In this document: piece after piece, positions 1-64,000 of the stretch | Numbering within the stretch: the first letter of the stretch is position 1 | Layout: each line of letters starts with the position of its first letter | Origin: a virus | Direction: 5' to 3' (one strand) | DNA length: 64,000 nt | Virus record (IMG/VR): IMGVR_UViG_3300042314_000891 | Coordinates: 21,799-85,798 of that record | Notes under the pieces: model-generated | The model's input: only the letters and a program-made list of their open reading frames with translations | The model's database searches: none | What the model was told of the DNA's origin: nothing | Made by a program: the position numbers and the translations under genes

Positions 1-2
1 AT

Positions 3-1769
3 GTGGCAGATGAGTTTGGTAAAATAAATGCTCAAATAGGTGGTGGTTTTGCTCAATTGGTTGGTTTTAAATCACAACTTACAGCAATATCTTTAATATT
101 GGGTGAAGAAGCAGTTGGAGCAGTAACTGAATTTGGTGCTAGAATTGGTAATGTAAATAAAATATCAAATGAATTGGCATTTGATTTGGGATTACTACCA
201 GCCCGTTTGGGTGTTAGTGGACAAGAAGCTGGTGTTTTAGTAAATGAATTTGGTAATTTATCAAATTTATCAAATGAAGTAGCTTTAAATTCATTAGAAG
301 CAGCATCTCAATTAGCAGCTGCTAATGGTGCAATACCATCGCAGGTATTTAAAGATTTGGCTCAAAACACAGAGTTGTTTGCCGTATATTCAAAAAATGG
401 TGGTAAAAATCTACAAGATGCAGCTATAAATGCGGCAAGGTTAGGAGTTGATTTATCAACTGCTGGTAAGATTTCAGATAATTTATTAGATTATCAAACA
501 TCGGTTGCTAATGAAATGGAAGCATCTGTAATACTTGGCAGAAATTTAAATTTACAAAGAGCAAGAGAGTTAGCTTATGCTGGTGATATAAATGGTGCAA
601 TGAACGAAACGTTAAAAGCAGCTGGTGGTATTGCAGCATATGATAAAATGTCTCCAATTGAAAAAAGAGCATTAGCAGCTGCAATTGGTGTATCAAACCA
701 AGAGTTACTACAAATGATTGCTAATGAAAAAGAAGCACTAAAACCAGTTGGAGCAATGACGGCATCATTTAATACAATGAGTGCAATGGTTGACCAAATT
801 GGAACAACCGGTTTTGGAAAATGGCTTGGTATATTACCAGGTGTATTTAGCTTATTAGGAAATATAGGATTTGCTTTCAATACATTTGGAACTAGTTTAC
901 CACAAATATGGACAGGACTTAAAAAATGGGTTTCTGGATTATTTGCAGTAAAAGCTGCACAAGATTCCGTTAATGCATCAAGTGCAGGTTCTTCTTTAGC
1001 AGGTGGCGCGGGCTCTTTAACAAAAGCTAGAGATTCAGCAGGACGTTTTACATCAAATAAATCAATTGCACCAAAAATGGATACAAGCGGTGTTGATAAA
1101 ACAAGTAAATCAGTTGGTGGTGCAGGTAATAATGCTAGTGCAATGCTTAAAGGTGCAGCTGCATTATTAATAGCAGCAGCTGCTATATATGTATTGGGAT
1201 TAGCGTTACAACAATTTACAAAGATTGGTGCTAATGAAATTATATCATTGGCAGGTGCATTGGTTGTAGTTGGTTTGGCATTAGCAGCATTCGGCGCATT
1301 TGCTGCACCAATTATGTTAGGAGCAGTTGCATTAGGTTTTGCATCAATTGCGTTGGGTATGTTTGGCGCGGCATTGATGGTAGTTGGTAATGGTTTATCG
1401 AGTATTAGTAGCCCATTTGGAATGATTACTGAAAATTTATCAGTATTATCTTCATTAAACATTACACCAATATACGGAATGGCAACTGCATTAACTGCAT
1501 TGGCTACATCATTAGGATTAGTAGCGGCAAGTGGTGGTTTAGCATTGCCTATTTTAAGTGGATTAAATGAATTAGGTATAGCGGGTGTACCGGTAGGTGG
1601 AACTGCAACCACTACAACTCAAACAACTACGGGTGGTAGTACCAATGTAGCTGGATTAATTGAAGAAGTTAAAAAATTAACAAATGCTATAATGGGTGAA
1701 GAGTTAGTGGTGAATATAGATGGTAGAGAAATTGCAAGAGGAATGCGTAAATTTTTGAAAAATAGTTAA
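3..1769 (+). CDS. Tail tape measure protein, C-terminal part (5' truncated by window edge)
   Basis: The reading frame is open from the first complete codon, so the true start lies upstream. The visible 588 residues are Ala/Gly-rich, with an alpha-helical N-terminal half and a long series of hydrophobic helices at about residues 385-540, then a Thr/Gly-rich linker and a short charged C-terminus. Helical proteins with membrane-like segments directly upstream of baseplate genes are typical of tape measure proteins, which set tail length and enter the host envelope at DNA injection. No catalytic motif is seen. The assignment rests on composition and on the baseplate genes that follow only 3 nt downstream. 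Confidence 0.6.
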   Translation: MADEFGKINAQIGGGFAQLVGFKSQLTAISLILGEEAVGAVTEFGARIGNVNKISNELAFDLGLLPARLGVSGQEAGVLVNEFGNLSNLSNEVALNSLEAASQLAAANGAIPSQVFKDLAQNTELFAVYSKNGGKNLQDAAINAARLGVDLSTAGKISDNLLDYQTSVANEMEASVILGRNLNLQRARELAYAGDINGAMNETLKAAGGIAAYDKMSPIEKRALAAAIGVSNQELLQMIANEKEALKPVGAMTASFNTMSAMVDQIGTTGFGKWLGILPGVFSLLGNIGFAFNTFGTSLPQIWTGLKKWVSGLFAVKAAQDSVNASSAGSSLAGGAGSLTKARDSAGRFTSNKSIAPKMDTSGVDKTSKSVGGAGNNASAMLKGAAALLIAAAAIYVLGLALQQFTKIGANEIISLAGALVVVGLALAAFGAFAAPIMLGAVALGFASIALGMFGAALMVVGNGLSSISSPFGMITENLSVLSSLNITPIYGMATALTALATSLGLVAASGGLALPILSGLNELGIAGVPVGGTATTTTQTTTGGSTNVAGLIEEVKKLTNAIMGEELVVNIDGREIARGMRKFLKNS

Positions 1770-1772
1770 AAG

Positions 1773-3962
1773 ATGGCAAAGCAATTAAAAGATTTATTGG
1801 GAGAATTTCAATTTAATAATTCTAACTTTGACCCAAATAAAGTTAAAGCTGATATGCTATCTTCCAAAGAAGTAGGACCAACAACTGGTAATATAAACAT
1901 CCCCGCTATTGGTTTAAACGTTGAAGGTGTAAAATTACCATATGATAGGCAATATCAAAAATTAGCAGAAAACGTTATTGAAATATATGGTGTAGATTCT
2001 GCTAGAATTTTAACTCGTGGTGCAGTAGAACCAATGCAATTGGCAAAACGTGGAGTAGATAGACTTTCAAGAGGTTTATTGGCTGGTACATTTGGTAATA
2101 ATACTTTGGTTGGTGGTTTTGTAAGAAACGCTTTAAATTCATTTACAAATCCACAATTTCCAAGTGATGAGGTAAATGATTTACCTTTCCTAGGTCTATC
2201 TACAAAAAATGGTTTATATACTAGTTTATATAATGGTGGCGTAAATAACAACAAAAATGCAATAGGAAATCTATTAACATCATTTGCAACACCAAAACAA
2301 ATTTCACAAAATATAGGTTCACCTGGTCAGGGTGGTAGAGTTAGGATAGGTGGCGCGGCGATTGATTTGGCATTAAATGTTGGATTTTCTGCTTTACAGG
2401 GTATTGGTAAAAAATTTGGATTAAGTTCTAAAAGAGGTGGTGGGAATGGTTCTTTACGTGAAATAAAAAATCCATTAAATAGTAAAGATAATGATTTACC
2501 AATATATCCATCCGATTACGCAACAAAAAGTTTTGGAAAAAGTAATGGAACATTAACGGGTATTGCAACTGGTGAAGACCAATTGATGCGAGAAGGAGAG
2601 CGTTTTTATACAAAATATGAAGGTATAAATGCAGAAAAACAACTTAATACAATCAGATTAGATGGTAAAAAATATACATCATTAAAACCTGCTTTATCAA
2701 ACTTTATAGGTTCATCCGGATTTAAAGGGTATATTACATACGATGAAGGAGCCAAAGATAACATACAAGGAATTAAATATAAATTTATTGATGTTGAAGG
2801 TTTAACAAAAGAAGATTTAAAAGAAGTTTCATTTTCAAAAAATGTTTATAAAGAACAGGGAAAAGGTGAAAGTACTTTATATAATGGCAAAAATGCAATT
2901 AATACAAAATTATTCGTAGGTGTAAAACGTCAAAAATCTGGAGCTAATATAACTCCAAGCGGTGCTACACCCGGTGGTGATTTGGAAGAAGTGGATGTAC
3001 TAAATTCAAAAAGACACACATCATTATCATCTTTGACACTTGATGGAAATACAAAAAAAAATTCAGATTTAATATCAATATATTTAAAAGATGTTAATAG
3101 TAAAGACTATATAATGTTAATGTCAAATCTAACTGGTTTAACTGATACACCCACACCAACTTGGGGAGATGTTAAACCGATTGGTTCTCCAAACAAATTT
3201 TATTTTTATGAATCATTTGAAAGGGAAATATCATTTAAAGGTCAATTGTATGCAAAAAATGAAAAACAATTAGTTCAACTTTGGCAAAAAGTAGAATTTT
3301 TACAAAATCTTACATTGGCTAGTTGGGGAGGTACTAATGGTATTCAGGGGAAAATATGTGAATTAAAAATAGGAAACTTTGTTGATTCATCCTATGGATT
3401 TTTAACAAATTGTACAATAACAATACCTGATAATTCACCTTGGGAAATACAAGAAAATTCACAAGTCCCATTTATATGTGAATTTGATATTACATATAAA
3501 GTTATACCAAGTGCTATGAGTGGGTTTAATGAAATGTTTAAATCAAATGAACCAATTTATGACTATAATCAACCATCATTACCAGGATTAAATTTTGGCA
3601 AAAAATTACAACCTGGAAATACGGATATTAAAAAGTTACAAGGACTTGGACCATTTTTTGGAAAACAAGGTTCTGACGAAGCCGGTATGGAAGGAACTAT
3701 AAACCAAAATTCATTTACCGGTGGTGAAACATCAACGAGCGAAGTACCAAATATATTAGACCCGGAAAAATGGCAAACCGAAGGTTCGGGTGAAGCACCA
3801 AATGGTAGTGGTATATTTAACACAATTGGCACAGATACTACGGACGAATTAATACCAACTTCTGAAAGAGGACGTGATTTAAATAGTAGTAATGAATTTA
3901 AAATAAATCCAACAAGTACACCAAAATCATCAACTGGAATGTTAGGTGGAGCACCACAATAA
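1773..3962 (+). CDS. Baseplate/tail-tube-associated protein (gp48/gp54-like role suspected)
   Basis: 729 aa, starting 3 nt after the tape measure stop. The N-terminal 430 residues are polar, Asn/Gly-rich and not recognisable. Residues about 430-590 form a compact beta-rich segment containing FYFYESFEREISFKGQLYA and a following helix, similar in pattern to tube-like domains of myovirus tube-cap and tube-initiator proteins. The last 130 residues are Gly/Ser/Thr/Pro-rich and probably disordered. Position between the tape measure and a gp53-like wedge gene supports a structural job at the junction of tube and baseplate. It could instead be a peripheral baseplate protein; the family is not certain. 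Confidence 0.45.
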   Translation: MAKQLKDLLGEFQFNNSNFDPNKVKADMLSSKEVGPTTGNINIPAIGLNVEGVKLPYDRQYQKLAENVIEIYGVDSARILTRGAVEPMQLAKRGVDRLSRGLLAGTFGNNTLVGGFVRNALNSFTNPQFPSDEVNDLPFLGLSTKNGLYTSLYNGGVNNNKNAIGNLLTSFATPKQISQNIGSPGQGGRVRIGGAAIDLALNVGFSALQGIGKKFGLSSKRGGGNGSLREIKNPLNSKDNDLPIYPSDYATKSFGKSNGTLTGIATGEDQLMREGERFYTKYEGINAEKQLNTIRLDGKKYTSLKPALSNFIGSSGFKGYITYDEGAKDNIQGIKYKFIDVEGLTKEDLKEVSFSKNVYKEQGKGESTLYNGKNAINTKLFVGVKRQKSGANITPSGATPGGDLEEVDVLNSKRHTSLSSLTLDGNTKKNSDLISIYLKDVNSKDYIMLMSNLTGLTDTPTPTWGDVKPIGSPNKFYFYESFEREISFKGQLYAKNEKQLVQLWQKVEFLQNLTLASWGGTNGIQGKICELKIGNFVDSSYGFLTNCTITIPDNSPWEIQENSQVPFICEFDITYKVIPSAMSGFNEMFKSNEPIYDYNQPSLPGLNFGKKLQPGNTDIKKLQGLGPFFGKQGSDEAGMEGTINQNSFTGGETSTSEVPNILDPEKWQTEGSGEAPNGSGIFNTIGTDTTDELIPTSERGRDLNSSNEFKINPTSTPKSSTGMLGGAPQ

Positions 3963-3972
3963 TTAAACTAAT

Positions 3973-4251
3973 ATGGGAAGATACGATAAACTCAATATAC
4001 AGAAAAAAGCAAATGGTTTAGTATTTCATTCAAATCTTATGCCGTATTTTAAAGCAGTTGATTCCGATGTGTTAATAATAACGGAAGAAGATGATAGATT
4101 AGATACGCTTGCATTTCAATTTTATAAAGATGCATCTTTATGGTGGGTTATTGCTGTATATAATAATATGACGGATGTTGATTTAAAATTGGAACCTGGA
4201 TTACAATTAAGAATACCGAATAATCCATCCAATGTTACAAATAAAATATAA
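3973..4251 (+). CDS. 53: gp53-like baseplate wedge protein with LysM-like fold
   Basis: 92 aa. The segment from about residue 30, ending with LWWVIAVYNN and LEPGLQLRIPN, has the pattern of the small gp53/LysM-like baseplate wedge proteins: a short beta-alpha-alpha-beta module with a conserved aromatic WW pair and a terminal G-x-x-L-x-I-P strand. In T4, gp53 joins wedges around the hub. The gene lies 10 nt after the preceding tail gene and 6 nt before a hub-like gene, as expected for a late tail operon. The match is by motif and position only. Confidence 0.6.
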   Translation: MGRYDKLNIQKKANGLVFHSNLMPYFKAVDSDVLIITEEDDRLDTLAFQFYKDASLWWVIAVYNNMTDVDLKLEPGLQLRIPNNPSNVTNKI

Positions 4252-4257
4252 ATAGTT

Positions 4258-6387
4258 ATGAATCATTTTCCATTATTTGAACCTTTACCATCCTCTAAAA
4301 CGGCTGCAATATCAGGTACATCTGCTTATTTTAAGCAAACGTTCTCTGGTGCAATGCCGTTTGTTAGGTTTATATCTTATCAAAAGGGTTCATTTGTTAT
4401 AGGAAACGATTCAGATTATACATCATTTGTACCAGGACAAATGGGTTGGAGATTTCCACCAATGGTGGTTGGGCTTGAAGTAAAACCCGGTGGTAGTATG
4501 GGTGTATTGCGTGAGGGGCATATAACTATTAAATTCCCATCAATGGGAGCTATGGAATATCATAGCGAATTTTTTCGAATTGGTACTCCAAAGGCAATTA
4601 GATGGGGCTGGACAAAGAAAAGAAGTAGTGGTGCAGATTATTCAGTACCACAGGGATTAGATGCTCCAACCGCTAAAACATTGGTAGATAATATAGATAC
4701 GTGGGAAAAATTTTGTGGAGATGGTACGGAAGATGTAATGGTAGGACCACTTATTGATTTTAGTTATACCATAAATAATGATGCAAGTGTCGATGCTACA
4801 TTTGTAGTTGGTACAAAAAATGAAATACCTGCTTATTTGGGTACTAATAGACAGGATAAAAAAAATACTAACTCATCAACCAAAGATTCGGTAGCAGACA
4901 ATCGTTTGGCACGTGTATTAGAATTAGAAAATGGTCAATTTTTAGGATTAAAAAATGATATAGCAAAAAAGCATACTATAAATTATAATTTTTCAAATCA
5001 AGGATTCTTTTCTGCATTATTATCTAGAATTGGTACTCTTTTTAATCCAGTAATAGAATATGACCACGATGCATATAGTGATGATGTGTTTATTAGTATG
5101 GAATTTTTAGTAGATTATACTATAAACAAAGGAAAAGGAAAGCAACAAAATGATTATAAGTTAGATATATCAAATGCAGTAGCAGCTGCCCATCCAAATA
5201 TAATAAGTAATTCTGAAAATGTTATTTTTCCAAACGCAACAATGGCAAATCCAATAGTTGCACAGAATGTTGATGGCGCTACTTTGGTTTTGGATACTAA
5301 AAATACTCAAAATTTAAAATTACAATCTGGTAAAGAATTTCCAGAACAAATTGCAAGTAAAGGTATTTTAAAAATTTACAATGGAGATAGAAATAATTAT
5401 GAAAAAGGAAAATGGGGGTATATAAAAAATATATTTTTAAAGGTTGATTTTGTATTAGATGTTGCAAAAAGTATGGGTGAAAATGGTAAAATGGGTGATT
5501 TTATACAAAAATTATGCGATGAAATAAATGTTGCAGGAGCCGGATTAATGGAACTAGCACCACAAGTTCAATCGGATAGTAATGGTACTATGATTTATAC
5601 AATTGTTGATTATGCATTAATACCATCGGTGGTAGCTATGCCATCAACTATACATTTATTTAACGATAATACTACCATAACAAACATAAATTTTTCAGCA
5701 GATTTACCAAAGGAAATTATTGCAATGGCTATGCTTGGTAATCAAAAATCAAAAGAAATTGGAAAAAATTTATTTTTTAAATTTCAACAAGACCCAACGG
5801 ATATATTAAATTTAAAATCATATATACCTGATGCATCATTTGCAAACACAGGTGGATTTATTCCTGGAACTGGATTTGGTAATATTCCTGGTATAAATGT
5901 AAATGTCCCTACACAATTTCCAATGTCGGATGGAACTACTCCAAGAACACCAGCAGCTGCGGCTGGAGGCGCTGCAGCCGGAGGAACACCTCCTGCGGGA
6001 AACATTATTACTGGATTTAATACAGCAGGACCAATTACACCCACAAATACTTTAATTGATGATAATTGTATTGTAATTCATTCAGATGATGATATAATGA
6101 CAAACGGGTCACCAACAAAAGATGTTAGTGCTATATTAAAAGATACCGCATTGTGTAAAAATTTATACTTTGGCAATAGTGGATTAAATAAAAATAACCC
6201 ATTATTACCAATTGAATTGGAATTAACAGTATTAGGTATATCCGGAATTACTGTTGGAAAAGTTGTAAATATAGATAGAGTACCATTTGATAAAAGTGGA
6301 GTATTTCAAGTAACGGAAGTAACACATAAAGTTTCTGATACTTGGGAAACAACGATTAAATTCAGATATAGACCTACTAACGTTTAA
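4258..6387 (+). CDS. Baseplate hub protein (gp27/gpD-like)
   Basis: 709 aa. An N-terminal beta-rich domain (about residues 60-215, with GHITIKFPSMGAMEYHSEFF and an early aromatic-rich strand set) and a C-terminal domain ending in VGKVVNIDRVPFDKSGVFQV and ITIKFRYRP-like strands resemble hub proteins of contractile tails, which form the trimer between the tube and the spike. A Pro/Ala/Gly-rich hinge near residues 560-590 separates the two parts. It sits in a run of tail genes. No lysozyme or protease motif is visible. Whether it also carries a spike-type domain cannot be told from sequence alone. Confidence 0.55.
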   Translation: MNHFPLFEPLPSSKTAAISGTSAYFKQTFSGAMPFVRFISYQKGSFVIGNDSDYTSFVPGQMGWRFPPMVVGLEVKPGGSMGVLREGHITIKFPSMGAMEYHSEFFRIGTPKAIRWGWTKKRSSGADYSVPQGLDAPTAKTLVDNIDTWEKFCGDGTEDVMVGPLIDFSYTINNDASVDATFVVGTKNEIPAYLGTNRQDKKNTNSSTKDSVADNRLARVLELENGQFLGLKNDIAKKHTINYNFSNQGFFSALLSRIGTLFNPVIEYDHDAYSDDVFISMEFLVDYTINKGKGKQQNDYKLDISNAVAAAHPNIISNSENVIFPNATMANPIVAQNVDGATLVLDTKNTQNLKLQSGKEFPEQIASKGILKIYNGDRNNYEKGKWGYIKNIFLKVDFVLDVAKSMGENGKMGDFIQKLCDEINVAGAGLMELAPQVQSDSNGTMIYTIVDYALIPSVVAMPSTIHLFNDNTTITNINFSADLPKEIIAMAMLGNQKSKEIGKNLFFKFQQDPTDILNLKSYIPDASFANTGGFIPGTGFGNIPGINVNVPTQFPMSDGTTPRTPAAAAGGAAAGGTPPAGNIITGFNTAGPITPTNTLIDDNCIVIHSDDDIMTNGSPTKDVSAILKDTALCKNLYFGNSGLNKNNPLLPIELELTVLGISGITVGKVVNIDRVPFDKSGVFQVTEVTHKVSDTWETTIKFRYRPTNV

Positions 6388-6391
6388 TACT

Positions 6392-6748
6392 ATGACTAAT
6401 ATAGATATATATAAATCTTTACAGAGTAATGTGAAATTAGTTGAAACTGGTTTTCCAACATTTGAAGCTCAACCAAATGAGCAAGATTATAACATTGGTT
6501 TTATTTATCGGTATTTTGTAAGAAAAAGAAACGAACCATTTGGTGTTATTTCTGAAATAAACAAAGAATTATACGATAAATTTACAAGTAGTCCTTTTTA
6601 TTTACAATTAAAAATGCGTTGGAAAATAACTGGTACAAACAAATTTGAAGTAGAACAACTAAATCAGCGTTCAATCAACTACGCACAAGAAACTATGGGT
6701 AACATAGATACTTATGTAAAAAATCTTACAAAATTTTATAGAGGATAA
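6392..6748 (+). CDS. Small tail-region protein of unknown function
   Basis: 118 aa, 4 nt after the hub gene and last gene before a new promoter, so it is probably co-expressed with the baseplate genes. It is mixed alpha/beta, with a basic aromatic stretch (YRYFVRKRNEPFG) and a C-terminal Tyr/Asn-rich helix. I recognise no family. A small baseplate or tail completion protein is the most economical guess. Confidence 0.5.
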   Translation: MTNIDIYKSLQSNVKLVETGFPTFEAQPNEQDYNIGFIYRYFVRKRNEPFGVISEINKELYDKFTSSPFYLQLKMRWKITGTNKFEVEQLNQRSINYAQETMGNIDTYVKNLTKFYRG

Positions 6749-6780
6749 TTTGGATATACCAAATCTTTTTGTTATATTTG
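6749..6780 (+). promoter_or_regulatory. Bacteroidota-type promoter
   Basis: TTTG at 6749-6752 and TATATTTG at 6773-6780 are separated by 20 nt, matching the Bacteroidota sigma-A promoter form. The ATG of the next gene follows the -7 box by only 4 nt, so the transcript is leaderless or nearly so, or this promoter mainly serves genes further down. Confidence 0.7.
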
Positions 6781-6784
6781 TAAG

Positions 6785-8128
6785 ATGGTTATATACATAG
6801 AGGATTCTAAATCGTTTAATGATTTCTTATTGGAGTTTAATACTCGTCCAAGTAGAATATACATTCAACTTTCGGATGTGGACAAGCATGCTCTAAACAA
6901 TCGTATATCATTTATTGTAGTTTGCTGTATGCAAAAATTCTATGTAATCAATCTAAACCACACCGATGGTTTGAGTTTAAGAGAAGATGCGTTAAAACTA
7001 TTAGAAGAATCGCCACGAAGTAAAGCACTAATAAATGGTAAGAGTGTGGGACATTTGATTGGATTAAAACAATCGGTTGACATAGATTTATACAGATTCA
7101 TTACAGATGTAAAAAACGAAGAAGAACCATTTAGAGAAATACAATCATTCTACAAACGAAGTACACCACTACAATATCAAAACAACTTAAACGATAGTAT
7201 TCCATTATCAAAGCAAGTTGGTATAATAAAAAACATATTACAATATGAATTAGAAGATGGAGTTGGTGAATCTGTATTTAATTTTGTAAAAGATGCAACC
7301 AAAGTATTCCAATGGATAGAAAAATCAGGCATATTTGTAGATGAAAAATTAAGAGATTTACTACCACAAAAACATATCAATAAAGATGGGTTAGTATTCA
7401 CCGAATACAACCTCCATACTTCCACACTACGTCCATCAAATAGACATGGTGGGATAAACTACTCGGCTATACCAAAAAAGAGTGATATGCGTAAAGCATT
7501 CGTTAGTAGATTCAAAGATGGTAAGTTAGTGAGTATAGATTATTCGGCATATCACCCACATTTACTTATTGATTTAATAAAAACACAAATTGGAACTAAA
7601 GAATGGATGAGTAAATTCAATTCTCAATTAGATTTTTATGATTGGGTTGCTGCTATATGTGGTGTAGCTGATTTGGATGGTGCAAGAGATGGGGCTAAAC
7701 AATTAGTATTCCAATCCATATATGGTGGTGTAAGTTCTGAAATGCAAGAGTTACCATTTTTTAATGAGGTAAATTTATTAGCATTAAAATACAAAGCAGA
7801 TTTAGATAGATATGGGTTCGTAATGACTCCGCACTATAACATACAAATCAAAAAGGAAAAGTTTGGTGAAGATAATCCACCACCGGCAAAAGTATTAAAC
7901 TATGTAATTCAAGCATATGAAACGGAACGAAACATTCAAATCCTAAAACAAATAAAAGAAAAGTATAAAGGATTGGGAAAACTGATAATGTATAACTATG
8001 ATGCATTTGTTTTTGATGTTCCTAATTACGAAATTACATATTTATATGAACAGATATATGAAAAAATAATAGACTCAAAAGAGTTTCCAGCAACAATAGT
8101 AACGGGTGAAAATTATGATTTTAGATAA
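6785..8128 (+). CDS. Divergent family A DNA polymerase-like protein
   Basis: 447 aa. Residues 213-231 (STLRPSNRHGGINYSAIP) correspond to the T-x-R-x-S-x-x-P-N-x-Q-x-I-P segment of family A polymerases. Motif A is IDYSAYHPHL at 251-260 (the usual Glu is His). Motif B is AKQLVFQSIYGG at 304-315 with the expected Lys and YG. Motif C is YNYDAFVFD at 403-411, where the usual H-D-E is Y-D-A. Residues 1-110 look like a reduced 3'-5' exonuclease domain without its acidic residues. The protein is far shorter than PolA. The same window encodes a full family B replicase, so this may be a repair, priming or accessory polymerase. Activity is not assured. Confidence 0.7.
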   Translation: MVIYIEDSKSFNDFLLEFNTRPSRIYIQLSDVDKHALNNRISFIVVCCMQKFYVINLNHTDGLSLREDALKLLEESPRSKALINGKSVGHLIGLKQSVDIDLYRFITDVKNEEEPFREIQSFYKRSTPLQYQNNLNDSIPLSKQVGIIKNILQYELEDGVGESVFNFVKDATKVFQWIEKSGIFVDEKLRDLLPQKHINKDGLVFTEYNLHTSTLRPSNRHGGINYSAIPKKSDMRKAFVSRFKDGKLVSIDYSAYHPHLLIDLIKTQIGTKEWMSKFNSQLDFYDWVAAICGVADLDGARDGAKQLVFQSIYGGVSSEMQELPFFNEVNLLALKYKADLDRYGFVMTPHYNIQIKKEKFGEDNPPPAKVLNYVIQAYETERNIQILKQIKEKYKGLGKLIMYNYDAFVFDVPNYEITYLYEQIYEKIIDSKEFPATIVTGENYDFR

Positions 8129-9707
8129 TTTAGATGAGATTTATCAAGAAGTTTTAGAAGAACTTTCTTATAGAGTAGGTATAGTAAATTTACGAAATAA
8201 AAATCACGTAGATATTTTAAGTGAAATATTAGATACTACCGAACTTGCGGAGTACAAATCCGATATTTTGGGTGAGTTGTATAAAAATGTAATAGCTGAA
8301 CTTGATTTTCCAGATAAAGATGCACTTGCTGATTATAAATCTCAACACAAAATGCGTTCAGATACACCCGTAACAATTGCGGGTAAGGAAACAACGGTAG
8401 GTGCAGTAAGTGATACATCTAAAGAAAAACAAAATAAACAAAAAGAAGATTCTAAAAATTCTCAAAAACAACCACCTAAAAGCGATAATTTAAAAAAATT
8501 CTCAAAACCAATGGTTGTGGATAGAACTAATAGATTAGTAAAACTTGCCGAAAAAGTTAAAAATAGCGATAAAGATACACAAAAAAGAGCAGCAATTCTT
8601 ATTAAAAATTGGAATAAATTTATGAATGCTACAACTGAAAAAGAAAAAGTTGAAGCAATGCGTGAAATGGCTGAATATAATCTAATACAAGGACACGCTG
8701 GTGGTAAAAAAGTATATGTTAGTAATTCATTGCCGGTAGATGAAAAATATCTTACAGGTGATAGTGGGGATGAAATAACCAAAGAGATGAATAGGGTTAT
8801 GAAAGAAAATGATATTTACATTCCAATGCGTGGTTCTACTCTAGATAGACAAAAAGCTGATTTAAGTGGAAAACATAACGAAGCTGGTGTAGTTGCTGAA
8901 TTAGATGCATCAAATGAAAATATAAAAAATAGAGATGAAGTTGCAAAAAAATATTCAGAAGTAGGTGGAGATGTAAAAAAATCAGATGAAGATAATAAAA
9001 AAGCTGCAAATGCTGTAAAAGAAAGTATATTACAAAATTTTCCAAATTCAAAAATTATAAAAGCAACTCAAGTTGGTGGTAGAGGTTCAACTGCTTTAAA
9101 TAAACTTGGTATAGACCCAAAAACAGACCCAACTGATATAATGGTTGAAATACAAACGGAATCTGGAGAAACTGTATTTGTAAAATATTCTCTTAAAGTT
9201 TACGATGACCCAAGAAATATAACCATGAAAAATTCGGGTGTAAATAACGCCGGTGAAGTATATCTTGGTGGAGATGCGGGAAATCAAATTGATACATTTA
9301 AGCGTGAATTGGATAAAAAGTATAGTTGGACAAACGAAATGAGTTCAGCTGAACAAAATAAAAATAAAACAGCATACAGACAAGAGTATTTGAAAAAATA
9401 TGCAGAAGAATTGGAAAAAATATCAAAAACACCAGAGGGACAATCTCAATTATTAAAAATGTGGCAATCGGTACATGGGTGTGGTAAAGGTGTAAGTACA
9501 TTGATTACAAACAAAAGAACAGGTGAATCTGTGGTACACTCGCCAGAATACTATTGTAACCCAAAACAACCATTTAAAATAGAATATGATGGGGTAAAAA
9601 TTGTTGTAAATATGAGTGGTAAAGATGATTCTACATATCTACAATTAGACTTGAAAACTGAAAAGAATAATTCTAAAAAATTATTATTCAGACATAGAAT
9701 AAAATAG
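8115..9707 (+). CDS. Large charged protein with possible PD-(D/E)XK-like domain
   Basis: 530 aa from the ATG at 8115 (a GTG at 8106 in the same frame is the alternative); it overlaps the polymerase-like gene by 14 nt, implying translational coupling. Residues about 85-140 are Lys/Gln/Ser-rich and disordered. A mid-C-terminal segment contains GGRGSTALNKLGIDPKTDPT, then DIMVEI and VKYSLKVYDDPRN, a spacing reminiscent of the D...(S/E)xK core of some restriction-type nucleases. A late cysteine pair-like region follows. I cannot name the family; a head/tail structural protein is the alternative. Confidence 0.45.
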   Translation: MILDNLDEIYQEVLEELSYRVGIVNLRNKNHVDILSEILDTTELAEYKSDILGELYKNVIAELDFPDKDALADYKSQHKMRSDTPVTIAGKETTVGAVSDTSKEKQNKQKEDSKNSQKQPPKSDNLKKFSKPMVVDRTNRLVKLAEKVKNSDKDTQKRAAILIKNWNKFMNATTEKEKVEAMREMAEYNLIQGHAGGKKVYVSNSLPVDEKYLTGDSGDEITKEMNRVMKENDIYIPMRGSTLDRQKADLSGKHNEAGVVAELDASNENIKNRDEVAKKYSEVGGDVKKSDEDNKKAANAVKESILQNFPNSKIIKATQVGGRGSTALNKLGIDPKTDPTDIMVEIQTESGETVFVKYSLKVYDDPRNITMKNSGVNNAGEVYLGGDAGNQIDTFKRELDKKYSWTNEMSSAEQNKNKTAYRQEYLKKYAEELEKISKTPEGQSQLLKMWQSVHGCGKGVSTLITNKRTGESVVHSPEYYCNPKQPFKIEYDGVKIVVNMSGKDDSTYLQLDLKTEKNNSKKLLFRHRIK

Positions 9708-9753
9708 TATTTATACCATTTTCTTATACTTATAAGGAGTATAAAATGAAGAT

Positions 9754-10167
9754 ATGATAAAGACGCAGTTACTATGTACGTTCTCAACAAAAAAAGATAT
9801 TGAGAATAATTTGGATTTTATAAAAAAAAGTTATAAATTAGCATATAATTACATTTATGTTTTACAAAATAAAAACGTCCCTAACGATTTGTTTGTAACT
9901 TATAATGTGGTGGTGGAAGGACAACATCCAGAAAGCGAGTTAAAGACTATTTTAGTACATAGAAAAAAACAAACTAATACCTTATATACAATCAACGCTC
10001 TAAACCAATTAATAATGGAAAAGACGGGTGGTATGTTGGATGAAAAGTATGAGGTAGATTGGGAAGAGTACAGAAATTGTATATTACTTACAAATGCAGA
10101 AGGAGTTAGAAAAATAACAACAAGAGTATTTGATGTGATTGAGATTGAAGGATTGCAAATTAATTAA
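9754..10167 (+). CDS. Conserved-looking phage protein of unknown function
   Basis: 137 aa, alpha/beta, starting at an ATG after a purine-rich AAGGAG stretch at 9733-9738 which is unusual here because most genes lack a Shine-Dalgarno sequence. Contains NTLYTINALNQLIMEKTGG and an acidic C-terminal half. No catalytic signature is visible. It precedes the DUF1599 gene, overlapping its upstream alternative starts, so both are probably translated from one message. Confidence 0.5.
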   Translation: MIKTQLLCTFSTKKDIENNLDFIKKSYKLAYNYIYVLQNKNVPNDLFVTYNVVVEGQHPESELKTILVHRKKQTNTLYTINALNQLIMEKTGGMLDEKYEVDWEEYRNCILLTNAEGVRKITTRVFDVIEIEGLQIN

Positions 10168-10180
10168 AACCAAAATAAAT

Positions 10181-10540
10181 ATGTTACAGAACGATTACAC
10201 AGACCCACAAATAGTGGCTCAAGCGGAAAAAGATTATCCAGAAACTACTGCGGAATACAAACGCATTATGGTAGAACAATACGAACTATTCTGCCGAAAA
10301 CAATCAAACTATGGACCAGGTAACATTTCAGTAGGAACTGAATGTAGAACTGATGCAGATATTAAACTATCTCTTACTGGATTATGGTTTCGTATCAACG
10401 ATAAAATCAACCGCTTAAAACAAATGATTATTATTGGTGCACAAGATAATGTAGGCGAATCACTTACGGATACATATCAGGACTTATCAGTCTATGGAAT
10501 CATAGCACAAATCGTACAAAACAAAAAATGGGGTAAATAA
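10181..10540 (+). CDS. DUF1599 / Nmad1-like protein
   Basis: 119 aa from the ATG at 10181; an upstream in-frame ATG at 10139 would overlap the previous gene by 29 nt and adds unconserved residues. The core YELFCRKQSNYGPGNIS, FRINDKINRLKQMI and DTYQDLSVYGIIAQIV is the DUF1599 pattern, called nucleotide-modification-associated domain 1 because of its company with base-modification genes in phages. It is all-helical with acidic/His residues that could bind metal, but the reaction is unknown. The stop overlaps the ATG of the halogenase-like gene by 1 nt. Confidence 0.7.
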   Translation: MLQNDYTDPQIVAQAEKDYPETTAEYKRIMVEQYELFCRKQSNYGPGNISVGTECRTDADIKLSLTGLWFRINDKINRLKQMIIIGAQDNVGESLTDTYQDLSVYGIIAQIVQNKKWGK

Positions 10541-12075
10541 TGGAAATAGTAATAGCTGGTGGTGGAACTGCAGGATGGTTGACTGCTTTATATGCACAAC
10601 ACATATGTCCAAAAGATAATATAACACTTATAGAAAGCGAAGATATTGGTATATTGGGCGCGGGAGAAGGTTCTACCCCACAACTACCTTGGATATTATT
10701 TGCATTGGGCATTAGTGAAAATGAGCTTATAAAGTATGCAAACGCAACTTTAAAAATGGGTATTAGTTTTGAAAATTGGAGGGGTGATGGTAAAAAGTAT
10801 ATGCATAGTTTTGGAATTTCCGATTCAAATTTAAGTCCTTATAATTTTACAAAAACAAAAAATACATTAGTAAGTGGTTTACCCGATAATGGACAGCAAT
10901 ATGCGTATATAAATGCTATTGCGAATGGTGAAACGATGGATGATATTAGTTTGGTTTCTAAACTTGCTTACAATAATAAATCACCATTTATCAATGAAAA
11001 CGGAAAAGTAAGTTTTGTTTCAAATTATAGTTACCATTTTGATGCAAGTTTATTGGCTAAATTTTTAAGAATGAAAGCCGAAGAGCGTGGTGTAAAAAGA
11101 ATTGAAGCCAAAATAACCGATATTATATCAAATGAAAATGGTGGAATTGGTTCAATAAAATGTGGTGATGTTGAAATAAAATCAGATTTTGTTTTTGATT
11201 GTACCGGATTTGCAAGATTATTTATTGGAAAACATTTTGGTGTAGAATGGAAATCGCATCAGGATAAATTAAAAGTAAATACTGCTATACCATTCTTTTT
11301 ACCAAAATCAGATACTCTACCACCATACACTAAAGCGGTAGCAATGAAATATGGTTGGATGTGGCAAATACCTTTACAGAATAGATGGGGTTGTGGATAT
11401 GTATTTGATGACAAATATATTAACGTAGAAGAAGCAAAGAAAGAGGTTGAAGAAATGGTAGGACAGGAAATAAAAATCAATAAAGTTATACCATTCGATG
11501 CTGGAAGATATGTTACATCTTGGGTTAAAAATTGTATAGCGGTTGGTTTAAGTTCAACATTTACCGAACCAATTGAAGCAACATCCATTTGGTTGATAAT
11601 AACACAATTGAGAAATCTAACATCTGATAATATACATAATATAGATGAAGATGAGATTGATGATTACAACAAACTAATAGGAGATACTTGCGAAACAATA
11701 ATTGATTTTTTACAATTCCATTATATTACGGATAGAAATGATACTGATTTTTGGAGAGATTACCAAAAAAGAACCACATTAAGTCCAAAAATGAAAAGAC
11801 GTTTAAATAGTTGGAAAAAAAGAACTGTAAACATTAATGATAGCGATTTTTTATTTACTCAATTTGAAGAACATAGTTGGTTTGCAGTTGCATATGGTAA
11901 TGGTGTAATTGATAAATCGGTGTATGAACGTGAAAATGAAGAATACGATTTAGATAATAAATTAGGAAATTGGTTTATAAAATATGATAATGATATAAAT
12001 TATGCAGAATCTCTAGCATATACACATGAAGAGTTAATTGAGTTAGTTAAATCAAATGATATTATCCTCAATTAA
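10540..12075 (+). CDS. Flavin-dependent tryptophan halogenase-like protein
   Basis: 511 aa, full length for the family. The N-terminal FAD-binding motif is GGGTAG at 7-12. The diagnostic W-x-W-x-I-P motif is present (GWMWQIP, about 272-278). A Lys in TLKMGISFENW (about residue 72) matches the position of the catalytic Lys that carries hypohalous acid, and EPIEATS (about 343-349) matches the conserved Glu/Ser segment of PrnA-type enzymes. The family halogenates indoles using FADH2 and O2. No flavin reductase is in the window. In a phage the substrate is unknown: free tryptophan, a peptide or a DNA adduct are all possible. It is translationally coupled to the DUF1599 gene. Confidence 0.85.
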   Translation: MEIVIAGGGTAGWLTALYAQHICPKDNITLIESEDIGILGAGEGSTPQLPWILFALGISENELIKYANATLKMGISFENWRGDGKKYMHSFGISDSNLSPYNFTKTKNTLVSGLPDNGQQYAYINAIANGETMDDISLVSKLAYNNKSPFINENGKVSFVSNYSYHFDASLLAKFLRMKAEERGVKRIEAKITDIISNENGGIGSIKCGDVEIKSDFVFDCTGFARLFIGKHFGVEWKSHQDKLKVNTAIPFFLPKSDTLPPYTKAVAMKYGWMWQIPLQNRWGCGYVFDDKYINVEEAKKEVEEMVGQEIKINKVIPFDAGRYVTSWVKNCIAVGLSSTFTEPIEATSIWLIITQLRNLTSDNIHNIDEDEIDDYNKLIGDTCETIIDFLQFHYITDRNDTDFWRDYQKRTTLSPKMKRRLNSWKKRTVNINDSDFLFTQFEEHSWFAVAYGNGVIDKSVYERENEEYDLDNKLGNWFIKYDNDINYAESLAYTHEELIELVKSNDIILN

Positions 12076-12076
12076 A

Positions 12077-12108
12077 TTTGGAGATACGAAAAAATATTCG
12101 TATCTTTG
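12077..12108 (+). promoter_or_regulatory. Promoter of gp32-like gene with operator-like inverted repeat
   Basis: TTTG at 12077-12080 and TATCTTTG at 12101-12108 with a 20-nt spacer. An 8-bp inverted repeat GATACGAA/TTCGTATC at 12083-12104 lies between and over the -7 box. A roughly 100-nt leader runs to the ATG at 12207. Confidence 0.75.
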
Positions 12109-12206
12109 TTTCAACATTTTAAGAATCCGATATTTATATGTGTAAGATTTATCGCGATAATCTTAAAATCTAAAATAAATAAAACTTAAAAACAAAAACG
12201 TACATT

Positions 12207-13067
12207 ATGGACATTAGTGCAATCAAGCAGCGTCTCAATTCGTTGCAAAACACATCCAAAAAGACAGATGCTTTATGGAAACCAAAACCAGGAAAATATG
12301 TATTACGCATAGTTCCTTATAAGTTCAACAAACAAAATCCTTTTATTGAACTTTTATTTCATTACAACATTAACAACAAAACTTATTTATCACCAGCTTC
12401 TTTTGGAAGACCTGACCCGATTTTAGAGTTTGCCGAAAAGTTAAAACGATTAGGTGATACTGAAAATTGGAAAGCAGGTAAGAAGATGGAGCCGAAATTG
12501 CGTACATTCGCACCTGTGGTTATTCGTGGACAAGAAAGCGAAGGAGTTAAGTTTTGGGGATTTGGTAAAACTGTATATCAAGAGATTCTTGCAATCATTG
12601 CAGACCCTGATTATGGTGATATTACCGATGAGAACGAAGGTCGTGATGTGGTAATCGAAATCGTAGAAGAAGCTGGTAAAACATATCCAGAGACTCGTAT
12701 CAGAGTAAAACCAAATGTAACAAAACTAACTGAAAACCCAGAGTTAGAAAACAAATTACTAAATGAGCAGACGGAAATTACTGACATTTATAGTGAGTTA
12801 TCTTACGCTGAATTGAAAGGTGTTTTAGAAAATTGGTTAAACCCAACTGCACAACATGAGGATGAAGAATCACCTGCACCATCGGTTGCATCTGAAACAT
12901 TAGCACCTAAACCACAATCGGTTCAGGAGCAAGTAGCACCTCAACCTGTTTCAGTACCTAAATCAACAGAGCCAATTACAGAGTTACCTTGGGATGTAGC
13001 AGAAGAAAAACCTGCTTCTACAAAGGTTGATGTAGCATCGGCATTTGAAGATTTATTCAATTCATAA
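12207..13067 (+). CDS. 32: Single-stranded DNA-binding protein, gp32-like
   Basis: 286 aa. The opening helix (MDISAIKQRLNSLQ), the following KPGKYVLRIVPYK and the OB-like core with PVVIRGQE and KFWGFGKTVYQEI follow gp32 proteins of T4-like phages. The C-terminus is Pro/Glu-rich and ends in an acidic DVASAFEDLF tail, the region that contacts polymerase and helicase loader in T4. The protein has no cysteine at all, so the Zn-binding residues of T4 gp32 are absent. It coats unwound DNA during replication and recombination. It is followed 17 nt later by uvsX. Confidence 0.85.
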   Translation: MDISAIKQRLNSLQNTSKKTDALWKPKPGKYVLRIVPYKFNKQNPFIELLFHYNINNKTYLSPASFGRPDPILEFAEKLKRLGDTENWKAGKKMEPKLRTFAPVVIRGQESEGVKFWGFGKTVYQEILAIIADPDYGDITDENEGRDVVIEIVEEAGKTYPETRIRVKPNVTKLTENPELENKLLNEQTEITDIYSELSYAELKGVLENWLNPTAQHEDEESPAPSVASETLAPKPQSVQEQVAPQPVSVPKSTEPITELPWDVAEEKPASTKVDVASAFEDLFNS

Positions 13068-13084
13068 AATAAAAAGGAGTTATA

Positions 13085-14212
13085 ATGGCAAAAGTTCAAG
13101 CAGATTTAGCACAACAAATTGCCGATAATCTAAATAAGAAATACAAAGACCAAAAGGTTGCTTTCTTTTTAGATGATGACTCGGAGGATGCACCCACCAA
13201 TATAACGGGGTGGGTGTCCTCTGGGGCAACTATGTTGGATGTTGCAGTTTCCAATAGACCATTTGGAGGTTTTCCAATTGGTAGAATTACGGAAATTACG
13301 GGATTAGAGCAGAGTGGTAAATCATTACTATCAGCACACGTGTTAGCGGAAACGCAAAAGCAAGGTGGTGTTGCAGTGTTGATTGATACCGAAACTGCGG
13401 TAAGTAGAGAGTTCTTTGATGCGATTGGTGTAGATGTATCTAAACTATTATATATTACGGCAGATACCGTAGAGGATATATTTGAAACAATTGATACAAT
13501 CATTGAGCAAGTAAGAAAAGGTGATAAAGATAAGTTAGTAACTATCGTAGTTGATTCAGTAGCAGCAGCATCTACAAAGAGAGAGCTGGAAGCTGATTAC
13601 GATAAGGATGGATACGCAACTGATAAGGCAATCATTATTTCAAAGGCAATGCGTAAAATCACAAATGTGATTGGTAGACAAAAGATTACATTAGTATTCA
13701 CAAACCAATTACGCCAAAAGATGAACGCAATGGCATTTTCAGACCCTTGGACTACATCGGGTGGTAAAGCAATTGCTTTCCACGCTTCGGTTCGGTTGCG
13801 ATTAGCATCAACCGGTAAAATCAAAGCAAAGGATGAAAAAGGTAATGAGAGAATTGTTGGTATCAAAGTAAGAGCCAACGTTATTAAGAATAGATTAGGA
13901 CCACCATTACGTTCAGCAGATTTTGATATTTTCTTTGATAGAGGTATTGACAACTATGGAGCATGGTTGGGAGCAATGAAAGATTATAACTTTGTTAAGC
14001 AAGGTGGAGCGTGGTACACATATGTTGATACTGAAACTGGTGAAGAATTTAAGTTCCAAGCCAAAGAGTTACAAGAAATATTGGAAAACAACCCATCTGT
14101 AAAAGAACAAATCTATAAACGAATTTGTGAATTTACTATTCTACAATACAAAAAGGATTCATTAGATACTGATAATCTGGTAGTAGATGCGAGTGTATTA
14201 AGTGATGAATAA
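13085..14212 (+). CDS. uvsX: UvsX/RecA-like recombinase
   Basis: 375 aa. Walker A is GLEQSGKS at 73-80, followed by VAVLIDTETAVS and a Walker B-like VTIVVDSVAAAS; later LVFTNQLRQKM matches the L2/Q-loop region of RecA-family proteins. UvsX pairs homologous strands and drives recombination-dependent replication together with gp32. An AAAAGGAG sequence at 13073-13080 sits at Shine-Dalgarno distance from the ATG, rare in this genome. Next to a helicase and a 5'-3' exonuclease it fits the replication block. Confidence 0.9.
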   Translation: MAKVQADLAQQIADNLNKKYKDQKVAFFLDDDSEDAPTNITGWVSSGATMLDVAVSNRPFGGFPIGRITEITGLEQSGKSLLSAHVLAETQKQGGVAVLIDTETAVSREFFDAIGVDVSKLLYITADTVEDIFETIDTIIEQVRKGDKDKLVTIVVDSVAAASTKRELEADYDKDGYATDKAIIISKAMRKITNVIGRQKITLVFTNQLRQKMNAMAFSDPWTTSGGKAIAFHASVRLRLASTGKIKAKDEKGNERIVGIKVRANVIKNRLGPPLRSADFDIFFDRGIDNYGAWLGAMKDYNFVKQGGAWYTYVDTETGEEFKFQAKELQEILENNPSVKEQIYKRICEFTILQYKKDSLDTDNLVVDASVLSDE

Positions 14213-14220
14213 ACAAACAT

Positions 14221-15276
14221 ATGAACGAGTTATATAAAAGGTTATTAGATGAGGTTAGCGATGAGCATACAAAAGTAAAAAAACAATCCTTAAACTCAAA
14301 AGTTCTATTAGTAGATGGATTAAATACTTTTATCAGAGCATGGACGGTAAATCCCACAATGGATGATAATGGTGACCACATCGGTGGTATCACTGGATTC
14401 CTAAAGAGTATAGGTTACGCAATCAGAGAATACAAAGCAACTCGTTGTATCATTGTATTTGATGGTAAAGGTGGTTCGGATAGCCGTAAAAAGATATTTA
14501 GTGGATACAAAGCTGATAGAGGTAAAAGCCGTTTTAGAGTAAATCGTCAATATGAAGATATGATGTCCAAGGAAGATGAGAGTGTTTCTATGAAACGCCA
14601 GATGATTGGCTTAATAGAACTGCTTGAATATCTTCCTGTGGATATTATGTTGTTTGATAATATAGAAGCAGATGATGTGATTGGATATATTGCATCACAA
14701 TTAGTTACAGAAGATGAAGGAGCGATAGTAATGTCATCCGATAAAGATTTTTTACAATTAGTTAAATCAAATGTTGAAGTTTACTCGCCAAGCAAAAAGA
14801 AATTATATACGGAGCAAAAGGTTGTTGAGGAGTTTGGCATCCATCCCAACAATTTTATGGTATATCGCTGTCTTGATGGTGACACCTCTGATAATATCAA
14901 TGGTATTAGTGGGTGTGGTCTTAAAACAATTATTAAGAGATTTCCGGAAGTGGTGGAATCGGAAAGAGTAGAGTTTGATAAACTATACGAATTATGCGAA
15001 GAACGTGGAGCCGGAAAAGGACCTAAAATCTACAAAGATATTTTAGACGGAAAACCAATTGTAGAAAGAAATTTCAGATTGATGCAATTAGAAAACCCTG
15101 AAATATCATCTAATACAAGAATGAAGATTAACGCCAAATATAAGGAAAATGTATCTAAATTAGATAAATTATCTTTTATTAAAAAGGCAATGAGTATAAA
15201 AGTTATTGATGCACTTGGAGATGTGAATAGCTGGGTGGTAAAAACTTTTGCAACAATAAACAAATATAGTAAATAA
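14221..15276 (+). CDS. FEN-type 5'-3' exonuclease (T4 RNase H-like)
   Basis: 351 aa. The conserved acidic residues of the 5'-nuclease fold are visible: LLVDGLNTFIRAW near the start, IIVFDGKGGSDSRKKIF with a downstream YKADR, NIEADDVIGYIA and SSDKDFLQL, then DGDTSDNINGISGCGLKT, the helix-hairpin-helix that grips duplex DNA. The family removes RNA primers and flaps during lagging-strand synthesis. No polymerase domain is attached. The gene is 8 nt downstream of uvsX. Confidence 0.85.
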   Translation: MNELYKRLLDEVSDEHTKVKKQSLNSKVLLVDGLNTFIRAWTVNPTMDDNGDHIGGITGFLKSIGYAIREYKATRCIIVFDGKGGSDSRKKIFSGYKADRGKSRFRVNRQYEDMMSKEDESVSMKRQMIGLIELLEYLPVDIMLFDNIEADDVIGYIASQLVTEDEGAIVMSSDKDFLQLVKSNVEVYSPSKKKLYTEQKVVEEFGIHPNNFMVYRCLDGDTSDNINGISGCGLKTIIKRFPEVVESERVEFDKLYELCEERGAGKGPKIYKDILDGKPIVERNFRLMQLENPEISSNTRMKINAKYKENVSKLDKLSFIKKAMSIKVIDALGDVNSWVVKTFATINKYSK

Positions 15277-15300
15277 CAATTAAACACGGAGATAAAATCT

Positions 15301-15513
15301 ATGAAGTGCATTAAAAGTAAAGAAGGAGAAATCCGAAGAGTAGTAGAAACGGAAGCTGACCAAAAGGTAGCAAATTACGGATGGGTGTTCGTTCCCAAAT
15401 CAGAGTGGAAAGCCCTACGTCCAAAGAAAGAGGACAAACCAAAAGTTGAAGTAGACGCAAATTTATCAATTGAAGAAAAAAGATTAGCTAGAAAGAAGAA
15501 GGATAAAAAATAA
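15301..15513 (+). CDS. Small basic protein
   Basis: 70 aa, strongly basic with a Lys/Arg-rich C-terminal helix and a core VANYGWVFVPKSEWKALRP. Its stop overlaps the ATG of the helicase gene by 1 nt. I know no family. Position suggests a small replication accessory protein, for example a helicase partner, but nothing in the sequence proves that. Confidence 0.6.
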   Translation: MKCIKSKEGEIRRVVETEADQKVANYGWVFVPKSEWKALRPKKEDKPKVEVDANLSIEEKRLARKKKDKK

Positions 15514-16880
15514 TGGAAGCAATAGATAATCTACAAAAGTTCGGACAATCGTACCAAGCTAAAGTAGTTGCATCATTATTGGAATCCCAACCTTTCTTAA
15601 ATCAAGTTTCAGATATAACCAAAAAAGATTTTTTTGAAACAGAAGCAGATAGATGGATAGTTGGAGAAATTGTATCCTATAATCAAACAAGTAATGCTGC
15701 ACCTACATTGGATGTATTCAAAGTTAAATTGAGTACAATAGAAACAGATGCGCAGAAGAAAATGATTGTAGATAGATTACAACAAATCTACGATTTATTT
15801 GGTTCACCTGATGCTGATTTTGTTAAGAAAGAATATCTACAATTTTGTAAAAGACAAAAACTTAAATCTGCAATTTTCCAATCCGTAGACTTATTACAAA
15901 GTGGTAAGTACGATGAAGTAGGAACAATCATTCAGGATGCATTAAGAGCTGGTTTAGAAAACAATTTAGGACACGATTACTTTTTAGATATTCTATATCG
16001 TTTAGAAGATGTAAAGAGAAATTCCGTACCTACCGGTTGGAAACCAATCAATGAGTTAATGGATGGTGGTTTAGGACCTGGTGAGTTAGGTGTTGTAGTA
16101 GCACCATCGGGTATTGGTAAAACTTGGTTGTTATGTAAGTTGGGTGCAGATGCAGTAGCAATGGGTTTTAATGTTTTGCATTATAGTTTGGAGTTAAGTG
16201 AGAACTATGTGGGGTGTAGATACGATACAATCTATACAGGTATTCCTTTAGCTGATTTAAAGAACAACAAAGAGGAAATCCAACGTAAGTTGAAAAACTA
16301 TACATCTCGTTTGATGATTAAAAATTATCCAAACAGAGGTGCGAGTGTTAAAACTATGAAGGCACATATAGATAAGTTGAGAGCAACTGGTTTTATCCCA
16401 CATCTTATCATTGTTGATTATGCGGATTTACTTAAACCTGTAAACAAACGTGATGGTTTATATGCAGAATTAGGTGGAGTGTATGAGGAACTGCGTGGTA
16501 TGGGTGGTGAAGTTGGTGTTCCAATTTGGACAGCATCACAAACCAATAGAGGTGCATTAGAAGATGAAGTAATCCACGCAGATTCAATTGCAGATAGTTA
16601 CGCTAAAGTAATGACAGCCGATTTTATTATGAGTGTATCTCGTAAGGATAAAGATAAGTTGGCAAATACTGCAAGGGTTCACGTGATGAAAAACAGATTT
16701 GGACCAGATGGTTTAACGTTCCCAACAAAGATGGATACGATGAAAGGTGAGATAGAAATATACGATGCTCAATCATCAAATGGTATTATGGCAACCAAAG
16801 AAAGTAATAACGGAGTTCAGATTGAAAAGAAATTATTACACAAAAAGTACTTGGAAACGATGCCAACTGATATGGGATAA
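15513..16880 (+). CDS. 41: Replicative DNA helicase, DnaB/gp41-like
   Basis: 455 aa. An N-terminal helical domain is followed by the RecA-like motor: Walker A APSGIGKT at 197-204, the DnaB motif 2 region LHYSLELSE, Walker B HLIIVDYADLL near 298-306 and ASQTNRGALE, the sensor/arginine-finger region. The protein unwinds DNA 5'-3' as a hexamer on the lagging strand. The length matches gp41 proteins. No gp61-type primase gene is seen in the window. Confidence 0.9.
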   Translation: MEAIDNLQKFGQSYQAKVVASLLESQPFLNQVSDITKKDFFETEADRWIVGEIVSYNQTSNAAPTLDVFKVKLSTIETDAQKKMIVDRLQQIYDLFGSPDADFVKKEYLQFCKRQKLKSAIFQSVDLLQSGKYDEVGTIIQDALRAGLENNLGHDYFLDILYRLEDVKRNSVPTGWKPINELMDGGLGPGELGVVVAPSGIGKTWLLCKLGADAVAMGFNVLHYSLELSENYVGCRYDTIYTGIPLADLKNNKEEIQRKLKNYTSRLMIKNYPNRGASVKTMKAHIDKLRATGFIPHLIIVDYADLLKPVNKRDGLYAELGGVYEELRGMGGEVGVPIWTASQTNRGALEDEVIHADSIADSYAKVMTADFIMSVSRKDKDKLANTARVHVMKNRFGPDGLTFPTKMDTMKGEIEIYDAQSSNGIMATKESNNGVQIEKKLLHKKYLETMPTDMG

Positions 16881-16991
16881 TATCCTAAAATACTACCACA
16901 CTTACATAGAAAAATCCTATGAAAAGTTGGGTTGAAAAGGGGATATATACAATACTTATCTATACCTAAAATTAAAATTGGATAAAAAACT

Positions 16992-18005
16992 ATGAGCAAA
17001 TTATTTACAGAAAGGGTAGCATATAAACCATTTGAATACCCTGTTTATTATACGGAAGGTTGGTTACTACAAGCTCAAGCGTTTTGGTTACATACGGAAA
17101 TACCGATGCAAGGTGATGTTAAAGATTGGAACGAAAATCTATCACCTGCTGAAAAGAATTTAGTTGGAAATATTCTTTTGGGCTTTGCTCAAACAGAATG
17201 TGCGGTTTCCGATTATTGGACAGGGATGGTTACTAAATGGTTTCCAAAGCATGAAATAAGACAAATGGCTATGTTGTTTGGTTCACAAGAAACAATCCAC
17301 GCAGTAGCATATTCTTACTTAAATGAAACATTGGGGTTAGATGATTTTGAAGGATTCTTACACGATGATGCAATGAGAGCAAGATTTGAGATGCTAACAC
17401 AAACTACGGCAGATTGGACACCAGAAGACATAAGAACAAACTCAATTGCAAGAAAAGAGGTAGCACGTTCATTAGCAATCTTTTCAGCATTTGCAGAAGG
17501 TGTAGCACTATACTCTTCATTTGCAGTTCTATATTCTTTCCAAATGAGAAATCTATTGAAAGGAATTGGACAACAAATGAAGTGGAGTGTAAGAGATGAA
17601 TCACTACATTCTAAAATGGGTTGTCAATTATTCAGACATATGTGTGATGAGTATCCTGAATTGTTAGAAGAAGCAAAATCTTCTATATATGAAGCAGCAC
17701 ATATAATGCAAGGTTTGGAACATAAGTATATTGATAAGATATTTGAAAGAGGTGATTTAGAAAATCTTAAAAAAGATGATTTAAAACACTTCATTACAAA
17801 ACGAATCAATGAAAAGTTAGGAGAATTAGGTTACAATCCATTCGTAGGTGGAGATGATTATTTTCAATACAATGAAAAGAAAGCAAGTGAATTAGATTGG
17901 TTCTACCATCTTACAGGTGGAGTAACACATACTGATTTCTTTGCAATGAGACCAACGGATTATTCAAAAGCAGGTGAAGGGGAAGATTGGGGAGATATAT
18001 TTTAA
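16992..18005 (+). CDS. nrdB: Class I ribonucleotide reductase small subunit
   Basis: 337 aa. The di-iron ligands can be placed at E69, E100 and H103 (ETIH), E169, E203 and H206 (ESLH), and a Tyr at 107, seven residues after E100, is at the radical position. The C-terminal tail GEGEDWGDIF is the type that docks into the large subunit. It generates the radical for NrdA and so supplies dNTPs for phage DNA synthesis. A 111-nt gap upstream contains TTGAAAAG and TATCTATA sequences that may be a weak promoter. nrdA follows 7 nt later. Confidence 0.92.
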   Translation: MSKLFTERVAYKPFEYPVYYTEGWLLQAQAFWLHTEIPMQGDVKDWNENLSPAEKNLVGNILLGFAQTECAVSDYWTGMVTKWFPKHEIRQMAMLFGSQETIHAVAYSYLNETLGLDDFEGFLHDDAMRARFEMLTQTTADWTPEDIRTNSIARKEVARSLAIFSAFAEGVALYSSFAVLYSFQMRNLLKGIGQQMKWSVRDESLHSKMGCQLFRHMCDEYPELLEEAKSSIYEAAHIMQGLEHKYIDKIFERGDLENLKKDDLKHFITKRINEKLGELGYNPFVGGDDYFQYNEKKASELDWFYHLTGGVTHTDFFAMRPTDYSKAGEGEDWGDIF

Positions 18006-18012
18006 TTAAATT

Positions 18013-19794
18013 ATGAGAAATTACGGAGAAGAATTTGGTTGGGAAGTTGATGTAGACTTCCCACAATGGGGAAATAATGAGATATATGTAAAGACTATAT
18101 CTAAAGGTTACTTACAAGATGGTGAAAAACCAAAGGATGCGTATTGGCGTGTATCTACAAAGGTAGCACAACGATTGGGTAAACCTCAATTGGCTACAAA
18201 GTTTTTTGATTACATTTGGAAAGGGTGGTTATGTTTAGCAACACCCGTATTATCGAACACGGGTACAGATAGGGGATTACCAATTTCATGCTTTGGTATT
18301 GATGTAGGTGATAGTATCTATGAGATTGGTTCAAAGAATTTAGAACTAATGTTGTTAGCAAAGCATGGTGGTGGTGTTGGTATTGGTATAAACCAAATCA
18401 GACCAGCTGGTGCAAAGATTACTGGTAATGGTACATCGGATGGTGTAGTTCCATTCTGTAAAATTTATGATTCAACTATACTTGCTACAAATCAAGGTTC
18501 AGTTCGTAGAGGCGCAGCTTCGGTAAATATGAACATTGAGCATAAAGATTTTGAGGATTGGTTGGAGATTAGAGAACCAAAGGGCGATGTGAATCGTCAA
18601 TCATTAAATATGCACCAATGTGCAGTAGTGGGTGATAAGTTTATGCGTAAGTTGCAGGATGGTGAAACCGAAGCTCGTAGAAAATGGGGTAAGTTATTAC
18701 AAAAAAGAAAAGCAACGGGTGAACCATATATTATGTATAAGGGTAATGTAAACAAACAAAACCCAGAAGCATATAAAAAGAATGGTTTGAAGGTGTATAT
18801 GACAAACATTTGTAGTGAGATTGTATTACATACTGACGAATCCCATTCATTCGTATGTTGCCTTTCATCACTCAATCTTGCTAAATACGATGAGTGGAAA
18901 AATACTGATTTAGTATATACTGCTACTATGTTTTTAGATGGTGTATTAGAAGAGTTTATACAAAGAGCTAAAGGTTTAGTTGGATTTGATAATTCAGTTC
19001 GTTCAGCAGTAAAAGGAAGAGCATTAGGGTTGGGTGTATTAGGGTGGCATACATACCTACAACAAAAGGGTATTCCATTTGAAGGTTTGCCAGCACAATT
19101 TGAAACTCGTAAGATTTTCTCTCAAATGAAAATTGAGAGTGAAAGAGCAAGTAGAGATATGGGAGCAGAGTATGGTGAGCCATTGTGGTGTAGAGATACT
19201 GGTTTCCGTAATACACATTTGAGAGCAGTGGCACCAACAGTATCAAACTCTAAATTGAGTGGTAATGTTAGTAGTGGTATTGAACCTTGGGCAGCAAATG
19301 TATTTACAGAGCAGACATCAAAAGGAACATTCATTCGTAAGAACCCAGAGTTAGAAAGAGTGTTAAGAAAGATGACCAAAAACACCAAAGAGGTATGGGA
19401 TAAAATCCTTGCAGATGGTGGCTCTGTACAAGATTTAGATTTCTTGGATGAGTGGTGTTTCTTTGAAGGTAAATTAGTTCAATGTAACGAAGTAACTACT
19501 GAAGACCATATGCATAAATGTAGTTCAGTTAAAGATGTATTTAAAACATTTAAGGAAATAAACCAATTAGATTTAGTAAAGCAAGCTGGTGTTAGACAAC
19601 AATATATAGACCAGGCTGTTTCTCTTAATTTAGCATTCCCTGCAACCGCAGAACCAAAGTGGATTAATCAGGTTACTATGGAAGCATGGAAAGAGGGTGT
19701 AAAAACTCTATACTATATGAGAACAGAATCAGTATTAAGAGGAGATATTGCGGCAAGAGCAATGGACCCTGATTGTGTTTCGTGTGAAGGATAA
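18013..19794 (+). CDS. nrdA: Class I ribonucleotide reductase large subunit, short form
   Basis: 593 aa. The active-site motif N-I-C-S-E is at 265-269 and the redox cysteines are C93 (PISCF) and the C282/C283 pair; GGGVGIGINQIR and the C-terminal DCVSCEG with a mobile Cys pair are also present. There is no N-terminal ATP-cone, so allosteric overall activity control by dATP is likely missing, as often in phage enzymes. It reduces ribonucleotides; the C-terminal Cys pair is recharged by a thioredoxin, and one is encoded 0.75 kb downstream. Confidence 0.92.
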   Translation: MRNYGEEFGWEVDVDFPQWGNNEIYVKTISKGYLQDGEKPKDAYWRVSTKVAQRLGKPQLATKFFDYIWKGWLCLATPVLSNTGTDRGLPISCFGIDVGDSIYEIGSKNLELMLLAKHGGGVGIGINQIRPAGAKITGNGTSDGVVPFCKIYDSTILATNQGSVRRGAASVNMNIEHKDFEDWLEIREPKGDVNRQSLNMHQCAVVGDKFMRKLQDGETEARRKWGKLLQKRKATGEPYIMYKGNVNKQNPEAYKKNGLKVYMTNICSEIVLHTDESHSFVCCLSSLNLAKYDEWKNTDLVYTATMFLDGVLEEFIQRAKGLVGFDNSVRSAVKGRALGLGVLGWHTYLQQKGIPFEGLPAQFETRKIFSQMKIESERASRDMGAEYGEPLWCRDTGFRNTHLRAVAPTVSNSKLSGNVSSGIEPWAANVFTEQTSKGTFIRKNPELERVLRKMTKNTKEVWDKILADGGSVQDLDFLDEWCFFEGKLVQCNEVTTEDHMHKCSSVKDVFKTFKEINQLDLVKQAGVRQQYIDQAVSLNLAFPATAEPKWINQVTMEAWKEGVKTLYYMRTESVLRGDIAARAMDPDCVSCEG

Positions 19795-19810
19795 ACTAAA
19801 CAATAATGTT

Positions 19811-20539
19811 ATGGGTGAGAATGTATCAAATAAAAACAAAGAATTGACCGAAAAGATAAAAGAAGAAATTATTGAGAAGCCGAAAGGACCAATTAAATTT
19901 CAAATTCAACTTAACGAAGAACAAAAAGAAGCAAAGGAAAAAATCCTAAATAACGCAATTACAATATTAAGTGGTAAAGCAGGTAGTGGTAAAACACTAC
20001 TTGCCTGCCAAGTAGCATTGGATATGTTATTTAAAAAGACGGTTCACAAAATCATCATCACTCGCCCAACGGTAAGTAAAGAAGAGATTGGTTTCTTACC
20101 TGGTGATTTGAGAGAGAAAATGGAACCTTGGATGCAACCTGTTTATTCTAATTTTTATCAACTATATAATAAAGAAAAGATTGATAAGATTTTAGAAAAC
20201 GGACAAGTGGAAATTGTACCTTTGGCATTTATGAGAGGTAGAACATTTTTGGATTCATTTATTATTGTAGATGAAGCACAGAATTGTACAAACGACCAGA
20301 TGGAAATGATTACATCTCGTTTGGGATTAAGAAGTAAAATGGTTGTTTGTGGTGATTCACAACAAGTAGATTTAAAGTATAAAGGAGAAAGTGGATTTAA
20401 GTTTTTAGTAACTGCAGCAAAAAAGATTAAAGATATGGATTCACAAACTCTATTAACAAATCACAGACATCCAGTAGTAGATGCATTATTGGATGCATAT
20501 GATGAATTTAAAGAAAAACAAAATAAAGAAGGAAGATAA
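19811..20539 (+). CDS. phoH: PhoH-like ATPase
   Basis: 242 aa from the ATG at 19811; the in-frame ATG at 19748 would overlap nrdA by 47 nt in another frame and adds no family-like residues. Walker A is GKAGSGKT at about 55-62, then IIITRPTVSKEEIGFLPGD, typical of PhoH, Walker B FIIVDEAQN and CGDSQQVD, and the TNHRHPVV end. PhoH proteins are superfamily 1-type RNA/DNA-dependent ATPases common in phages of many hosts; the job is not settled. Confidence 0.88.
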   Translation: MGENVSNKNKELTEKIKEEIIEKPKGPIKFQIQLNEEQKEAKEKILNNAITILSGKAGSGKTLLACQVALDMLFKKTVHKIIITRPTVSKEEIGFLPGDLREKMEPWMQPVYSNFYQLYNKEKIDKILENGQVEIVPLAFMRGRTFLDSFIIVDEAQNCTNDQMEMITSRLGLRSKMVVCGDSQQVDLKYKGESGFKFLVTAAKKIKDMDSQTLLTNHRHPVVDALLDAYDEFKEKQNKEGR

Positions 20540-20541
20540 AA

Positions 20542-20802
20542 ATGATTAGTGTAAAGAAATTTTCAGCTAGCTGGTGTGGACCATGCAAAACTCTAAAACC
20601 AATTTTTGAAGAAGTTAAACAATCCGTTAGTGGTGTTAAGTTTGAAGAATATGATGTAGATGAAGCATTTGAATTAGCAACTAAATATAATATCCGTTCA
20701 GTTCCTACTGTAATTATTGAAAAAGATGGTAAGGAAGTACAAAGATTCGCTGGTGTATCTTCAAAAGTTGCATATGTAAACGCTATAAACGAAAGTTTGT
20801 AG
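20542..20802 (+). CDS. Thioredoxin
   Basis: 86 aa. The active site is SWCGPCK with cysteines at 12 and 15, followed by the fold's VDEAFELATKYNIRSVPTVI with the cis-Pro of SVPT. It is the short form without the extra N-terminal strand/helix of bacterial TrxA. It starts 2 nt after phoH and most likely reduces the NrdA C-terminal cysteines encoded just upstream. Confidence 0.9.
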   Translation: MISVKKFSASWCGPCKTLKPIFEEVKQSVSGVKFEEYDVDEAFELATKYNIRSVPTVIIEKDGKEVQRFAGVSSKVAYVNAINESL

Positions 20803-20809
20803 TAAAAAA

Positions 20810-20841
20810 TTAGGTTATATAAAAAAGTTTTATTATCTTTG
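20810..20841 (+). promoter_or_regulatory. Probable promoter of Mom-like genes
   Basis: A good -7 box TATCTTTG is at 20834-20841; the -33 region TTAGG near 20811 is a weak match. The ATG at 20847 follows directly. Confidence 0.5.
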
Positions 20842-20846
20842 TAACT

Positions 20847-21611
20847 ATGAAAGTAGAAGGTAAGGAGTATTGTAATACATCCAAACTCATAGTTAGACCT
20901 GTGAACAAATCCGTTGCAAAGGATATTATTGTAAATAACCATTATAGTGGTATATGGACAAAGGTATCCTATGCATTGGGTTTGTTTTATCAATCAGAGG
21001 ATGAGCATCAATTTTTTAGTGGAGTAAATGAAAAGCTAATAGGTGTAGCTTGTTATGGTGACCCTATTGGTAGAAATACCGGAGCATCTATTTCCGATAT
21101 GTTGGATAGAGATACAGTATTAGAATTGACTCGTTTATTTGTATTTGATGGATATGGTTCTAATATAGAGAGTTGGTTTGTAGCACAAACATTTCAATGG
21201 TTACGAGATAATACACCAAAGATTAGAGCACTAATTTCATATTCAGACCCAAAGGTTGGACACAAAGGAACTATTTACCAAGCTACTAATTGGATTTATC
21301 AAGGTAACAAAATTAGGTGGAGTGATAGTTGGAGTTTTAAGTGGAGTGAAATAGATGAGTGGCAACATGGTAGAACTATATTTCCATATTATGGTACTAA
21401 TGACCCAAAGAAAATACAAACAATGGTAACATCGCCATTTTGGATTAAACGAGAACCGCAAAAACATCGTTATGTGTATTTCCTAACTAAAGATAAAAAG
21501 GTTAGAAAGCAATTAATTAAATCCTTAAAGCATGAAACTTTCCCATATCCAAAAGAAAGTGAAGAGCATGTTGATGAAATATATAAATTAGAACCAATTG
21601 AAAGAAGCTAA
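20847..21611 (+). CDS. Mom-like DNA adenine modification protein, copy 1
   Basis: 254 aa. The signature LISYSDP then GHKGTIYQATNWIYQG (about residues 130-155), the upstream NNHYSG and ELTRLFVFDGYGSNIESW follow the Mom family of phage Mu, a GNAT-related fold that turns adenine into N6-carbamoylmethyl-adenine and shields DNA from restriction. The following gene is a clear paralog with the same motif order. The cofactor and the exact modification cannot be read from sequence. It starts directly after its own promoter and overlaps the next gene by 14 nt. Confidence 0.75.
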   Translation: MKVEGKEYCNTSKLIVRPVNKSVAKDIIVNNHYSGIWTKVSYALGLFYQSEDEHQFFSGVNEKLIGVACYGDPIGRNTGASISDMLDRDTVLELTRLFVFDGYGSNIESWFVAQTFQWLRDNTPKIRALISYSDPKVGHKGTIYQATNWIYQGNKIRWSDSWSFKWSEIDEWQHGRTIFPYYGTNDPKKIQTMVTSPFWIKREPQKHRYVYFLTKDKKVRKQLIKSLKHETFPYPKESEEHVDEIYKLEPIERS

Positions 21612-22401
21612 CAAAAATTATTGTGATACAACCAAAGTATCCGTTAGGGAGATTAGTACATCTATTGCAAAAGAAATTATTGTAAAGAAACACTATACTC
21701 ACGCTTGGACTGCTTGTAGATATTCGTTGGGTATATTCTATAAAACGGATACTGAAAATGCTTTGGGTGATGCAGAAAAACTGATAGGTTGTTTAATCTA
21801 TGGGTTTCCAGTTGGAGCTAAAGCACCTACATCTGTATGCGATGGTTTGACTAAAGATAATATTTTAGAATTGACTCGTTTATATTGCGATGATGGGTAT
21901 GGTTCTAACATTGAGAGTTTTGCTTTAGGGCAATCTTTTAAGTGGTTGAAGGAAAATGATAAGGCAATCAAAGTTTTGCTCTCATACGCTGATAATGGAC
22001 AGGAACATTTGGGTGGAATATACCAAGCAACCAATTGGATTTATCAAGGATTAAATACTGATATTGCACTAATGCCAAATTATGGTATCTCAATCCAAAA
22101 AGACCCATACAAATGGATACATAGTAGAAGTGTATTTACTAAATGGGGAAGTGGTAATTTGGAACATCTTCGTAGAGAAATTGGTAAAGATGGATATACT
22201 GAATTTTGGAGAAGAGAAGAACCACCAAAACATAGATACATTCAGTTGATACCACAAGATAAACGTGAGAAGAAAGATTTGATGAAACGATTAAAACATC
22301 CAATCAGAGAGTATCCAAAAAATGCAAGAGAGTATAATAAGGGAATTGAACACCATACTACAATAGAACCAAGTACGGAAATAGCTAAAAACTTTTGGTA
22401 A
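21598..22401 (+). CDS. Mom-like DNA adenine modification protein, copy 2 (TTG start)
   Basis: 267 aa. Begins at TTG 21598: from there MKEANKNYCDTTKVSVR aligns without a gap to MKVEGKEYCNTSKLIVR of copy 1, and no ATG is available nearby. Motifs are conserved: KKHYTHAW, ELTRLYCDDGYGSNIESF, LLSYADNGQEHLGG and IYQATNWIYQG. The 14-nt overlap with copy 1 implies coupled translation. Middle parts have diverged, so the two may act as a heterodimer or on different sites. The stop overlaps the ATG of the AAA+ gene by 1 nt. Confidence 0.75.
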   Translation: MKEANKNYCDTTKVSVREISTSIAKEIIVKKHYTHAWTACRYSLGIFYKTDTENALGDAEKLIGCLIYGFPVGAKAPTSVCDGLTKDNILELTRLYCDDGYGSNIESFALGQSFKWLKENDKAIKVLLSYADNGQEHLGGIYQATNWIYQGLNTDIALMPNYGISIQKDPYKWIHSRSVFTKWGSGNLEHLRREIGKDGYTEFWRREEPPKHRYIQLIPQDKREKKDLMKRLKHPIREYPKNAREYNKGIEHHTTIEPSTEIAKNFW

Positions 22402-23525
22402 TGAACACAGAATTAGAGAAATTATATACGGCAGGACATGGTGATGACTTTTCTATGGGCAAATACATTGCCTTAAAGACTGGTAAATTGTATAACACCA
22501 CAAAGTTTTCAAATGATATAAAATTTGATAAGAAGGTTTTAGCATTAATAGAAAATGCAGGATTTAATCAAATTCAGCAATCGGAGTATTTTATATCAAC
22601 AAAGGATTCAAAACGTAATTCAACTTACGAAAAGAGGCTTGATGGTATGGATTTAATTTTAATAAATGTATCGGAGATTTCAGGTGATTTCTTTGAGGAA
22701 CCTGATTATATAGAACCAGAGGCAAAATCAATAAAGAAAAATCAATATAGATTATCATTTGCATACACTTGTTCAAACGATGTATTAAAGAACATTATAT
22801 TAAATGATGTTACAAAACTATCCAAACAAAATAAAGAGGGTAAGATACATTTATTGAAAGCAACATCCTATGGGTTTGAAACGGAAGAGTTTAAATTACC
22901 AAAACCAAAGATTGATTTAGAATTAAACTATGGTAAGGATTTTGTTAAGATAAACGATTCAATTGTAACCGCACTTACATCCAAAAAGGAACAACGAGGT
23001 AGATTAGTTCTACTACACGGATTACCAGGTACGGGTAAAACTACATACATCAAATGGTTGGCAAATCATATGAAGAGAAAGGTATTATTTTTACCACCAA
23101 TTTTGGCAGAGAGTATTGTGAATCCTGATTTTGTTCCATTCTTAATGGATAATAAAGATTGTATTTTGGTGATTGAGGATGCTGAAAAGATTATTGGTGA
23201 TAGGAATAATTCACACTCATCTACTGGTGTATCCAACATTCTTAATTTAACCGATGGTATATTGGGTGATATTCTAAACATTAGTATTATTGCAACATTC
23301 AATATGGATAAGGAGAAGATTGATTCTGCTCTATTAAGAAAAGGTAGATTGATTGCGGAACATAAGTTTGATAAACTAAATGTAGATGATACTAATATTC
23401 TTATTAAACATTTGGGTATGGATAATGTAGTAACGGAAGGAATGACATTAGCTGACATCTACAACATCAACACAGAACAATTCAAAACAGAAATCCAAAA
23501 GGGTAAAATCGGTTTTGGTAGGTAA
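22401..23525 (+). CDS. AAA+ ATPase, BCS1/FtsH-like core
   Basis: 374 aa from ATG 22401 (TAATG overlap with the previous gene). Residues about 1-190 form a unique N-terminal domain; then LVLLHGLPGTGKTTYIKWLA (Walker A), CILVIEDAEKI (Walker B), SIIATFNMDKEKIDSALLRKGR with sensor 1 Asn and the arginine-finger region, giving a standard AAA+ module. No protease or membrane segment follows, so it is a remodelling ATPase of unknown client. Coupling to the Mom-like pair may be functional or only positional. Confidence 0.75.
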   Translation: MNTELEKLYTAGHGDDFSMGKYIALKTGKLYNTTKFSNDIKFDKKVLALIENAGFNQIQQSEYFISTKDSKRNSTYEKRLDGMDLILINVSEISGDFFEEPDYIEPEAKSIKKNQYRLSFAYTCSNDVLKNIILNDVTKLSKQNKEGKIHLLKATSYGFETEEFKLPKPKIDLELNYGKDFVKINDSIVTALTSKKEQRGRLVLLHGLPGTGKTTYIKWLANHMKRKVLFLPPILAESIVNPDFVPFLMDNKDCILVIEDAEKIIGDRNNSHSSTGVSNILNLTDGILGDILNISIIATFNMDKEKIDSALLRKGRLIAEHKFDKLNVDDTNILIKHLGMDNVVTEGMTLADIYNINTEQFKTEIQKGKIGFGR

Positions 23526-23564
23526 AATAATAATTTATTATATTTATTAGTATAATAATATAGA

Positions 23565-24272
23565 ATGGAAAAATTTCATAAATTAGACGAAGCATCATTA
23601 GCACGGGCATATCAACACGTGGTAGATAAAAAAGTTCCTAGTTGGGGAATGGCAAGTGCATATCGTTACGCCAATACACCTGCTGAAAATAAAAAATTAA
23701 ATAAACAATTAGAAGCGGATTGCAGAAAAAGGGGTTTAGGGTTTTTTAAAGTAAGTGGACATTGGAGAGAGTGTCAAGATTCAGCCATACCATATGCAAA
23801 GTGCCCATCTGATAAATTGGTAGACGCAGTAGAAGAAACTTTGTTTATACCAGGTGCACCAAAAGAATTTATGGAACATATTGTAAAAAAGTATAACCAA
23901 GATTCTGTTATATATGGTGGTAAGGATACAAAAGGAAATGCACATTTAATTTTTAGAGAAGGTGGTGAGGAAAACATAGGTAAGTTTCACCCAAATCAAA
24001 TAGGCCAAGCGTACTCTAATTTTAGAGATAAAGAAAAAACGATGATGTTTAAGACTGGAAAAAAAGCACAAAGTGGAACAAAAGCCGGTGCAGAAAAACA
24101 ACAAGCCAATATTAAAAAATTATCATCTATGATACCGGTAGGTGCATTAGATAAGAGAATAAAGAATCCAGAAACAGGTAGAAACATTAAAGTTAAAACT
24201 GCATTGGGTTACGATAAAACATCACCCGCATATAAGACGGCATTTGCAGCAATAAAAAAACCTAAAAAATAA
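23565..24272 (+). CDS. Conserved-looking phage protein of unknown function
   Basis: 235 aa. Starts MEKFHKLDEASLARAYQHVV. Its centre NKQLEADCRKRGLGFFKVSG and the following Tyr/Cys residues and KYNQDSVIYG look like a small alpha/beta domain seen in several phage proteins that I cannot name with certainty. The C-terminus is basic with a repeated Lys/Ala tail (KTALGYDKTSPAYKTAFAAI), likely nucleic-acid binding. It stands alone between an AT-rich leader and a second-class promoter. Confidence 0.5.
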   Translation: MEKFHKLDEASLARAYQHVVDKKVPSWGMASAYRYANTPAENKKLNKQLEADCRKRGLGFFKVSGHWRECQDSAIPYAKCPSDKLVDAVEETLFIPGAPKEFMEHIVKKYNQDSVIYGGKDTKGNAHLIFREGGEENIGKFHPNQIGQAYSNFRDKEKTMMFKTGKKAQSGTKAGAEKQQANIKKLSSMIPVGALDKRIKNPETGRNIKVKTALGYDKTSPAYKTAFAAIKKPKK

Positions 24273-24284
24273 TTTACAAAACGC

Positions 24285-24315
24285 TTGACTTTTTAATTTA
24301 TTTTACTTATCTTTA
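24285..24315 (+). promoter_or_regulatory. Second-class (early-type) promoter
   Basis: TTGACT at 24285-24290 and TATCTTTA at 24308-24315. The same arrangement recurs before 24890, 25290, 62175 and 62496, always ahead of small genes. Confidence 0.6.
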
Positions 24316-24338
24316 CTATATAACAAAACGATAAAGAT

Positions 24339-24704
24339 ATGGAAAATTTAATAGGTCAAATGGTTCACGTAGTAGTTTCCAAAGATGGTAAAAAGGGAAC
24401 TAAATTCCTTAAAGTTTGTAAGGTCAAAGCTCGTTCAGTTCTATTCATCGAAGTAGATAAAGAAAATCGTAAGAATATCTTCCGTAAGGTTGCTAAAAAG
24501 GATATTAACCCTATGGGAATTATTGGTGATTCTCAATCTTTTTATATAACAGAGGGTGTATTGCCTGATAAATGGGAATCAGATTGGGATGCGATTGGTA
24601 ATACCTCTCGAATGGCAGCAGGTTCATTTGCTTACACCCCCCGTCCAACATATAGTAATCACTCCAAAGGATGGGCATCAAACGGAGCACACTTTAGAAC
24701 ATAA
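24339..24704 (+). CDS. Small early-type protein
   Basis: 121 aa, basic N-terminal half with SH3-like strand pattern (MVHVVVSKDGKKGTKFLKV) and an aromatic, Ser/Asn-rich C-terminus. Unknown family. Expressed from the second-class promoter just upstream, so probably an early host-interaction gene. Confidence 0.55.
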   Translation: MENLIGQMVHVVVSKDGKKGTKFLKVCKVKARSVLFIEVDKENRKNIFRKVAKKDINPMGIIGDSQSFYITEGVLPDKWESDWDAIGNTSRMAAGSFAYTPRPTYSNHSKGWASNGAHFRT

Positions 24705-24708
24705 TAAT

Positions 24709-24825
24709 ATGTATAGAATAGCAAAAGATATTTGGATGGTTTCAATCATCATTGTATTTTCAGTAGTGTGTTTAGCTGAATTTATTTTTTTAGAAACTTA
24801 TGAAAAGTTTTTTAGAAAAGACTAG
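24709..24825 (+). CDS. Small single-span membrane protein
   Basis: 38 aa, starting 4 nt after the previous stop. Residues about 9-30 (WMVSIIIVFSVVCLAEFIFL) form one transmembrane helix, followed by a charged tail. Probably co-translated with the gene before it. Function unknown. Confidence 0.5.
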   Translation: MYRIAKDIWMVSIIIVFSVVCLAEFIFLETYEKFFRKD

Positions 24826-24889
24826 GAAATGTGAAAACTTTTACCTATCTTTATAGAGTAATAAGAGTTAAACATAAAACAACAAAGAT
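24826..24889 (+). promoter_or_regulatory. Second-class promoter and shared leader
   Basis: TATCTTTA at 24846-24853 preceded by a GAAATGTGAAAAC element. The leader from 24854 (AGAGTAATAAGAGTTAAAC, then ATAAAACAACAAAGAT to the ATG) is nearly the same as the leader before 62496. Confidence 0.6.
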
Positions 24890-25210
24890 ATGAAAAACTA
24901 CAATAACCCAATCGTTGACGCATTTATTGCCAAAGTTAATTTAGAAATTGCAGAATACTACGCAACTAGTTTATCAAACTTAACTGTGCCAGTATTAGAG
25001 ATGCGAGTTGGTACTAAATTTATTAAATTGATTAAGGATGGCTCGGTGTGGGGTTTTATCTCTCGTTACGAAGGTGAATACAAAGGAGTACCAATTAAGA
25101 AAGGTGATTTAATGAAAGCCGCTTCTCGTGACTCTCCTGCCAAACATAGTAGAGGAAACATCATTGATGGAACTGCAGCATACGGCGTATGGGGTGTAAA
25201 TTATTTGTAA
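24890..25210 (+). CDS. Small early-type protein
   Basis: 106 aa. N-terminal helix (NPIVDAFIAKVNLEIAEYYA) then a beta-rich part with KFIKLIKDGSVWGFISRYEG and a Lys/Arg/Ser-rich middle. No known family. Lies behind a second-class promoter with the shared leader, so is probably made early in infection. Confidence 0.55.
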   Translation: MKNYNNPIVDAFIAKVNLEIAEYYATSLSNLTVPVLEMRVGTKFIKLIKDGSVWGFISRYEGEYKGVPIKKGDLMKAASRDSPAKHSRGNIIDGTAAYGVWGVNYL

Positions 25211-25227
25211 AATAAATGGTTAAAAAT

Positions 25228-25289
25228 TAGGAAATGTGAATTTTTTTGCTTACCTTTATAGAGTAGTGAGAGTTAAACATTAAAAAGAT
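25228..25289 (+). promoter_or_regulatory. Second-class promoter and shared leader
   Basis: TTAGGAAATGTGAA at 25228-25241 and TACCTTTA at 25251-25258, then a leader with GAGAGTTAAACATTAAAAAG before the ATG at 25290. Confidence 0.6.
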
Positions 25290-25670
25290 ATGAAAAGAGA
25301 ACAAAATTACAAAACAATTTTTAGTGATATAGATGGGACTTTGATTGAGCAAGTTCGTTTTGAAGATTTAAATCCAAATGTGGTAAATGTTTTACCAGGT
25401 GTTGCGGAGAAAATGAATGAATGGTATGAAGCCGGACATCACATTGTATTAACTACTGCTAGGCCGTGGAACTTGGAACTAATCACTAAACAACAAATGG
25501 AAACCGCAGGTATTCGTTATCACCAAATCGTAATGGGTATCGGACGAGAAGAAAGAATTTTAATCAACAACAATTCAAAGGGTGAGCCCGAAAACGCACG
25601 TGCTATGGCAGTTGCCGTTGGTAGGGATGCTGGGTTCATCAATTCGAATTGGGAAAATGTAGGACTTTAA
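25290..25670 (+). CDS. HAD-superfamily hydrolase
   Basis: 126 aa. The nucleophile motif is DIDGTL at 13-18, motif II is VLTTARPW, and a Lys-containing NNNSKGEPENARA replaces the third motif; the distal DD motif is reduced. The short form without a cap resembles phage phosphatases of the sugar- or nucleotide-phosphatase kind. Substrate unknown. It is behind a second-class promoter, so likely early. Confidence 0.7.
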   Translation: MKREQNYKTIFSDIDGTLIEQVRFEDLNPNVVNVLPGVAEKMNEWYEAGHHIVLTTARPWNLELITKQQMETAGIRYHQIVMGIGREERILINNNSKGEPENARAMAVAVGRDAGFINSNWENVGL

Positions 25671-25673
25671 TAA

Positions 25674-25847
25674 ATGTTAAAAGGCGAACAACATCCAAAC
25701 CACAAACTAACGGATGTACAGGTTATATCTATCAGACACCTATGGGAAATAGGACATCGTAATTTGAAAGTAATTGCAAGAAACAATGGAGTATCAACTA
25801 CCAATGTTCGTAAGATAGTTAAAAGGCAAATTTGGACACATATTTAA
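25674..25847 (+). CDS. Small helix-turn-helix protein
   Basis: 57 aa, 3 nt after the HAD gene. Reads GEQHPNHKLTDVQVISIRHL ... IARNNGVSTTNVRKIVKRQIW, a resolvase/HNH-accessory type HTH in which the recognition helix follows GVS. Such modules are usually the C-terminal part of phage HNH homing endonucleases; here no nuclease domain is attached, so this is either a free-standing DNA-binding protein or the remnant of one. Confidence 0.65.
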   Translation: MLKGEQHPNHKLTDVQVISIRHLWEIGHRNLKVIARNNGVSTTNVRKIVKRQIWTHI

Positions 25848-25884
25848 AAAAAATATATATTTATACTATATAAACAATTAAACT

Positions 25885-26685
25885 ATGTCTAAACATTTAT
25901 TGAACGAAGCGGTAGATGAACTATCTACGTTAAGTATATACTTACAAAGAACAAAGCAAAAGTTGCAAGAGCAAATGATTGCAGAGGGTGTTGATGACCC
26001 TGGTATCTTTAAGTGTGTATTTTTAGCAGGTGGAGCCGGTAGTGGTAAGGGTTATATGGCAAAAGAAATATTTGGTGTATCTGATTATACAAAATTCGCA
26101 CCGGCTGGTTTAAAAGTAGTTAATTCAGATGCTGCATTTGAAGCTGAATTAAAAAAGAATGGCATCAGTCCAAAAGATTTATCAAAAATTGAGAAGGAAG
26201 ACCCTCAATTGTGGGATAAGATACAAGGAAACGCACCAGATTCGATGCGTAATGTGGCTAAAGGTATAACAAAACAATTAAAAGATTTCTATGAGGCTGG
26301 TAGATTGGGAATGATTATTGATGGAACTGGACATGATTATAGTAAAATAGCTAAACAAAAAGGACACGCAGAAGAGTTGGGGTATGATTGTTATATGGTA
26401 TTTGTAAATACATCTTTGGAAGTAGCAAAAGAAAATAATAGAAAAAGAGCAAGAACATTATCGGATGAACTAGTTTCAAAGACTTGGAAAGATGTTCAAG
26501 AAAATCTTGGTAAGTTCCAACAATTATTTGGTGGATATAAATTTTCAATTGTTGATAATTCAGTAAAGGGCGTTAAGCATGGTGATGTAACAAAAGCAGC
26601 ATCTAGATTTTTAGCACAACCAATAACAAATCCAATTGCTAAAAAATGGATAGCAACTGCAAGAGCATTAAAAAGTATGAAATAG
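25885..26685 (+). CDS. P-loop kinase, zeta-toxin-like
   Basis: 266 aa. Walker A GGAGSGKG lies at about residues 50-57 after FKCVFLA; later VVNSDAAFE, GMIIDGTGHD (Walker B-like) and NRKRARTLSDELV with basic lid residues resemble zeta-toxin and polynucleotide-kinase-type P-loop proteins. The N-terminal 45 residues form a helical extension starting MSKHLLNE. It may phosphorylate a nucleotide, sugar or RNA end; an RNA-repair role would fit the nearby RNA island but is inference. Confidence 0.65.
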   Translation: MSKHLLNEAVDELSTLSIYLQRTKQKLQEQMIAEGVDDPGIFKCVFLAGGAGSGKGYMAKEIFGVSDYTKFAPAGLKVVNSDAAFEAELKKNGISPKDLSKIEKEDPQLWDKIQGNAPDSMRNVAKGITKQLKDFYEAGRLGMIIDGTGHDYSKIAKQKGHAEELGYDCYMVFVNTSLEVAKENNRKRARTLSDELVSKTWKDVQENLGKFQQLFGGYKFSIVDNSVKGVKHGDVTKAASRFLAQPITNPIAKKWIATARALKSMK

Positions 26686-26699
26686 GAGAATAATAAGTT

Positions 26700-27302
26700 A
26701 TGATTAGTTACGAAGAAATTGGTTTTTTAAATCATAAAATTTACAAAATACCTATAAGTGGTATTGATAATAAAAAGGTTATTACTGAAGTCCAAATTGA
26801 TAGGGATTTGTGGATGCCAGATAAGAGATTCAATGATACTCGTATGAGAGCACCTGGTTTACAAATGGATGGCCAAACTCTATGTGGTGATGAGACACGT
26901 AATATGTTTTCATTGTGTTATAATAAAGTAAGAGATTTTTTTACGGAGTTAAATAATGAAAAGTATTTAAGTGGATACCAAAGAACTTGGATATACATAG
27001 CAGTACCCGAATTAAAGGAAGCACATTATCACAATCATTTAAAATTTCATCCAGATTTCGATACATTTACAGATTGGACTTGGGTATATTATGTACAAGT
27101 TCCTAATAATTGTAAAGGACCAGAAGGTAAATTGTTTTTTAGAGATGATAAAGACCATAGTATAACACATACATTTTTTCCAGAAGAAGGATACATCTAT
27201 GCATTTGATGCAAATTTGGAACATCTACCATCTCTAGCACCTACATCTACAAAAGAAAGAATAGTAGCAGCTGGAAATGTTATTTTAAATTTTGAAAATT
27301 AA
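26700..27302 (+). CDS. 2OG-Fe(II) oxygenase-like protein 1
   Basis: 200 aa. A His-rich segment EAHYHNHLKFHPDFD followed by WVYYVQVPNN and a distal FDANLEHLPSLAPTSTKERI have the order H-x-(D/H) ... H ... R of double-stranded beta-helix dioxygenases. First of three consecutive genes of this general type. Phages carry such enzymes for DNA base or protein oxidation; the target here is unknown. Confidence 0.55.
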   Translation: MISYEEIGFLNHKIYKIPISGIDNKKVITEVQIDRDLWMPDKRFNDTRMRAPGLQMDGQTLCGDETRNMFSLCYNKVRDFFTELNNEKYLSGYQRTWIYIAVPELKEAHYHNHLKFHPDFDTFTDWTWVYYVQVPNNCKGPEGKLFFRDDKDHSITHTFFPEEGYIYAFDANLEHLPSLAPTSTKERIVAAGNVILNFEN

Positions 27303-27305
27303 ATT

Positions 27306-27866
27306 ATGATTAAAGGGATTGAATGTCCATATATCATTTCCAAACTATCGGAGCATGATTTAATAAAGGAAGATGTTTTAGATTTAATTAATGATGCTGA
27401 ATCAAATCGTTATACATACGCAGAAGATTATACTGATATAACGAGAACTGATTGGAATATTAGTAGAGATATTGAAAGAGAATACACAAAAATTGCAATG
27501 CCTCCTATTGTGGCATTAATGCAAAACAGATTTTTAGAATTGGGTTATAATGAAATGAACATACATAATGTATGGTTTCAACAATACAAAAAAGGTTCAG
27601 AGCATGGTTGGCATGTTCACTTAAATTGCCAATTTACCAATGTTTATTATTTAGATTTACCAGAAGGGGCCCCTAAAACGCAACTTTTAAATCCAATGAA
27701 CCAAAAAGAGATTATAGAGTTAGATGTAAATGAAGGTGATGTTTTAACATTCCCAAGTTTCATTTTACATAGAGCACCAAATGTGGAAAGTAATATAGTA
27801 AAAACTATTATATCATTTAATTCAGATTGTAATATTAAATCAGTTGCTGGTTTATACGATTTTTAA
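27306..27866 (+). CDS. 2OG-Fe(II) oxygenase-like protein 2
   Basis: 186 aa, 3 nt after the previous gene. Metal-site candidates are H-x-H in SEHGWHVHLNCQFTNVYYLD and the distal His in LTFPSFILHRAPNV, with an Arg one residue later and IISFNSD closing the fold. This is the arrangement of putative phage 2OG-Fe(II) oxygenases. Substrate unknown. Confidence 0.65.
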   Translation: MIKGIECPYIISKLSEHDLIKEDVLDLINDAESNRYTYAEDYTDITRTDWNISRDIEREYTKIAMPPIVALMQNRFLELGYNEMNIHNVWFQQYKKGSEHGWHVHLNCQFTNVYYLDLPEGAPKTQLLNPMNQKEIIELDVNEGDVLTFPSFILHRAPNVESNIVKTIISFNSDCNIKSVAGLYDF

Positions 27867-27896
27867 AAAAGTTATAATAAACTTAAAAGATTAGAT

Positions 27897-28433
27897 ATGC
27901 AAAGTATTGATATTTTTCCAATAAGAATATTTGAAAATTATATAGAAGTTCCAGATTCTTTAACCGATGGTATTAGGGAAGATATAAAAGATGATACCAA
28001 ATACGATACTCCAATTGATTGGGATGGCGGTGTGTATTCATCTTTTAATTATGAAAGCAAACTATTATATGGTACTAAAGAGCATAATCAAATAATAGAT
28101 AATGTTATAGAAATAGTTAAAACTACACCACCTTACAATGGATTTGGTGATAATTTTATTTATGAATATAATATGTGGTGGAATTATTATACGGCGGGAA
28201 AGTATCAAGAATACCATAGCCATGCTAACAATATACTTTCTGGAGTTTGGTATTTGAATGATTCAAATGCACATACCGTATTTTGTGATAGGGGTCTTAA
28301 ACACAAAGTTTTACCAACGAAAGGTAAAATAGTTTTCTTCCCATCGTACCTACCACACTATGTAGAACCATCCGATGATGAAAGAATGACAGTAGCATTC
28401 AATTTTCAATTATCAAAGCGGAACGTAAAATAA
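27897..28433 (+). CDS. 2OG-Fe(II) oxygenase-like protein 3
   Basis: 178 aa. KYQEYHSHANNILSGVWYLN followed by FFPSYLPHYVEPSDDERMTV and AFNFQL is the familiar pattern of the putative 2OG-Fe(II) oxygenases frequent in T4-like phages: H-x-H on the early strand, distal His in LPH, Arg in DER binding 2-oxoglutarate. The N-terminus (IFPIRIFENYI) is also typical. It ends the protein-coding run before the RNA island. Confidence 0.75.
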   Translation: MQSIDIFPIRIFENYIEVPDSLTDGIREDIKDDTKYDTPIDWDGGVYSSFNYESKLLYGTKEHNQIIDNVIEIVKTTPPYNGFGDNFIYEYNMWWNYYTAGKYQEYHSHANNILSGVWYLNDSNAHTVFCDRGLKHKVLPTKGKIVFFPSYLPHYVEPSDDERMTVAFNFQLSKRNVK

Positions 28434-28451
28434 AAAAAAAGATATATATAA

Positions 28452-28483
28452 TTTGGAATTACGAAAAAAGTTTCGTATATTTG
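28452..28483 (+). promoter_or_regulatory. Strong promoter of tmRNA
   Basis: TTTG at 28452-28455 and TATATTTG at 28476-28483, 20-nt spacer, with a perfect 7-bp inverted repeat TACGAAA/TTTCGTA at 28460-28477 between the boxes. Confidence 0.8.
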
Positions 28484-28502
28484 TAAACGTTATTTGAAAT
28501 AT

Positions 28503-28888
28503 GGGGATGACCGGCTTTTGACAGGTATGAAGACTGGTTGTATTGATGCAAGTAAGGTTAGATGGAAACCTTTGAAGACCTATCAAACAATAAGTGCAAA
28601 CGTAGAATTATCTACAATGACGTTCGAAGATGCTATGGCATGGATGAACTCATTCGATTACGCAGTAGCTGCCTAATCAATCCCGCATCACTCGTGGGAC
28701 TTAAAAAGAAGTGAACAATTTAAGGTCTCGTTTGAGGTTCTACCTATTAAAGTGAATCTTCCACATTTGAGAGTGGCAATGGCAAAATAGAAACTCTATA
28801 TTTTTTCAGTTTAGAAAAATTGAATAAACTTGTGAACGATTTACATTAGAAACTTATTTGGACTTGGGTTCGAATCCCAACATCTCCA
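28503..28888 (+). ncRNA. ssrA: Phage-encoded tmRNA
   Basis: 386 nt. The 5' end GGGGATG pairs with CATCTCC at 28881-28887 in a 7-bp acceptor stem; the 5' domain contains the tmRNA-typical CCGGCTTTTGACAGG and the 3' domain the T-arm TTGGG-TTCGAAT-CCCAA. The tag frame begins at GCA 28596 (as in most tmRNAs), reads ANVELST... and ends ...FDYAVAA before TAA at 28674-28676, 26 residues, longer than the usual 8-15. The terminal YAVAA is the protease-targeting end. CCA is not encoded. tmRNA frees stalled ribosomes with SmpB; no smpB gene is in the window, so host SmpB would be used. Confidence 0.93.
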
Positions 28889-28890
28889 CA

Positions 28891-28944
28891 AAAAATAAAT
28901 GAGAAATCATTTGGATATATGAAAAAAGTTTCGTATATTTGTAT
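28891..28944 (+). repeat. Promoter cassette direct repeat, copy 1
   Basis: 54 bp identical to 29029-29082. It contains a full promoter: TTTG 28910-28913, TATATTTG 28934-28941, 20-nt spacer. It drives the initiator-like tRNA. Confidence 0.9.
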
Positions 28945-28954
28945 CATAATAAAT

Positions 28955-29029
28955 CGCGGGGAGGATGTTGGTTTCCCACCGGTCTCATAAGCCAGGTCTA
29001 CGATAGTTCGATTCTGTCTCCCGCAACCA
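28955..29029 (+). tRNA. Initiator-like tRNA-Met (CAT)
   Basis: 75 nt with encoded CCA. The acceptor reads CGCGGGG against TCCCGC-A, leaving the C1-A72 mismatch that marks bacterial initiator tRNAs. Anticodon loop CTCATAA. T-arm GATAG-TTCGATT-CTGTC is intact; D-arm and anticodon stem are somewhat degenerate (GG pairs kept, third GC pair lost). Confidence 0.75.
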
Positions 29030-29082
29030 AAAATAAATGAGAAATCATTTGGATATATGAAAAAAGTTTCGTATATTTGTAT
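29029..29082 (+). repeat. Promoter cassette direct repeat, copy 2
   Basis: 54 bp identical to 28891-28944. Carries TTTG 29048-29051 and TATATTTG 29072-29079 with 20-nt spacer and drives the small RNA at 29091. Confidence 0.9.
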
Positions 29083-29090
29083 TATAGAAA

Positions 29091-29170
29091 ATGAGGTTAG
29101 TATGCCGGTGTGGAGAAGTCCGGTGTTAAGAGGACCCGAGAGGTAGAAATACCATCCCACTACTCATCCA
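29091..29170 (+). ncRNA. Small structured RNA with its own promoter
   Basis: About 80 nt. Closing pairing ATGAG (29091-29095) with CTCAT (29163-29167), extended by TAG/CTA across a 2-nt bulge; internal hairpins GTCC/GGAC and GGTA-GAAA-TACC (GNRA tetraloop), and GTGG/CCAC. CCA follows the closing stem. It has tRNA size and a CCA-like end but no T-loop and no clear anticodon, so it is not a normal tRNA. Family unknown. Confidence 0.55.
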
Positions 29171-29192
29171 ACAAAAAAAAAGTAAAAATAAT

Positions 29193-29223
29193 TTTGATAT
29201 ATGGAAAAAGTTTCGTATATTTG
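29193..29223 (+). promoter_or_regulatory. Promoter of the giant RNA
   Basis: TTTG 29193-29196 and TATATTTG 29216-29223 with a 19-nt spacer. Sequence around it is close to the other RNA-island promoters. Confidence 0.75.
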
Positions 29224-29230
29224 TATTATA

Positions 29231-30140
29231 GATTTGAGACCAATAGGTGATGAAAGATACTCGGTTAATCAAATTAAAAATGTTCTTTAAAATATAAGCA
29301 CATAGTAGACTAGTTCTACATAGTGTACATCGGCCGCCTATGGTCGTGAAATAAACTACGAAAGTAGGATAAAGTGAATCATTTGGTTTAAGTGATTTGC
29401 GGCTTCGAAAGGAGCTTGAGTAGGCAAGTGGAATATCATTTCACCTTTAGTATTGAGGGTAACACTGTAAAGAGGGTGGTGAAATGACTGGGCTAAAGTA
29501 GATAGTTCAGTTGAGGTGGGAACACCAATAAGAATAATCCATAGAGTTATTGCGAGAAACTGAAACTTAATCCCTTTCAACAATTGCGTGATTCAATATT
29601 AGAGTTTGCTTAAAACCGAAAGGTAAGATAAAGTACGAGTGGTGTCGTTATTATCCTTACTCTTCACCTACCAAGGTAGGAGTTATGAAGCAAACTTAAA
29701 GTATGGTGTTAGGGATAACACATCGAGTAGTTCAGTATTCTGTTGTTCAAAAGATAACGGAGCAGGTTGGCGAACCACTACTTGAAACCATCTACAAACC
29801 AAACTCAATTTGCCGGTTAGTGCAAACTATAAACAAAAAGAGCAAAAGTGTTCGTCAGTTGCAAACGAAAGGTGCGTACATAGTAGGGAGTTGTTCCTTG
29901 CCACGATACCTCCGCAAGAGGTCTGTGATTCTTTCGAAAAACTTCTAACACCGCAAGTGTGAATCTGTTCGGCAGAGTAGAAGAAGCGGAGTAAAGAGAG
30001 AGTAGTTTGTAACTTTATGAGTGGTTGGCTTAACTAACCCGCATTGAATCGGTACTATCCAAAAGATAGTGGAAAAGTTGGGAAACAATAATCCAACGAA
30101 AGCTGGTTCTTTTACGTGAGTATTCTCATCCGTAATAATA
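29231..30140 (+). ncRNA. Giant structured noncoding RNA (GOLLD/ROOL-like class suspected)
   Basis: About 0.9 kb without a credible gene, directly after a strong promoter and ending just before a tRNA. It is full of perfect helices: GATTTGAGACC near 29231 with GGTT-AA-TCAAATT; CTAC-GAAA-GTAG (29356-29367); GCTTC-GAAA-GGAGC (29402-29415); CATTTCACC/GGTGAAATG (29437/29478); AGTTCAGTT/AACTGAAACT (29504/29558); GGTG-GGAA-CACC (29515-29526); AGTTTGCTT/AAGCAAACT (29603/29688); CCTACC/GGTAGG (29667/29675); GTGTTA-GGGA-TAACAC (29706-29721); two hairpins with CGCAA loops (29908, 29948); ACTATC/GATAGT (30054/30065); and a 3' hairpin TTACG-TGAG-TATT-CTCA (30112-30135). Large ornate RNAs next to phage tRNAs are known (GOLLD, ROOL); membership cannot be proved by eye. 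Confidence 0.75.
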
Positions 30141-30143
30141 TAA

Positions 30144-30217
30144 GCGAGATTGGTGTAATGGTAGCACATCGGCCGTCCAGGTCGGAGGAGGGGGTTCAAT
30201 TCCTTTGTTTCGCTCCA
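30144..30217 (+). tRNA. tRNA-Gly (TCC), atypical loop
   Basis: 74 nt with CCA. Acceptor GCGAGAT/GTTTCGC, discriminator T as in tRNA-Gly. Anticodon loop CGTCCAG puts TCC at 34-36 but position 33 is G instead of T. T-loop TTCAATT. Confidence 0.7.
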
Positions 30218-30220
30218 TAA

Positions 30221-30293
30221 GCGGAGAAAGTGTTCCGGTAGCATGTGTACATTCCTGTACAATGAGGTGGTTCGATTCCATCTCTCCGCTCCA
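30221..30293 (+). tRNA. tRNA-Gly-like (TCC), irregular anticodon loop
   Basis: 73 nt with CCA. Acceptor GCGGAGA/TCTCCGC, discriminator T. Anticodon stem TGTAC/GTACA encloses only ATTCCT, a 6-nt loop (or 8 nt if the last pair opens). T-arm with TTCGATT intact. Anticodon probably TCC; decoding ability uncertain. Confidence 0.6.
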
Positions 30294-30378
30294 AAATTTA
30301 AATTATAAAATAATAACCAATATTACTATTTTTAACTTAAAATAAAAAAAAGTTATATATATTAAAAGAAAAAAGAAA

Positions 30379-30522
30379 ATGAAAACTCTTAACCTACATA
30401 CGATAGCTTATCAACCGACATCAAATTTGATGTGGGCAGGCAATCGCGTGTGTGATTTTAGTTCGAAAGGAATTAAAAATCAGTTAGGGGCAACAATATT
30501 AAACGATGTAGACTTGGGATAA
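30379..30522 (+). CDS. Possible 47-aa peptide gene
   Basis: ATG at 30379 opens 47 codons (MKTLNLHTIAYQPTSNLMWAG...) ending TAA 30520-30522. It lies alone in a 300-nt gap between tRNAs and ahead of a terminator. Upstream is very A-rich, as at other starts here. No family is recognisable, and a small regulatory RNA covering the same stretch is an equal possibility. Confidence 0.4.
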   Translation: MKTLNLHTIAYQPTSNLMWAGNRVCDFSSKGIKNQLGATILNDVDLG

Positions 30523-30549
30523 AACCAAACTACATACTTAAATTAAAAC

Positions 30550-30581
30550 AACCCCTGACTCAAAAAGTTAGGGGTTTTTTT
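30550..30581 (+). terminator. Rho-independent terminator
   Basis: AACCCCTGACT pairs with AGTTAGGGGTT (one mismatch) around a short A-rich loop, followed by seven T. It would end the transcript of the giant RNA/tRNA-Gly segment and small ORF. Confidence 0.8.
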
Positions 30582-30595
30582 ATGTTTAAAAATAA

Positions 30596-30667
30596 GTTGA
30601 TGTGGCGCAGTGGTAGCGCAGTAGACTGTTAATCTATTGGTCGTAGGTTCGAATCCTACCATCAACG
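30596..30667 (+). tRNA. tRNA-Asn (GTT)
   Basis: 72 nt. Acceptor GTTGATG/CATCAAC, discriminator G, anticodon loop CTGTTAA in stem TAGA/TCTA, T-loop TTCGAAT. CCA not encoded. Confidence 0.92.
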
Positions 30668-30699
30668 CAAGAATAAGTTCTTTGACATAATGGTGAAAT

Positions 30700-30772
30700 A
30701 GTGGGTTAGCTCAATTGGTAGAGCGCCGTCTTTACATGGCGGATGTTGGGGGTTCAAGTCCCTCACTCACTA
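30700..30772 (+). tRNA. tRNA-Val (TAC)
   Basis: 73 nt. Acceptor AGTGGGT/ACTCACT, anticodon loop TTTACAT in stem CCGTC/GGCGG, T-loop TTCAAGT. CCA not encoded. Confidence 0.9.
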
Positions 30773-30780
30773 CAATAGAT

Positions 30781-30854
30781 GTCCGTATGACGTAATTGGC
30801 AACCGTGCTGGTTTTAGAAACCAGATTGTGTAGGTTCGAATCCTACTATGGACA
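30781..30854 (+). tRNA. tRNA-Leu (TAG), short variable arm
   Basis: 74 nt. Acceptor GTCCGTA/TATGGAC, anticodon stem CTGGT/ACCAG with loop TTTAGAA, T-loop TTCGAAT. The variable region is only a few nt, whereas bacterial tRNA-Leu normally has a long variable arm, so the charged amino acid is less certain. Confidence 0.75.
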
Positions 30855-30893
30855 CAGGTAGTTCCCGATGCTACATATCAAAATCGGACTTGG

Positions 30894-30970
30894 GGAGTAG
30901 TGGCAGATGAGGTTCATTGCGCTGGACTGAAAATCCAGAGGAACAGGTTCGATACCTGTCTGCTCCACCA
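30894..30970 (+). tRNA. tRNA-Phe (GAA)
   Basis: 77 nt with CCA. Acceptor GGAGTAG/CTGCTCC, anticodon loop CTGAAAA in TGGA/TCCA, T-loop TTCGATA. Confidence 0.9.
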
Positions 30971-30972
30971 AT

Positions 30973-31045
30973 GAACTCGTAGCTCAATTGGTAGAGCACT
31001 ACACTTTTAATGTAGGGGTTTTGGGTTCGATTCCCAACGGGTTCA
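30973..31045 (+). tRNA. tRNA-Lys (TTT)
   Basis: 73 nt. Acceptor GAACTCG/CGGGTTC, anticodon loop CTTTTAA in CTACA/TGTAG, T-loop TTCGATT. CCA not encoded. Confidence 0.92.
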
Positions 31046-31051
31046 CAATAT

Positions 31052-31124
31052 AGGGTGGTATATCAATGGTTAGATTACTTGCTTTGGGAGCAAGAGGCTG
31101 TGAGTTCGAGTCTCGCTCACCCTA
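31052..31124 (+). tRNA. tRNA-Pro (TGG)
   Basis: 73 nt. Acceptor AGGGTGG/TCACCCT, anticodon loop TTTGGGA in CTTGC/GCAAG, T-arm GTGAG-TTCGAGT-CTCGC. CCA not encoded. Confidence 0.9.
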
Positions 31125-31127
31125 CAC

Positions 31128-31201
31128 AGAGATATAGCTCAATTGGTTAGAGCACCGACCTGATACGTCGGGGGTTATAGGTTCGAGTCCTATTTTCTCT
31201 A
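31128..31201 (+). tRNA. tRNA-Ile (GAT)
   Basis: 74 nt. Acceptor AGAGATA/TTTCTCT (one mismatch), D-stem GCTC/GAGC, anticodon loop CTGATAC in CCGAC/GTCGG, T-arm ATAGG-TTCGAGT-CCTAT. CCA not encoded. Confidence 0.92.
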
Positions 31202-31204
31202 CAC

Positions 31205-31240
31205 TTTTTCAACTTTTAGATAAAGGTTGGAAAATTTTTT
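31205..31240 (+). terminator. Terminator-like hairpin
   Basis: TTTTTCAACTTT pairs imperfectly with AAAGGTTGGAAAA, followed by six T (31235-31240), between tRNA-Ile and tRNA-Trp. Confidence 0.5.
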
Positions 31241-31271
31241 GAAGGTAATTTTTTACTTTGGAAATAAATAC

Positions 31272-31342
31272 ATGTCTTTGGTGCAATGGTAGCATATCGG
31301 TCTCCAAAACCGCAGATGAAAGTTCGAATCTTTCAGGACGTG
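31272..31342 (+). tRNA. tRNA-Trp (CCA)
   Basis: 71 nt. Acceptor ATGTCTT/AGGACGT, discriminator G, anticodon loop CTCCAAA in CGGT/ACCG, T-loop TTCGAAT. CCA tail not encoded. Confidence 0.88.
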
Positions 31343-31346
31343 CAAT

Positions 31347-31418
31347 GGTTCTATGGTGTAATGGATAGCACCTGACACTACGGATGTCAAAGTTGGAGTT
31401 CGAGTCTCTATGGAACTA
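31347..31418 (+). tRNA. tRNA-Arg (ACG)
   Basis: 72 nt. Acceptor GGTTCTA/TGGAACT, anticodon loop CTACGGA in TGACA/TGTCA, T-loop TTCGAGT. Reading CGN codons needs A34-to-inosine editing by host TadA. Confidence 0.88.
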
Positions 31419-31424
31419 CATTAT

Positions 31425-31495
31425 GGTGAATTGTCCGAGTGGTTAGGGAGTGCTCTGCAAAAGCATTTACATTGGTTCGAATCCAATATTCACCT
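31425..31495 (+). tRNA. tRNA-Cys (GCA)
   Basis: 71 nt. Acceptor GGTGAAT/ATTCACC perfect, discriminator T as expected for Cys, anticodon loop CTGCAAA, T-loop TTCGAAT. Confidence 0.92.
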
Positions 31496-31496
31496 C

Positions 31497-31573
31497 GTTG
31501 TTTATAGTGTTAATGGTCAGCACGTCAGTTTGTGGTACTGATAGTATGGGTTCGAATCCCATTAAACACCCCA
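31497..31573 (+). tRNA. tRNA-His (GTG)
   Basis: 77 nt with CCA. Extra 5' G pairs with C73 as required for His; anticodon loop TTGTGGT in TCAGT/ACTGA; T-arm ATGGG-TTCGAAT-CCCAT. One mismatch at acceptor position 1. Confidence 0.85.
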
Positions 31574-31576
31574 TAT

Positions 31577-31649
31577 TGCGTGGCTTGGTGGAAAAGAGCT
31601 ATCTCTCATAAGGAAAGCCAAGTGGGTTCGAACCCCACACACGCAACCA
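31577..31649 (+). tRNA. tRNA with CAT anticodon (Met or lysidine-Ile)
   Basis: 73 nt with CCA. Acceptor TGCGTGG/ACACGCA, anticodon loop CTCATAA, T-arm GTGGG-TTCGAAC-CCCAC. Anticodon stem weak. Elongator Met or Ile(ATA) cannot be told apart here. Confidence 0.75.
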
Positions 31650-31695
31650 TAAAATAAAAAAGTAAAAAATGTTAGGAAATATAAAATAAATGTTG

Positions 31696-31703
31696 TATAT
31701 TTG
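31696..31703 (+). promoter_or_regulatory. -7 box of the lipoprotein gene
   Basis: TATATTTG at 31696-31703, 25 nt before the ATG at 31728; the -33 element (TTAGG near 31670) is weak. Confidence 0.5.
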
Positions 31704-31727
31704 TTAAATAAAATCTAAAAGTTAAAT

Positions 31728-33917
31728 ATGAAAAAGTTACAAATCACTCTAATAGGTATTTTCCTATTATTAGGTTGTGCAAAGGAAGAAGCACTACAAC
31801 CAACAATAATTGATACTCCACCATCTGTATTCACAGAGGATGCAATCAATGTTACACTAAAATCTGCATTTGTTGTAGGTAAAGTACAAGATGTTGCATA
31901 TTCACCTACAATTGAACGTGGGTTTATTTATGCAAGTAATGCAGATGTGAATGGATATGGTAATACCATTAAATTAGATACGAATATTACAATATTCAAA
32001 TCACAACTAACCAAACTAACCCCCAATAAAACTTATTACTATAAAGCATACGCCAAAAACAAATATGGTACTGCTTATGGTGAATTGAAGAATTTTACAA
32101 CGGGAGATTATCTTTTACCAACTTTAACTACCGATAGTTTAGGCAATATAACTCTTACATCGGTAAAACTATATGGTAATATCACAGATGATGGCGAAAC
32201 GCCCATATTAAAGCGTGGATTCTGTATTAGTACTAACCCAACACCAACAACTACCGATAGCACATTCAATACGGGTAATGGGATGGGTTTATTTGATTTA
32301 GTTGTAATCAAACTAAAAGCAGGTACAAAGTACAATGTTCGTGCCTTTGCTACAAATGCTATGGGTACATCCTATGGTAAAGAAATCAGTTTTTCAACAT
32401 TAGATTATAAACTACCTACAATCCAAACAAATTCAGTAACGGATATTGGATTAAATGTAGCAACATTAAGTGGGAATGTAAAAGATTTAGGTAGAGGTGA
32501 GTTAAAGGAACGTGGGATAGTTTTATCCAAATCACAAAACCCAACTATTGATGATATGAAATTCAAATCATCGGTTACGGATTTGGGAGAGTATAAGATT
32601 GTAGTTACTAAATTAGAAGTAAATACTAAATACTACGCAAGAGCATATACGCAGAATGAAGCAGGTATTGTATATGGTGATGAAGTAAATTTCTCAACAT
32701 TAGATTATACATTTGCAAAAATATCTACCAACGATATTGGGAATATCTCATTTAGGAGTGCAAGAATTGGTGGTGAGGTTACAAACGAAGGTAATACACC
32801 CGTAACTGAAAGAGGTGTAGTAATTAGTAGAGAGAAAACACCTACAATTTCAGATAGAAAACTTACAGTAGGAAATGGTTTGGGTGGATATATGGTAGAT
32901 GTAAATGAACTGATACCTAATTCAACATACTATATTAGAGCATATTGTATAAACTCAAAGGGTATAGTTTATGGTAATGAACGAAATTTCAGAACTTTGG
33001 ATGATACACCTCCACCAGCTCCAATAGTATCTATACCTACTATACCATCATCGCCTACAACACCACCACCAACAACATTTGTACCTGGACCTGTTGTAAC
33101 AACACCACCACCAACACTATCGGCATTGCCGGAGTATGTGAGTGTACCTGATAGTAGATTTGAACAGGCACTAATAGATAGAGGATACGATTTTGTATTG
33201 GATGGTAGAATAAGAACTGCACCAATCGCAAATGTAACTACAATTGAGATATTAGATAATATGAATATCAGTAATATCAGAGGTATAGAAGCATTCCCTA
33301 ATCTACAACGATTGCGTATTATTCACAATCAAATTAGTAGTGTAGATTTATCTAAAAATCCTAACTTAACTTGGGTTTCCTTTTGGGATAATAAATTGAC
33401 AAGTATTGATGTGAGTTCATTGTATAAGTTAGAGTATTTTGGAGCAGGTGATAATGATATTGTAACATTTGATGTTTCCAGAAATTACAATCTAAATGAA
33501 TTGGATTTTGGTAATACGGAAGGTAGAGCTGGATATGGAACAACTCGAGGTGTAACATCTATTGATATTTCACACAATCCAAAAATGCGCAGATTATATA
33601 TGCAAAACAATAGATTGACAAGTTTGAATATTAGTAGAAATAAATTGATTGAAGATGTTTGGGCGCATGATAATAAAATTGAATCTTTGGATTGTAGTAA
33701 TAACCCGAATTTATCATTTATAATAATGTGGAATAATAATTTAAGATACTTAAATATAAAAGGAACATATCAGGGTGGAGTGCCAGCACGTTTATATACA
33801 AAAAATAACCCTAATTTAGCAGAAATTAAAGTTACAAATGCAAGTAATATTTTAGCAAGAAGACAATTTTGTGAATATTGTTTCGTAATAGATAGTTGGA
33901 CAAAATATGTAGAATAA
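31728..33917 (+). CDS. Surface lipoprotein with four FN3-like repeats and a leucine-rich repeat domain
   Basis: 729 aa. A signal peptide with lipobox LLLGC (Cys at 17) predicts lipidation. Four consecutive repeats of about 95 residues follow, each with the pattern ERGF/ERGI ... LxxNTxYYxRAYxxNxxGxxYG, a beta-sandwich module common in Bacteroidota surface proteins. A Pro/Thr-rich linker at about 425-465 leads to a C-terminal leucine-rich-repeat domain with units such as NISNLRGIEAFPNLQRLRI-like LxxLxIxxN. It is inserted inside the tRNA array, with its own promoter, and reads like a host-derived moron that could mask receptors or bind surfaces. Confidence 0.8.
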   Translation: MKKLQITLIGIFLLLGCAKEEALQPTIIDTPPSVFTEDAINVTLKSAFVVGKVQDVAYSPTIERGFIYASNADVNGYGNTIKLDTNITIFKSQLTKLTPNKTYYYKAYAKNKYGTAYGELKNFTTGDYLLPTLTTDSLGNITLTSVKLYGNITDDGETPILKRGFCISTNPTPTTTDSTFNTGNGMGLFDLVVIKLKAGTKYNVRAFATNAMGTSYGKEISFSTLDYKLPTIQTNSVTDIGLNVATLSGNVKDLGRGELKERGIVLSKSQNPTIDDMKFKSSVTDLGEYKIVVTKLEVNTKYYARAYTQNEAGIVYGDEVNFSTLDYTFAKISTNDIGNISFRSARIGGEVTNEGNTPVTERGVVISREKTPTISDRKLTVGNGLGGYMVDVNELIPNSTYYIRAYCINSKGIVYGNERNFRTLDDTPPPAPIVSIPTIPSSPTTPPPTTFVPGPVVTTPPPTLSALPEYVSVPDSRFEQALIDRGYDFVLDGRIRTAPIANVTTIEILDNMNISNIRGIEAFPNLQRLRIIHNQISSVDLSKNPNLTWVSFWDNKLTSIDVSSLYKLEYFGAGDNDIVTFDVSRNYNLNELDFGNTEGRAGYGTTRGVTSIDISHNPKMRRLYMQNNRLTSLNISRNKLIEDVWAHDNKIESLDCSNNPNLSFIIMWNNNLRYLNIKGTYQGGVPARLYTKNNPNLAEIKVTNASNILARRQFCEYCFVIDSWTKYVE

Positions 33918-33949
33918 TTTGGATATATGAAAAAAGTTTTGTATATTTG
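33918..33949 (+). promoter_or_regulatory. Promoter of second tRNA array segment
   Basis: TTTG 33918-33921, TATATTTG 33942-33949, 20-nt spacer; nearly the same cassette as at 28891 and 29029. Confidence 0.8.
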
Positions 33950-33956
33950 TAGAGTT

Positions 33957-34039
33957 GCTCGAATGTTGGAATGGTAGACAAGACAGACTTAAAATCTGTT
34001 GTCCGTATGGGCGTGTGGGTTCAAGTCCCTCTTCGAGTA
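33957..34039 (+). tRNA. tRNA-Leu (TAA)
   Basis: 83 nt. Acceptor GCTCGAA/TTCGAGT, anticodon loop CTTAAAA in CAGA/TCTG, long variable arm (TTGTCCGTATGGGCGTG region), T-loop TTCAAGT. CCA not encoded. Confidence 0.9.
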
Positions 34040-34045
34040 CATAAT

Positions 34046-34122
34046 GGGGATTTAGTTCAGTTGGCTAGAACGCTTGATTTGCATTCAAGAGGTCGTGGGT
34101 TCGAATCCCACTTTCTCCACCA
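34046..34122 (+). tRNA. tRNA-Ala (TGC)
   Basis: 77 nt with CCA. Acceptor GGGGATT/TTTCTCC with two mismatches at its base, D-stem GTTC/GAAC, anticodon loop TTTGCAT in CTTGA/TCAAG, T-loop TTCGAAT. Confidence 0.88.
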
Positions 34123-34132
34123 AAAGAAATAT

Positions 34133-34240
34133 GCCGGAGTGGCGGAACAAATGGGAAGTACAACCATTAGACGTGCCTGATTCGAAGTGGTGCAGTAACC
34201 GAAAAGGACTGCGTGTGGGTAGCCAATCCCTCCTCCGGTA
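34133..34240 (+). ncRNA. tRNA-like RNA with D-loop insertion
   Basis: 108 nt. Acceptor GCCGGAG/CTCCGGT is intact, the following TGGCGGAAC ... AGACGTG matches a class II tRNA D-arm but with about 20 extra nt in the D-loop, and GCAGT/ACTGC (34190-34210 region) resembles a long variable arm. The anticodon arm is not regular and the T-loop reads TAGCCAAT instead of TTCGAAT. Either a decayed tRNA-Leu/Ser or a repurposed tRNA-like RNA. Confidence 0.5.
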
Positions 34241-34247
34241 CCTTATT

Positions 34248-34295
34248 TATCGTTGAAAGAAACGATATTAGATTTTATCGTTAGATTAAACGATA
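34248..34295 (+). repeat. Two tandem identical-stem hairpins
   Basis: TATCGTT-N6-AACGATA occurs at 34248-34267 and again at 34276-34295, the second ending 1 nt before a tRNA. The loops differ (GAAAGA, AGATTA), so the stem is conserved. May be an RNA-processing or protein-binding site. Confidence 0.7.
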
Positions 34296-34296
34296 T

Positions 34297-34370
34297 GGAC
34301 TTGTAGCTCACTCGGTTAGAGCAGTTGACTCATAATCAAAAGGTAGTAGGTTCGATTCCTACCTGGTCCA
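34297..34370 (+). tRNA. tRNA with CAT anticodon (elongator Met or Ile)
   Basis: 74 nt. Acceptor GGACTTG/CTGGTCC (one mismatch), D-stem GCTC/GAGC, anticodon loop CTCATAA in TTGA/TCAA, T-arm GTAGG-TTCGATT-CCTAC. CCA not encoded. Confidence 0.85.
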
Positions 34371-34590
34371 CAACGAGTAAGAGATACTCGGTAGTCTTTA
34401 ATCCAAGACTCATTTAACAATGGATAGGGTATTGGACCGGACATCCTTAAACGCCGGTGTCGTGGGAATAAAGGAGAACGACACATCTCCTCCCCGTAGT
34501 GTTGACTTTTTAAGCAGTAAGATGCATTGGGTTTTTGAAAGGAAAAACTATAAATAACTACTCACAAGTAATCTCAATGTGGGGAAATTT
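34371..34590 (+). ncRNA. Structured RNA with H-type pseudoknot, family unknown
   Basis: 220 nt between two tRNAs without an ORF. Helices: GAGTA/TACTC, AGTCTT/AAGACT, GGAT/ATCC, ACCGG/CCGGT, and GTGTCGT (34457-34463) with ACGACAC (34478-34484). The loop of the latter holds AGGAGA (34472-34477), which pairs with TCTCCT at 34486-34491, making a pseudoknot. GTTTTT/AAAAAC and a possible TCCCC/GGGGA long-range pairing lie near the 3' end. Confidence 0.55.
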
Positions 34591-34665
34591 GCAGGTATAG
34601 CACAGTGGTTAGTGCTCTGGTCTTCCAAACCGGAGACGTCAGTTCGAATCTGACTACCTGCTCCA
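34591..34665 (+). tRNA. tRNA-Gly (TCC)
   Basis: 75 nt with CCA. Acceptor GCAGGTA/TACCTGC, discriminator T, anticodon loop CTTCCAA in CTGGT/ACCGG, T-loop TTCGAAT. This is the regular tRNA-Gly of the array, unlike the two at 30144 and 30221. Confidence 0.92.
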
Positions 34666-34780
34666 TAAGGAGCTCCCGCTTTAAGGTGAAGGACACGCGG
34701 GCGAATAACTTTCAGAGTAAGTTGTAAAAGAACTCGAAACCTTAAGTCTAGTGTGGGATGAGACTCCTACCCACACATTT
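34666..34780 (+). ncRNA. Small structured RNA with pseudoknot, family unknown
   Basis: 115 nt between tRNA-Gly and tRNA-Tyr. Stem CCCGC (34675-34679)/GCGGG (34697-34701) encloses TTAAGGT (34681-34687), which pairs with ACCTTAA at 34739-34745: a pseudoknot. Further hairpins AACTT/AAGTT (34707/34719) and GTGTGGG/CCCACAC (34751/34770). Confidence 0.55.
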
Positions 34781-34864
34781 GGGAGTATCGCATAGTGGCA
34801 ATTGCGGGTGACTGTAAATCACTTCTCTACGAGTTCGGAGGTTCGAGTCCTTCTACTCCCACCA
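34781..34864 (+). tRNA. tRNA-Tyr (GTA)
   Basis: 84 nt with CCA. Acceptor GGGAGTA/TACTCCC perfect, anticodon loop CTGTAAA in GTGA/TCAC, long variable arm, T-loop TTCGAGT. Confidence 0.92.
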
Positions 34865-34880
34865 AATAATCCCAATAAAG

Positions 34881-34912
34881 TTTGGAATTATAAAAGAAAA
34901 TACTTATATTTG
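34881..34912 (+). promoter_or_regulatory. Promoter of tRNA-Glu segment
   Basis: TTTG 34881-34884, TATATTTG 34905-34912, 20-nt spacer; tRNA-Glu begins 6 nt later. Confidence 0.75.
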
Positions 34913-34917
34913 TAAAT

Positions 34918-34991
34918 GCTCCGTTCGTCTAATTGGTTAGGACATCCGCCTTTCACGTGGAAGCTTACGGGTTCGATTCCCGTACGGAGTA
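34918..34991 (+). tRNA. tRNA-Glu (TTC)
   Basis: 74 nt. Acceptor GCTCCGT/ACGGAGT, anticodon loop CTTTCAC in TCCGC/GTGGA, T-loop TTCGATT. CCA not encoded. Confidence 0.92.
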
Positions 34992-34993
34992 CA

Positions 34994-35085
34994 AAAGATT
35001 AACGTAAGTCGCCTATGTGGGTGAAACTAATTCCTCATTTGGGGAAGAGAAGATGTGATTTCTTTAATAGGTGTAGTTAATCTTT
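34994..35085 (+). ncRNA. Small structured RNA closed by a 10-bp stem
   Basis: 92 nt that fill the space between tRNA-Glu and tRNA-Thr. AAAGATTAAC (34994-35003) pairs perfectly with GTTAATCTTT (35076-35085). Inside are GCCTAT/ATAGGT (35011/35067) and TTCCTC-ATTT-GGGGAA (35031-35046). No ORF. Family unknown. Confidence 0.6.
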
Positions 35086-35089
35086 AATT

Positions 35090-35162
35090 GCTTCCGTAGC
35101 TCATATGGTAGAGCAGCTGACTTGTAATCAGCAGGTGGTTGGTTCGAGCCCGACCGGAAGCT
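35090..35162 (+). tRNA. tRNA-Thr (TGT)
   Basis: 73 nt. Acceptor GCTTCCG/CGGAAGC, discriminator T, D-stem GCTC/GAGC, anticodon loop CTTGTAA in CTGA/TCAG, T-loop TTCGAGC. Confidence 0.92.
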
Positions 35163-35253
35163 CCGATTGATGTTTCGTTTGATGGTATGTTTTTAAGTTG
35201 CCAAAGTGCCGAAAGGATTACTTGATAAGTAAAAAGGATAAACCATCGTATTT
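35163..35253 (+). ncRNA. Possible structured RNA spacer
   Basis: About 90 nt between tRNA-Thr and the tRNA-like RNA. GATGGT (35181-35186) pairs with ACCATC (35242-35247), and TTACTT/AAGTAA (35218/35227) forms a tight inner hairpin. Weaker case than its neighbours. Confidence 0.4.
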
Positions 35254-35403
35254 GGCTCTATAATTGTTGAGGTAGCACCAAAGACAATGAGTGGGTGAAT
35301 GATGATTAAATGTAGGTGACACTCCTTAATACTAGGATTGGAGAGAAGAGTTGGTGCATTTAGTAAGTAGTTCATAAGATGGGTTCGATTCCCATTAGAG
35401 CTA
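35254..35403 (+). ncRNA. 150-nt tRNA-like RNA (acceptor and T-arm around an insert)
   Basis: Acceptor GGCTCTA (35254-35260)/TAGAGCT (35396-35402), discriminator A, T-arm ATGGG-TTCGATT-CCCAT are all intact, but instead of a normal D and anticodon arm there is a 7-bp helix GCACCAA/TTGGTGC enclosing about 70 nt. The layout resembles the tRNA-like domain of tmRNA. CCA not encoded. An intron-bearing or decayed tRNA is the alternative. Confidence 0.6.
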
Positions 35404-35594
35404 CAAAACAAACGAAGACTATGGTGTAACCCCATGGTATATAAAATCCAAAATGGTCCTGTTGAAGCCGGAATAGTCATACAGGTCAGGAGAGAGTTAC
35501 TATAAGTGGGGAGTAATTAACCCAATACGAAATGTAACCACCAATGAAAATTGGTTATGATGTGTAGAAGGACACAAAAAGTTTGTTTTAATTT
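35404..35594 (+). ncRNA. Structured RNA with pseudoknot, family unknown
   Basis: 190 nt between the tRNA-like RNA and tRNA-Asp. GACTAT (35417-35422) pairs with ATAGTC (35473-35478) while CCTGT (35458-35462), inside it, pairs with ACAGG (35481-35485) beyond it. A perfect ACCAAT-GAAA-ATTGGT hairpin (35540-35555) has a GNRA loop. No credible ORF. Confidence 0.55.
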
Positions 35595-35668
35595 AGTTCG
35601 TTGGTGTAGAGGCCCAACATGCTTCCCTGTCACGGAAGAGACCACGGGTTCGAATCCCGTACGAACTG
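35595..35668 (+). tRNA. tRNA-Asp (GTC)
   Basis: 74 nt. Acceptor AGTTCGT/ACGAACT, discriminator G, anticodon loop CTGTCAC in CTTCC/GGAAG, T-loop TTCGAAT. CCA not encoded. Confidence 0.92.
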
Positions 35669-35673
35669 CGAAT

Positions 35674-35744
35674 TGCTCGATGGTGTAGCGGTAGCACAAC
35701 TGTTTTTGGTGCAGTTAGGGTTGGTTCGAATCCAGCTCGGGTAA
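35674..35744 (+). tRNA. tRNA-Gln (TTG)
   Basis: 71 nt. Acceptor TGCTCGA/TCGGGTA, anticodon loop TTTTGGT in stem ACTGT/GCAGT, T-arm GTTGG-TTCGAAT-CCAGC. Confidence 0.87.
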
Positions 35745-35761
35745 CATTAAATAATATTATT

Positions 35762-36103
35762 ATGAAAGAATTAGGAATGTCTATTATGCTTTTATTCAAC
35801 ACATTGGGTGGTTCAATTGACCCAAAGTTTAGTGATGAAGCACCTTTGGTTGAAACTATAAAAATTGAAATCAGAGAATTACAAAGAAAAATCCAATGGG
35901 TTGATGCAACCGATGAGGATTATGCAAGTAAGTATGTTCGTATAGAAAAATTATCGAAAGATATTATAAAGAAAAAAGAACAACTTAAAAATATGGAGAA
36001 ACGTGCCAAACTTAAACAAAAGTGGGCATTGGAAGATTCATTGGAAATCCGTAAGAAATATCCACCAATTGTTTTGGATACTTTAAAGTCAGAACAAATT
36101 TAG
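35762..36103 (+). CDS. Coiled-coil protein of unknown function
   Basis: 113 aa. A short hydrophobic start (MSIMLLFNTLGG) precedes a long charged heptad-like helix (about residues 30-85, rich in Lys, Glu and Leu) and an IRKKYPPIVLD end. No family recognised. It stands alone between tRNA genes, without an obvious promoter of its own, so is probably transcribed with them. Confidence 0.55.
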   Translation: MKELGMSIMLLFNTLGGSIDPKFSDEAPLVETIKIEIRELQRKIQWVDATDEDYASKYVRIEKLSKDIIKKKEQLKNMEKRAKLKQKWALEDSLEIRKKYPPIVLDTLKSEQI

Positions 36104-36108
36104 TAAAA

Positions 36109-36194
36109 GGAGGGTTGGCAGAGTTGGTCTATTGCACCGGTCTTGAAAACCGGAGTCTGTAACAGGACCGTGAGTTCGAATCTCACACCCTCCT
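36109..36194 (+). tRNA. tRNA-Ser (TGA)
   Basis: 86 nt. Acceptor GGAGGGT/ACCCTCC, anticodon loop CTTGAAA in CCGGT/ACCGG, long variable arm, T-arm GTGAG-TTCGAAT-CTCAC. Confidence 0.92.
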
Positions 36195-36199
36195 CATCT

Positions 36200-36271
36200 G
36201 GCTCCATAGGTAAACGGATATACCGTCGCTCTTCTAAAGCGAATTTCCAAGTTCGATTCTTGGTGGGGCTA
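36200..36271 (+). tRNA. tRNA-Arg (TCT)
   Basis: 72 nt. Acceptor GGCTCCA/TGGGGCT, anticodon loop CTTCTAA in TCGCT/AGCGA, T-arm CCAAG-TTCGATT-CTTGG. Reads AGA/AGG, frequent in this AT-rich genome. Confidence 0.92.
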
Positions 36272-36277
36272 CAATAT

Positions 36278-36366
36278 AGAGGGTTGGGTGAGTGGCTTAA
36301 ACCAGCAGTTTGCTAAACTGTCGTGGGGGTAATTCTCCACCAGCGGTTCGAATCCGCTATCCTCTA
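36278..36366 (+). tRNA. tRNA-Ser (GCT)
   Basis: 89 nt. Acceptor AGAGGGT/ATCCTCT, anticodon loop TTGCTAA in CAGT/ACTG, long variable arm, T-arm AGCGG-TTCGAAT-CCGCT. Confidence 0.9.
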
Positions 36367-36394
36367 CATTTGTTATAAGTTAATATTTATAGGT

Positions 36395-36721
36395 ATGATA
36401 AAGTTAAAACACATATTGAAAGAAGAATTGGTAAAAGATACTGATTTTTTAGATTTTGCAGATAACAGATTGGGTGGAGCTACAAAAATAGCACAAACTG
36501 CTAAAGAAAAAGGTGGAGATGCATTACTAACATACCATCACTTTGCTGTTAAGCTACCTTATTATGAGAAAGCAAAAAATGGTGAACTAGATATTGATAC
36601 CGCTAAAAAAGAGTTTATAGAAACATTGGGTAAAATATCATTAGATATGGACCAAACTACATTTCAAATTGAAGTAGGTAGATTGGAAGTATTGGGTGAA
36701 CTATTCATAAAAAATAAATAA
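36395..36721 (+). CDS. Small conserved-looking phage protein
   Basis: 108 aa from ATG 36395; an upstream in-frame ATG would overlap tRNA-Ser. Starts MIKLKHILKEELV, an N-terminal form shared with the 2H phosphoesterase gene downstream (MKLRKILKEIQ), then RLGGATKIAQTAKEKGGDAL and a helical Lys/Glu-rich C-terminus. The shared N-terminal motif may be a short sorting or assembly signal. Family unknown. Confidence 0.5.
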   Translation: MIKLKHILKEELVKDTDFLDFADNRLGGATKIAQTAKEKGGDALLTYHHFAVKLPYYEKAKNGELDIDTAKKEFIETLGKISLDMDQTTFQIEVGRLEVLGELFIKNK

Positions 36722-36753
36722 TAAAAATATAAGGTTACACAAACCTTAAAAAT

Positions 36754-36914
36754 TGTGATGTGGCGAAATTGGCAGACGCACCCTCCTGTCTCGGGGGCGG
36801 GGATAAATAAATAAAGTAAGAATAATAAAGGGGTTGACCACCTAGCTTCCGGAAGCGCCAAAAATTGTTCTTTACCTAATTACCTTATGGATGGTTCGAA
36901 TCCTCCCATTACAG
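36754..36914 (+). ncRNA. 161-nt tRNA-like RNA with variable-region insertion
   Basis: Acceptor TGTGATG (36754-36760)/CATTACA (36907-36913), discriminator G; D-arm GCG/CGC; anticodon-like arm CCCTC-CTGTCTC-GGGGG (36781-36797, nominal anticodon GTC); T-loop TTCGAAT in a stem with two mismatches. About 90 nt are inserted between anticodon and T arms, including GCTT-CCGG-AAGC. A hairpin AAGGTT/AACCTT (36731-36747) precedes it. Intron-bearing, decayed or repurposed tRNA. Confidence 0.5.
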
Positions 36915-36931
36915 CAATTAAACCAAACAAA

Positions 36932-37462
36932 ATGAAACTGCGTAAGATATTAAAAGAAATACAAAAGACACCATATCAGTATGGGTGTGCAATGTTATAC
37001 ATAGATTTTGATGAATCTATATTGACAAGTACAATTAGTAATGTTGATGTATATGATGATGAGAATGGTCACTATGGTTTAGAAACAGAACCACACGTTA
37101 CATTACTATATGGTTTACATACAAATGTACCAGATGGTGTAGTTTCTCAAATTATCAACCAAGTTCCGTTTGGTGATATTAAACTAACAAACCCATCTAT
37201 TTTCGAAGGTAACCCAGATTACGATGTATTAAAGTTTGATGCAAGTGGTGAGGGATTACAAAGAGCAAATGAGTTATTAAAAAAGCTACCACATTCAAAC
37301 GATTACCCAGAATACAATCCACATATGACTGTGGCTTACTTAAAGAAAGGTAAGTGGCAACAATATACAAATAAGTTTATGCAGATGCAATTTGAAGTTT
37401 CACCATTATATGTCATTTATAGTAAAAGCGATGGTAGTAAACACAAATTTAAAATAAGGTAA
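36932..37462 (+). CDS. 2H phosphoesterase (2'-5' ligase/CPDase-like)
   Basis: 176 aa from ATG 36932. The two H-x-T motifs are HVT at 55-57 (PHVTLLYGLH) and HMT at 131-133 (NPHMTVAYLK), spaced as in 2H phosphoesterases, which open 2',3'- or 2'-5' phosphodiesters. Candidate jobs are RNA-end processing, suggested by the tRNA island directly upstream, or cleavage of cyclic-oligonucleotide immune signals as done by T4 Acb1, which has the same fold. Sequence alone cannot decide. An upstream in-frame ATG (36887) would overlap the tRNA-like RNA. Confidence 0.75.
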   Translation: MKLRKILKEIQKTPYQYGCAMLYIDFDESILTSTISNVDVYDDENGHYGLETEPHVTLLYGLHTNVPDGVVSQIINQVPFGDIKLTNPSIFEGNPDYDVLKFDASGEGLQRANELLKKLPHSNDYPEYNPHMTVAYLKKGKWQQYTNKFMQMQFEVSPLYVIYSKSDGSKHKFKIR

Positions 37463-37466
37463 GGAT

Positions 37467-37931
37467 ATGGAAAAGGTATTCAGAAGATTAATTGACAGAA
37501 AAAAAGTAGAATTAGTAACATATATATCTGAATACCTATCTAATAACGATGGTATTGAAATACTCATTGGATGTGATTCACAAGTATTCAAAACAAAAAC
37601 AATCTATGCAATTGTAATTGCACTTTACACTCCCGGCAAAGGAGCTCACTTACTTTTCACTCGTTGGAACACTAATAGAGAGAACTATTCAGGTAATCGT
37701 TTGATACATGAAGTATGGTCTTCTATTGAGGTAGCAGAGTATTTAAGAGAAGCGGGATTACCAAAGGCAACATATATTGACGTAGATTTAAACCCAGACC
37801 CACAATTCAAATCAAATGAAGTGTTCCGTCAAGCAGTAGGAATGGTAGAAGGAATGGGTTACAAATGTAGACACAAAGGAACAAATGCAGCAGTAACATA
37901 TGCGGCAGATAGTTTAGTAAAAATGTACTAA
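37467..37931 (+). CDS. DUF458 / YkuK-like RNase H-fold protein
   Basis: 154 aa. IEILIGCDSQVFKTKT, then YAIVIALYTPGKG, a Glu in LIHEVWSS, and YIDVDLNPDPQFKSNEV with KGTNAAVTYAADSL at the end are the conserved blocks of the DUF458 family, which has an RNase H-like fold with acidic residues at the active-site positions. Biochemical activity is not established. Starts 4 nt after the 2H gene, suggesting joint RNA metabolism. Confidence 0.75.
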   Translation: MEKVFRRLIDRKKVELVTYISEYLSNNDGIEILIGCDSQVFKTKTIYAIVIALYTPGKGAHLLFTRWNTNRENYSGNRLIHEVWSSIEVAEYLREAGLPKATYIDVDLNPDPQFKSNEVFRQAVGMVEGMGYKCRHKGTNAAVTYAADSLVKMY

Positions 37932-37935
37932 ACTA

Positions 37936-37967
37936 TTTGTTCTTTTGGTTTATATTTCGTATCTTTG
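37936..37967 (+). promoter_or_regulatory. Promoter of DNA polymerase gene
   Basis: TTTG 37936-37939 and TATCTTTG 37960-37967, 20-nt spacer. The leader AAAATTAAACCAATAATAAG is much like that before the clamp gene. Confidence 0.8.
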
Positions 37968-37989
37968 TAAAAATTAAACCAATAATAAG

Positions 37990-40518
37990 TTGTATCAAAA
38001 TATATTTTATCAAAAGGGCAAAAACAAAGTACATTTGTGGGATGACCTTACGGGCTATCACGTTTTAGATTTCAAACCATATGCTTGGAGAGCTGACCCA
38101 TTTGGGGATGCAACATCGTTGAGTGGGGTTAAAGTTTCCAAAACGTATGAGTTTACAAAGGATGACCCAAATCTATTCGAATCGGATGTACCCGAAACAA
38201 CTCGTATATTGGTAGATTTATATAATTCAAGCGATATTCCATCGGTTGGACACGTTATAATGACATTCGATATTGAGGTAGAAATGTTATCAGGACTACC
38301 GGATACTCAAAAAGCAAAGAATGAAATTACAGCAATTGCACTACATGATAGTGCAACGGATGTATATTATGCTTTGGTTTTGGATAAGGATGATAAAGTT
38401 AAAAACACTACAACTGGAAACAGAATTGTTAAATCTTATAGTAATGAAAGAGATTTGTTGAGAGCATTCTTAACAATCTACGAAGAAATACACCCATCAA
38501 TTATCACAGGTTGGAACATTGACTCATTTGACGTTCCGTATTTATTCAATCGTATTACAAACGTATTGGGTAGAAGTAACGCAACTCGTCTTTCACCAAT
38601 TGGTGAGTGTTTCTATTCACCATACAGAAATCGTTGGAGTTTTGCTGGGGTAAGTGCATTGGATTATATTCACTTATATAAGACATACACATATACATTA
38701 GAACCATCTTATACCTTAAACTATATTGCAACCAAAGAGTTGGGTAAAGGTAAGTTAGAATACAAAGGTAATTTGGATGATTTATTCAGAGAAGATATAA
38801 ACAAATACATTGATTACAACATAGTAGACGTTGAGTTAGTGGTTGGTTTAGAAAAGAAACTACAATTCATTGAACTATGTAGAGCAATCTGCCATGCGGG
38901 ACACGTTCCGTATGAGGATTTTGTGTATTCATCAAAGTATTTGGAAGGTGCTTGTTTGAACTACCTTAAACAAAAGAATTTAGTAGCACCTAACAAACCT
39001 GCGGATAGAAGAGAAAGGATGCAGGAAATCAATGATAATAATCAAGAGAAGTTCATTGGAGCATATGTAAAAGAACCTATCGTTGGTAAGTATGATTGGA
39101 TTTATGACTTGGACTTAACATCTCTATATCCATCAATCATTATGACCCTAAACATCTCACCTGAAACAAAAATGGGTAAGATTGAAAATTGGGATGCAGA
39201 AGAGTGGATTAGAGGTACGGATAAAACATACGATGTAACATCAGCTGGAAGTACTGAAACTTATAGTAAGAATGAAGTACAACAAATGATTAAAGAGCAC
39301 GGATTGGGTGTAGCCGCCAATGGGGTTCTGTATGACCAGAGTAAACCTGGACTTATTGCAGATATTTTAGATTTATGGTTTTCACAAAGGGTTGAATTTA
39401 GAAAATTAGAAAAACAATATGGTGAAGCGGGTGATACGGAGAAATATGAATTTTATGCTAAAAGGCAGTTGGTTCAGAAGATTCTTCTTAACTCTATGTA
39501 TGGTGTTCTTGGTCTTCCTGCCTTTCGGTTTTACGATATTGATAATGCAGAGGCAGTTACGATTACGGGTCAAACTGTTATTAAGAAAACGGCAGAGATG
39601 GCAAACATTAAGTACCAAAAGGAATTAGGTACTAAAGAAGATTACAACGTGTATATAGATACAGACTCAATCTATATGCTGGCAGAACCTTTGGTAAAAC
39701 ATAGGTTTCCGGAGTATAAAACATTTGATGAGAAACGAATGGCTTCGGTAGTAAACGATATTGCAGAAGAAACACAACTATTTCTTAATAAGTTCTATGA
39801 TATATTAGCCGAAAGGTTCTTCTTTATATCAAAGGATAAGCACAGATTTGAAATTAAAAAGGAATACATTTCTAAAGCAGGATTTTGGGTAGCAAAGAAA
39901 CGATATGCACAATGGATGATTTTAAAGAATGGTATTCCATGTGATAAACTTGATGTAAAGGGGTTAGATGTAGTTCGTTCATCATTCCCAAAAGCATTTC
40001 AAGACTTTATGAGTGGTATTCTTCGTGATATTCTTACGGGTAAAACGAATGAAGATGTTGATAAAGAATTAAGAGAGTTTAAATTAAGTTTATCTGGATT
40101 GGATGTATCAGTTATAGCAAAGGGTGGAGCAGTAAAAGAGATTAGTAAATATGATACCAAAACTTTAGATAAACGTATTGGTTCATTTGAAAAAGGAACA
40201 CCTGCACACGTTAAAGCAGCAATCACATATAATCGATTACTCAAACACTACAATTGTGCATTTATGTATGAACCAATTAGAGATGGTGATAAGATTAAGT
40301 GGGTATATTTAAAACAAAATCCATTTGGATTAGATACGGTAGCATTTAAGAACTATAATGACCCGGATGAAATTATGGATTTTGTTAAAAAATACATTGA
40401 TGTAGATAGAATTTTCGAAGCAGAGTTGGAGAATAAGATGAATGACTTTTATAGAGCATTGAAATGGGAGAAGGTAAACCACGCAGAAAAAAAACTCTCA
40501 CAATTTTTTGGATTCTAA
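37990..40518 (+). CDS. 43: DNA polymerase, family B (gp43-like)
   Basis: 842 aa, TTG start at 37990 chosen because the N-terminus MYQNIFYQKGKNKVHLWDD is family-like and no ATG lies between the promoter and the conserved region. Exonuclease motifs: FDIE (93-96), GWNIDSFDVPY (174-184), YNIVD (276-280). Polymerase motifs: A DLTSLYPSI (375-383), B LLNSMYG (499-505), C DTDS (557-560). All catalytic Asp are present, so it should be an active proofreading replicase. Works with the gp45 clamp encoded next. Confidence 0.96.
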   Translation: MYQNIFYQKGKNKVHLWDDLTGYHVLDFKPYAWRADPFGDATSLSGVKVSKTYEFTKDDPNLFESDVPETTRILVDLYNSSDIPSVGHVIMTFDIEVEMLSGLPDTQKAKNEITAIALHDSATDVYYALVLDKDDKVKNTTTGNRIVKSYSNERDLLRAFLTIYEEIHPSIITGWNIDSFDVPYLFNRITNVLGRSNATRLSPIGECFYSPYRNRWSFAGVSALDYIHLYKTYTYTLEPSYTLNYIATKELGKGKLEYKGNLDDLFREDINKYIDYNIVDVELVVGLEKKLQFIELCRAICHAGHVPYEDFVYSSKYLEGACLNYLKQKNLVAPNKPADRRERMQEINDNNQEKFIGAYVKEPIVGKYDWIYDLDLTSLYPSIIMTLNISPETKMGKIENWDAEEWIRGTDKTYDVTSAGSTETYSKNEVQQMIKEHGLGVAANGVLYDQSKPGLIADILDLWFSQRVEFRKLEKQYGEAGDTEKYEFYAKRQLVQKILLNSMYGVLGLPAFRFYDIDNAEAVTITGQTVIKKTAEMANIKYQKELGTKEDYNVYIDTDSIYMLAEPLVKHRFPEYKTFDEKRMASVVNDIAEETQLFLNKFYDILAERFFFISKDKHRFEIKKEYISKAGFWVAKKRYAQWMILKNGIPCDKLDVKGLDVVRSSFPKAFQDFMSGILRDILTGKTNEDVDKELREFKLSLSGLDVSVIAKGGAVKEISKYDTKTLDKRIGSFEKGTPAHVKAAITYNRLLKHYNCAFMYEPIRDGDKIKWVYLKQNPFGLDTVAFKNYNDPDEIMDFVKKYIDVDRIFEAELENKMNDFYRALKWEKVNHAEKKLSQFFGF

Positions 40519-40538
40519 ATTAAATTTCCGTATATTTG
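40507..40538 (+). promoter_or_regulatory. Promoter of sliding clamp gene
   Basis: TTTG 40507-40510 (inside the polymerase gene end) and TATATTTG 40531-40538, 20-nt spacer. Confidence 0.78.
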
Positions 40539-40559
40539 TAAAAATTAAAACAATAAATT

Positions 40560-41279
40560 ATGAACAAAGTAAGATTAAATCGTTTCATTCAAAAGTACAA
40601 CTTGGCTGGACTTATTGAAAGTGTTGCTTGGAAAACAGATGGTAGTACATTAACTACAAAGTTTATTTCCGATGATAAAACTTTATTAGGTGAGGTTGAA
40701 TTAGCAAATTTCACATTTGATACCGCAGAGTTGGGTGTTTACACTACATCAAATCTAAATCGTATGTTATCTGTAATGGGTGATGATATTGAATTGGAGG
40801 TTGGTAAGATGGAAGAAAAGAGTATTTCATTAAACATCAAAAGTGACAAGACAAAGGTAAACTATCAGTTGGCTGAATTAGCAGTTATTCCAGCGGTACC
40901 TGATTTGAAATCATTGCCTGATTTTGATATTCAAATTGAATTAGATAATGCATTCATTGACCGTTTTATCAAAGGTAAAAACGCATTATCGGATGTAGAT
41001 ACATTTACAATTCTTACAGAGAAGGGTGATTTAAATTTGGTGTTGGGTTACTCAAATGTAAACTCTAACCGAATTACATACACTGTACATTCATCGTATG
41101 GTGCAGAAGTTAAAGCAATTTCATTTTCCGCTAAATATCTTAAAGAGGTATTGGTAGCAAACAAAGATGCAAATTCAGCTAAATTACAAATTTCAACACA
41201 AGGATTAGCACACGTTGCATTCCAAATTGATGACTTTACATCAAAATACTATTTAGTTGAAGTTCAAGCTGGAGCATAA
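40560..41279 (+). CDS. 45: Sliding clamp (gp45-like)
   Basis: 239 aa, the size of T4-type clamps. MNKVRLNRFIQKYNLAGLIE, the repeated ELxNxFxxR/F-like helices and a C-terminal ISTQGLAHVAFQ ... YYLVEVQ strand match gp45 proteins, trimeric rings that tether the polymerase. Its own promoter allows higher expression than the polymerase. In T4 the clamp also activates late transcription. Confidence 0.85.
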   Translation: MNKVRLNRFIQKYNLAGLIESVAWKTDGSTLTTKFISDDKTLLGEVELANFTFDTAELGVYTTSNLNRMLSVMGDDIELEVGKMEEKSISLNIKSDKTKVNYQLAELAVIPAVPDLKSLPDFDIQIELDNAFIDRFIKGKNALSDVDTFTILTEKGDLNLVLGYSNVNSNRITYTVHSSYGAEVKAISFSAKYLKEVLVANKDANSAKLQISTQGLAHVAFQIDDFTSKYYLVEVQAGA

Positions 41280-41291
41280 TAAATTACATAT

Positions 41292-42512
41292 ATGAAATTT
41301 TGGGATACCGAAGAACCAAAGGAGGTTTTTAATTACGATGAGATGAAACGTAAGTTCATTGAGAACTTGGATTATCTTAAAGAAATGTCCGTTGAAGAAC
41401 AAACACTATACAAAAAGTGGATGGAATGGAATGCGGACTTAAAGACAACGTTTCCTAAAAAATCATATTTAGGTCAATACTACGATGTGTTGTGGAGACC
41501 AACTGATATATACAATAAGGAGCTAACTCTGAAAGAATTAGATGAGTTAGACCCTTATGTGGAAATTGTTGAAGATGACCCAAAGCAATCAACTCGATGG
41601 ACGGATATTCGTAGACTTATCCATACGATGGAGTTTTCAGCTAACCCAGGTCGTAATGTTAAGATTTACGCCAAAGATAGAACGAGTGGTAAGATATTAG
41701 GGCAGATTTGTTTAGGTTCTGATATTACATCTTTGGGAGTTAGAGATGCATATATCGGTTGGAGTAAAGATGATAAGTTTAAGAAGGGTAAATTGAATTG
41801 TACTGCTATTGCAACTACCATCGTATCAACACAACCATTTGGTTACAATTTTTTGGGTGGTAAACTAATCGCAGCATTAGCAACCGCACCGGAGATACGG
41901 GATTATTGGAAACGCAAGTATAGTAATCCATTAGTTGGTATAGGTACAACATCCCTGTATGGTATTCACTCACAATATAATGGTATCCCACATTTCAAAA
42001 CATTAGGCGAATCTAAAGGTAAAATTTCTACAAAGCCAGATGATTCGGTTTATGACCCTTGGCATCAATGGATTAAAGAAAATCGTTCAGAATGGTATAG
42101 TAAAAATATCACACAAGAACGTGAAAGGAATGGTGCTAGTATGGGTTATGAAAAGAATGGACCTGTAAGTGGTATTAAGCAAAAGATTATTCAATCAATC
42201 TATAAAGAGTTGGGAATTAAATCAGATGCTTATGACCACGGATTCCAAAGAGGTGTGTATTTTGCACAAATGTATGAGAATGGTCATGAGTTTCTATGTG
42301 ATAAAATTACCGAAGAGGAATTGGTATTGAAGGATAAGTTTAAGAATGGTATTCAATACACAATGGATTGGTGGAAAAAGAAAGCCAAAAATCGTTACAT
42401 TAAATTATACGATGAGGGTAAGATTAAGCCAGAGGTTCTATTTTATGTAGATGCAATTGGTATTAGTTGGGAGAAAATGAAAGAACTTTATTTATCAGAG
42501 GTAGGAAGGTAA
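41292..42512 (+). CDS. DUF4338/DruA-like protein
   Basis: 406 aa. The conserved-looking core is GKILGQICLGSDITSLGVRD, AYIGWS, LNCTAIATTI, FLGGKLIAAL and GIGTTSLYG, similar in order to DUF4338 proteins, the family that includes DruA of the Druantia defence system and many phage proteins. The fold is thought to relate to GNAT/Mom-type enzymes, and the catalytic function is not settled. Position between the clamp and a glycosyltransferase suggests action on DNA. The family call is by memory of motifs and could be wrong. Confidence 0.55.
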   Translation: MKFWDTEEPKEVFNYDEMKRKFIENLDYLKEMSVEEQTLYKKWMEWNADLKTTFPKKSYLGQYYDVLWRPTDIYNKELTLKELDELDPYVEIVEDDPKQSTRWTDIRRLIHTMEFSANPGRNVKIYAKDRTSGKILGQICLGSDITSLGVRDAYIGWSKDDKFKKGKLNCTAIATTIVSTQPFGYNFLGGKLIAALATAPEIRDYWKRKYSNPLVGIGTTSLYGIHSQYNGIPHFKTLGESKGKISTKPDDSVYDPWHQWIKENRSEWYSKNITQERERNGASMGYEKNGPVSGIKQKIIQSIYKELGIKSDAYDHGFQRGVYFAQMYENGHEFLCDKITEEELVLKDKFKNGIQYTMDWWKKKAKNRYIKLYDEGKIKPEVLFYVDAIGISWEKMKELYLSEVGR

Positions 42513-42513
42513 G

Positions 42514-43635
42514 ATGCAATTTTGGGAAGGACAAATAAGTAATAAAGCTAGAAAGGTATTGGTGATACCAAATATCACTAACTCCAGCAATATAGAAAAA
42601 GACTCTTTTGTGGATGTAATTTACAATCACATTAAGGGGTTAGAAAACTATGGAGAATACTTTTGGAATATCATATTACCTAAACCCGTACAAAAGCTTA
42701 ACTTATTAAATGTTAAGCAGCATATACTACCATTCTCTGGTGATATGATAAAGATGCGTACATATCCACCTGATATGAATAAAGTGTTGGAGAATGTTGA
42801 ATACGATGTAATTTATTCCCATTTACCAGATTGGCCGCAAGTGGGTAGATACAAAAACTCATTTGATACTAAAATCATTGGTTACGCACATTGGTGGGAA
42901 ATGAAATCGTGCAACGCAGAGGATAGAAAGAACAAATGGAGATGGATGCCCATAGAATTATTAGGTGTATCTCAAATGGATACTTGCTTCTTAAATACAC
43001 AAGACCAAAAGAATAGGGTATTGGAAGAAGCTAGTGCTTGGTATAGTGATGGGTTTGTAGGTAATTTGGATAAAATTCTTACAGTATGGAATCTTGGTAT
43101 AGATAATACTAAAATAATTCTAACACCATCCACAGAAAAAACCAAAACTATTGTATTCAATCACAGAGCAGCAGCTTATAAAGGGTATCCAACTTTCATT
43201 AAACTAATGGAAGAGTATAGAGGACAAAGACAAGATTTCAATGTATGGGTGCCTCAATTAGATGGTACACCCGAACATAGTTGGATTGATAATACAAAAG
43301 TACCAAAGCACGAATACTATAATAGATTACAAAGATGTTTAGTTGGTATCCAAATGAGACAAACCAATTATGGGTGGAGTGTAGCAGCTACGGATTGTAT
43401 GATGAATGGTACACCAATGATATATCAGGAATCAGATTGTTATAGAGAAATTGAGCCTGATGGTATGTTCTTCAAATTCAAAAAAGATTTATTTGAGATG
43501 TTGGATAAGTTATTGGATAATGAAGAGTTCAGACAAGAAAGAGAGGTTATGGCTATAAATCGTTGTGGTGAGTTATCAAAAAACAATGATGTTATGTTAC
43601 AACTATTGCATAATAAACTAACAGATAAACAATAA
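42514..43635 (+). CDS. GT-B glycosyltransferase
   Basis: 373 aa, 1 nt after the previous stop. The C-terminal half has the GT4/GT1-type layout: IVFNHRAAAYKGYPTFI, then the NYGWSVAATDCMMNGTPMIY nucleotide-sugar motif and YQESDCYREI. The N-terminal half is a Rossmann-like acceptor domain. Being inside the replication block and not beside envelope genes, it may glycosylate modified DNA, as T4 glucosyltransferases do; a protein or surface glycan target is the alternative. Confidence 0.65.
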   Translation: MQFWEGQISNKARKVLVIPNITNSSNIEKDSFVDVIYNHIKGLENYGEYFWNIILPKPVQKLNLLNVKQHILPFSGDMIKMRTYPPDMNKVLENVEYDVIYSHLPDWPQVGRYKNSFDTKIIGYAHWWEMKSCNAEDRKNKWRWMPIELLGVSQMDTCFLNTQDQKNRVLEEASAWYSDGFVGNLDKILTVWNLGIDNTKIILTPSTEKTKTIVFNHRAAAYKGYPTFIKLMEEYRGQRQDFNVWVPQLDGTPEHSWIDNTKVPKHEYYNRLQRCLVGIQMRQTNYGWSVAATDCMMNGTPMIYQESDCYREIEPDGMFFKFKKDLFEMLDKLLDNEEFRQEREVMAINRCGELSKNNDVMLQLLHNKLTDKQ

Positions 43636-43641
43636 AATATA

Positions 43642-44601
43642 ATGGCATTTTTTGAAACAGAAAAAGTAAATAATGTAGAATCCACTCATAGTTTATGGGT
43701 TGAAAAATATCGTCCAAAGGTATTGAATGAATATATTGGTAATGATTTATTAAAAGAAAAGGTAGAGGGTTATTTAGAAAGAAATGATATTCCACATCTA
43801 TTACTTTATGGTAAAGCTGGTACTGGTAAAACTACATTAGCCAAAATCATAGCAAACACAATTAAATGTGACTTTATGATTATCAACGCATCGGATGAAA
43901 ATGGTGTAGAAACTCTACGTGTTAAAATTAAAAACTTTGCAAGTGGTGTTGGTTTTGGTGGTTATAAGATTATTATTTTAGATGAGGCGGATTATTTAAC
44001 ACCAAATGGCCAGGCGATTCTTCGTAATGTAATGGAAACGTTTAGTGCACATTGTCGTTTTATCTTAACGTGTAACTACCACGAAAAGATTATTGAACCA
44101 ATTATTTCTAGATGTCAAACATTTGCAGTAATCCCACCATCAAAGAAGGATGTTGCAGTTCATGTTAGTAATGTATTAACCAAAGAGGGCATTACGTTTG
44201 ATATTAAAAATTTGGCAGAAATTATCAATCAGTATTATCCTGATATTCGTAGGGTTATAAATACTTGCCAACTACAATCATCGAAAGGTGAATTAAAAAT
44301 TGATACTCAAACTTTAATTCAATCGGATGTTAAATCCAAATTAGTTGATTATTTAAAAGCTAGTGATGATAAACGTAATACATATTTAAATATTAGACAA
44401 TTGGTATTGGATAACAGATTAAATGATTTTACGGAGTTATATGCATATTTGTATGAAAAGGTAGATGATTATGCAGCTGGTAATACGGCTAGTGTGATTC
44501 TATCATTAGCAGAAGCTCAATATAGAGATTCTATGGTAGTAGATAAAGAAATCTGCTTTATGGCAGGAGTTATAGGTATAATTGGAATTATTAAAAAATA
44601 A
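43642..44601 (+). CDS. 44: Clamp loader large subunit (gp44-like)
   Basis: 319 aa. SLWVEKYRPKVLNEYIG is the RFC/gp44 N-terminus; Walker A LYGKAGTGKTT at 55-65, Walker B ILDEAD at 112-117, and the SRC motif at 156-158 supply the arginine finger. With gp62 it opens the gp45 ring using ATP. The C-terminal collar domain is complete. Confidence 0.92.
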   Translation: MAFFETEKVNNVESTHSLWVEKYRPKVLNEYIGNDLLKEKVEGYLERNDIPHLLLYGKAGTGKTTLAKIIANTIKCDFMIINASDENGVETLRVKIKNFASGVGFGGYKIIILDEADYLTPNGQAILRNVMETFSAHCRFILTCNYHEKIIEPIISRCQTFAVIPPSKKDVAVHVSNVLTKEGITFDIKNLAEIINQYYPDIRRVINTCQLQSSKGELKIDTQTLIQSDVKSKLVDYLKASDDKRNTYLNIRQLVLDNRLNDFTELYAYLYEKVDDYAAGNTASVILSLAEAQYRDSMVVDKEICFMAGVIGIIGIIKK

Positions 44602-44604
44602 ATT

Positions 44605-44910
44605 ATGGAAAACACAGAAACAGCAAAGCCTATCGGTGATAGAGTTTTAATTGAGATTGAAAAGCAGGAAAAAACAGTAGGTGGTATTATCCTACCAGAA
44701 ACCGCACAATATGGTGAAAACAAATTGGGTAAAGTAATATCAGTAGGGCCTGGTGTATTTACACAAAACGGAACTCGTATCCCTATGACATTGGAGGTTG
44801 GTAATAAAGTATTACTACCACATAATAGTTACGATACACAAACTATTAAATTGGCTGGTAAAGATTATATTTTATTGCGAGAGCAAGAAGTTTTAATGGT
44901 GATACGATGA
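44605..44910 (+). CDS. GroES-like cochaperonin
   Basis: 101 aa. AKPIGDRVLIEIEKQEKTVG, GIILPETAQ, GKVISVGPGVF, VGNKVLLP and KDYILLREQEVLMVI are the Cpn10 blocks including the mobile loop that docks on GroEL. Phage versions such as T4 gp31 replace host GroES to fold the major capsid protein. This one is closer in pattern to bacterial GroES than gp31 is. Starts 3 nt after gp44. Confidence 0.88.
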   Translation: MENTETAKPIGDRVLIEIEKQEKTVGGIILPETAQYGENKLGKVISVGPGVFTQNGTRIPMTLEVGNKVLLPHNSYDTQTIKLAGKDYILLREQEVLMVIR

Positions 44911-45170
44911 TAGGTGGTAATTTAGGAAAACCAAATATATCACAAGCAAAGGATATGGCTTGTGGGAATTGTGGAGGTGATACTTTTGCAATTGGGTATA
45001 AGTTTAAAAAGATGAGTAAGTTACTCACAGGAGCAGCATCGGATGAGATTATCCCATTTGAAATCTATTTATGTGTAGAATGTGGAGAACCATTAGAAGA
45101 GTTGTTACAACCTGAATTAAGAAAACCAAAAGAAAATGGCGAAGGAAAAAATCCGCTTGGGCTTATTTGA
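44907..45170 (+). CDS. Zinc-ribbon protein
   Basis: 87 aa, ATGA overlap with groES. Two knuckles, MACGNCGGD and YLCVECGEP, about 36 residues apart, make a zinc ribbon. Between them lies KFKKMSKLLTGAASDEIIPF. Similar small proteins sit beside clamp-loader genes in other T4-like phages; a transcription or replication adaptor role is possible but unproved. Overlaps the gp62-like gene by 35 nt. Confidence 0.65.
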   Translation: MIGGNLGKPNISQAKDMACGNCGGDTFAIGYKFKKMSKLLTGAASDEIIPFEIYLCVECGEPLEELLQPELRKPKENGEGKNPLGLI

Positions 45171-45600
45171 CCACATATCGGCAGTAACGGAGAAGCAATA
45201 CCCTAATTATTTTAATACAATATCGGTAGAAGATAAAAAGACTTGGACTAATTATCTTATCTTCCGTTACTTATCAATGAATTATGAATTTGTAGAATTT
45301 TTGGCTGAAATACAACCATTGGTTGAAACATTAGAGGCTGAACAATTCTACAAAGTTATGATAGATGTAATACCAAAGAAAAAATATTATCTAAAATATA
45401 TGAAGGGTAAGAAATCTGCTGATTATGAAAAATGGTTAATTGAATTAGTAGCAAAAGATAATCAGGTATCTACATTGCAAGCCGAAGAATATTTGGATAT
45501 TTTATATTCTACCAAAAATGGGAAGGGTGAAATACTAAACCTTTGCCAAAAATACGGAACATCCGAAAAGGAAATCACTTCCTTAAAACTTAAAATTTAA
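45136..45600 (+). CDS. 62: Clamp loader small subunit (gp62-like)
   Basis: 154 aa, all helical. LGLFDHISAVTEKQYPNYFN, YLIFRYLSMNYEFVEFLAEI and VIPKKKYYLKYMKGKK match gp62 of T4-like phages, the non-ATPase arm of the loader. Genomic position near gp44 and gp45 agrees. It overlaps the Zn-ribbon gene by 35 nt in another frame, implying translational coupling. Confidence 0.75.
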   Translation: MAKEKIRLGLFDHISAVTEKQYPNYFNTISVEDKKTWTNYLIFRYLSMNYEFVEFLAEIQPLVETLEAEQFYKVMIDVIPKKKYYLKYMKGKKSADYEKWLIELVAKDNQVSTLQAEEYLDILYSTKNGKGEILNLCQKYGTSEKEITSLKLKI

Positions 45601-45612
45601 TATCGTTTTATG

Positions 45613-45642
45613 ATTTCTCCTATATTTATTTATGGGAGAAAT
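45613..45642 (+). promoter_or_regulatory. Hairpin at the start of the exported-protein operon
   Basis: ATTTCTCC (45613-45620) and GGAGAAAT (45635-45642) form a perfect 8-bp stem with a 14-nt AT-rich loop, ending 1 nt before the ATG at 45644. It may be a terminator for the clamp-loader operon or a translational control element. Confidence 0.5.
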
Positions 45643-45643
45643 T

Positions 45644-46126
45644 ATGAGACTAATTACATCAATATTGTTGGTGCTATTACCTATTATGGGTATGGCACAA
45701 AATACAGAGCCAGTTTTTGTTGAAAAAGTTGTTAATAGTGTTCAGATAGGACCTTTAACCGGCAACAAAAACCTGGCTTTTGGTGTAAAAAACATCCTAC
45801 AAGAATTAGTACAAGAGAACCATCCTTTGATGGAAACCATAGATGAGAACACAATCGTTCTTAAAACAGAAATCGTTTTCTTCGATATTCTAACAACCAA
45901 AAAAAATATATCAGTTTTTCATTCAGACGAAACTGAAGTAGTTATACGAATCAAGGGTACGCTTTACAAAAACGGCAAGAAATTAAAACAATTTTTAGCA
46001 GAAGAAAGTTCATCCGAAGTATCTACTAGTACATTATTAGTTAATGAAGGTGGACAATTCAACCAACAATCTGCACGAAATGCGATTAAAAAGAATTGTG
46101 AAACCTTAATCAAAAAACTATTATAA
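45644..46126 (+). CDS. Exported protein of unknown function
   Basis: 160 aa from ATG 45644 (the in-frame ATG at 45632 lies inside a hairpin and adds MGEI before the signal peptide). Signal peptide MRLITSILLVLLPIMGMAQ. The mature part is alpha/beta with charged ends; SSSEVSTSTLLVNEGGQFNQ followed by SARNAIKKNCETLIKKLL resembles the C-terminal part of the CsgG-like protein at 52386. First gene of a run coupled by 1-nt TAATG overlaps. Confidence 0.6.
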   Translation: MRLITSILLVLLPIMGMAQNTEPVFVEKVVNSVQIGPLTGNKNLAFGVKNILQELVQENHPLMETIDENTIVLKTEIVFFDILTTKKNISVFHSDETEVVIRIKGTLYKNGKKLKQFLAEESSSEVSTSTLLVNEGGQFNQQSARNAIKKNCETLIKKLL

Positions 46127-47751
46127 TGAAAAACTTATTATTCGGATTGGTGTTTATATTAGCATCATTTACATCTTTTGGGCAATTGATAATAAACCAA
46201 GAAATCGTAAACTCAAAACCTTATAGAGTTGGGGATACTCTAACTATGAGATACAATGTTGTTAAAGGAACTACAAATCCAAGATACCTATGGATGCGTT
46301 ATCAGTATTCAAACAAGCACCTACAAAAATTAGGTCCTACTGTATTCTCACAAGGACAAACTGCTCAAAACTTTGAAGCAACTTGGCCAAACTATATGTT
46401 TACACAAAATCCTATAATTGGAGTTGGTGAATTGGATAAGCAATACGCTTCAACACCTTGGAACTATTCACAGAATGGTGATTGGATAGCAAAGCAATTT
46501 ACAACACAAAGAGCAGATGCAGTAATTGATGGTTTATGGGCAACTGAAAAGTTTATCTTATTAGAAAACTCAACGTATCAAGCCATACACAAATTGGATT
46601 TGGCAACTGCTAATGGAACAAATGATGCAGCAATCACACCAATTGGTTCTCAAGTTCTTCAATTATCTTTTGCAGATGCAGATGTAAAGCACGTTTCCGC
46701 ATTTAGAGTAAGAGTTGCATATCCAGGTAATTTTGATGTTACATCATTATCAGTTCTAATCCAACCATTAAACGCAGATGGAACTACTAATTTTTCTGCT
46801 CCACAAATAGCAAAGACACCATTAAACTCTGCGGGAATGGTAGATTTCGCACAATTTAATATTGGTGATAAATTTGGAGTATATATTGTTCCAACTACTG
46901 GAGCAGGTTATTTAAACAATGTAGTAACTGTTACCGATGCTTATAGAGCATTTTTAGCAGTAACCGATGTTGGATTAAATGGTACATCATCTATATTTCA
47001 ATACCCTGCAATCGAAAAGGCAATTGGTAATGTAACAATTGGTGATGGTGATTTTAACAACAATGATGCTTATTATTTATTTGCACACATTTTAGGACAA
47101 GATGTTGCTTCGAAGGCAAACATAACTAGACAAGGTGCAAATCCATTACAATTTATATCGGTAAAGCAATCGGCATTTCCAAACTTTGCAGCGGCACCAA
47201 CTAACAATTCAGTAACCATAACATCGGCAAATCAAACGGAGATTTTCTCTTACGCGTTTAGTGGTGATTTGGATTTCTCACACTCTTCTAATCCTGGTAA
47301 TCCAATAACTGCAAATAGTGTTGGTGGACAAGGTACAATGAATAGAACAATAGCTAACAAAGGTATCTACGCAAATCAAGTTACTAAAACTGCAACATTA
47401 AGTTTATCATCTAAAATTGAAAACAACAAAGTTATATTAAGTGGTAACTTAACGCAAGCAGGATTAGCAGGATTAGAAGTTATTTTGAAATATGATAATT
47501 CTAAATTAACTTTGGATGGTATTGTATTTGATGCAGGTTCATCTATAACTAACTTTTCAACAGATAAAGATGGTAGATTAACATTTGGTTCAATGGACCA
47601 AATTAAAACTGCTAGAATTAAAACTGGTACACCATACAAATTAACTTTCACATCTAATGTTCCTTTAACAAATACTTCTGGTTTATTCTATACTGAATTA
47701 GCAGATGCAGTTGATGGAAACGGAAATAAGATTGGTTTAAATGTAGAGTAA
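46126..47751 (+). CDS. Exported protein with dockerin-like and cohesin-like modules
   Basis: 541 aa. Signal peptide MKNLLFGLVFILASFTSFGQ. Large beta-rich N-terminal region; a DGDFNNNDAYYLFAHILG calcium-loop/helix unit (about 310-330) resembles a dockerin half; the C-terminal 120 residues (KVILSGNLTQAGLAGLEVIL, LTFTSNVPL, TELADAVDGNGN) have the cohesin-type beta-sandwich pattern. The next gene has the same two modules. Likely secreted and assembled on a surface. TAATG overlap at both ends. Confidence 0.6.
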   Translation: MKNLLFGLVFILASFTSFGQLIINQEIVNSKPYRVGDTLTMRYNVVKGTTNPRYLWMRYQYSNKHLQKLGPTVFSQGQTAQNFEATWPNYMFTQNPIIGVGELDKQYASTPWNYSQNGDWIAKQFTTQRADAVIDGLWATEKFILLENSTYQAIHKLDLATANGTNDAAITPIGSQVLQLSFADADVKHVSAFRVRVAYPGNFDVTSLSVLIQPLNADGTTNFSAPQIAKTPLNSAGMVDFAQFNIGDKFGVYIVPTTGAGYLNNVVTVTDAYRAFLAVTDVGLNGTSSIFQYPAIEKAIGNVTIGDGDFNNNDAYYLFAHILGQDVASKANITRQGANPLQFISVKQSAFPNFAAAPTNNSVTITSANQTEIFSYAFSGDLDFSHSSNPGNPITANSVGGQGTMNRTIANKGIYANQVTKTATLSLSSKIENNKVILSGNLTQAGLAGLEVILKYDNSKLTLDGIVFDAGSSITNFSTDKDGRLTFGSMDQIKTARIKTGTPYKLTFTSNVPLTNTSGLFYTELADAVDGNGNKIGLNVE

Positions 47752-49685
47752 TGAGAAAACTACTTGTTGTAATATTAATATTATTATCCAGTAGTATATC
47801 CATAGCACAATCCATTACACAACCTGCCTCCAAAAAGTTTGAATTAAACGTAAGTGGGCAGGCGTGTAGTGGATTTGTTTTGAATGGGTTTACTTCTACT
47901 GATATATTATTGGCATCAATAGGGTTTATCAATCCACCAGCAGGTACAACATTCAATTTAACCACAACAACAGGTTTAACACCCGCATCTGGTTTTACTT
48001 TAACCGGTAATAAAGCTCGTTTAGTATTTACGGGAACTCAAACAAACATAAATAACGCATTAGCATCTCTAAAAATAAATACAGGTGCAACTGCCGGTAA
48101 TGTTCAAATATCCGTATCAGCAACTTTAAATCCAACCGGATTTTATTACAATCCAATAAACGGACACTTTTACAAACCAGTAACTCCTGGAGATACATAT
48201 ACGGGAGCAAGAGCAGCATCGTTACTAACAACATTCAAAGGACAGACAGGATATTTGGTAACGATTACTTCTGCCGATGAAAATGCATTTATATTTGCCA
48301 ATGTACCACAAGCTAATATATGGTTTGCAGCAACGGATGAGGTAATTGATGGTAGATGGGTGATTGATGCGGGACCTGAAAAAGGAACGGTAATGAAAAC
48401 ATCAAATGGACAAACTGCCGGAAATATACCGGGTGTGTATAATAACTGGGCACAGGGTGAACCAAATGGTAGTAATGGTAGTGAGAATTATGCAGTAACC
48501 AATTGGAATGGACAATCAACTTGGAATGATTTATCAAACAATTGGACTAATCCATACATAATTGAATATGGAACTTGGACTAATCCCGATTCACAAACAT
48601 TTACAAATTTCTATTCGGCAAACGTAATAAACCCAATAGATGTTCCATCATCAAAAGTTAATTTTTACTTTGGTGGAGGTATAAACCCATCTCAATGGTC
48701 AGTAAAATCTTATACCGCAAATGGTGCAACTCAAGTTAGTACAACAACCGGTTTAACTTTGGGAACAAATGGTAGTGTAGTTAATACTAGTGATTTTGTT
48801 AAAAGTAAAACGGATATGGTTATGTATTTATCCAAACTACCATCAACTACTTTGTTCAATTTATATGGGAGTGTATTAACTGTGGGAGATGCTTATATGG
48901 CATTTCAAGAGTTAGCAAATAGAGGATTGAGTGGAACTGAAAGTAATTCATTTTCAAATGGGGTACAATTTTTAAATGCAGATGTAGATGGTAATAATGT
49001 ATTTAACGAAGTAGATTCATATAAAATACTACAACACGTAATAGGTGGTACTCAAATAGTTTCTACTTGGAGTGAAGATAATTTATTCAGATTGGTAAGA
49101 AAAAGTACATTTGATGCCATAACTAAAGCAAATTGGGCAACAACAAATACACCATATAAAGCAAACTATCCATTAGCAGTTGATGCTTCTATAAATGATT
49201 ATGTGTACCATATAGTAGTAGCATTAAAAGGTGATGTAAACTTATCACATACACCCGCACAAAACACACAAACTACCGCAAGTACAAATCGTACTATGAG
49301 TTTAACTACACCAATGGAAATTTCTACTTATGTATCAAGTGAAAATATTGGTGGTAAGGTTGTAGTAAGTGTAAAAGTAAATACATTAGGACAATCATTA
49401 AAAGGTATTCAGTTAAAGTTAAATTATGATAAAGATATATTAAAATATCAAAGTACGGAATATACTACCGATGGAAATCCTACAAACTTTTCAAATGATA
49501 CTGGTAATTACATAAACTTTGGTTCTTTGATTTATAGTGGAAACGGATTACTAACTGATAATACTGAATACAAAATAACATTTTTACCAAAAATTGGTAT
49601 TGAAGGTGTATTGGGATTAACATCAATTTCAGCAACAGATGCGGTAAATAAAGATGGTAAGCAACTAAAAATAAATCTAAATTAA
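47751..49685 (+). CDS. Exported C-type-lectin-like protein with dockerin-like and cohesin-like modules
   Basis: 644 aa. Signal peptide MRKLLVVILILLSSSISIAQ. Residues about 130-275 match a C-type lectin fold: GHFYKPVTPGDTYTGARAA, GYLVTITSADENAFI, WFAATDEVIDGRWVI, WAQGEPNGSNGSENYAV and the closing WNDLSNNWTNPYIIEYG. A DVDGNNVFNEVDSYKILQHV unit (about 408-428) is dockerin-like and the C-terminus (SLKGIQLKLNYDKDILKYQS ... GVLGLTSISATDAVN) cohesin-like. Possibly a sugar-binding surface or virion fibre protein; the Ca2+/sugar residues E-P-N are present. Confidence 0.7.
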   Translation: MRKLLVVILILLSSSISIAQSITQPASKKFELNVSGQACSGFVLNGFTSTDILLASIGFINPPAGTTFNLTTTTGLTPASGFTLTGNKARLVFTGTQTNINNALASLKINTGATAGNVQISVSATLNPTGFYYNPINGHFYKPVTPGDTYTGARAASLLTTFKGQTGYLVTITSADENAFIFANVPQANIWFAATDEVIDGRWVIDAGPEKGTVMKTSNGQTAGNIPGVYNNWAQGEPNGSNGSENYAVTNWNGQSTWNDLSNNWTNPYIIEYGTWTNPDSQTFTNFYSANVINPIDVPSSKVNFYFGGGINPSQWSVKSYTANGATQVSTTTGLTLGTNGSVVNTSDFVKSKTDMVMYLSKLPSTTLFNLYGSVLTVGDAYMAFQELANRGLSGTESNSFSNGVQFLNADVDGNNVFNEVDSYKILQHVIGGTQIVSTWSEDNLFRLVRKSTFDAITKANWATTNTPYKANYPLAVDASINDYVYHIVVALKGDVNLSHTPAQNTQTTASTNRTMSLTTPMEISTYVSSENIGGKVVVSVKVNTLGQSLKGIQLKLNYDKDILKYQSTEYTTDGNPTNFSNDTGNYINFGSLIYSGNGLLTDNTEYKITFLPKIGIEGVLGLTSISATDAVNKDGKQLKINLN

Positions 49686-50575
49686 TGAAAAAATTTACAC
49701 TAATAATGTTATTACTTTGCGTAGGATTTATTTCAAACGCACAAATACCCGCACCTGATACATTGCAACTATCACCAAAAGAATTATTTGGGGAAAGTAA
49801 TGATTGGAACAATGTGGGTATATTACAATCCTATGTTAATTTTTCAAAAGATGTTCTTTCATCATCAAACCTTTCGGTAGGTATTATCGGAAGACAGGTA
49901 TCCACCACACTTAATTTGGGGTATAATAAATCATCTTCAAATGGACAATGGGGAAATACATTTGCAGTATCAATAAATCCTATATGGAAGTATTATGGTG
50001 CAGGTTATGGTTTAAGTAAAAACACAGAAAAAAGAACAACCACATTACAGACATTTTATTCAACTGATTTTGATTTTCAAAAAGATATTACTCTATCATT
50101 TATTGATGTACACAGAACTGAAAAATGGGGGACATTTGGATATAGTTTAATTGCATCGAAATCATTTTGGGATAGTTACCAGGGTGAGTGGGAAGGAAAA
50201 TATACAGTAGATGCAAATGGTGATTTTAAAGATTTAATATATCCACAAATACCTGCATCAAGTGAATTGAGTTATAGGGGTATGGTGATGTACACATATA
50301 CATTGAAAACAAAGAGAGTAAACATATCACCACAAATATTTACAATGAGTGATGTATATAAAGTATATAAAGATAGTGAATTGGATATATCATATTTTAA
50401 TGATTTCAATTTGGACTTATATTATGGTACATCTATTGATTGGAAAATAACTAAAAGATTTGTGTTAAATACAAATATTAGGTACAACACAACTTTTGAT
50501 AAAGAAAGTGAATCGGTTGGATATAAAAAAAGTAACCCAATCTTATTTATGATAGGAACAAACTTTCAATTTTAA
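49685..50575 (+). CDS. Outer-membrane beta-barrel-like protein
   Basis: 296 aa. Signal peptide MKKFTLIMLLLCVGFISNAQ, alternating hydrophobic strands throughout and a C-terminal Phe (IGTNFQF), the usual end of an outer-membrane barrel. KRVNISPQIFTMSDVYK to the end is homologous by eye to the C-terminal domain of the low-complexity protein at 60303 (KKLTLSPQIFTMMPGAN). Coupled by 1-nt overlaps to the genes on both sides. Could be a phage-encoded porin or anchor for the secreted lectin. Confidence 0.65.
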   Translation: MKKFTLIMLLLCVGFISNAQIPAPDTLQLSPKELFGESNDWNNVGILQSYVNFSKDVLSSSNLSVGIIGRQVSTTLNLGYNKSSSNGQWGNTFAVSINPIWKYYGAGYGLSKNTEKRTTTLQTFYSTDFDFQKDITLSFIDVHRTEKWGTFGYSLIASKSFWDSYQGEWEGKYTVDANGDFKDLIYPQIPASSELSYRGMVMYTYTLKTKRVNISPQIFTMSDVYKVYKDSELDISYFNDFNLDLYYGTSIDWKITKRFVLNTNIRYNTTFDKESESVGYKKSNPILFMIGTNFQF

Positions 50576-50919
50576 TGAAAAAATTATTATACATATCGTT
50601 TTTATTTTTAGTTGGATGTAGTGGTCCTGAATTGGAAATGCCAGAAGGATTATCAATTGATGATATATTTAGTGTAAGTGAGAGTAATGTTACAAATGGT
50701 GAATCTATACACTTTGATTTGCCAGAAAAAGGAACTTATACATTAACTTTAATAGATAAAGAAAGTGGACAAGTAATCGGTAGAGAAAAGTTTATTGGAC
50801 AAGGTGGAGAAAATGTAAAAAAGATTTATACGAAATCGTTACAAAGTAGATATTTATATCTGTTATTAGAAGATGTTACTAAAAAAGAATTAGGAAAAAC
50901 AACAATAATAATAAAATGA
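50575..50919 (+). CDS. Small lipoprotein, beta-sandwich, copy A
   Basis: 114 aa. Lipobox LVGC with Cys at 15. The mature part ESNVTNGESIHFDLPEKGTY ... IGREKFIGQGGENVKKIYTK is an Ig-like strand series ending in Lys. Similar in size, order and the GGENVKKIYTKSLQSRYLYL segment to the next gene (AGNNLLKIYANALPSSAYRI), so the two are probably diverged duplicates. Probably outer-membrane anchored. Confidence 0.65.
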   Translation: MKKLLYISFLFLVGCSGPELEMPEGLSIDDIFSVSESNVTNGESIHFDLPEKGTYTLTLIDKESGQVIGREKFIGQGGENVKKIYTKSLQSRYLYLLLEDVTKKELGKTTIIIK

Positions 50920-51290
50920 AAAAAATAGTAGCATCAATATTGGCAATTGGATTATTAGTATCTTGTCAAAACGAAGAATTATTATTACCACCACCAACAA
51001 TGGAAGTAACTGAAAAATTACAAATAGTTGGTAATATGGGTATTAAAGTAGAAACTCCATTTGTAAAAAATGAAGTTGCTATGAATGTAAAAGCTGAAAC
51101 TGCTGGAACATATGTAGTAAAAATATTAAACATATCAAACAAATCAGTATCAAAAGAAGAAGTAACTATAAAAGCAGGAAACAATCTATTAAAGATTTAC
51201 GCAAACGCTTTACCATCTTCAGCATACAGAATTGGTTTGTTCGATTTAGAAGGAAACCTATTAGGAATAGCAGATTTTAATAAATTATAA
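50916..51290 (+). CDS. Small lipoprotein, beta-sandwich, copy B
   Basis: 124 aa, ATGA overlap with copy A. Lipobox LLVSC with Cys at 17, then Pro-rich linker and an Ig-like domain (VKAETAGTYVVKILNISN ... GNNLLKIYANALPSSAYRIG). The C-terminal FDLEGNLLGIADF resembles the end of Bacteroidota sorting-type beta domains. Function unknown; envelope location predicted. Confidence 0.65.
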   Translation: MKKIVASILAIGLLVSCQNEELLLPPPTMEVTEKLQIVGNMGIKVETPFVKNEVAMNVKAETAGTYVVKILNISNKSVSKEEVTIKAGNNLLKIYANALPSSAYRIGLFDLEGNLLGIADFNKL

Positions 51291-51314
51291 TAACAAATTA
51301 CAAAAAAAAAGATT

Positions 51315-51635
51315 ATGTCAGAAGAAAAAGAAAACGGCGGTGGTTCATTAAAGAGCATCCTTATTGGTTTAGCAAGTACAGTTGCATTGGGCGTTGGTGG
51401 ATATGTAACCAAACAATTAACTGGTGAAAAGGATGAGCCGGCAGCAGCAGTATCAGCACCTGCACCTGTAATCAATATCACTAATTCACAAACTCAACAA
51501 CAATCTGCTGGTGGTAAAACTATCATCATTAACAAAGGTGGAAACGGTGGAACAGCTAAACCAGCTCAACCAGCACCTGCTCCTAAACCTAAAAAAGAAG
51601 CAGACGAGTTTAAGGAAAAGCCAGCAGCTTGGTAA
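51315..51635 (+). CDS. Small membrane protein with Pro/Ala tail
   Basis: 106 aa. One hydrophobic helix at about 13-35 (SILIGLASTVALGVGGYVT), then a Gly/Gln-rich stretch and an Ala/Pro/Lys repeat resembling the periplasm-spanning part of TonB. First of three small membrane-protein genes in a row, so a role in lysis (holin/spanin) or energy-coupling mimicry is conceivable. Confidence 0.5.
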   Translation: MSEEKENGGGSLKSILIGLASTVALGVGGYVTKQLTGEKDEPAAAVSAPAPVINITNSQTQQQSAGGKTIIINKGGNGGTAKPAQPAPAPKPKKEADEFKEKPAAW

Positions 51636-51641
51636 TATAGT

Positions 51642-51992
51642 ATGGAACATCAGCAACCAGACGGATTTAAGCAACTCTTAAATCAGATGATGAAAAGAAG
51701 GTGGTTAATTACATTAATTGTATTAATTACTTTTATGTTTACTACATTTGGGATTCTTATTTCTATACACGTAGATACGATTGTAGGACAAGAGTGGAAA
51801 GAATTGTTGTTATTGCTTTTAGGAGCATTCATTGGTTCTTATGGTAAGATTATTGATTATTGGTTCTCTGATACAGACAAAGATAAAATGTTAGTTCAAA
51901 AAATGGACGAGGAAGACGGTGTATCCTTATCAAACACAGGCGGAGCATCTGCACCAAATGAAAGTGATGAAGCACACCATAATATAGATTAA
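51642..51992 (+). CDS. Two-span membrane protein, holin candidate
   Basis: 116 aa. Basic N-terminus, TM helices at about 20-42 (WLITLIVLITFMFTTFGILI) and 52-68 (ELLLLLLGAFIGSYG), then an acidic tail. Topology, size and neighbours (another small membrane gene, a lipase) fit a class II holin, but no family match is claimed. Confidence 0.45.
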   Translation: MEHQQPDGFKQLLNQMMKRRWLITLIVLITFMFTTFGILISIHVDTIVGQEWKELLLLLLGAFIGSYGKIIDYWFSDTDKDKMLVQKMDEEDGVSLSNTGGASAPNESDEAHHNID

Positions 51993-52013
51993 TTAAAAAT
52001 AAGGGGAGTAACT

Positions 52014-52313
52014 ATGGGTTTTTTTAAAGATTTGTTTGATGATGATAATAACATCAACGAAAAATCAGTTGTAGGATTTGCATCATTTGGAATAATGGTT
52101 GTTGCAATAGCAGTTGATTTAGTAACAGGATATATGGGTAAGGAATTACTTATCAATGAGTATATCTTTAATGGTTTCTTAACCATAACATTGGGTTCAT
52201 TTGGTATAGCATCGGTTGACAAGTTTGTTAATAAAAAAGCCGAAAATGATAAGCTAAATCATTTGGATAGTATTAAGCCAGAACCAATGAAGGAAGAAGA
52301 GGAATTAGGATAA
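52014..52313 (+). CDS. Two-span membrane protein
   Basis: 99 aa. TM helices at about 19-40 (VVGFASFGIMVVAIAVDLVT) and 49-65 (YIFNGFLTITLGSFGIASV), charged tail with Glu repeats. A GGGGAGT purine stretch precedes the ATG. Small holin-like proteins of this form are common in marine phages. Ends at a strong terminator. Confidence 0.5.
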   Translation: MGFFKDLFDDDNNINEKSVVGFASFGIMVVAIAVDLVTGYMGKELLINEYIFNGFLTITLGSFGIASVDKFVNKKAENDKLNHLDSIKPEPMKEEEELG

Positions 52314-52320
52314 TGTATTG

Positions 52321-52353
52321 AAAAGGGAAGAACGAAAGTTTTTCCCTTTTTTT
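52321..52353 (+). terminator. Rho-independent terminator
   Basis: AAAGGGAAGAAC-GAAA-GTTTTTCCCTTT stem-loop followed by a T-run to 52353. Closes the 45.6-52.3 kb operon. Confidence 0.85.
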
Positions 52354-52385
52354 ATATACTTATAGGAAAGAAAAAACTATAAGAT

Positions 52386-53105
52386 ATGAAGAATATATTT
52401 CTAATTTTAGCAATGGGATTATTGACCTTTATTGCAAAGGGACAGGTAGTTGGAAAGACTACTACGGAAAACTACAAAGCGAGTTTTGAAACAAAAGTGG
52501 ACATAAGTGAGTTGATGGATTACGATGGTCCAACAATTCCAATTCAAATCTTAAAATGTGGAATAAGTGATGAAATTTTGGAACAATATCCGGAACTTAA
52601 AGAAAAGAAGGTGGGTCTTGGTGTGGCGAATATATCTATGGAATACCTTGAAAATCTTAACCGTTTTACTTTTACAGAGGACAAAACCGAAATCAAAAAT
52701 CGAATGGTTAAACAATTTCAAGCTTCTCAAGCGGGCATTTCCCAAGATAAGTTAGATGGTAGAGGTAAGATTAGATTAGCACATTATTTTGTATCTATTG
52801 AGGTATATGATTTCTCTATTAGTGAGGATGAAACAATCAATTTAAAAGATGGTGTTAAAAATAAAATGGTTACTCGTTTAGGTTTGCAAGTTCGTTTCAC
52901 AGATGCTGAAACAGGTGAGGTATTTGGTGCATCTGGTTTAGGTGATGCAACTACCACAAGAGAATTATCACTATTAAATGATGATAACTTATCAGATGTT
53001 AAATTCAATCAATCAACGATAGGAACATCTACAAAGAAAGCATTAGATATTGCTTGTGCAAGAATATTGTTGCGTATGATTAAGAAAGGTAAATTTACAA
53101 AATAA
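52386..53105 (+). CDS. CsgG-like exported protein
   Basis: 239 aa. Signal peptide MKNIFLILAMGLLTFIAKG. VGLGVANISMEYLENLNRFT, then IEVYDFS and a C-terminal TSTKKALDIACARILLRMIK follow the CsgG/LpoB-type fold (mixed sheet with a last amphipathic helix). CsgG proteins form secretion pores for amyloids; Bacteroidota have relatives. No lipobox Cys is present, so the pore function is uncertain. Confidence 0.5.
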   Translation: MKNIFLILAMGLLTFIAKGQVVGKTTTENYKASFETKVDISELMDYDGPTIPIQILKCGISDEILEQYPELKEKKVGLGVANISMEYLENLNRFTFTEDKTEIKNRMVKQFQASQAGISQDKLDGRGKIRLAHYFVSIEVYDFSISEDETINLKDGVKNKMVTRLGLQVRFTDAETGEVFGASGLGDATTTRELSLLNDDNLSDVKFNQSTIGTSTKKALDIACARILLRMIKKGKFTK

Positions 53106-53107
53106 TT

Positions 53108-53845
53108 ATGACAAGAAACGAAGCATTATATAACTCAAAATTAGCAGTACTAGCTTATTCAAACAAAGACCAAATCAATTGGGATGAGAATGGATTAGAG
53201 TTAGTAAAGTGGATTGAGGATAAAAAATCAGATACACAAGGATTTGTAGCAACAAAGGATAAAACTATATATGTAGTTTGGAGAGGTAGTGAATCAAAGA
53301 AGGATTTCCAAAATGATGCTTCAATTGATAAAGTACCATTTATAGAAGAGAATGAAAAAGTTCACATTGGATTTAAAAGTTCTTGGGAATCGGTAGTGGG
53401 TGATACATATGATGCAATTGATACTGCATTAGAAAACCTACAAGGTGAAACTACTGATATTGTAGTTAGTGGACATAGTTTGGGTGGAGCAGTAGCAACA
53501 TTATATGCATACTCAATTAAGAAACACTATCCTCACTACAATGTTAAAGCAACAACAATTGGTAGCCCGCGTGTTGGTAATAAAGCATTCAAAGAAAACT
53601 ACGATAAAAGTGGTATAGATACTTTACGAATAGTACACAACAACGATTTAGTAACACATACACCATATATAGGATTTCATCATGTAAACTACCAAGTAAG
53701 ATTAGATACGGCTGGTAATAGATTACAAAATGATAAATCACTAAAATCGCTTTGGTTGTACCTAAAATCATTATTTTCAGGTAAAACTATTAAAGACCAT
53801 ATGGGTGATGGTTATATGAAAGCATTAGAAAATTGGGTGAATTGA
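53108..53845 (+). CDS. Class 3 lipase
   Basis: 245 aa. IYVVWRGSESKKDFQND is the oxyanion-side lid region, the nucleophile elbow is GHSLGG with Ser124, and TIGSPRVGN, then IVHNNDLVTHTP supply the Asp, with a late His (DHMGDG or FHHVNY). No signal peptide, so it would act inside or after lysis. Phage lipases are rare; it may help membrane disruption or degrade host lipids at release. Confidence 0.85.
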   Translation: MTRNEALYNSKLAVLAYSNKDQINWDENGLELVKWIEDKKSDTQGFVATKDKTIYVVWRGSESKKDFQNDASIDKVPFIEENEKVHIGFKSSWESVVGDTYDAIDTALENLQGETTDIVVSGHSLGGAVATLYAYSIKKHYPHYNVKATTIGSPRVGNKAFKENYDKSGIDTLRIVHNNDLVTHTPYIGFHHVNYQVRLDTAGNRLQNDKSLKSLWLYLKSLFSGKTIKDHMGDGYMKALENWVN

Positions 53846-53851
53846 TAATAT

Positions 53852-54160
53852 ATGTCATCAATAAGAGTTACATTATATGAAGATGAAGATGTATTGGTGG
53901 AATGTGATTATTTACTTAATCGTACCAAAGTTGCAATGCATATAAGTTTTAATGAGGAAGTATGGTCACATTCTTTTTTTAAGAGAATGGTATATATATA
54001 CGTTGGTATACTTGATAACTTTAAAAAAGAAGGATATACAGAAATATATGGAGCACCCCCAAAGGGAAATATTAAAGCAAAGAAATTAGCACAAATGTTT
54101 GGATTCAAAGATTGGTTTGAAAACAATGAGTTATACTTAATGAAAATGGAAATAAATTAA
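53852..54160 (+). CDS. Small GNAT-like protein (tentative)
   Basis: 102 aa. N-terminal strands, then VYIYVGILDNFKKEGYTEIY and GAPPKGNIKAKKLAQMFGFK, where a small-residue loop followed by a helix ending in GF recalls the acetyl-CoA-binding part of shortened GNAT proteins found in phage virions. Weak evidence; could be unrelated. Confidence 0.4.
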   Translation: MSSIRVTLYEDEDVLVECDYLLNRTKVAMHISFNEEVWSHSFFKRMVYIYVGILDNFKKEGYTEIYGAPPKGNIKAKKLAQMFGFKDWFENNELYLMKMEIN

Positions 54161-54180
54161 ACAACTAAACAACTAGAATT

Positions 54181-54981
54181 ATGGGAAGCGCTGGAAAAGC
54201 AATTGAACAGGCATTTGTAGATGCCGGAAACGCAATTAATGATAATGTTATTCAACCAATTGGTAACGCATTTGTAGATGCGGGAAATGCAATTAATGAT
54301 AATGTTATTCAACCAATTGGAAGTGGTATAAACACTGCAATAGGTAGTGTAGAAGATGCATACAACTATTCAGTAGCATTTGCTACCGATAGTGCACACA
54401 GAGTAGAAAGTGCAGCTTGTACTATTGCAAGTACTACCGAAGAATTTGCAAAGGTAGGATTTGATGTAACTCAAAATGAGTTTGTTCAATTATCTAAACA
54501 AGCCGAACAACAAATTGTTGCGGGTGTTGAAATAGTGGCAGCAGGTGCAGTAGCTGCATATAATTGGGCAGATGCAAATGCTTGTACAATTGGAATAACT
54601 GCAGCAATCTCTACGGGTTGTGTTTTAGCATTTACACCGGCACAACCTGCTGGAGCAGCAACTTCAACTACATTATCATTGATGGCTACGCCGGTTCTTT
54701 ACGTTGCAGATATGGCAGCTAAAATGGCAGTATCAACGGCAATGGGTGTAATAGTGGCAGATGGATTTTTAGCAATACCTGGTGTTGGTGGAAATGTTGA
54801 CCCACAATTATTAAGAAATGTATGTTCAAATTGTATCTATTATAGTTTAGATTCGGCTGCATTATGGGCAACGCCTGCTGGAGTTGGTATCGCAATCGGA
54901 GCTGCAGTAGCACCAGTTGTTGCATCTTTGGTATGTACTAGAACTTGTCCTAATGGATTCAGTAAAGCATTGGGTGCATAA
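54181..54981 (+). CDS. Hydrophobic repeat-containing protein, possible pore-former
   Basis: 266 aa. Two perfect repeats of AFVDAGNAINDNVIQPIG stand at the N-terminus (the DNA is also nearly identical). The rest alternates amphipathic helices and long Ala/Val/Gly hydrophobic segments (about 105-200 and 225-250) with several cysteines, two of them in TCPNG near the end. No signal peptide. It resembles pore-forming or membrane-active effectors in general design; no family recognised. Confidence 0.5.
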   Translation: MGSAGKAIEQAFVDAGNAINDNVIQPIGNAFVDAGNAINDNVIQPIGSGINTAIGSVEDAYNYSVAFATDSAHRVESAACTIASTTEEFAKVGFDVTQNEFVQLSKQAEQQIVAGVEIVAAGAVAAYNWADANACTIGITAAISTGCVLAFTPAQPAGAATSTTLSLMATPVLYVADMAAKMAVSTAMGVIVADGFLAIPGVGGNVDPQLLRNVCSNCIYYSLDSAALWATPAGVGIAIGAAVAPVVASLVCTRTCPNGFSKALGA

Positions 54982-54994
54982 TATATATTTAACA

Positions 54995-55013
54995 ATTTCG
55001 TAACATACGAAAT
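54995..55013 (+). terminator. Hairpin, possible terminator
   Basis: ATTTCGT-AACAT-ACGAAAT, perfect 7-bp stem, in the gap between two genes; only a short T-run (GGTATTTT) follows, so termination would be weak. Confidence 0.4.
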
Positions 55014-55064
55014 GGTATTTTAATGAGATAGTTTCCTACTTATTGTTGAACTAAAAAAACAATA

Positions 55065-57548
55065 ATGAGGAAACTATTTTTATTATCAATTCTGTTACTT
55101 TCACATCAAATTTTCTCTCAAAACCTTTCAGGTAAAGTAAAAACAAACAAAGAAGAACTTATAGGTGTAACAATTTGGCTTACCAATGATACAACAAATA
55201 AGAAAGTAGGAACAACATCTGATATTGAATCCAAATATCAATTTACCAATATAGCAAAAGGAAAGTATTCAATCAAAGCATCTTTCGTTGGATACAAAGA
55301 ATACACTAAAGATATTACAATTGATACTACAACTAACCTTGATATTCAGTTAGAAGAAGATACGAAAGTATTACAAGAAGTTGTAGTAAAGCAAGTAGCA
55401 AAGAAAGAAACTGCAACTGCACTTATCAACACACTTAAAGCATCTTACATTGTAGCAGATGGTTTATCAATTGAATCCATAAAGAAAACACCAGATAGAA
55501 CTGTTGGAGATGCACTTAAAAGAGTAAGTGGTGTAACAATCCAAAACGATAAGTTTGTTTTAGTTAGAGGTTTAGCTGATAGATACAACTCGGCTCTACT
55601 AAACAAATCAATCTTACCATCAACCGAACCCGATAGAAGGGCATTCTCATTTGATATTATCCCAACATCACTTATAGATAATATCATCATCAACAAAGGA
55701 GCATCTGCAAACCTACCGGGTGATTTCGCAGGAGGTTTAGTACAAATAACAACAAAAGAAGTTAGTGGTGATTTCTTTAATATATCATTGGGAGGAAGCT
55801 GGGGTTCATTATCAACAGGACAGGATTTTAAGTTGGTAGACCCTATACAATTCCCAACATCATTCCCATCAACAAACACATATAGAATTGCTGGATTAGG
55901 TGATAGGAGAGCATACACTAAACTAATAGGTTCACCACAAACCGAAACATCAACATCTATTCCAAACTTAAATGGTAACTTATCATTTGGTGTTGTGAAA
56001 AACAAATGGAACATCTTATTCAGTTCAACTGCAAGAAACACATACTCTGCTAATACAACTGAAAGAATAGATTACCAATCATCTACCGAATTAGCATACA
56101 ACTATAAAGACCTAAATTACTCAAATGTACAATCATTAAACGGATTATTAAACATAGTGTATTTGGGAGAGAATCGTTATAGTTGGAAAACACTTGCTAA
56201 CTACCAAAACGAAAAATCATTTTTAAGTAGAGTTGGTGAAAACTATGATAATGTTCAGTATGTAGATAGTAAATCATCTAACTCAATTCAAAAGTTAGTA
56301 TTCAACACACAATTTGAAGGTAAGTTTAAAACATTAGATTTTAATCTAGGGTACAATCTTATGTTGAGAGACCAACCCGATTATAGAGTAACACCTTATA
56401 TATCATCTTTATACACATCAACTCCCTACTCAATAGCATGGAGAGATACCTATCGTTTTTGGAGTGTAATGGATGAAAACTCATTCAATGGGGGATTAAA
56501 CAAATCCATAGGAGATATTCGTTTAGGAGTGGGTTATTTAAAGAAATTGAGAAACTTCAAAGCAAGAATATTCAGATACGAATCAACTGATTTGTTAAAT
56601 GAGATTACAAACAACACCGATAGATATACTGCCGATTTTGATTTGGCAAACGGATATGTAATGTATGAAAAAGAAATTGATAACCTAAAATTAAACACAG
56701 GTTTTAGAACGGAATATAATTTATTCAAAGTTCAAACATCGGATTTCGGTGGACAGAGGATTTCAGTAGATAGAGAATATTTGGATATACTACCATCATT
56801 AAACGCAACATATTCAACATCGGAAAAAACAAAGGTTAGATTATCCGTAAGTAAAACATTAGCAAGACCAGAGTTTAGAGAGGTAGCTAATTTTGCGTAT
56901 TATGACTTTGTTAGAAACGCACAACTATTAGGAAATCCAAACTTACAAAAAACGGATATATTCAATTCAGATATAAAGTTCGAGTTGTATCCTAAATCAG
57001 GTGAGAATATATCAATCGGTTTCTTTGGTAAAAAGTTCTTCAATCCAATTGAGCAAGTTGTAGCAGATGGTTCAGTTCCATCTAATTTATTACTAACATA
57101 TAAAAACCCAAAAGAAGCATTGGTATATGGAGTTGAGATTGAACTTCGTAAAAAAATAAATGATTGGATAGATTTATATTCAAACACATCGTTTATCAAC
57201 TCGGAAGTACAAATCGGTTCAGTAAAAAGACAATTGCAAGGACAATCAAACTATGTAGTAAATGGTGGATTGAACTTACATAAAAACAACAATACATTCA
57301 ACATATCATACAATAGAGTTGGAGATAGAATATCAGCAGTAGGATTTCAAGGATACCCTGATATATTTGAAAACTCTCGTGATGTAGTTGATATTGTTAT
57401 TCTTCGTAAAATTAAAAACGGAGAAATTAAATTAGCAGTATCGGATATATTCAGACAACCATTTGAGTATTACCAAAAACCAAATAGAACTTTAATTAAA
57501 ACAAACAACGAAACAACAGTTTCACTAACACTAAATTACAACCTATGA
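55065..57548 (+). CDS. TonB-dependent outer-membrane receptor
   Basis: 827 aa. Signal peptide MRKLFLLSILLLSHQIFSQ, then a carboxypeptidase-regulatory-like domain (about 20-95: LSGKVKTNKEELIGVTIWL ... SFVGYKEYTKDITI), a plug domain (about 115-235: SIKKTPDRTVGDALKRVSGV, FVLVRGLADRYNSALLN, INKGASANLPGDFAGGLVQI) and a full 22-strand-type barrel to the C-terminus (SLTLNYN). This is the Bacteroidota layout of receptors that import ligands with TonB energy. It looks intact. A TonB receptor in a phage genome is very unusual; it may replace a receptor the host lost, exclude other phages, or feed the infected cell. Confidence 0.88.
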   Translation: MRKLFLLSILLLSHQIFSQNLSGKVKTNKEELIGVTIWLTNDTTNKKVGTTSDIESKYQFTNIAKGKYSIKASFVGYKEYTKDITIDTTTNLDIQLEEDTKVLQEVVVKQVAKKETATALINTLKASYIVADGLSIESIKKTPDRTVGDALKRVSGVTIQNDKFVLVRGLADRYNSALLNKSILPSTEPDRRAFSFDIIPTSLIDNIIINKGASANLPGDFAGGLVQITTKEVSGDFFNISLGGSWGSLSTGQDFKLVDPIQFPTSFPSTNTYRIAGLGDRRAYTKLIGSPQTETSTSIPNLNGNLSFGVVKNKWNILFSSTARNTYSANTTERIDYQSSTELAYNYKDLNYSNVQSLNGLLNIVYLGENRYSWKTLANYQNEKSFLSRVGENYDNVQYVDSKSSNSIQKLVFNTQFEGKFKTLDFNLGYNLMLRDQPDYRVTPYISSLYTSTPYSIAWRDTYRFWSVMDENSFNGGLNKSIGDIRLGVGYLKKLRNFKARIFRYESTDLLNEITNNTDRYTADFDLANGYVMYEKEIDNLKLNTGFRTEYNLFKVQTSDFGGQRISVDREYLDILPSLNATYSTSEKTKVRLSVSKTLARPEFREVANFAYYDFVRNAQLLGNPNLQKTDIFNSDIKFELYPKSGENISIGFFGKKFFNPIEQVVADGSVPSNLLLTYKNPKEALVYGVEIELRKKINDWIDLYSNTSFINSEVQIGSVKRQLQGQSNYVVNGGLNLHKNNNTFNISYNRVGDRISAVGFQGYPDIFENSRDVVDIVILRKIKNGEIKLAVSDIFRQPFEYYQKPNRTLIKTNNETTVSLTLNYNL

Positions 57549-58747
57549 AAAAATTATTAGTATTGTTCGCAAGTTTAACAATGTTTGCATGTTCCAAAGA
57601 TTTAGGTGGAGATGTAGCACCTGTAAATGTACCAACATCAACAACTTTGAGTGGTAATATCACATCAACTACAACTCTTACATCGGATAAAGAGTGGGTA
57701 TTAAAAGGATATGTTTATGTAACCGATGGTGCTAAACTTATCATTCAACCTGGCACAACAATCAAATCTGATATAAGTGAGAAAGGTGCATTGTGTATTG
57801 AAAGAGGAGCACAAATTGTAGCAGAAGGTACTGCATCAAAACCAATCATATTCACATCTGGTAGACCAGTAGGTGAAAGAACTCCTGGTGATTGGGGTGG
57901 TATTGTGATATTGGGTAGAGCAAAAACCAATAGAACATCAGAACCAACTATCGAAGGTGGTATTGGTAGAGCGTTTGGTGGAACAAACGATTTAGATAAT
58001 AGCGGTATCTTAAAATATGTTCGTATTGAATACGCAGGTATTGCTGCAATGCCAAACTCTGAAATCAACGCATTAACATTGGGTGGTGTTGGTAGTGGAA
58101 CAATCATTGAGAATGTTCAAACTATCTACGCTAATGATGATGCATTTGAGTTCTTTGGTGGAACTGTAAATGCAAAAAACTTATACGCATACGGAACTGC
58201 GGATGATGATTATGATTTTGATTTTGGATATAGAGGTAAAGTATCTAATTCAGTTTCTAAAAGAGACCCACAATTTGTAGATAATGGCGATGCAGGAAAT
58301 GGTGTAGAGTGTGATAATGATGGTACAGGTTCAACCGCAGAACCATTCACACATCCTATTTTAGATAATATGATTTTAGTTGGACCAAACGATGTGGCAT
58401 CTTTACCAAACCATAATTTAGCAATGAGATGGAGAAGAGCAACTCAATTTGAAGTATATAATTCTACAATCATTGGATATATGAAAGGTGGTTTCTCAAT
58501 GGAAAGTAATGAAACTGCACAATTCTACAAAGATGGTGTAAGTAAGTTTCAAAACAATAAAATTGGTTCATACAACTTATTAAACTTTATCAGTAAGGCA
58601 ACTACCATTATTACATCGGATGCAGTTAAAACAAAAGCATTAAGTGAAGGTAATACTGAAATAACTTTAACTGCAGCTGAAATTGAAACTTTATCTAAAC
58701 CAACTTGGACAGCAGGTTGGACTAAATTCCCAACGAAAGGAAACTAA
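57545..58747 (+). CDS. Outer-membrane lipoprotein partner of the TonB receptor
   Basis: 400 aa, ATGA overlap with the receptor. Lipobox MFAC with Cys at 16. Beta-helix-like repeats with GAKLIIQPGTTIKSDISEKG, PGDWGGIVILGRAKTNR, TIEGGIGRAFGGTNDLDNSG and ILKYVRIEYAG are common in Bacteroidota lipoproteins encoded directly after TonB receptors. Probably a ligand-binding surface partner. The tight pairing suggests both were acquired as one unit. Confidence 0.75.
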   Translation: MKKLLVLFASLTMFACSKDLGGDVAPVNVPTSTTLSGNITSTTTLTSDKEWVLKGYVYVTDGAKLIIQPGTTIKSDISEKGALCIERGAQIVAEGTASKPIIFTSGRPVGERTPGDWGGIVILGRAKTNRTSEPTIEGGIGRAFGGTNDLDNSGILKYVRIEYAGIAAMPNSEINALTLGGVGSGTIIENVQTIYANDDAFEFFGGTVNAKNLYAYGTADDDYDFDFGYRGKVSNSVSKRDPQFVDNGDAGNGVECDNDGTGSTAEPFTHPILDNMILVGPNDVASLPNHNLAMRWRRATQFEVYNSTIIGYMKGGFSMESNETAQFYKDGVSKFQNNKIGSYNLLNFISKATTIITSDAVKTKALSEGNTEITLTAAEIETLSKPTWTAGWTKFPTKGN

Positions 58748-58748
58748 A

Positions 58749-59462
58749 ATGAAAGATAAATTAACTATCATCATTCCATCAAAAAACGAAAGCGATACTT
58801 TATATGATTGCTTACAATTTTTGTATAATCAAACGGATATAGATGGTGTTAGAGTTATAGTAGCAGATATATCGGATGACCCGTATTCGGTTGGTATCTT
58901 ATATAAGGCAAGAAGTTATTTCAAAGATAAATTAAAAATTGAAGTAATAAAAGGTGGGTATCCATCGGAGGGTAGATTGGCAGGTTCTAAACTTGCCACT
59001 ACTCCTTACATTCTTTTTTTAGATGCAGATGTAATGGTTATGAATACCAATCTATTAAGTGATATATTCAAAAAATTAGAAGCAAAGAAAATACAATTAT
59101 TAACTACACCATTTAAAACTGCAAAAAGATGGGATTGGGTATTTCGTATTTTTGATATATTCCAATGGTTGAGTGTAAAGATAAACACACCATTCGCAGT
59201 AGGTGGATTTCAGTTATGGGATAGACAAGCATATTGGTATGTGGGTGGATATGTAAAAGATGAATTGTTTGCGGAAGATTATTCACTTTCATCAAAATCA
59301 AATCCAAAGTATTTCCATATTCATAAAACAAAAGGAGTTTGGACATCACCTAGAAGATTTGAAAAGAAAGGTGTATTCTATATGGTTTCTTTAATGATAC
59401 AAAGTTACATCAACAGAAATAATCCTGAATTTTTCAAACAACATCACAATTATTGGACTTAA
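58749..59462 (+). CDS. Family 2 glycosyltransferase
   Basis: 237 aa from ATG 58749 (an upstream in-frame ATG would overlap the lipoprotein gene). LTIIIPSKNESDTLYDCLQF, then EGRLAGSKLATTPYILFLDA with the D-x-D-like LDADVMV and a late FAEDYSLS (the catalytic Asp of GT2) show a GT-A enzyme. No transmembrane tail except a short hydrophobic part near 150. In an envelope-gene block it probably decorates lipid or surface glycan. Confidence 0.8.
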   Translation: MKDKLTIIIPSKNESDTLYDCLQFLYNQTDIDGVRVIVADISDDPYSVGILYKARSYFKDKLKIEVIKGGYPSEGRLAGSKLATTPYILFLDADVMVMNTNLLSDIFKKLEAKKIQLLTTPFKTAKRWDWVFRIFDIFQWLSVKINTPFAVGGFQLWDRQAYWYVGGYVKDELFAEDYSLSSKSNPKYFHIHKTKGVWTSPRRFEKKGVFYMVSLMIQSYINRNNPEFFKQHHNYWT

Positions 59463-59463
59463 T

Positions 59464-59559
59464 ATGGGTACTATATTTCCTTTTCTTTTTGGATTCGCAG
59501 TTGTTATAGCAGGTTGTATTGTTATGATGATTGTAGACCAAATTTCTAAAAAAAGATAA
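59464..59559 (+). CDS. Small single-span membrane protein
   Basis: 31 aa, almost entirely one transmembrane helix (IFPFLFGFAVVIAGCIVMMI) with a basic QISKKR end. Begins 1 nt after the glycosyltransferase stop and its stop overlaps the next ATG by 1 nt, so it is translated in series. Function unknown. Confidence 0.55.
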   Translation: MGTIFPFLFGFAVVIAGCIVMMIVDQISKKR

Positions 59560-60272
59560 TGTATAAATACATAATCGCATCCGATTTACATTTAGGTACA
59601 AAACATAGTAAAGCAAAGGAGTTCTTACAATTCATAGAAGAAAACCCCTGCGAACAACTTATTCTCAATGGGGATATAGTTGATGGGTGGGCATTACAAA
59701 GAGGAACTAAATGGAGAACATCTCACACAAAGGTAATTGCTAAACTAATTAAATTATCTACAAAACAAAAGGTAGTTTGGATAAGAGGTAATCACGATGA
59801 TTTTCTAAAAGATTTTACGGGTACTAATTTGGGTAATATAAAAATCAGAGAAGATTATATTATCACCGCAGATAAAAGATACTTTATATTTCATGGAGAT
59901 ATTATAGATGTTTTTATTACAAAATACAAATGGTTATCACAAATAGGAGCATTTGGATATGATTTTGCTTTATTGCTAAATGATGTGTATAATCGGTATC
60001 GTAAGTGGAGAAACCTACCATATTATTCAATCTCACAAAGAATAAAAGAGGGTGTTAAGATAGCAACAAACTATGTTAATGATTTCGAAACAACTGCAAT
60101 TAAAATGGCAAGTGATAAGATGTGTGATGGGGTTATTTGTGGGCACATACACCAACCTGCAGATAGAATGATTGGTAAAAAACACTATCTTAATTCAGGT
60201 GATTGGGTTGAGAATATGACAGCAATTTGTATAAAATTGGATAATACAATTGAGGTTAAATCTTTTAAGTGA
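59559..60272 (+). CDS. LpxH-like metallophosphoesterase
   Basis: 237 aa. ASDLHLGTKHSKA, LNGDIVDGW, IRGNHDDF, YFIFHGDIID and CGHIHQPAD are the complete calcineurin-type metal motifs in the order seen in UDP-2,3-diacylglucosamine pyrophosphatases. LpxH hydrolyses a lipid A precursor. With the GT2 gene it suggests alteration of lipopolysaccharide during infection. Substrate not proven. Confidence 0.8.
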   Translation: MYKYIIASDLHLGTKHSKAKEFLQFIEENPCEQLILNGDIVDGWALQRGTKWRTSHTKVIAKLIKLSTKQKVVWIRGNHDDFLKDFTGTNLGNIKIREDYIITADKRYFIFHGDIIDVFITKYKWLSQIGAFGYDFALLLNDVYNRYRKWRNLPYYSISQRIKEGVKIATNYVNDFETTAIKMASDKMCDGVICGHIHQPADRMIGKKHYLNSGDWVENMTAICIKLDNTIEVKSFK

Positions 60273-60302
60273 TATTTATATAAGTAGAAAATATCATAAT
60301 GA

Positions 60303-61901
60303 TTGAAAAAGTTAAGAATACTATTAAGTGTATTATTCATATTCTGTCTAGCTTTCAAAGCTAACGGACAAACAACATTTACACAAACATTCATAGATAA
60401 GTGCAGTGGTGAGGTAAAGCTTGCCACTACTACCTATGTCAATGGAAATGCCTTTGTATCATTCTATGACCAAATGAAAGTATTTACACCCGATGAAGTT
60501 CAAAGTGGTGCAATGCGAATTTGGTTACAATCGGTATATATTGCATACTCTAATAGAGGATGTGCTGTAACAGTAGTTCAACAAACAGTTCAACAAACAG
60601 TAAATCAGGCAGTTCAGCAAGCGGCAGCGGCGGCAGCAACGCAAGCGGCGGCGGCAGCTGCATCGAAAGCTGCGGAGGCGGCGGCTTCAGCAGCTGCATC
60701 GGCGGCGGCTTCAAAAGCGGCGGAGGCGGCAGCCTCAAAAGCCGCAGAAGAGGCGGCAGCAAAAGCGGCGGCAGAAGCGGCCTCAAAAGCTGCGGCAGCA
60801 GCTGCATCGGCGGCGGCTTCAAAAGCAGCTGGTTCGGCGGCGGGTGGAGCCGCATCATCGGCAGCTGGTTCGGCGGCTGGTGGGGCAGCTTCATCGGCAG
60901 CAGCTTCCGCAGTTCCACCCCCACCACCAACTCCATCAGCACCAACCCCATCCGCTCCTGCACCAGCAGCCAATAACACACCTGCGCCAGCAAGTGGTGG
61001 TTCATCACAAAGTGGGGGAGGAGGAGCTGCTCCAAAAGCCGAAGCAAAAGCTGAAGCAAAAGCAGAGGCAAAGGCTGAAGCTAAATCGGAAAGTAAGAGT
61101 GAATCCAAATCTGAATCTAAATCCGAATCAAAAGAAGAATCCAAATCAGAAAGTAAGAGTGAGGAAAAGAAAGAAGAATCTAAATCCGAATCTAAAAAAG
61201 AAGAAAAGAAAGAGGAGAAGAAGGAAGAAAAGAAAAAGGCTGCAATAATAAACCCATTACTATTTGCATCCGATTTAAGTGTAGTTCAATCCGATACTGC
61301 TAATTGGGATGCTATCATAACACTGGGTGTATCTCGTTCATCGGCAGCAGGTAATGTTAGTTATTCAGGAACATCTATGATATGGTCTAGCTTAAAGCAA
61401 TTTGCTTTGAGTGGTGGTATTACTAAAATGAACTTAAAGGATGGTGCATTAGTATCTATGAACTCCTATTCAGTTACTACTGCATATTTAAGTGGAACTT
61501 TAATGGGATTGGCTGGATTTACTTGGATTAAACCACATCCTAAATTTGGTGTATATGGTTACAATGTGGGTTTGGTTAATTTACTATCACCACAAGAAAC
61601 TGGTGGGTATTCGTATAGTATGAGTAGTTCAACAGTTGCGTTTTGGACTAAACCATATCAAATGAATAAAAAACTAACTCTATCACCACAGATATTTACA
61701 ATGATGCCAGGTGCTAATTGGGATACTTCAAATGGGGATATAAAAATGGGTAAAGACTTTGGATTTCTATTAGGAACATCCGTAGATTATAAATTATCCA
61801 AAAAGTTTGGTTTGAGTTTCAACTATAAGATAAATACATCAACTGCTTCAGGAGCACCTATATTAAGTAATTTCTTAATAGGTTCTAGATTAATGCTTTA
61901 G
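60303..61901 (+). CDS. Exported low-complexity (Ala/Lys/Glu/Ser) protein with C-terminal beta domain
   Basis: 532 aa, TTG start at 60303: a full signal peptide MKKLRILLSVLFIFCLAFKA follows, and no ATG is in frame. Residues about 100-210 are Ala-rich with AAASKAAEAA-type repeats, then a Pro/Ala stretch, EAKA repeats and SKSE/KKEE repeats to about 315; the DNA there is unusually GC-rich (GCGGCGG tracts). The final 215 residues are beta-rich and end like the barrel at 49685, with LTLSPQIFTMMPGAN and GFLLGTSVDYKLSKKFGLSF. May be a rod-like surface fibre anchored by the barrel. Confidence 0.65.
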   Translation: MKKLRILLSVLFIFCLAFKANGQTTFTQTFIDKCSGEVKLATTTYVNGNAFVSFYDQMKVFTPDEVQSGAMRIWLQSVYIAYSNRGCAVTVVQQTVQQTVNQAVQQAAAAAATQAAAAAASKAAEAAASAAASAAASKAAEAAASKAAEEAAAKAAAEAASKAAAAAASAAASKAAGSAAGGAASSAAGSAAGGAASSAAASAVPPPPPTPSAPTPSAPAPAANNTPAPASGGSSQSGGGGAAPKAEAKAEAKAEAKAEAKSESKSESKSESKSESKEESKSESKSEEKKEESKSESKKEEKKEEKKEEKKKAAIINPLLFASDLSVVQSDTANWDAIITLGVSRSSAAGNVSYSGTSMIWSSLKQFALSGGITKMNLKDGALVSMNSYSVTTAYLSGTLMGLAGFTWIKPHPKFGVYGYNVGLVNLLSPQETGGYSYSMSSSTVAFWTKPYQMNKKLTLSPQIFTMMPGANWDTSNGDIKMGKDFGFLLGTSVDYKLSKKFGLSFNYKINTSTASGAPILSNFLIGSRLML

Positions 61902-62056
61902 ATTCCTAAAACATCATCCATTTCTTCAATAACTTGTTTGGTAATATCAGTTTGACCAGCAAGGTTTAATCCTGCCATAGTAATACTAAATACCGCAGCC
62001 GAAACTACAATTGTTCCAATTGAATAAACTAATGCTTTTGTAAAAAATGTTTTCAT
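61898..62056 (-). CDS. Small membrane protein, only minus-strand gene
   Basis: 52 aa read from 62056 to 61898: MKTFFTKALVYSIGTIVVSA then a second hydrophobic part and an acidic QVIEEMDDVLGI end. It starts with a basic residue pair and one TM helix. The stop overlaps the convergent gene's stop by 4 nt. It is divergent from the 62175 gene, so both starts share the 62057-62174 region. Function unknown. Confidence 0.65.
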   Translation of the reverse strand: MKTFFTKALVYSIGTIVVSAAVFSITMAGLNLAGQTDITKQVIEEMDDVLGI

Positions 62057-62108
62057 ATAACCCCCGAATGTATATATAAATATATTAAAAAAATATTTTG
62101 GAAAAGAC

Positions 62109-62139
62109 TTGACTTTCTTATTTATTTTGCGTACCTTTA
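62109..62139 (+). promoter_or_regulatory. Second-class promoter
   Basis: TTGACT 62109-62114 and TACCTTTA 62132-62139; then a leader with AGTTAAACATAAACAATAAA before the ATG at 62175. Confidence 0.65.
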
Positions 62140-62174
62140 CTATGTAATAAAAGTTAAACATAAACAATAAAAAT

Positions 62175-62405
62175 ATGAGAAACGGATTAAGTATTTCAAC
62201 ATTAAAAGAAATTGAAGCAGAGTTTGGTGACTTTGAAATCAAACAAGTTTTTGGTGGTAGTTATGATGTGTTTTTCCGATTTGGTTATTGGAGAAGCGTT
62301 GATGTGGCTAAATTGCAGGACATCATCGGTGGTATGAATGAGGTGGTTGAAGATGCAGATTACGATGAGGATTGCGGATATTTATTTATGTATCGTCTAA
62401 AATAA
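62175..62405 (+). CDS. Small early-type protein
   Basis: 76 aa, acidic. LSISTLKEIEAEFGDFEIKQ, then a beta hairpin FGGSYDVFFRFGYWRSVDVA and an Asp-rich end. Expressed from the second-class promoter. No family known. Confidence 0.6.
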   Translation: MRNGLSISTLKEIEAEFGDFEIKQVFGGSYDVFFRFGYWRSVDVAKLQDIIGGMNEVVEDADYDEDCGYLFMYRLK

Positions 62406-62428
62406 TTAAAAAATATTTGAGAAAAGAC

Positions 62429-62495
62429 TTGACTTTCTCATTTATTTTACTTACCTTTATAGAGTAATAAGAGTTAAACATAAAACAACAAAGAT
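62429..62495 (+). promoter_or_regulatory. Second-class promoter and shared leader
   Basis: TTGACT 62429-62434 and TACCTTTA 62452-62459, then the leader AGAGTAATAAGAGTTAAAC plus ATAAAACAACAAAGAT, the same as before 24890. Confidence 0.7.
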
Positions 62496-62726
62496 ATGAA
62501 CACAATTAGAGAGTATTATGTAGAGAATTTCCCAACCGATGATTTGGGATTAGAACTTAACGAAACCCCTACCTTTTCCGGCCTATTAAATCAACTGATT
62601 GTAAATGGTGATGTTTACCGATACATAGGTGTTACTGATAGTGTAATCAGAGAGAGATTGTTTGAAAGGTTAGCTGAAGAGCTTGAAGTGAGTTACGATT
62701 ATGTATATAACCTTTGGTTAAACTAA
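62496..62726 (+). CDS. Small early-type protein
   Basis: 76 aa, acidic, helical. NTIREYYVENFPTDDLGLEL and a C-terminal RLAEELEVSYDYVYNLWLN that looks like a small HTH-like bundle. Unknown family. Early-type promoter immediately upstream. Confidence 0.6.
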   Translation: MNTIREYYVENFPTDDLGLELNETPTFSGLLNQLIVNGDVYRYIGVTDSVIRERLFERLAEELEVSYDYVYNLWLN

Positions 62727-62738
62727 AATATAAAAGTT

Positions 62739-62915
62739 ATGAAAAATTACCAATTTAATTACTACGGCTGGGTGCCAGGTTACAATGATTTCGATGATGA
62801 GCAAATCCTCATCACTGCTCCCACAAAAGAGGAGGCAATCCAAATCTTCAATTCCAGAAAGCGGTTCATCAAATACGGACCAGAAATTATTGAGTTAGAC
62901 ACTTTAAATAAATAA
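62739..62915 (+). CDS. Small early-type protein
   Basis: 58 aa. NYYGWVPGYNDFDDEQILIT then TKEEAIQIFNSRKRF, an alpha/beta unit. Starts 12 nt after the previous gene, same transcript. No family known. Confidence 0.55.
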   Translation: MKNYQFNYYGWVPGYNDFDDEQILITAPTKEEAIQIFNSRKRFIKYGPEIIELDTLNK

Positions 62916-62918
62916 GAT

Positions 62919-63158
62919 ATGAGTTACATAAAATTTGATAGACACGCCAATATGACTTCAACAACACGAGGTGAAATTATGGATATTTTAAAAGAGGTTG
63001 ATTTCAATACTGGTTTTGACCTTATGAATATGTTATACGGATTATTTGACGGCTACCTTTACGATGATTTACTTGAAGTAGCTAGAGGTGCAAAAATAGA
63101 TAAAGCACTTTACAATAGAATAGAAAATGTAGTTTCAGTTATTAAAAATTATTTATAA
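62919..63158 (+). CDS. Small early-type protein
   Basis: 79 aa, helical, Asp/Leu-rich (TSTTRGEIMDILKEVDFNTG, LLEVARGAKIDKALYNRIEN). Starts 3 nt after the previous stop. Unknown function. Confidence 0.55.
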   Translation: MSYIKFDRHANMTSTTRGEIMDILKEVDFNTGFDLMNMLYGLFDGYLYDDLLEVARGAKIDKALYNRIENVVSVIKNYL

Positions 63159-63176
63159 ACTTTAAAAGATAAAACA

Positions 63177-63629
63177 ATGGGATTAGACATGTATTTAGAG
63201 AAGCGTACCTATGTTAGACAATGGGAGCATCAAACACCGGAAGAGCAGTACAATGTAGAAGTAACCAAAGGTGGTCAACCTGTAAAGATTGACCCAAAGC
63301 GTGTTACTTATGTGATTGAAGAGATTGGTTATTGGCGAAAGCAAAACCAAATCCACCAATGGTTCGTTGAGAATGTACAGAATGGTGTAGATAATTGTGG
63401 TGAGTATTGTGTTAGTAAAGGTCAGTTGGAAGATTTGTTGGAAATATGTAAGAAAATCCTAAACGATAATTCACGCGCAGAGGAATTATTACCAACTGCA
63501 AATGGTTTCTTCTTTGGTGGAACTGAATATGATGAATGGTACTTTGATGGTATTGAAAACACTATTGAGATTTTAGAAGAAGCATTATATGATACGAGTG
63601 CTGACTACTATTACTCTTCATCTTGGTAA
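63177..63629 (+). CDS. Phage protein of unknown function (GLDMYL-type)
   Basis: 150 aa. Begins MGLDMYLEKRTYVRQWEHQ, a start typical of a widespread phage/bacterial family of unknown function; contains VTYVIEEIGYWRKQNQIHQW, then ELLPTANGFFFGGTEYDEWY and FDGIENTIEILEEAL. Aromatic and acidic; possibly a small enzyme or host-inhibitor. Long runs of Tyr/Ser end the protein. Confidence 0.65.
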   Translation: MGLDMYLEKRTYVRQWEHQTPEEQYNVEVTKGGQPVKIDPKRVTYVIEEIGYWRKQNQIHQWFVENVQNGVDNCGEYCVSKGQLEDLLEICKKILNDNSRAEELLPTANGFFFGGTEYDEWYFDGIENTIEILEEALYDTSADYYYSSSW

Positions 63630-63630
63630 T

Positions 63631-63906
63631 ATGAAACGGATACTAACATTTTATACGATTATCATAGTACTAGGTGCTATGATTTTCGGAGCTTGTTCAA
63701 ATGACCCAATGTCAAAAGAACGATTGGGTAAAGATGATGGGTTTGAGGTAGAATACCTTTTTGAGAAAGATGGTGTAAAAATGTATCGTTTTTATGATGC
63801 ACCGCATTATCATTATTTTACAAGTAGAGGTGAAACTATAACAACACAAACAAGTGGTAGTGGTAAACACGAAACTCGTCACGAAGAAAACATAAAATCT
63901 TATTAA
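63631..63906 (+). CDS. Small lipoprotein
   Basis: 91 aa from ATG 63631 (in-frame upstream ATG lies inside the previous gene). Signal segment MKRILTFYTIIIVLGAMIF then lipobox FGAC. The mature part KMYRFYDAPHYHYFTSRGET is seen in small phage lipoproteins. May act in superinfection exclusion or lysis control; unproved. Confidence 0.6.
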   Translation: MKRILTFYTIIIVLGAMIFGACSNDPMSKERLGKDDGFEVEYLFEKDGVKMYRFYDAPHYHYFTSRGETITTQTSGSGKHETRHEENIKSY

Positions 63907-63907
63907 T

Positions 63908-64000
63908 ATGGAACTAACATTAGGAGATTTACAACAAATTGAATTGATTTGTGTAGAAGCATCTGCTTGGGGATTGCGAGATGAGGTAGTGGATGCAGCG
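63908..64000 (+). CDS. Partial gene running off the window
   Basis: ATG at 63908 opens an uninterrupted frame of 31 codons to the window end (MELTLGDLQQIELICVEASA...). Helical and acidic. It starts 1 nt after the lipoprotein stop, so is in the same transcript. Too short to assign. Confidence 0.5.
   Translation, partial: MELTLGDLQQIELICVEASAWGLRDEVVDAA

Follow-up and report, generated by a model that had tools for sequence, protein, structure and literature searches.

Identification of a full-length GOLLD in a phage stable-RNA region

The window, a stretch of 64,000 nucleotides that is part of a virus record of 85.8 kb, carries at 29231-30140 a 0.9-kb stretch that is almost certainly a full-length GOLLD, a known class of giant phage RNA. 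As a whole, we consider it likely that this GOLLD lies among the stable-RNA genes of a phage that probably infects Bacteroidota, forms a cage and is transcribed behind an rRNA-type leader. The stretch had been singled out, with the same coordinates, in an earlier description made without database searches (the sequence-only reading), and that observation is confirmed here. The features of the locus are as follows.

28503-28891, plus strand: tmRNA (ARAGORN, Rfam)
28955-29029, plus strand: initiator-like tRNA-Met(CAT) with its own promoter
29193-29223, plus strand: GOLLD-unit promoter of the Bacteroidota type (TTTG ... TATATTTG; pattern match)
29231-29275, plus strand: U1 leader element, a conserved core enclosed by the stem GATTTGA/TCAAATT (own model, covarying stem)
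29282-29290, plus strand: boxA-like motif GTTCTTTAA
29330-29722, plus strand: GOLLD 5′ domain, outside the Rfam model, conserved in homologs and with covarying pairs
29723-30132, plus strand: GOLLD 3′ domain, RF02032 positions 1-416
29787-29841, plus strand: variable, tRNA-free linker (39-73 nt in most homologs)
29842-29843, plus strand: kissing dinucleotide, pairing with 29914-29915 in a CCGCAA loop; likely bridge B7
29914-29915, plus strand: kissing partner
29952-29957, plus strand: loop of a hairpin, its AA preceded by a self-complementary dinucleotide; likely bridge B8
30144-30217, plus strand: tRNA-Gly(tcc), directly 3′ of GOLLD (ARAGORN and Rfam tRNA)

On the plus strand, a tmRNA, a tRNA-like gene, a small unit (~29088-29172), the GOLLD unit and a tRNA array of 25 genes (ARAGORN; 30144-36367) follow one another. 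Near-identical promoters are present at 28452, 28910, 29048, and 29193, one for each of the first four units, so that the GOLLD unit is headed by a promoter, as the sequence-only reading had proposed; we take the class of the TTTG ... TATATTTG promoters to be that of Bacteroidota. The phage origin assumed in that reading is correct, as this is a virus record in which phage replication genes are found, with genes resembling UvsX recombinase, DnaB helicase, ribonucleotide reductase, and DNA polymerase. Its Bacteroidota host is probable and fits the two signals on which the assignment rests, the promoter type and the match of the boxA-like motif to Bacteroidota 16S leaders. Within the phage collection, the closest DNA polymerase is that of a Microcystis phage (49.6%), which is no help in assigning the host.

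The Rfam GOLLD model (RF02032; cmscan, Rfam 15) matched 29723-30132 over all 416 model positions with 292.6 bits at a cut-off of 150. This model covers the 3′ domain only, while the conserved core runs from about 29330 to 30132, and covariation (below) points to a structured 5′ domain without fixing its identity with the 5′ domain of the solved GOLLD. ROOL (RF03087) gave no match in the window at its cut-off, nor in 28400-30350 at E values up to 1. The sequence-only reading had proposed this search and had expected a far relative of GOLLD or ROOL or else a new class; the GOLLD affiliation stands, but the RNA is neither a new class nor a marginal relative. GOLLD has been described from phages and beside tRNA genes (PMC12286853; PMC6582537, in the parts of both available to us). 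The likeness to the GOLLD of PMC12286853, in the part available, extends to the sequence and structure of the 3′ domain, the two-domain layout, the variable linker, the cage-type kissing contacts, and the tRNA and phage context, whereas the window's linker differs in being shortish and without a tRNA.

Because the 5′ half lies outside the Rfam model, the RNA might be thought to belong to a new giant class merely resembling GOLLD; the full-length model match at almost twice the cut-off, which ruled out a new class as a candidate, and the conservation of the cage-type contacts make this highly improbable. A protein-coding or degenerate region would account for the short ORFs that are present in all frames, and has a smaller chance still, given compensatory changes in both halves and the lack of a long ORF. 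The longest ORFs wholly inside the stretch are 81 aa (plus strand) and 75 aa (minus strand), in line with the earlier statement that no credible ORF is present, and a 105-aa minus-strand ORF at the end of the stretch reads through tRNA-Gly. In addition, the core folded better than 20/20 dinucleotide shuffles (z -3.2), none of which folded equally well.

A blastn match in Chryseobacterium phage MA9V-2 turned out to be a promoter match, and the ten stretches retrieved from bacterial genomes with one DNA pattern contained no GOLLD by Rfam. In 148 genomes from the order to which a Marinilactibacillus genome belongs, no GOLLD was found, with controls equally silent and hence an uninformative result.

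Covariation and cage-type contacts

Two pattern scans of IMG/VR yielded at least 190 loci, one of which (L001) is a copy of the window. Among these, 105 match the window's GOLLD and 88 are near full length, including the 5′ half. The window and 86 of the 88 (two ran off contig ends) were kept and reduced to 50 rows at 95% identity, the other 49 non-redundant rows being 57-82% identical to the window GOLLD among the matches listed. With three later loci, this gave 53 full-length rows for covariation, for which the null was generated in an R-scape-like manner by inferring substitutions on a tree and redistributing them 20 times. In these 53 rows, 27 of 417,430 column pairs, distributed over both domains, scored above every null score, and all 27 were complementary in at least 83% of rows. 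Long-range covarying pairs were 29338-29423, 29429-29541, 29861-30010, 29863-30008, and 29875-30041, and the kissing pair 29843-29914 also exceeded every null score. The two-domain fold is under selection. The covariation test on homologs that the sequence-only reading had proposed thus gave a strong signal, here with an R-scape-like procedure and not R-scape itself; that reading had named missing covariation or a conserved ORF as findings that would speak against an RNA, and with strong covariation and no long ORF both tests favor one. Throughout, p values are indicative only, since related loci are not independent.

The GNRA loops noted from the letters are real and conserved in the 53 homologs. 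The CTAC-GAAA-GTAG hairpin is paired in 99.5% of cells, and GGTG-GGAA-CACC and GTGTTA-GGGA-TAACAC in 100%; the second GAAA hairpin occurs as CCGAAAGG in 42/53 rows, with GAAA kept on a different stem in six more. Two of the three long-range stems that had been proposed, CATTTCACC/GGTGAAATG (91% paired) and AGTTTGCTT/AAGCAAACT (86%), hold in these homologs, but the third, AGTTCAGTT/AACTGAAACT, is paired in only 65-67% and is unsupported. The covarying pairs 29488-29510 and 29493-29505 favor a competing local helix at its place, itself imperfect at 61% when gaps are left out of the count. As for the linker, ARAGORN placed no tRNA inside it in any of 50 loci, and the tRNA of L027 starts at the GOLLD 3′ end.

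The two CGCAA hairpin loops of the sequence-only reading exist (29912-29917 and 29952-29957) and are the sites of both cage-type contacts. Positions 29842-29843 are complementary to 29914-29915 in 53/53 rows, as GC/GC in 31, GG/CC in 19, GA/UC in two, and UC/GA in one. In the loop at 29952-29957, the dinucleotide, as read from the loop variants, is self-complementary in 53/53 (GC in 37, CG in 14, AU in two), lying one column over in the 14 CG rows because the loop is one base longer. The available part of PMC12286853 describes a kissing bridge between L20 and J13/15 (B7), found via covariation, and a self-kissing loop, L21a, with GC/CG switching (B8). The contacts in the window resemble these intermolecular bridges, with which they are equated by description and not by residue number.

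A boxA-like motif precedes GOLLD and Bacteroidota 16S

A search of 165 nt around the core start found the motif GTTCTT[TA][GA]A in 49/50 non-redundant GOLLD leaders, among the matches listed, vs 0.17 expected by shuffling; in the exception, L080, the motif lies 19 nt past the reference point. Counting all loci, 84/85 leaders carried it among the matches listed, a figure that omits L001 and two loci short of upstream sequence. The distance from motif to core is 19-120 nt. As background, the same contigs contain 77 copies elsewhere, in 1.12 Mb counted on both strands, including the L080 leader copy, and nine of the other 76 lie at most 80 nt upstream of a tRNA or tmRNA gene (163 tRNA and four tmRNA genes by ARAGORN). 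Within the window's tRNA array, a boxA-like GTTCTTTGACA is present at 30677, 23 nt before a tRNA-Val gene.

The motif was also present in 6/6 further GOLLD loci, several of them close kin, and in the huge-phage record LR745206, tRNA-Met, motif, and GOLLD stand consecutively. The GOLLD of the other of two huge-phage records, LR756502, is without the motif, as is the leader of the divergent GOLLD of L099 (224 bits), and a boxA leader is therefore not universal among GOLLDs. The L099 RNA (8184-8635) lies on a contig with 26 tRNA genes. Before ROOL, no clear case was seen in five loci, where strings like TTGAAAAC close to the start offer no more than a lead.

In Bacteroidota, 10/14 informative 16S loci carry the motif 82-217 nt upstream of 16S; 16 loci were examined, two with only ~35 nt of upstream sequence were left out, and two genomes give two loci each. 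Of the four without an exact motif, three have close variants and one a weak variant by eye. In 34/50 GOLLD leaders, counted by hand without the window's own, the motif is preceded at a distance of 2-4 nt by a hairpin of 4-6 bp, both strands of whose stem vary among leaders. Leader hairpins scored 11.9 on average vs 7.1 for shuffled sequence, but taken singly they are unexceptional, with a mean of 13.6% of shuffles scoring at least as high. A hairpin followed by boxA is also the order found in rRNA leaders. The GOLLD leader resembles the boxB-boxA-boxC rRNA leader in sharing the motif of Bacteroidota 16S near the transcription start, and may do so in this order as well; it differs in preceding a giant phage RNA, in the replacement of the hairpin by U1 in the window, and in that its factor binding is putative. 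The names boxB, boxA, and boxC for elements of rRNA operon leaders are used in PMC10250234, in the part available to us.

Two other short promoter-driven leader units besides U1 recur upstream of GOLLD, one in L015 and L095 (GGTTGTAAAGATTCC) and another in L034, L048, and L097 (GGTTGACAAT...TTATAAAAC).

The U1 element

In this phage, the position of the leader hairpin is occupied by U1 (45 nt), whose conserved core GATGAAAGATACTCGG is at 29249-29264. The U1 model matched 29227-29280 with 59.2 bits, the window row having been in the model, and finds the element in 9/50 GOLLD loci among the matches listed. In 23 chosen rows, stem covariation was 0.533 vs 0.261 in shuffles, none of 500 being as high, and a control with a sliding partner gave at most 0.183.

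A scan for the 16-nt core, carried out independently of GOLLD, found at least 119 stretches with 74 distinct contexts. A regular expression accepted 63 of these and rejected 11, among which there seem to be some genuine variants. Among the matches listed, 39/63 accepted copies lie 59-419 nt upstream of a GOLLD, 21/63 have a strict boxA 12-24 nt downstream (within 40 nt), and 30/63 have a looser boxA pattern within 90 nt. The 24/63 copies without a downstream GOLLD, again among the matches listed, include four with less than 400 nt of sequence left, and are often followed by tRNA genes or by ORF-free stretches of some hundred bases, possibly unnamed phage RNAs. In L248, L250, L259, L263, and L317, U1, in some cases with boxA, heads an ORF-free stretch ending in a hairpin and T run; these five stretches gave no Rfam match except for a tRNA elsewhere in L263.

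No Rfam family covered U1 in the window (E up to 1) or in 15 further loci (curated cut-offs), and none of 198 Bacteroidota genomes contained it in a search without a positive control. Seven records in the phage collection, with a best E-value of 1, were taken as chance. The core string did not occur in the literature searched, a scope outside which most subscription papers fall.

Two readings compete with an antitermination leader. The GTTCTT motif, being within the transcript of nearly every homolog, could belong to the GOLLD fold or mark a site of processing and not be a boxA. We regard this as unlikely, given the 19-120 nt over which its distance to the core varies, its position at the head of 16S and of some tRNA and tmRNA genes, and the hairpin that precedes it in 34/50 leaders. 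A closer contest concerns U1, which could act as a 5′ stabilizer, a processing site, or a ligand-binding switch, its invariant core binding a protein or ligand, and this gains from the strict boxA being within 40 nt in only the 21/63 copies counted above among the matches listed. Against it, U1 starts units that lack ORFs (GOLLD, tRNA, and other ORF-poor stretches), a position more in keeping with a leader directed at the polymerase than with a switch controlling a coding gene, and still compatible with a stabilizer, and we put these alternatives for U1 together at slightly under an even chance.

An initiator-like tRNA-Met and the 3′ end

A tRNA-Met(CAT) lies at most 600 nt from GOLLD in 16/50 loci, compared with at most three loci for any other isotype, among the matches listed; four of the 16 genes were found by pattern or eye and not by ARAGORN. 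With ARAGORN alone, the count is 12/50 among the matches listed (p 1.2e-6, with related loci that are not independent), and in 34/50 loci no tRNA-Met is nearby. A mismatched 1:72 pair is a mark of initiator tRNAs. This mismatch was present in 12/12 of the ARAGORN tRNA-Met genes near GOLLD vs 2/8 farther away, L047 and L048 fitting poorly. The window's own gene at 28955-29029, whose D arm looks reduced, was called by neither ARAGORN nor Rfam (E up to 1), but its letters are identical in L042 although the two GOLLDs share only 82% identity. A Met-tRNA upstream of GOLLD env-38 is mentioned in the available part of PMC12286853. In L203, a freshwater-1 RNA (1586-1648; 72.4 bits at a cut-off of 72) shares a tRNA array with a GOLLD.

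The 3′ end of the window's GOLLD is probably set by processing at the adjacent tRNA-Gly, and in some relatives a final hairpin and T run may make it instead. A T run of six or more was present at the 3′ end in 23/53 relatives and a tRNA directly after in 8/53. Exclusion between the two was not significant (53 rows: T run only 20, tRNA only five, both three, neither 25; p 1).

Proposed function and comparison with known RNAs

In the mechanism that we propose, a host-type promoter would start the GOLLD RNA, and U1, or the hairpin in relatives, together with boxA would let the polymerase finish an untranslated 0.9-kb RNA. As such an RNA is prone to early termination, the phage would be using the host's solution for rRNA. 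On balance, we favor a role for the leader hairpin or U1 followed by boxA in recruiting NusB/S10-type factors that keep RNA polymerase going. The two domains would then fold, copies would join through the kissing loops into a cage, and the 3′ end would be made by processing at tRNA-Gly. By analogy with the relative studied in PMC12286853, described in the part available as a hollow RNA cage and a 14-mer by cryo-EM, the GOLLD subunits very probably self-assemble into a closed RNA cage, and a subunit number of 14 would be taken over from that relative. The same source, again in the part available, refers to ribosome pull-down and to an increase in expression at lysis for GOLLD. What the cage most likely does, a suggestion that we make tentatively and hold to be rather doubtful, is bind or retain components of translation (tRNA, ribosomal subunits) at a late stage of infection.

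The broader proposal, to which we give about even odds of being right, is that Bacteroidota phages transcribe RNA cages in the manner of rRNA by way of a host-type boxA, and that some add U1 as a nut- or put-like antitermination leader for untranslated phage RNAs, acting with RNA polymerase or a phage factor, often beside an initiator-type tRNA-Met. The put RNA of phage HK022, a structured element close to where a phage transcript begins, renders the polymerase terminator-resistant; it serves as an analogy for U1 only, without a sequence comparison. ROOL (RF03087) is likewise a giant phage RNA near tRNAs and cage-forming (PMC12286853, in the part available), but differs in sequence and in showing no clear boxA in the five loci.

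Neither the boxA leader nor U1 nor the recurrent tRNA-Met features in the GOLLD description in the available part of PMC12286853. No paper in the literature searched contained "GOLLD" and "boxA" together, the original GOLLD paper and most subscription papers being outside its scope. The boxA leader, U1, and a general link to initiator tRNA are therefore new only as far as searched, while GOLLD itself is known. GOLLD cages have no known function, and the boxA link to the host rRNA transcription machinery offers a testable handle: a boxA-like motif in 49/50 leaders of one phage group suggests that GOLLD has to be transcribed to its full length without translation. The recurring initiator-type tRNA-Met beside GOLLD points, more weakly, to translation start. 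U1 may also serve as a marker for other untranslated phage RNAs, as the 24/63 copies without GOLLD, among the matches listed, include several before ORF-poor stretches.

Further observations in the window

Between the tRNA-like gene and GOLLD, 29048-29172 is another small unit; it has a promoter to itself and a GGTA-GAAA-TACC hairpin, and gave no Rfam match (E up to 1). Adjoining the tmRNA, two neighboring genes at 27306-28433 match 2OG-Fe(II) oxygenase, and a tRNA gene at 30221-30293 has an anticodon that ARAGORN could not name. Downstream of the array, 36887-37462 encodes a protein with a 2′-5′ RNA ligase domain, whose match to the anti-CBASS protein Acb1 is below the cut-off (25.7 bits vs 27). 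The region 60001-61000 has a GC content of up to 0.46, vs roughly 0.3-0.4 across most of the window, and contains long overlapping ORFs on both strands.
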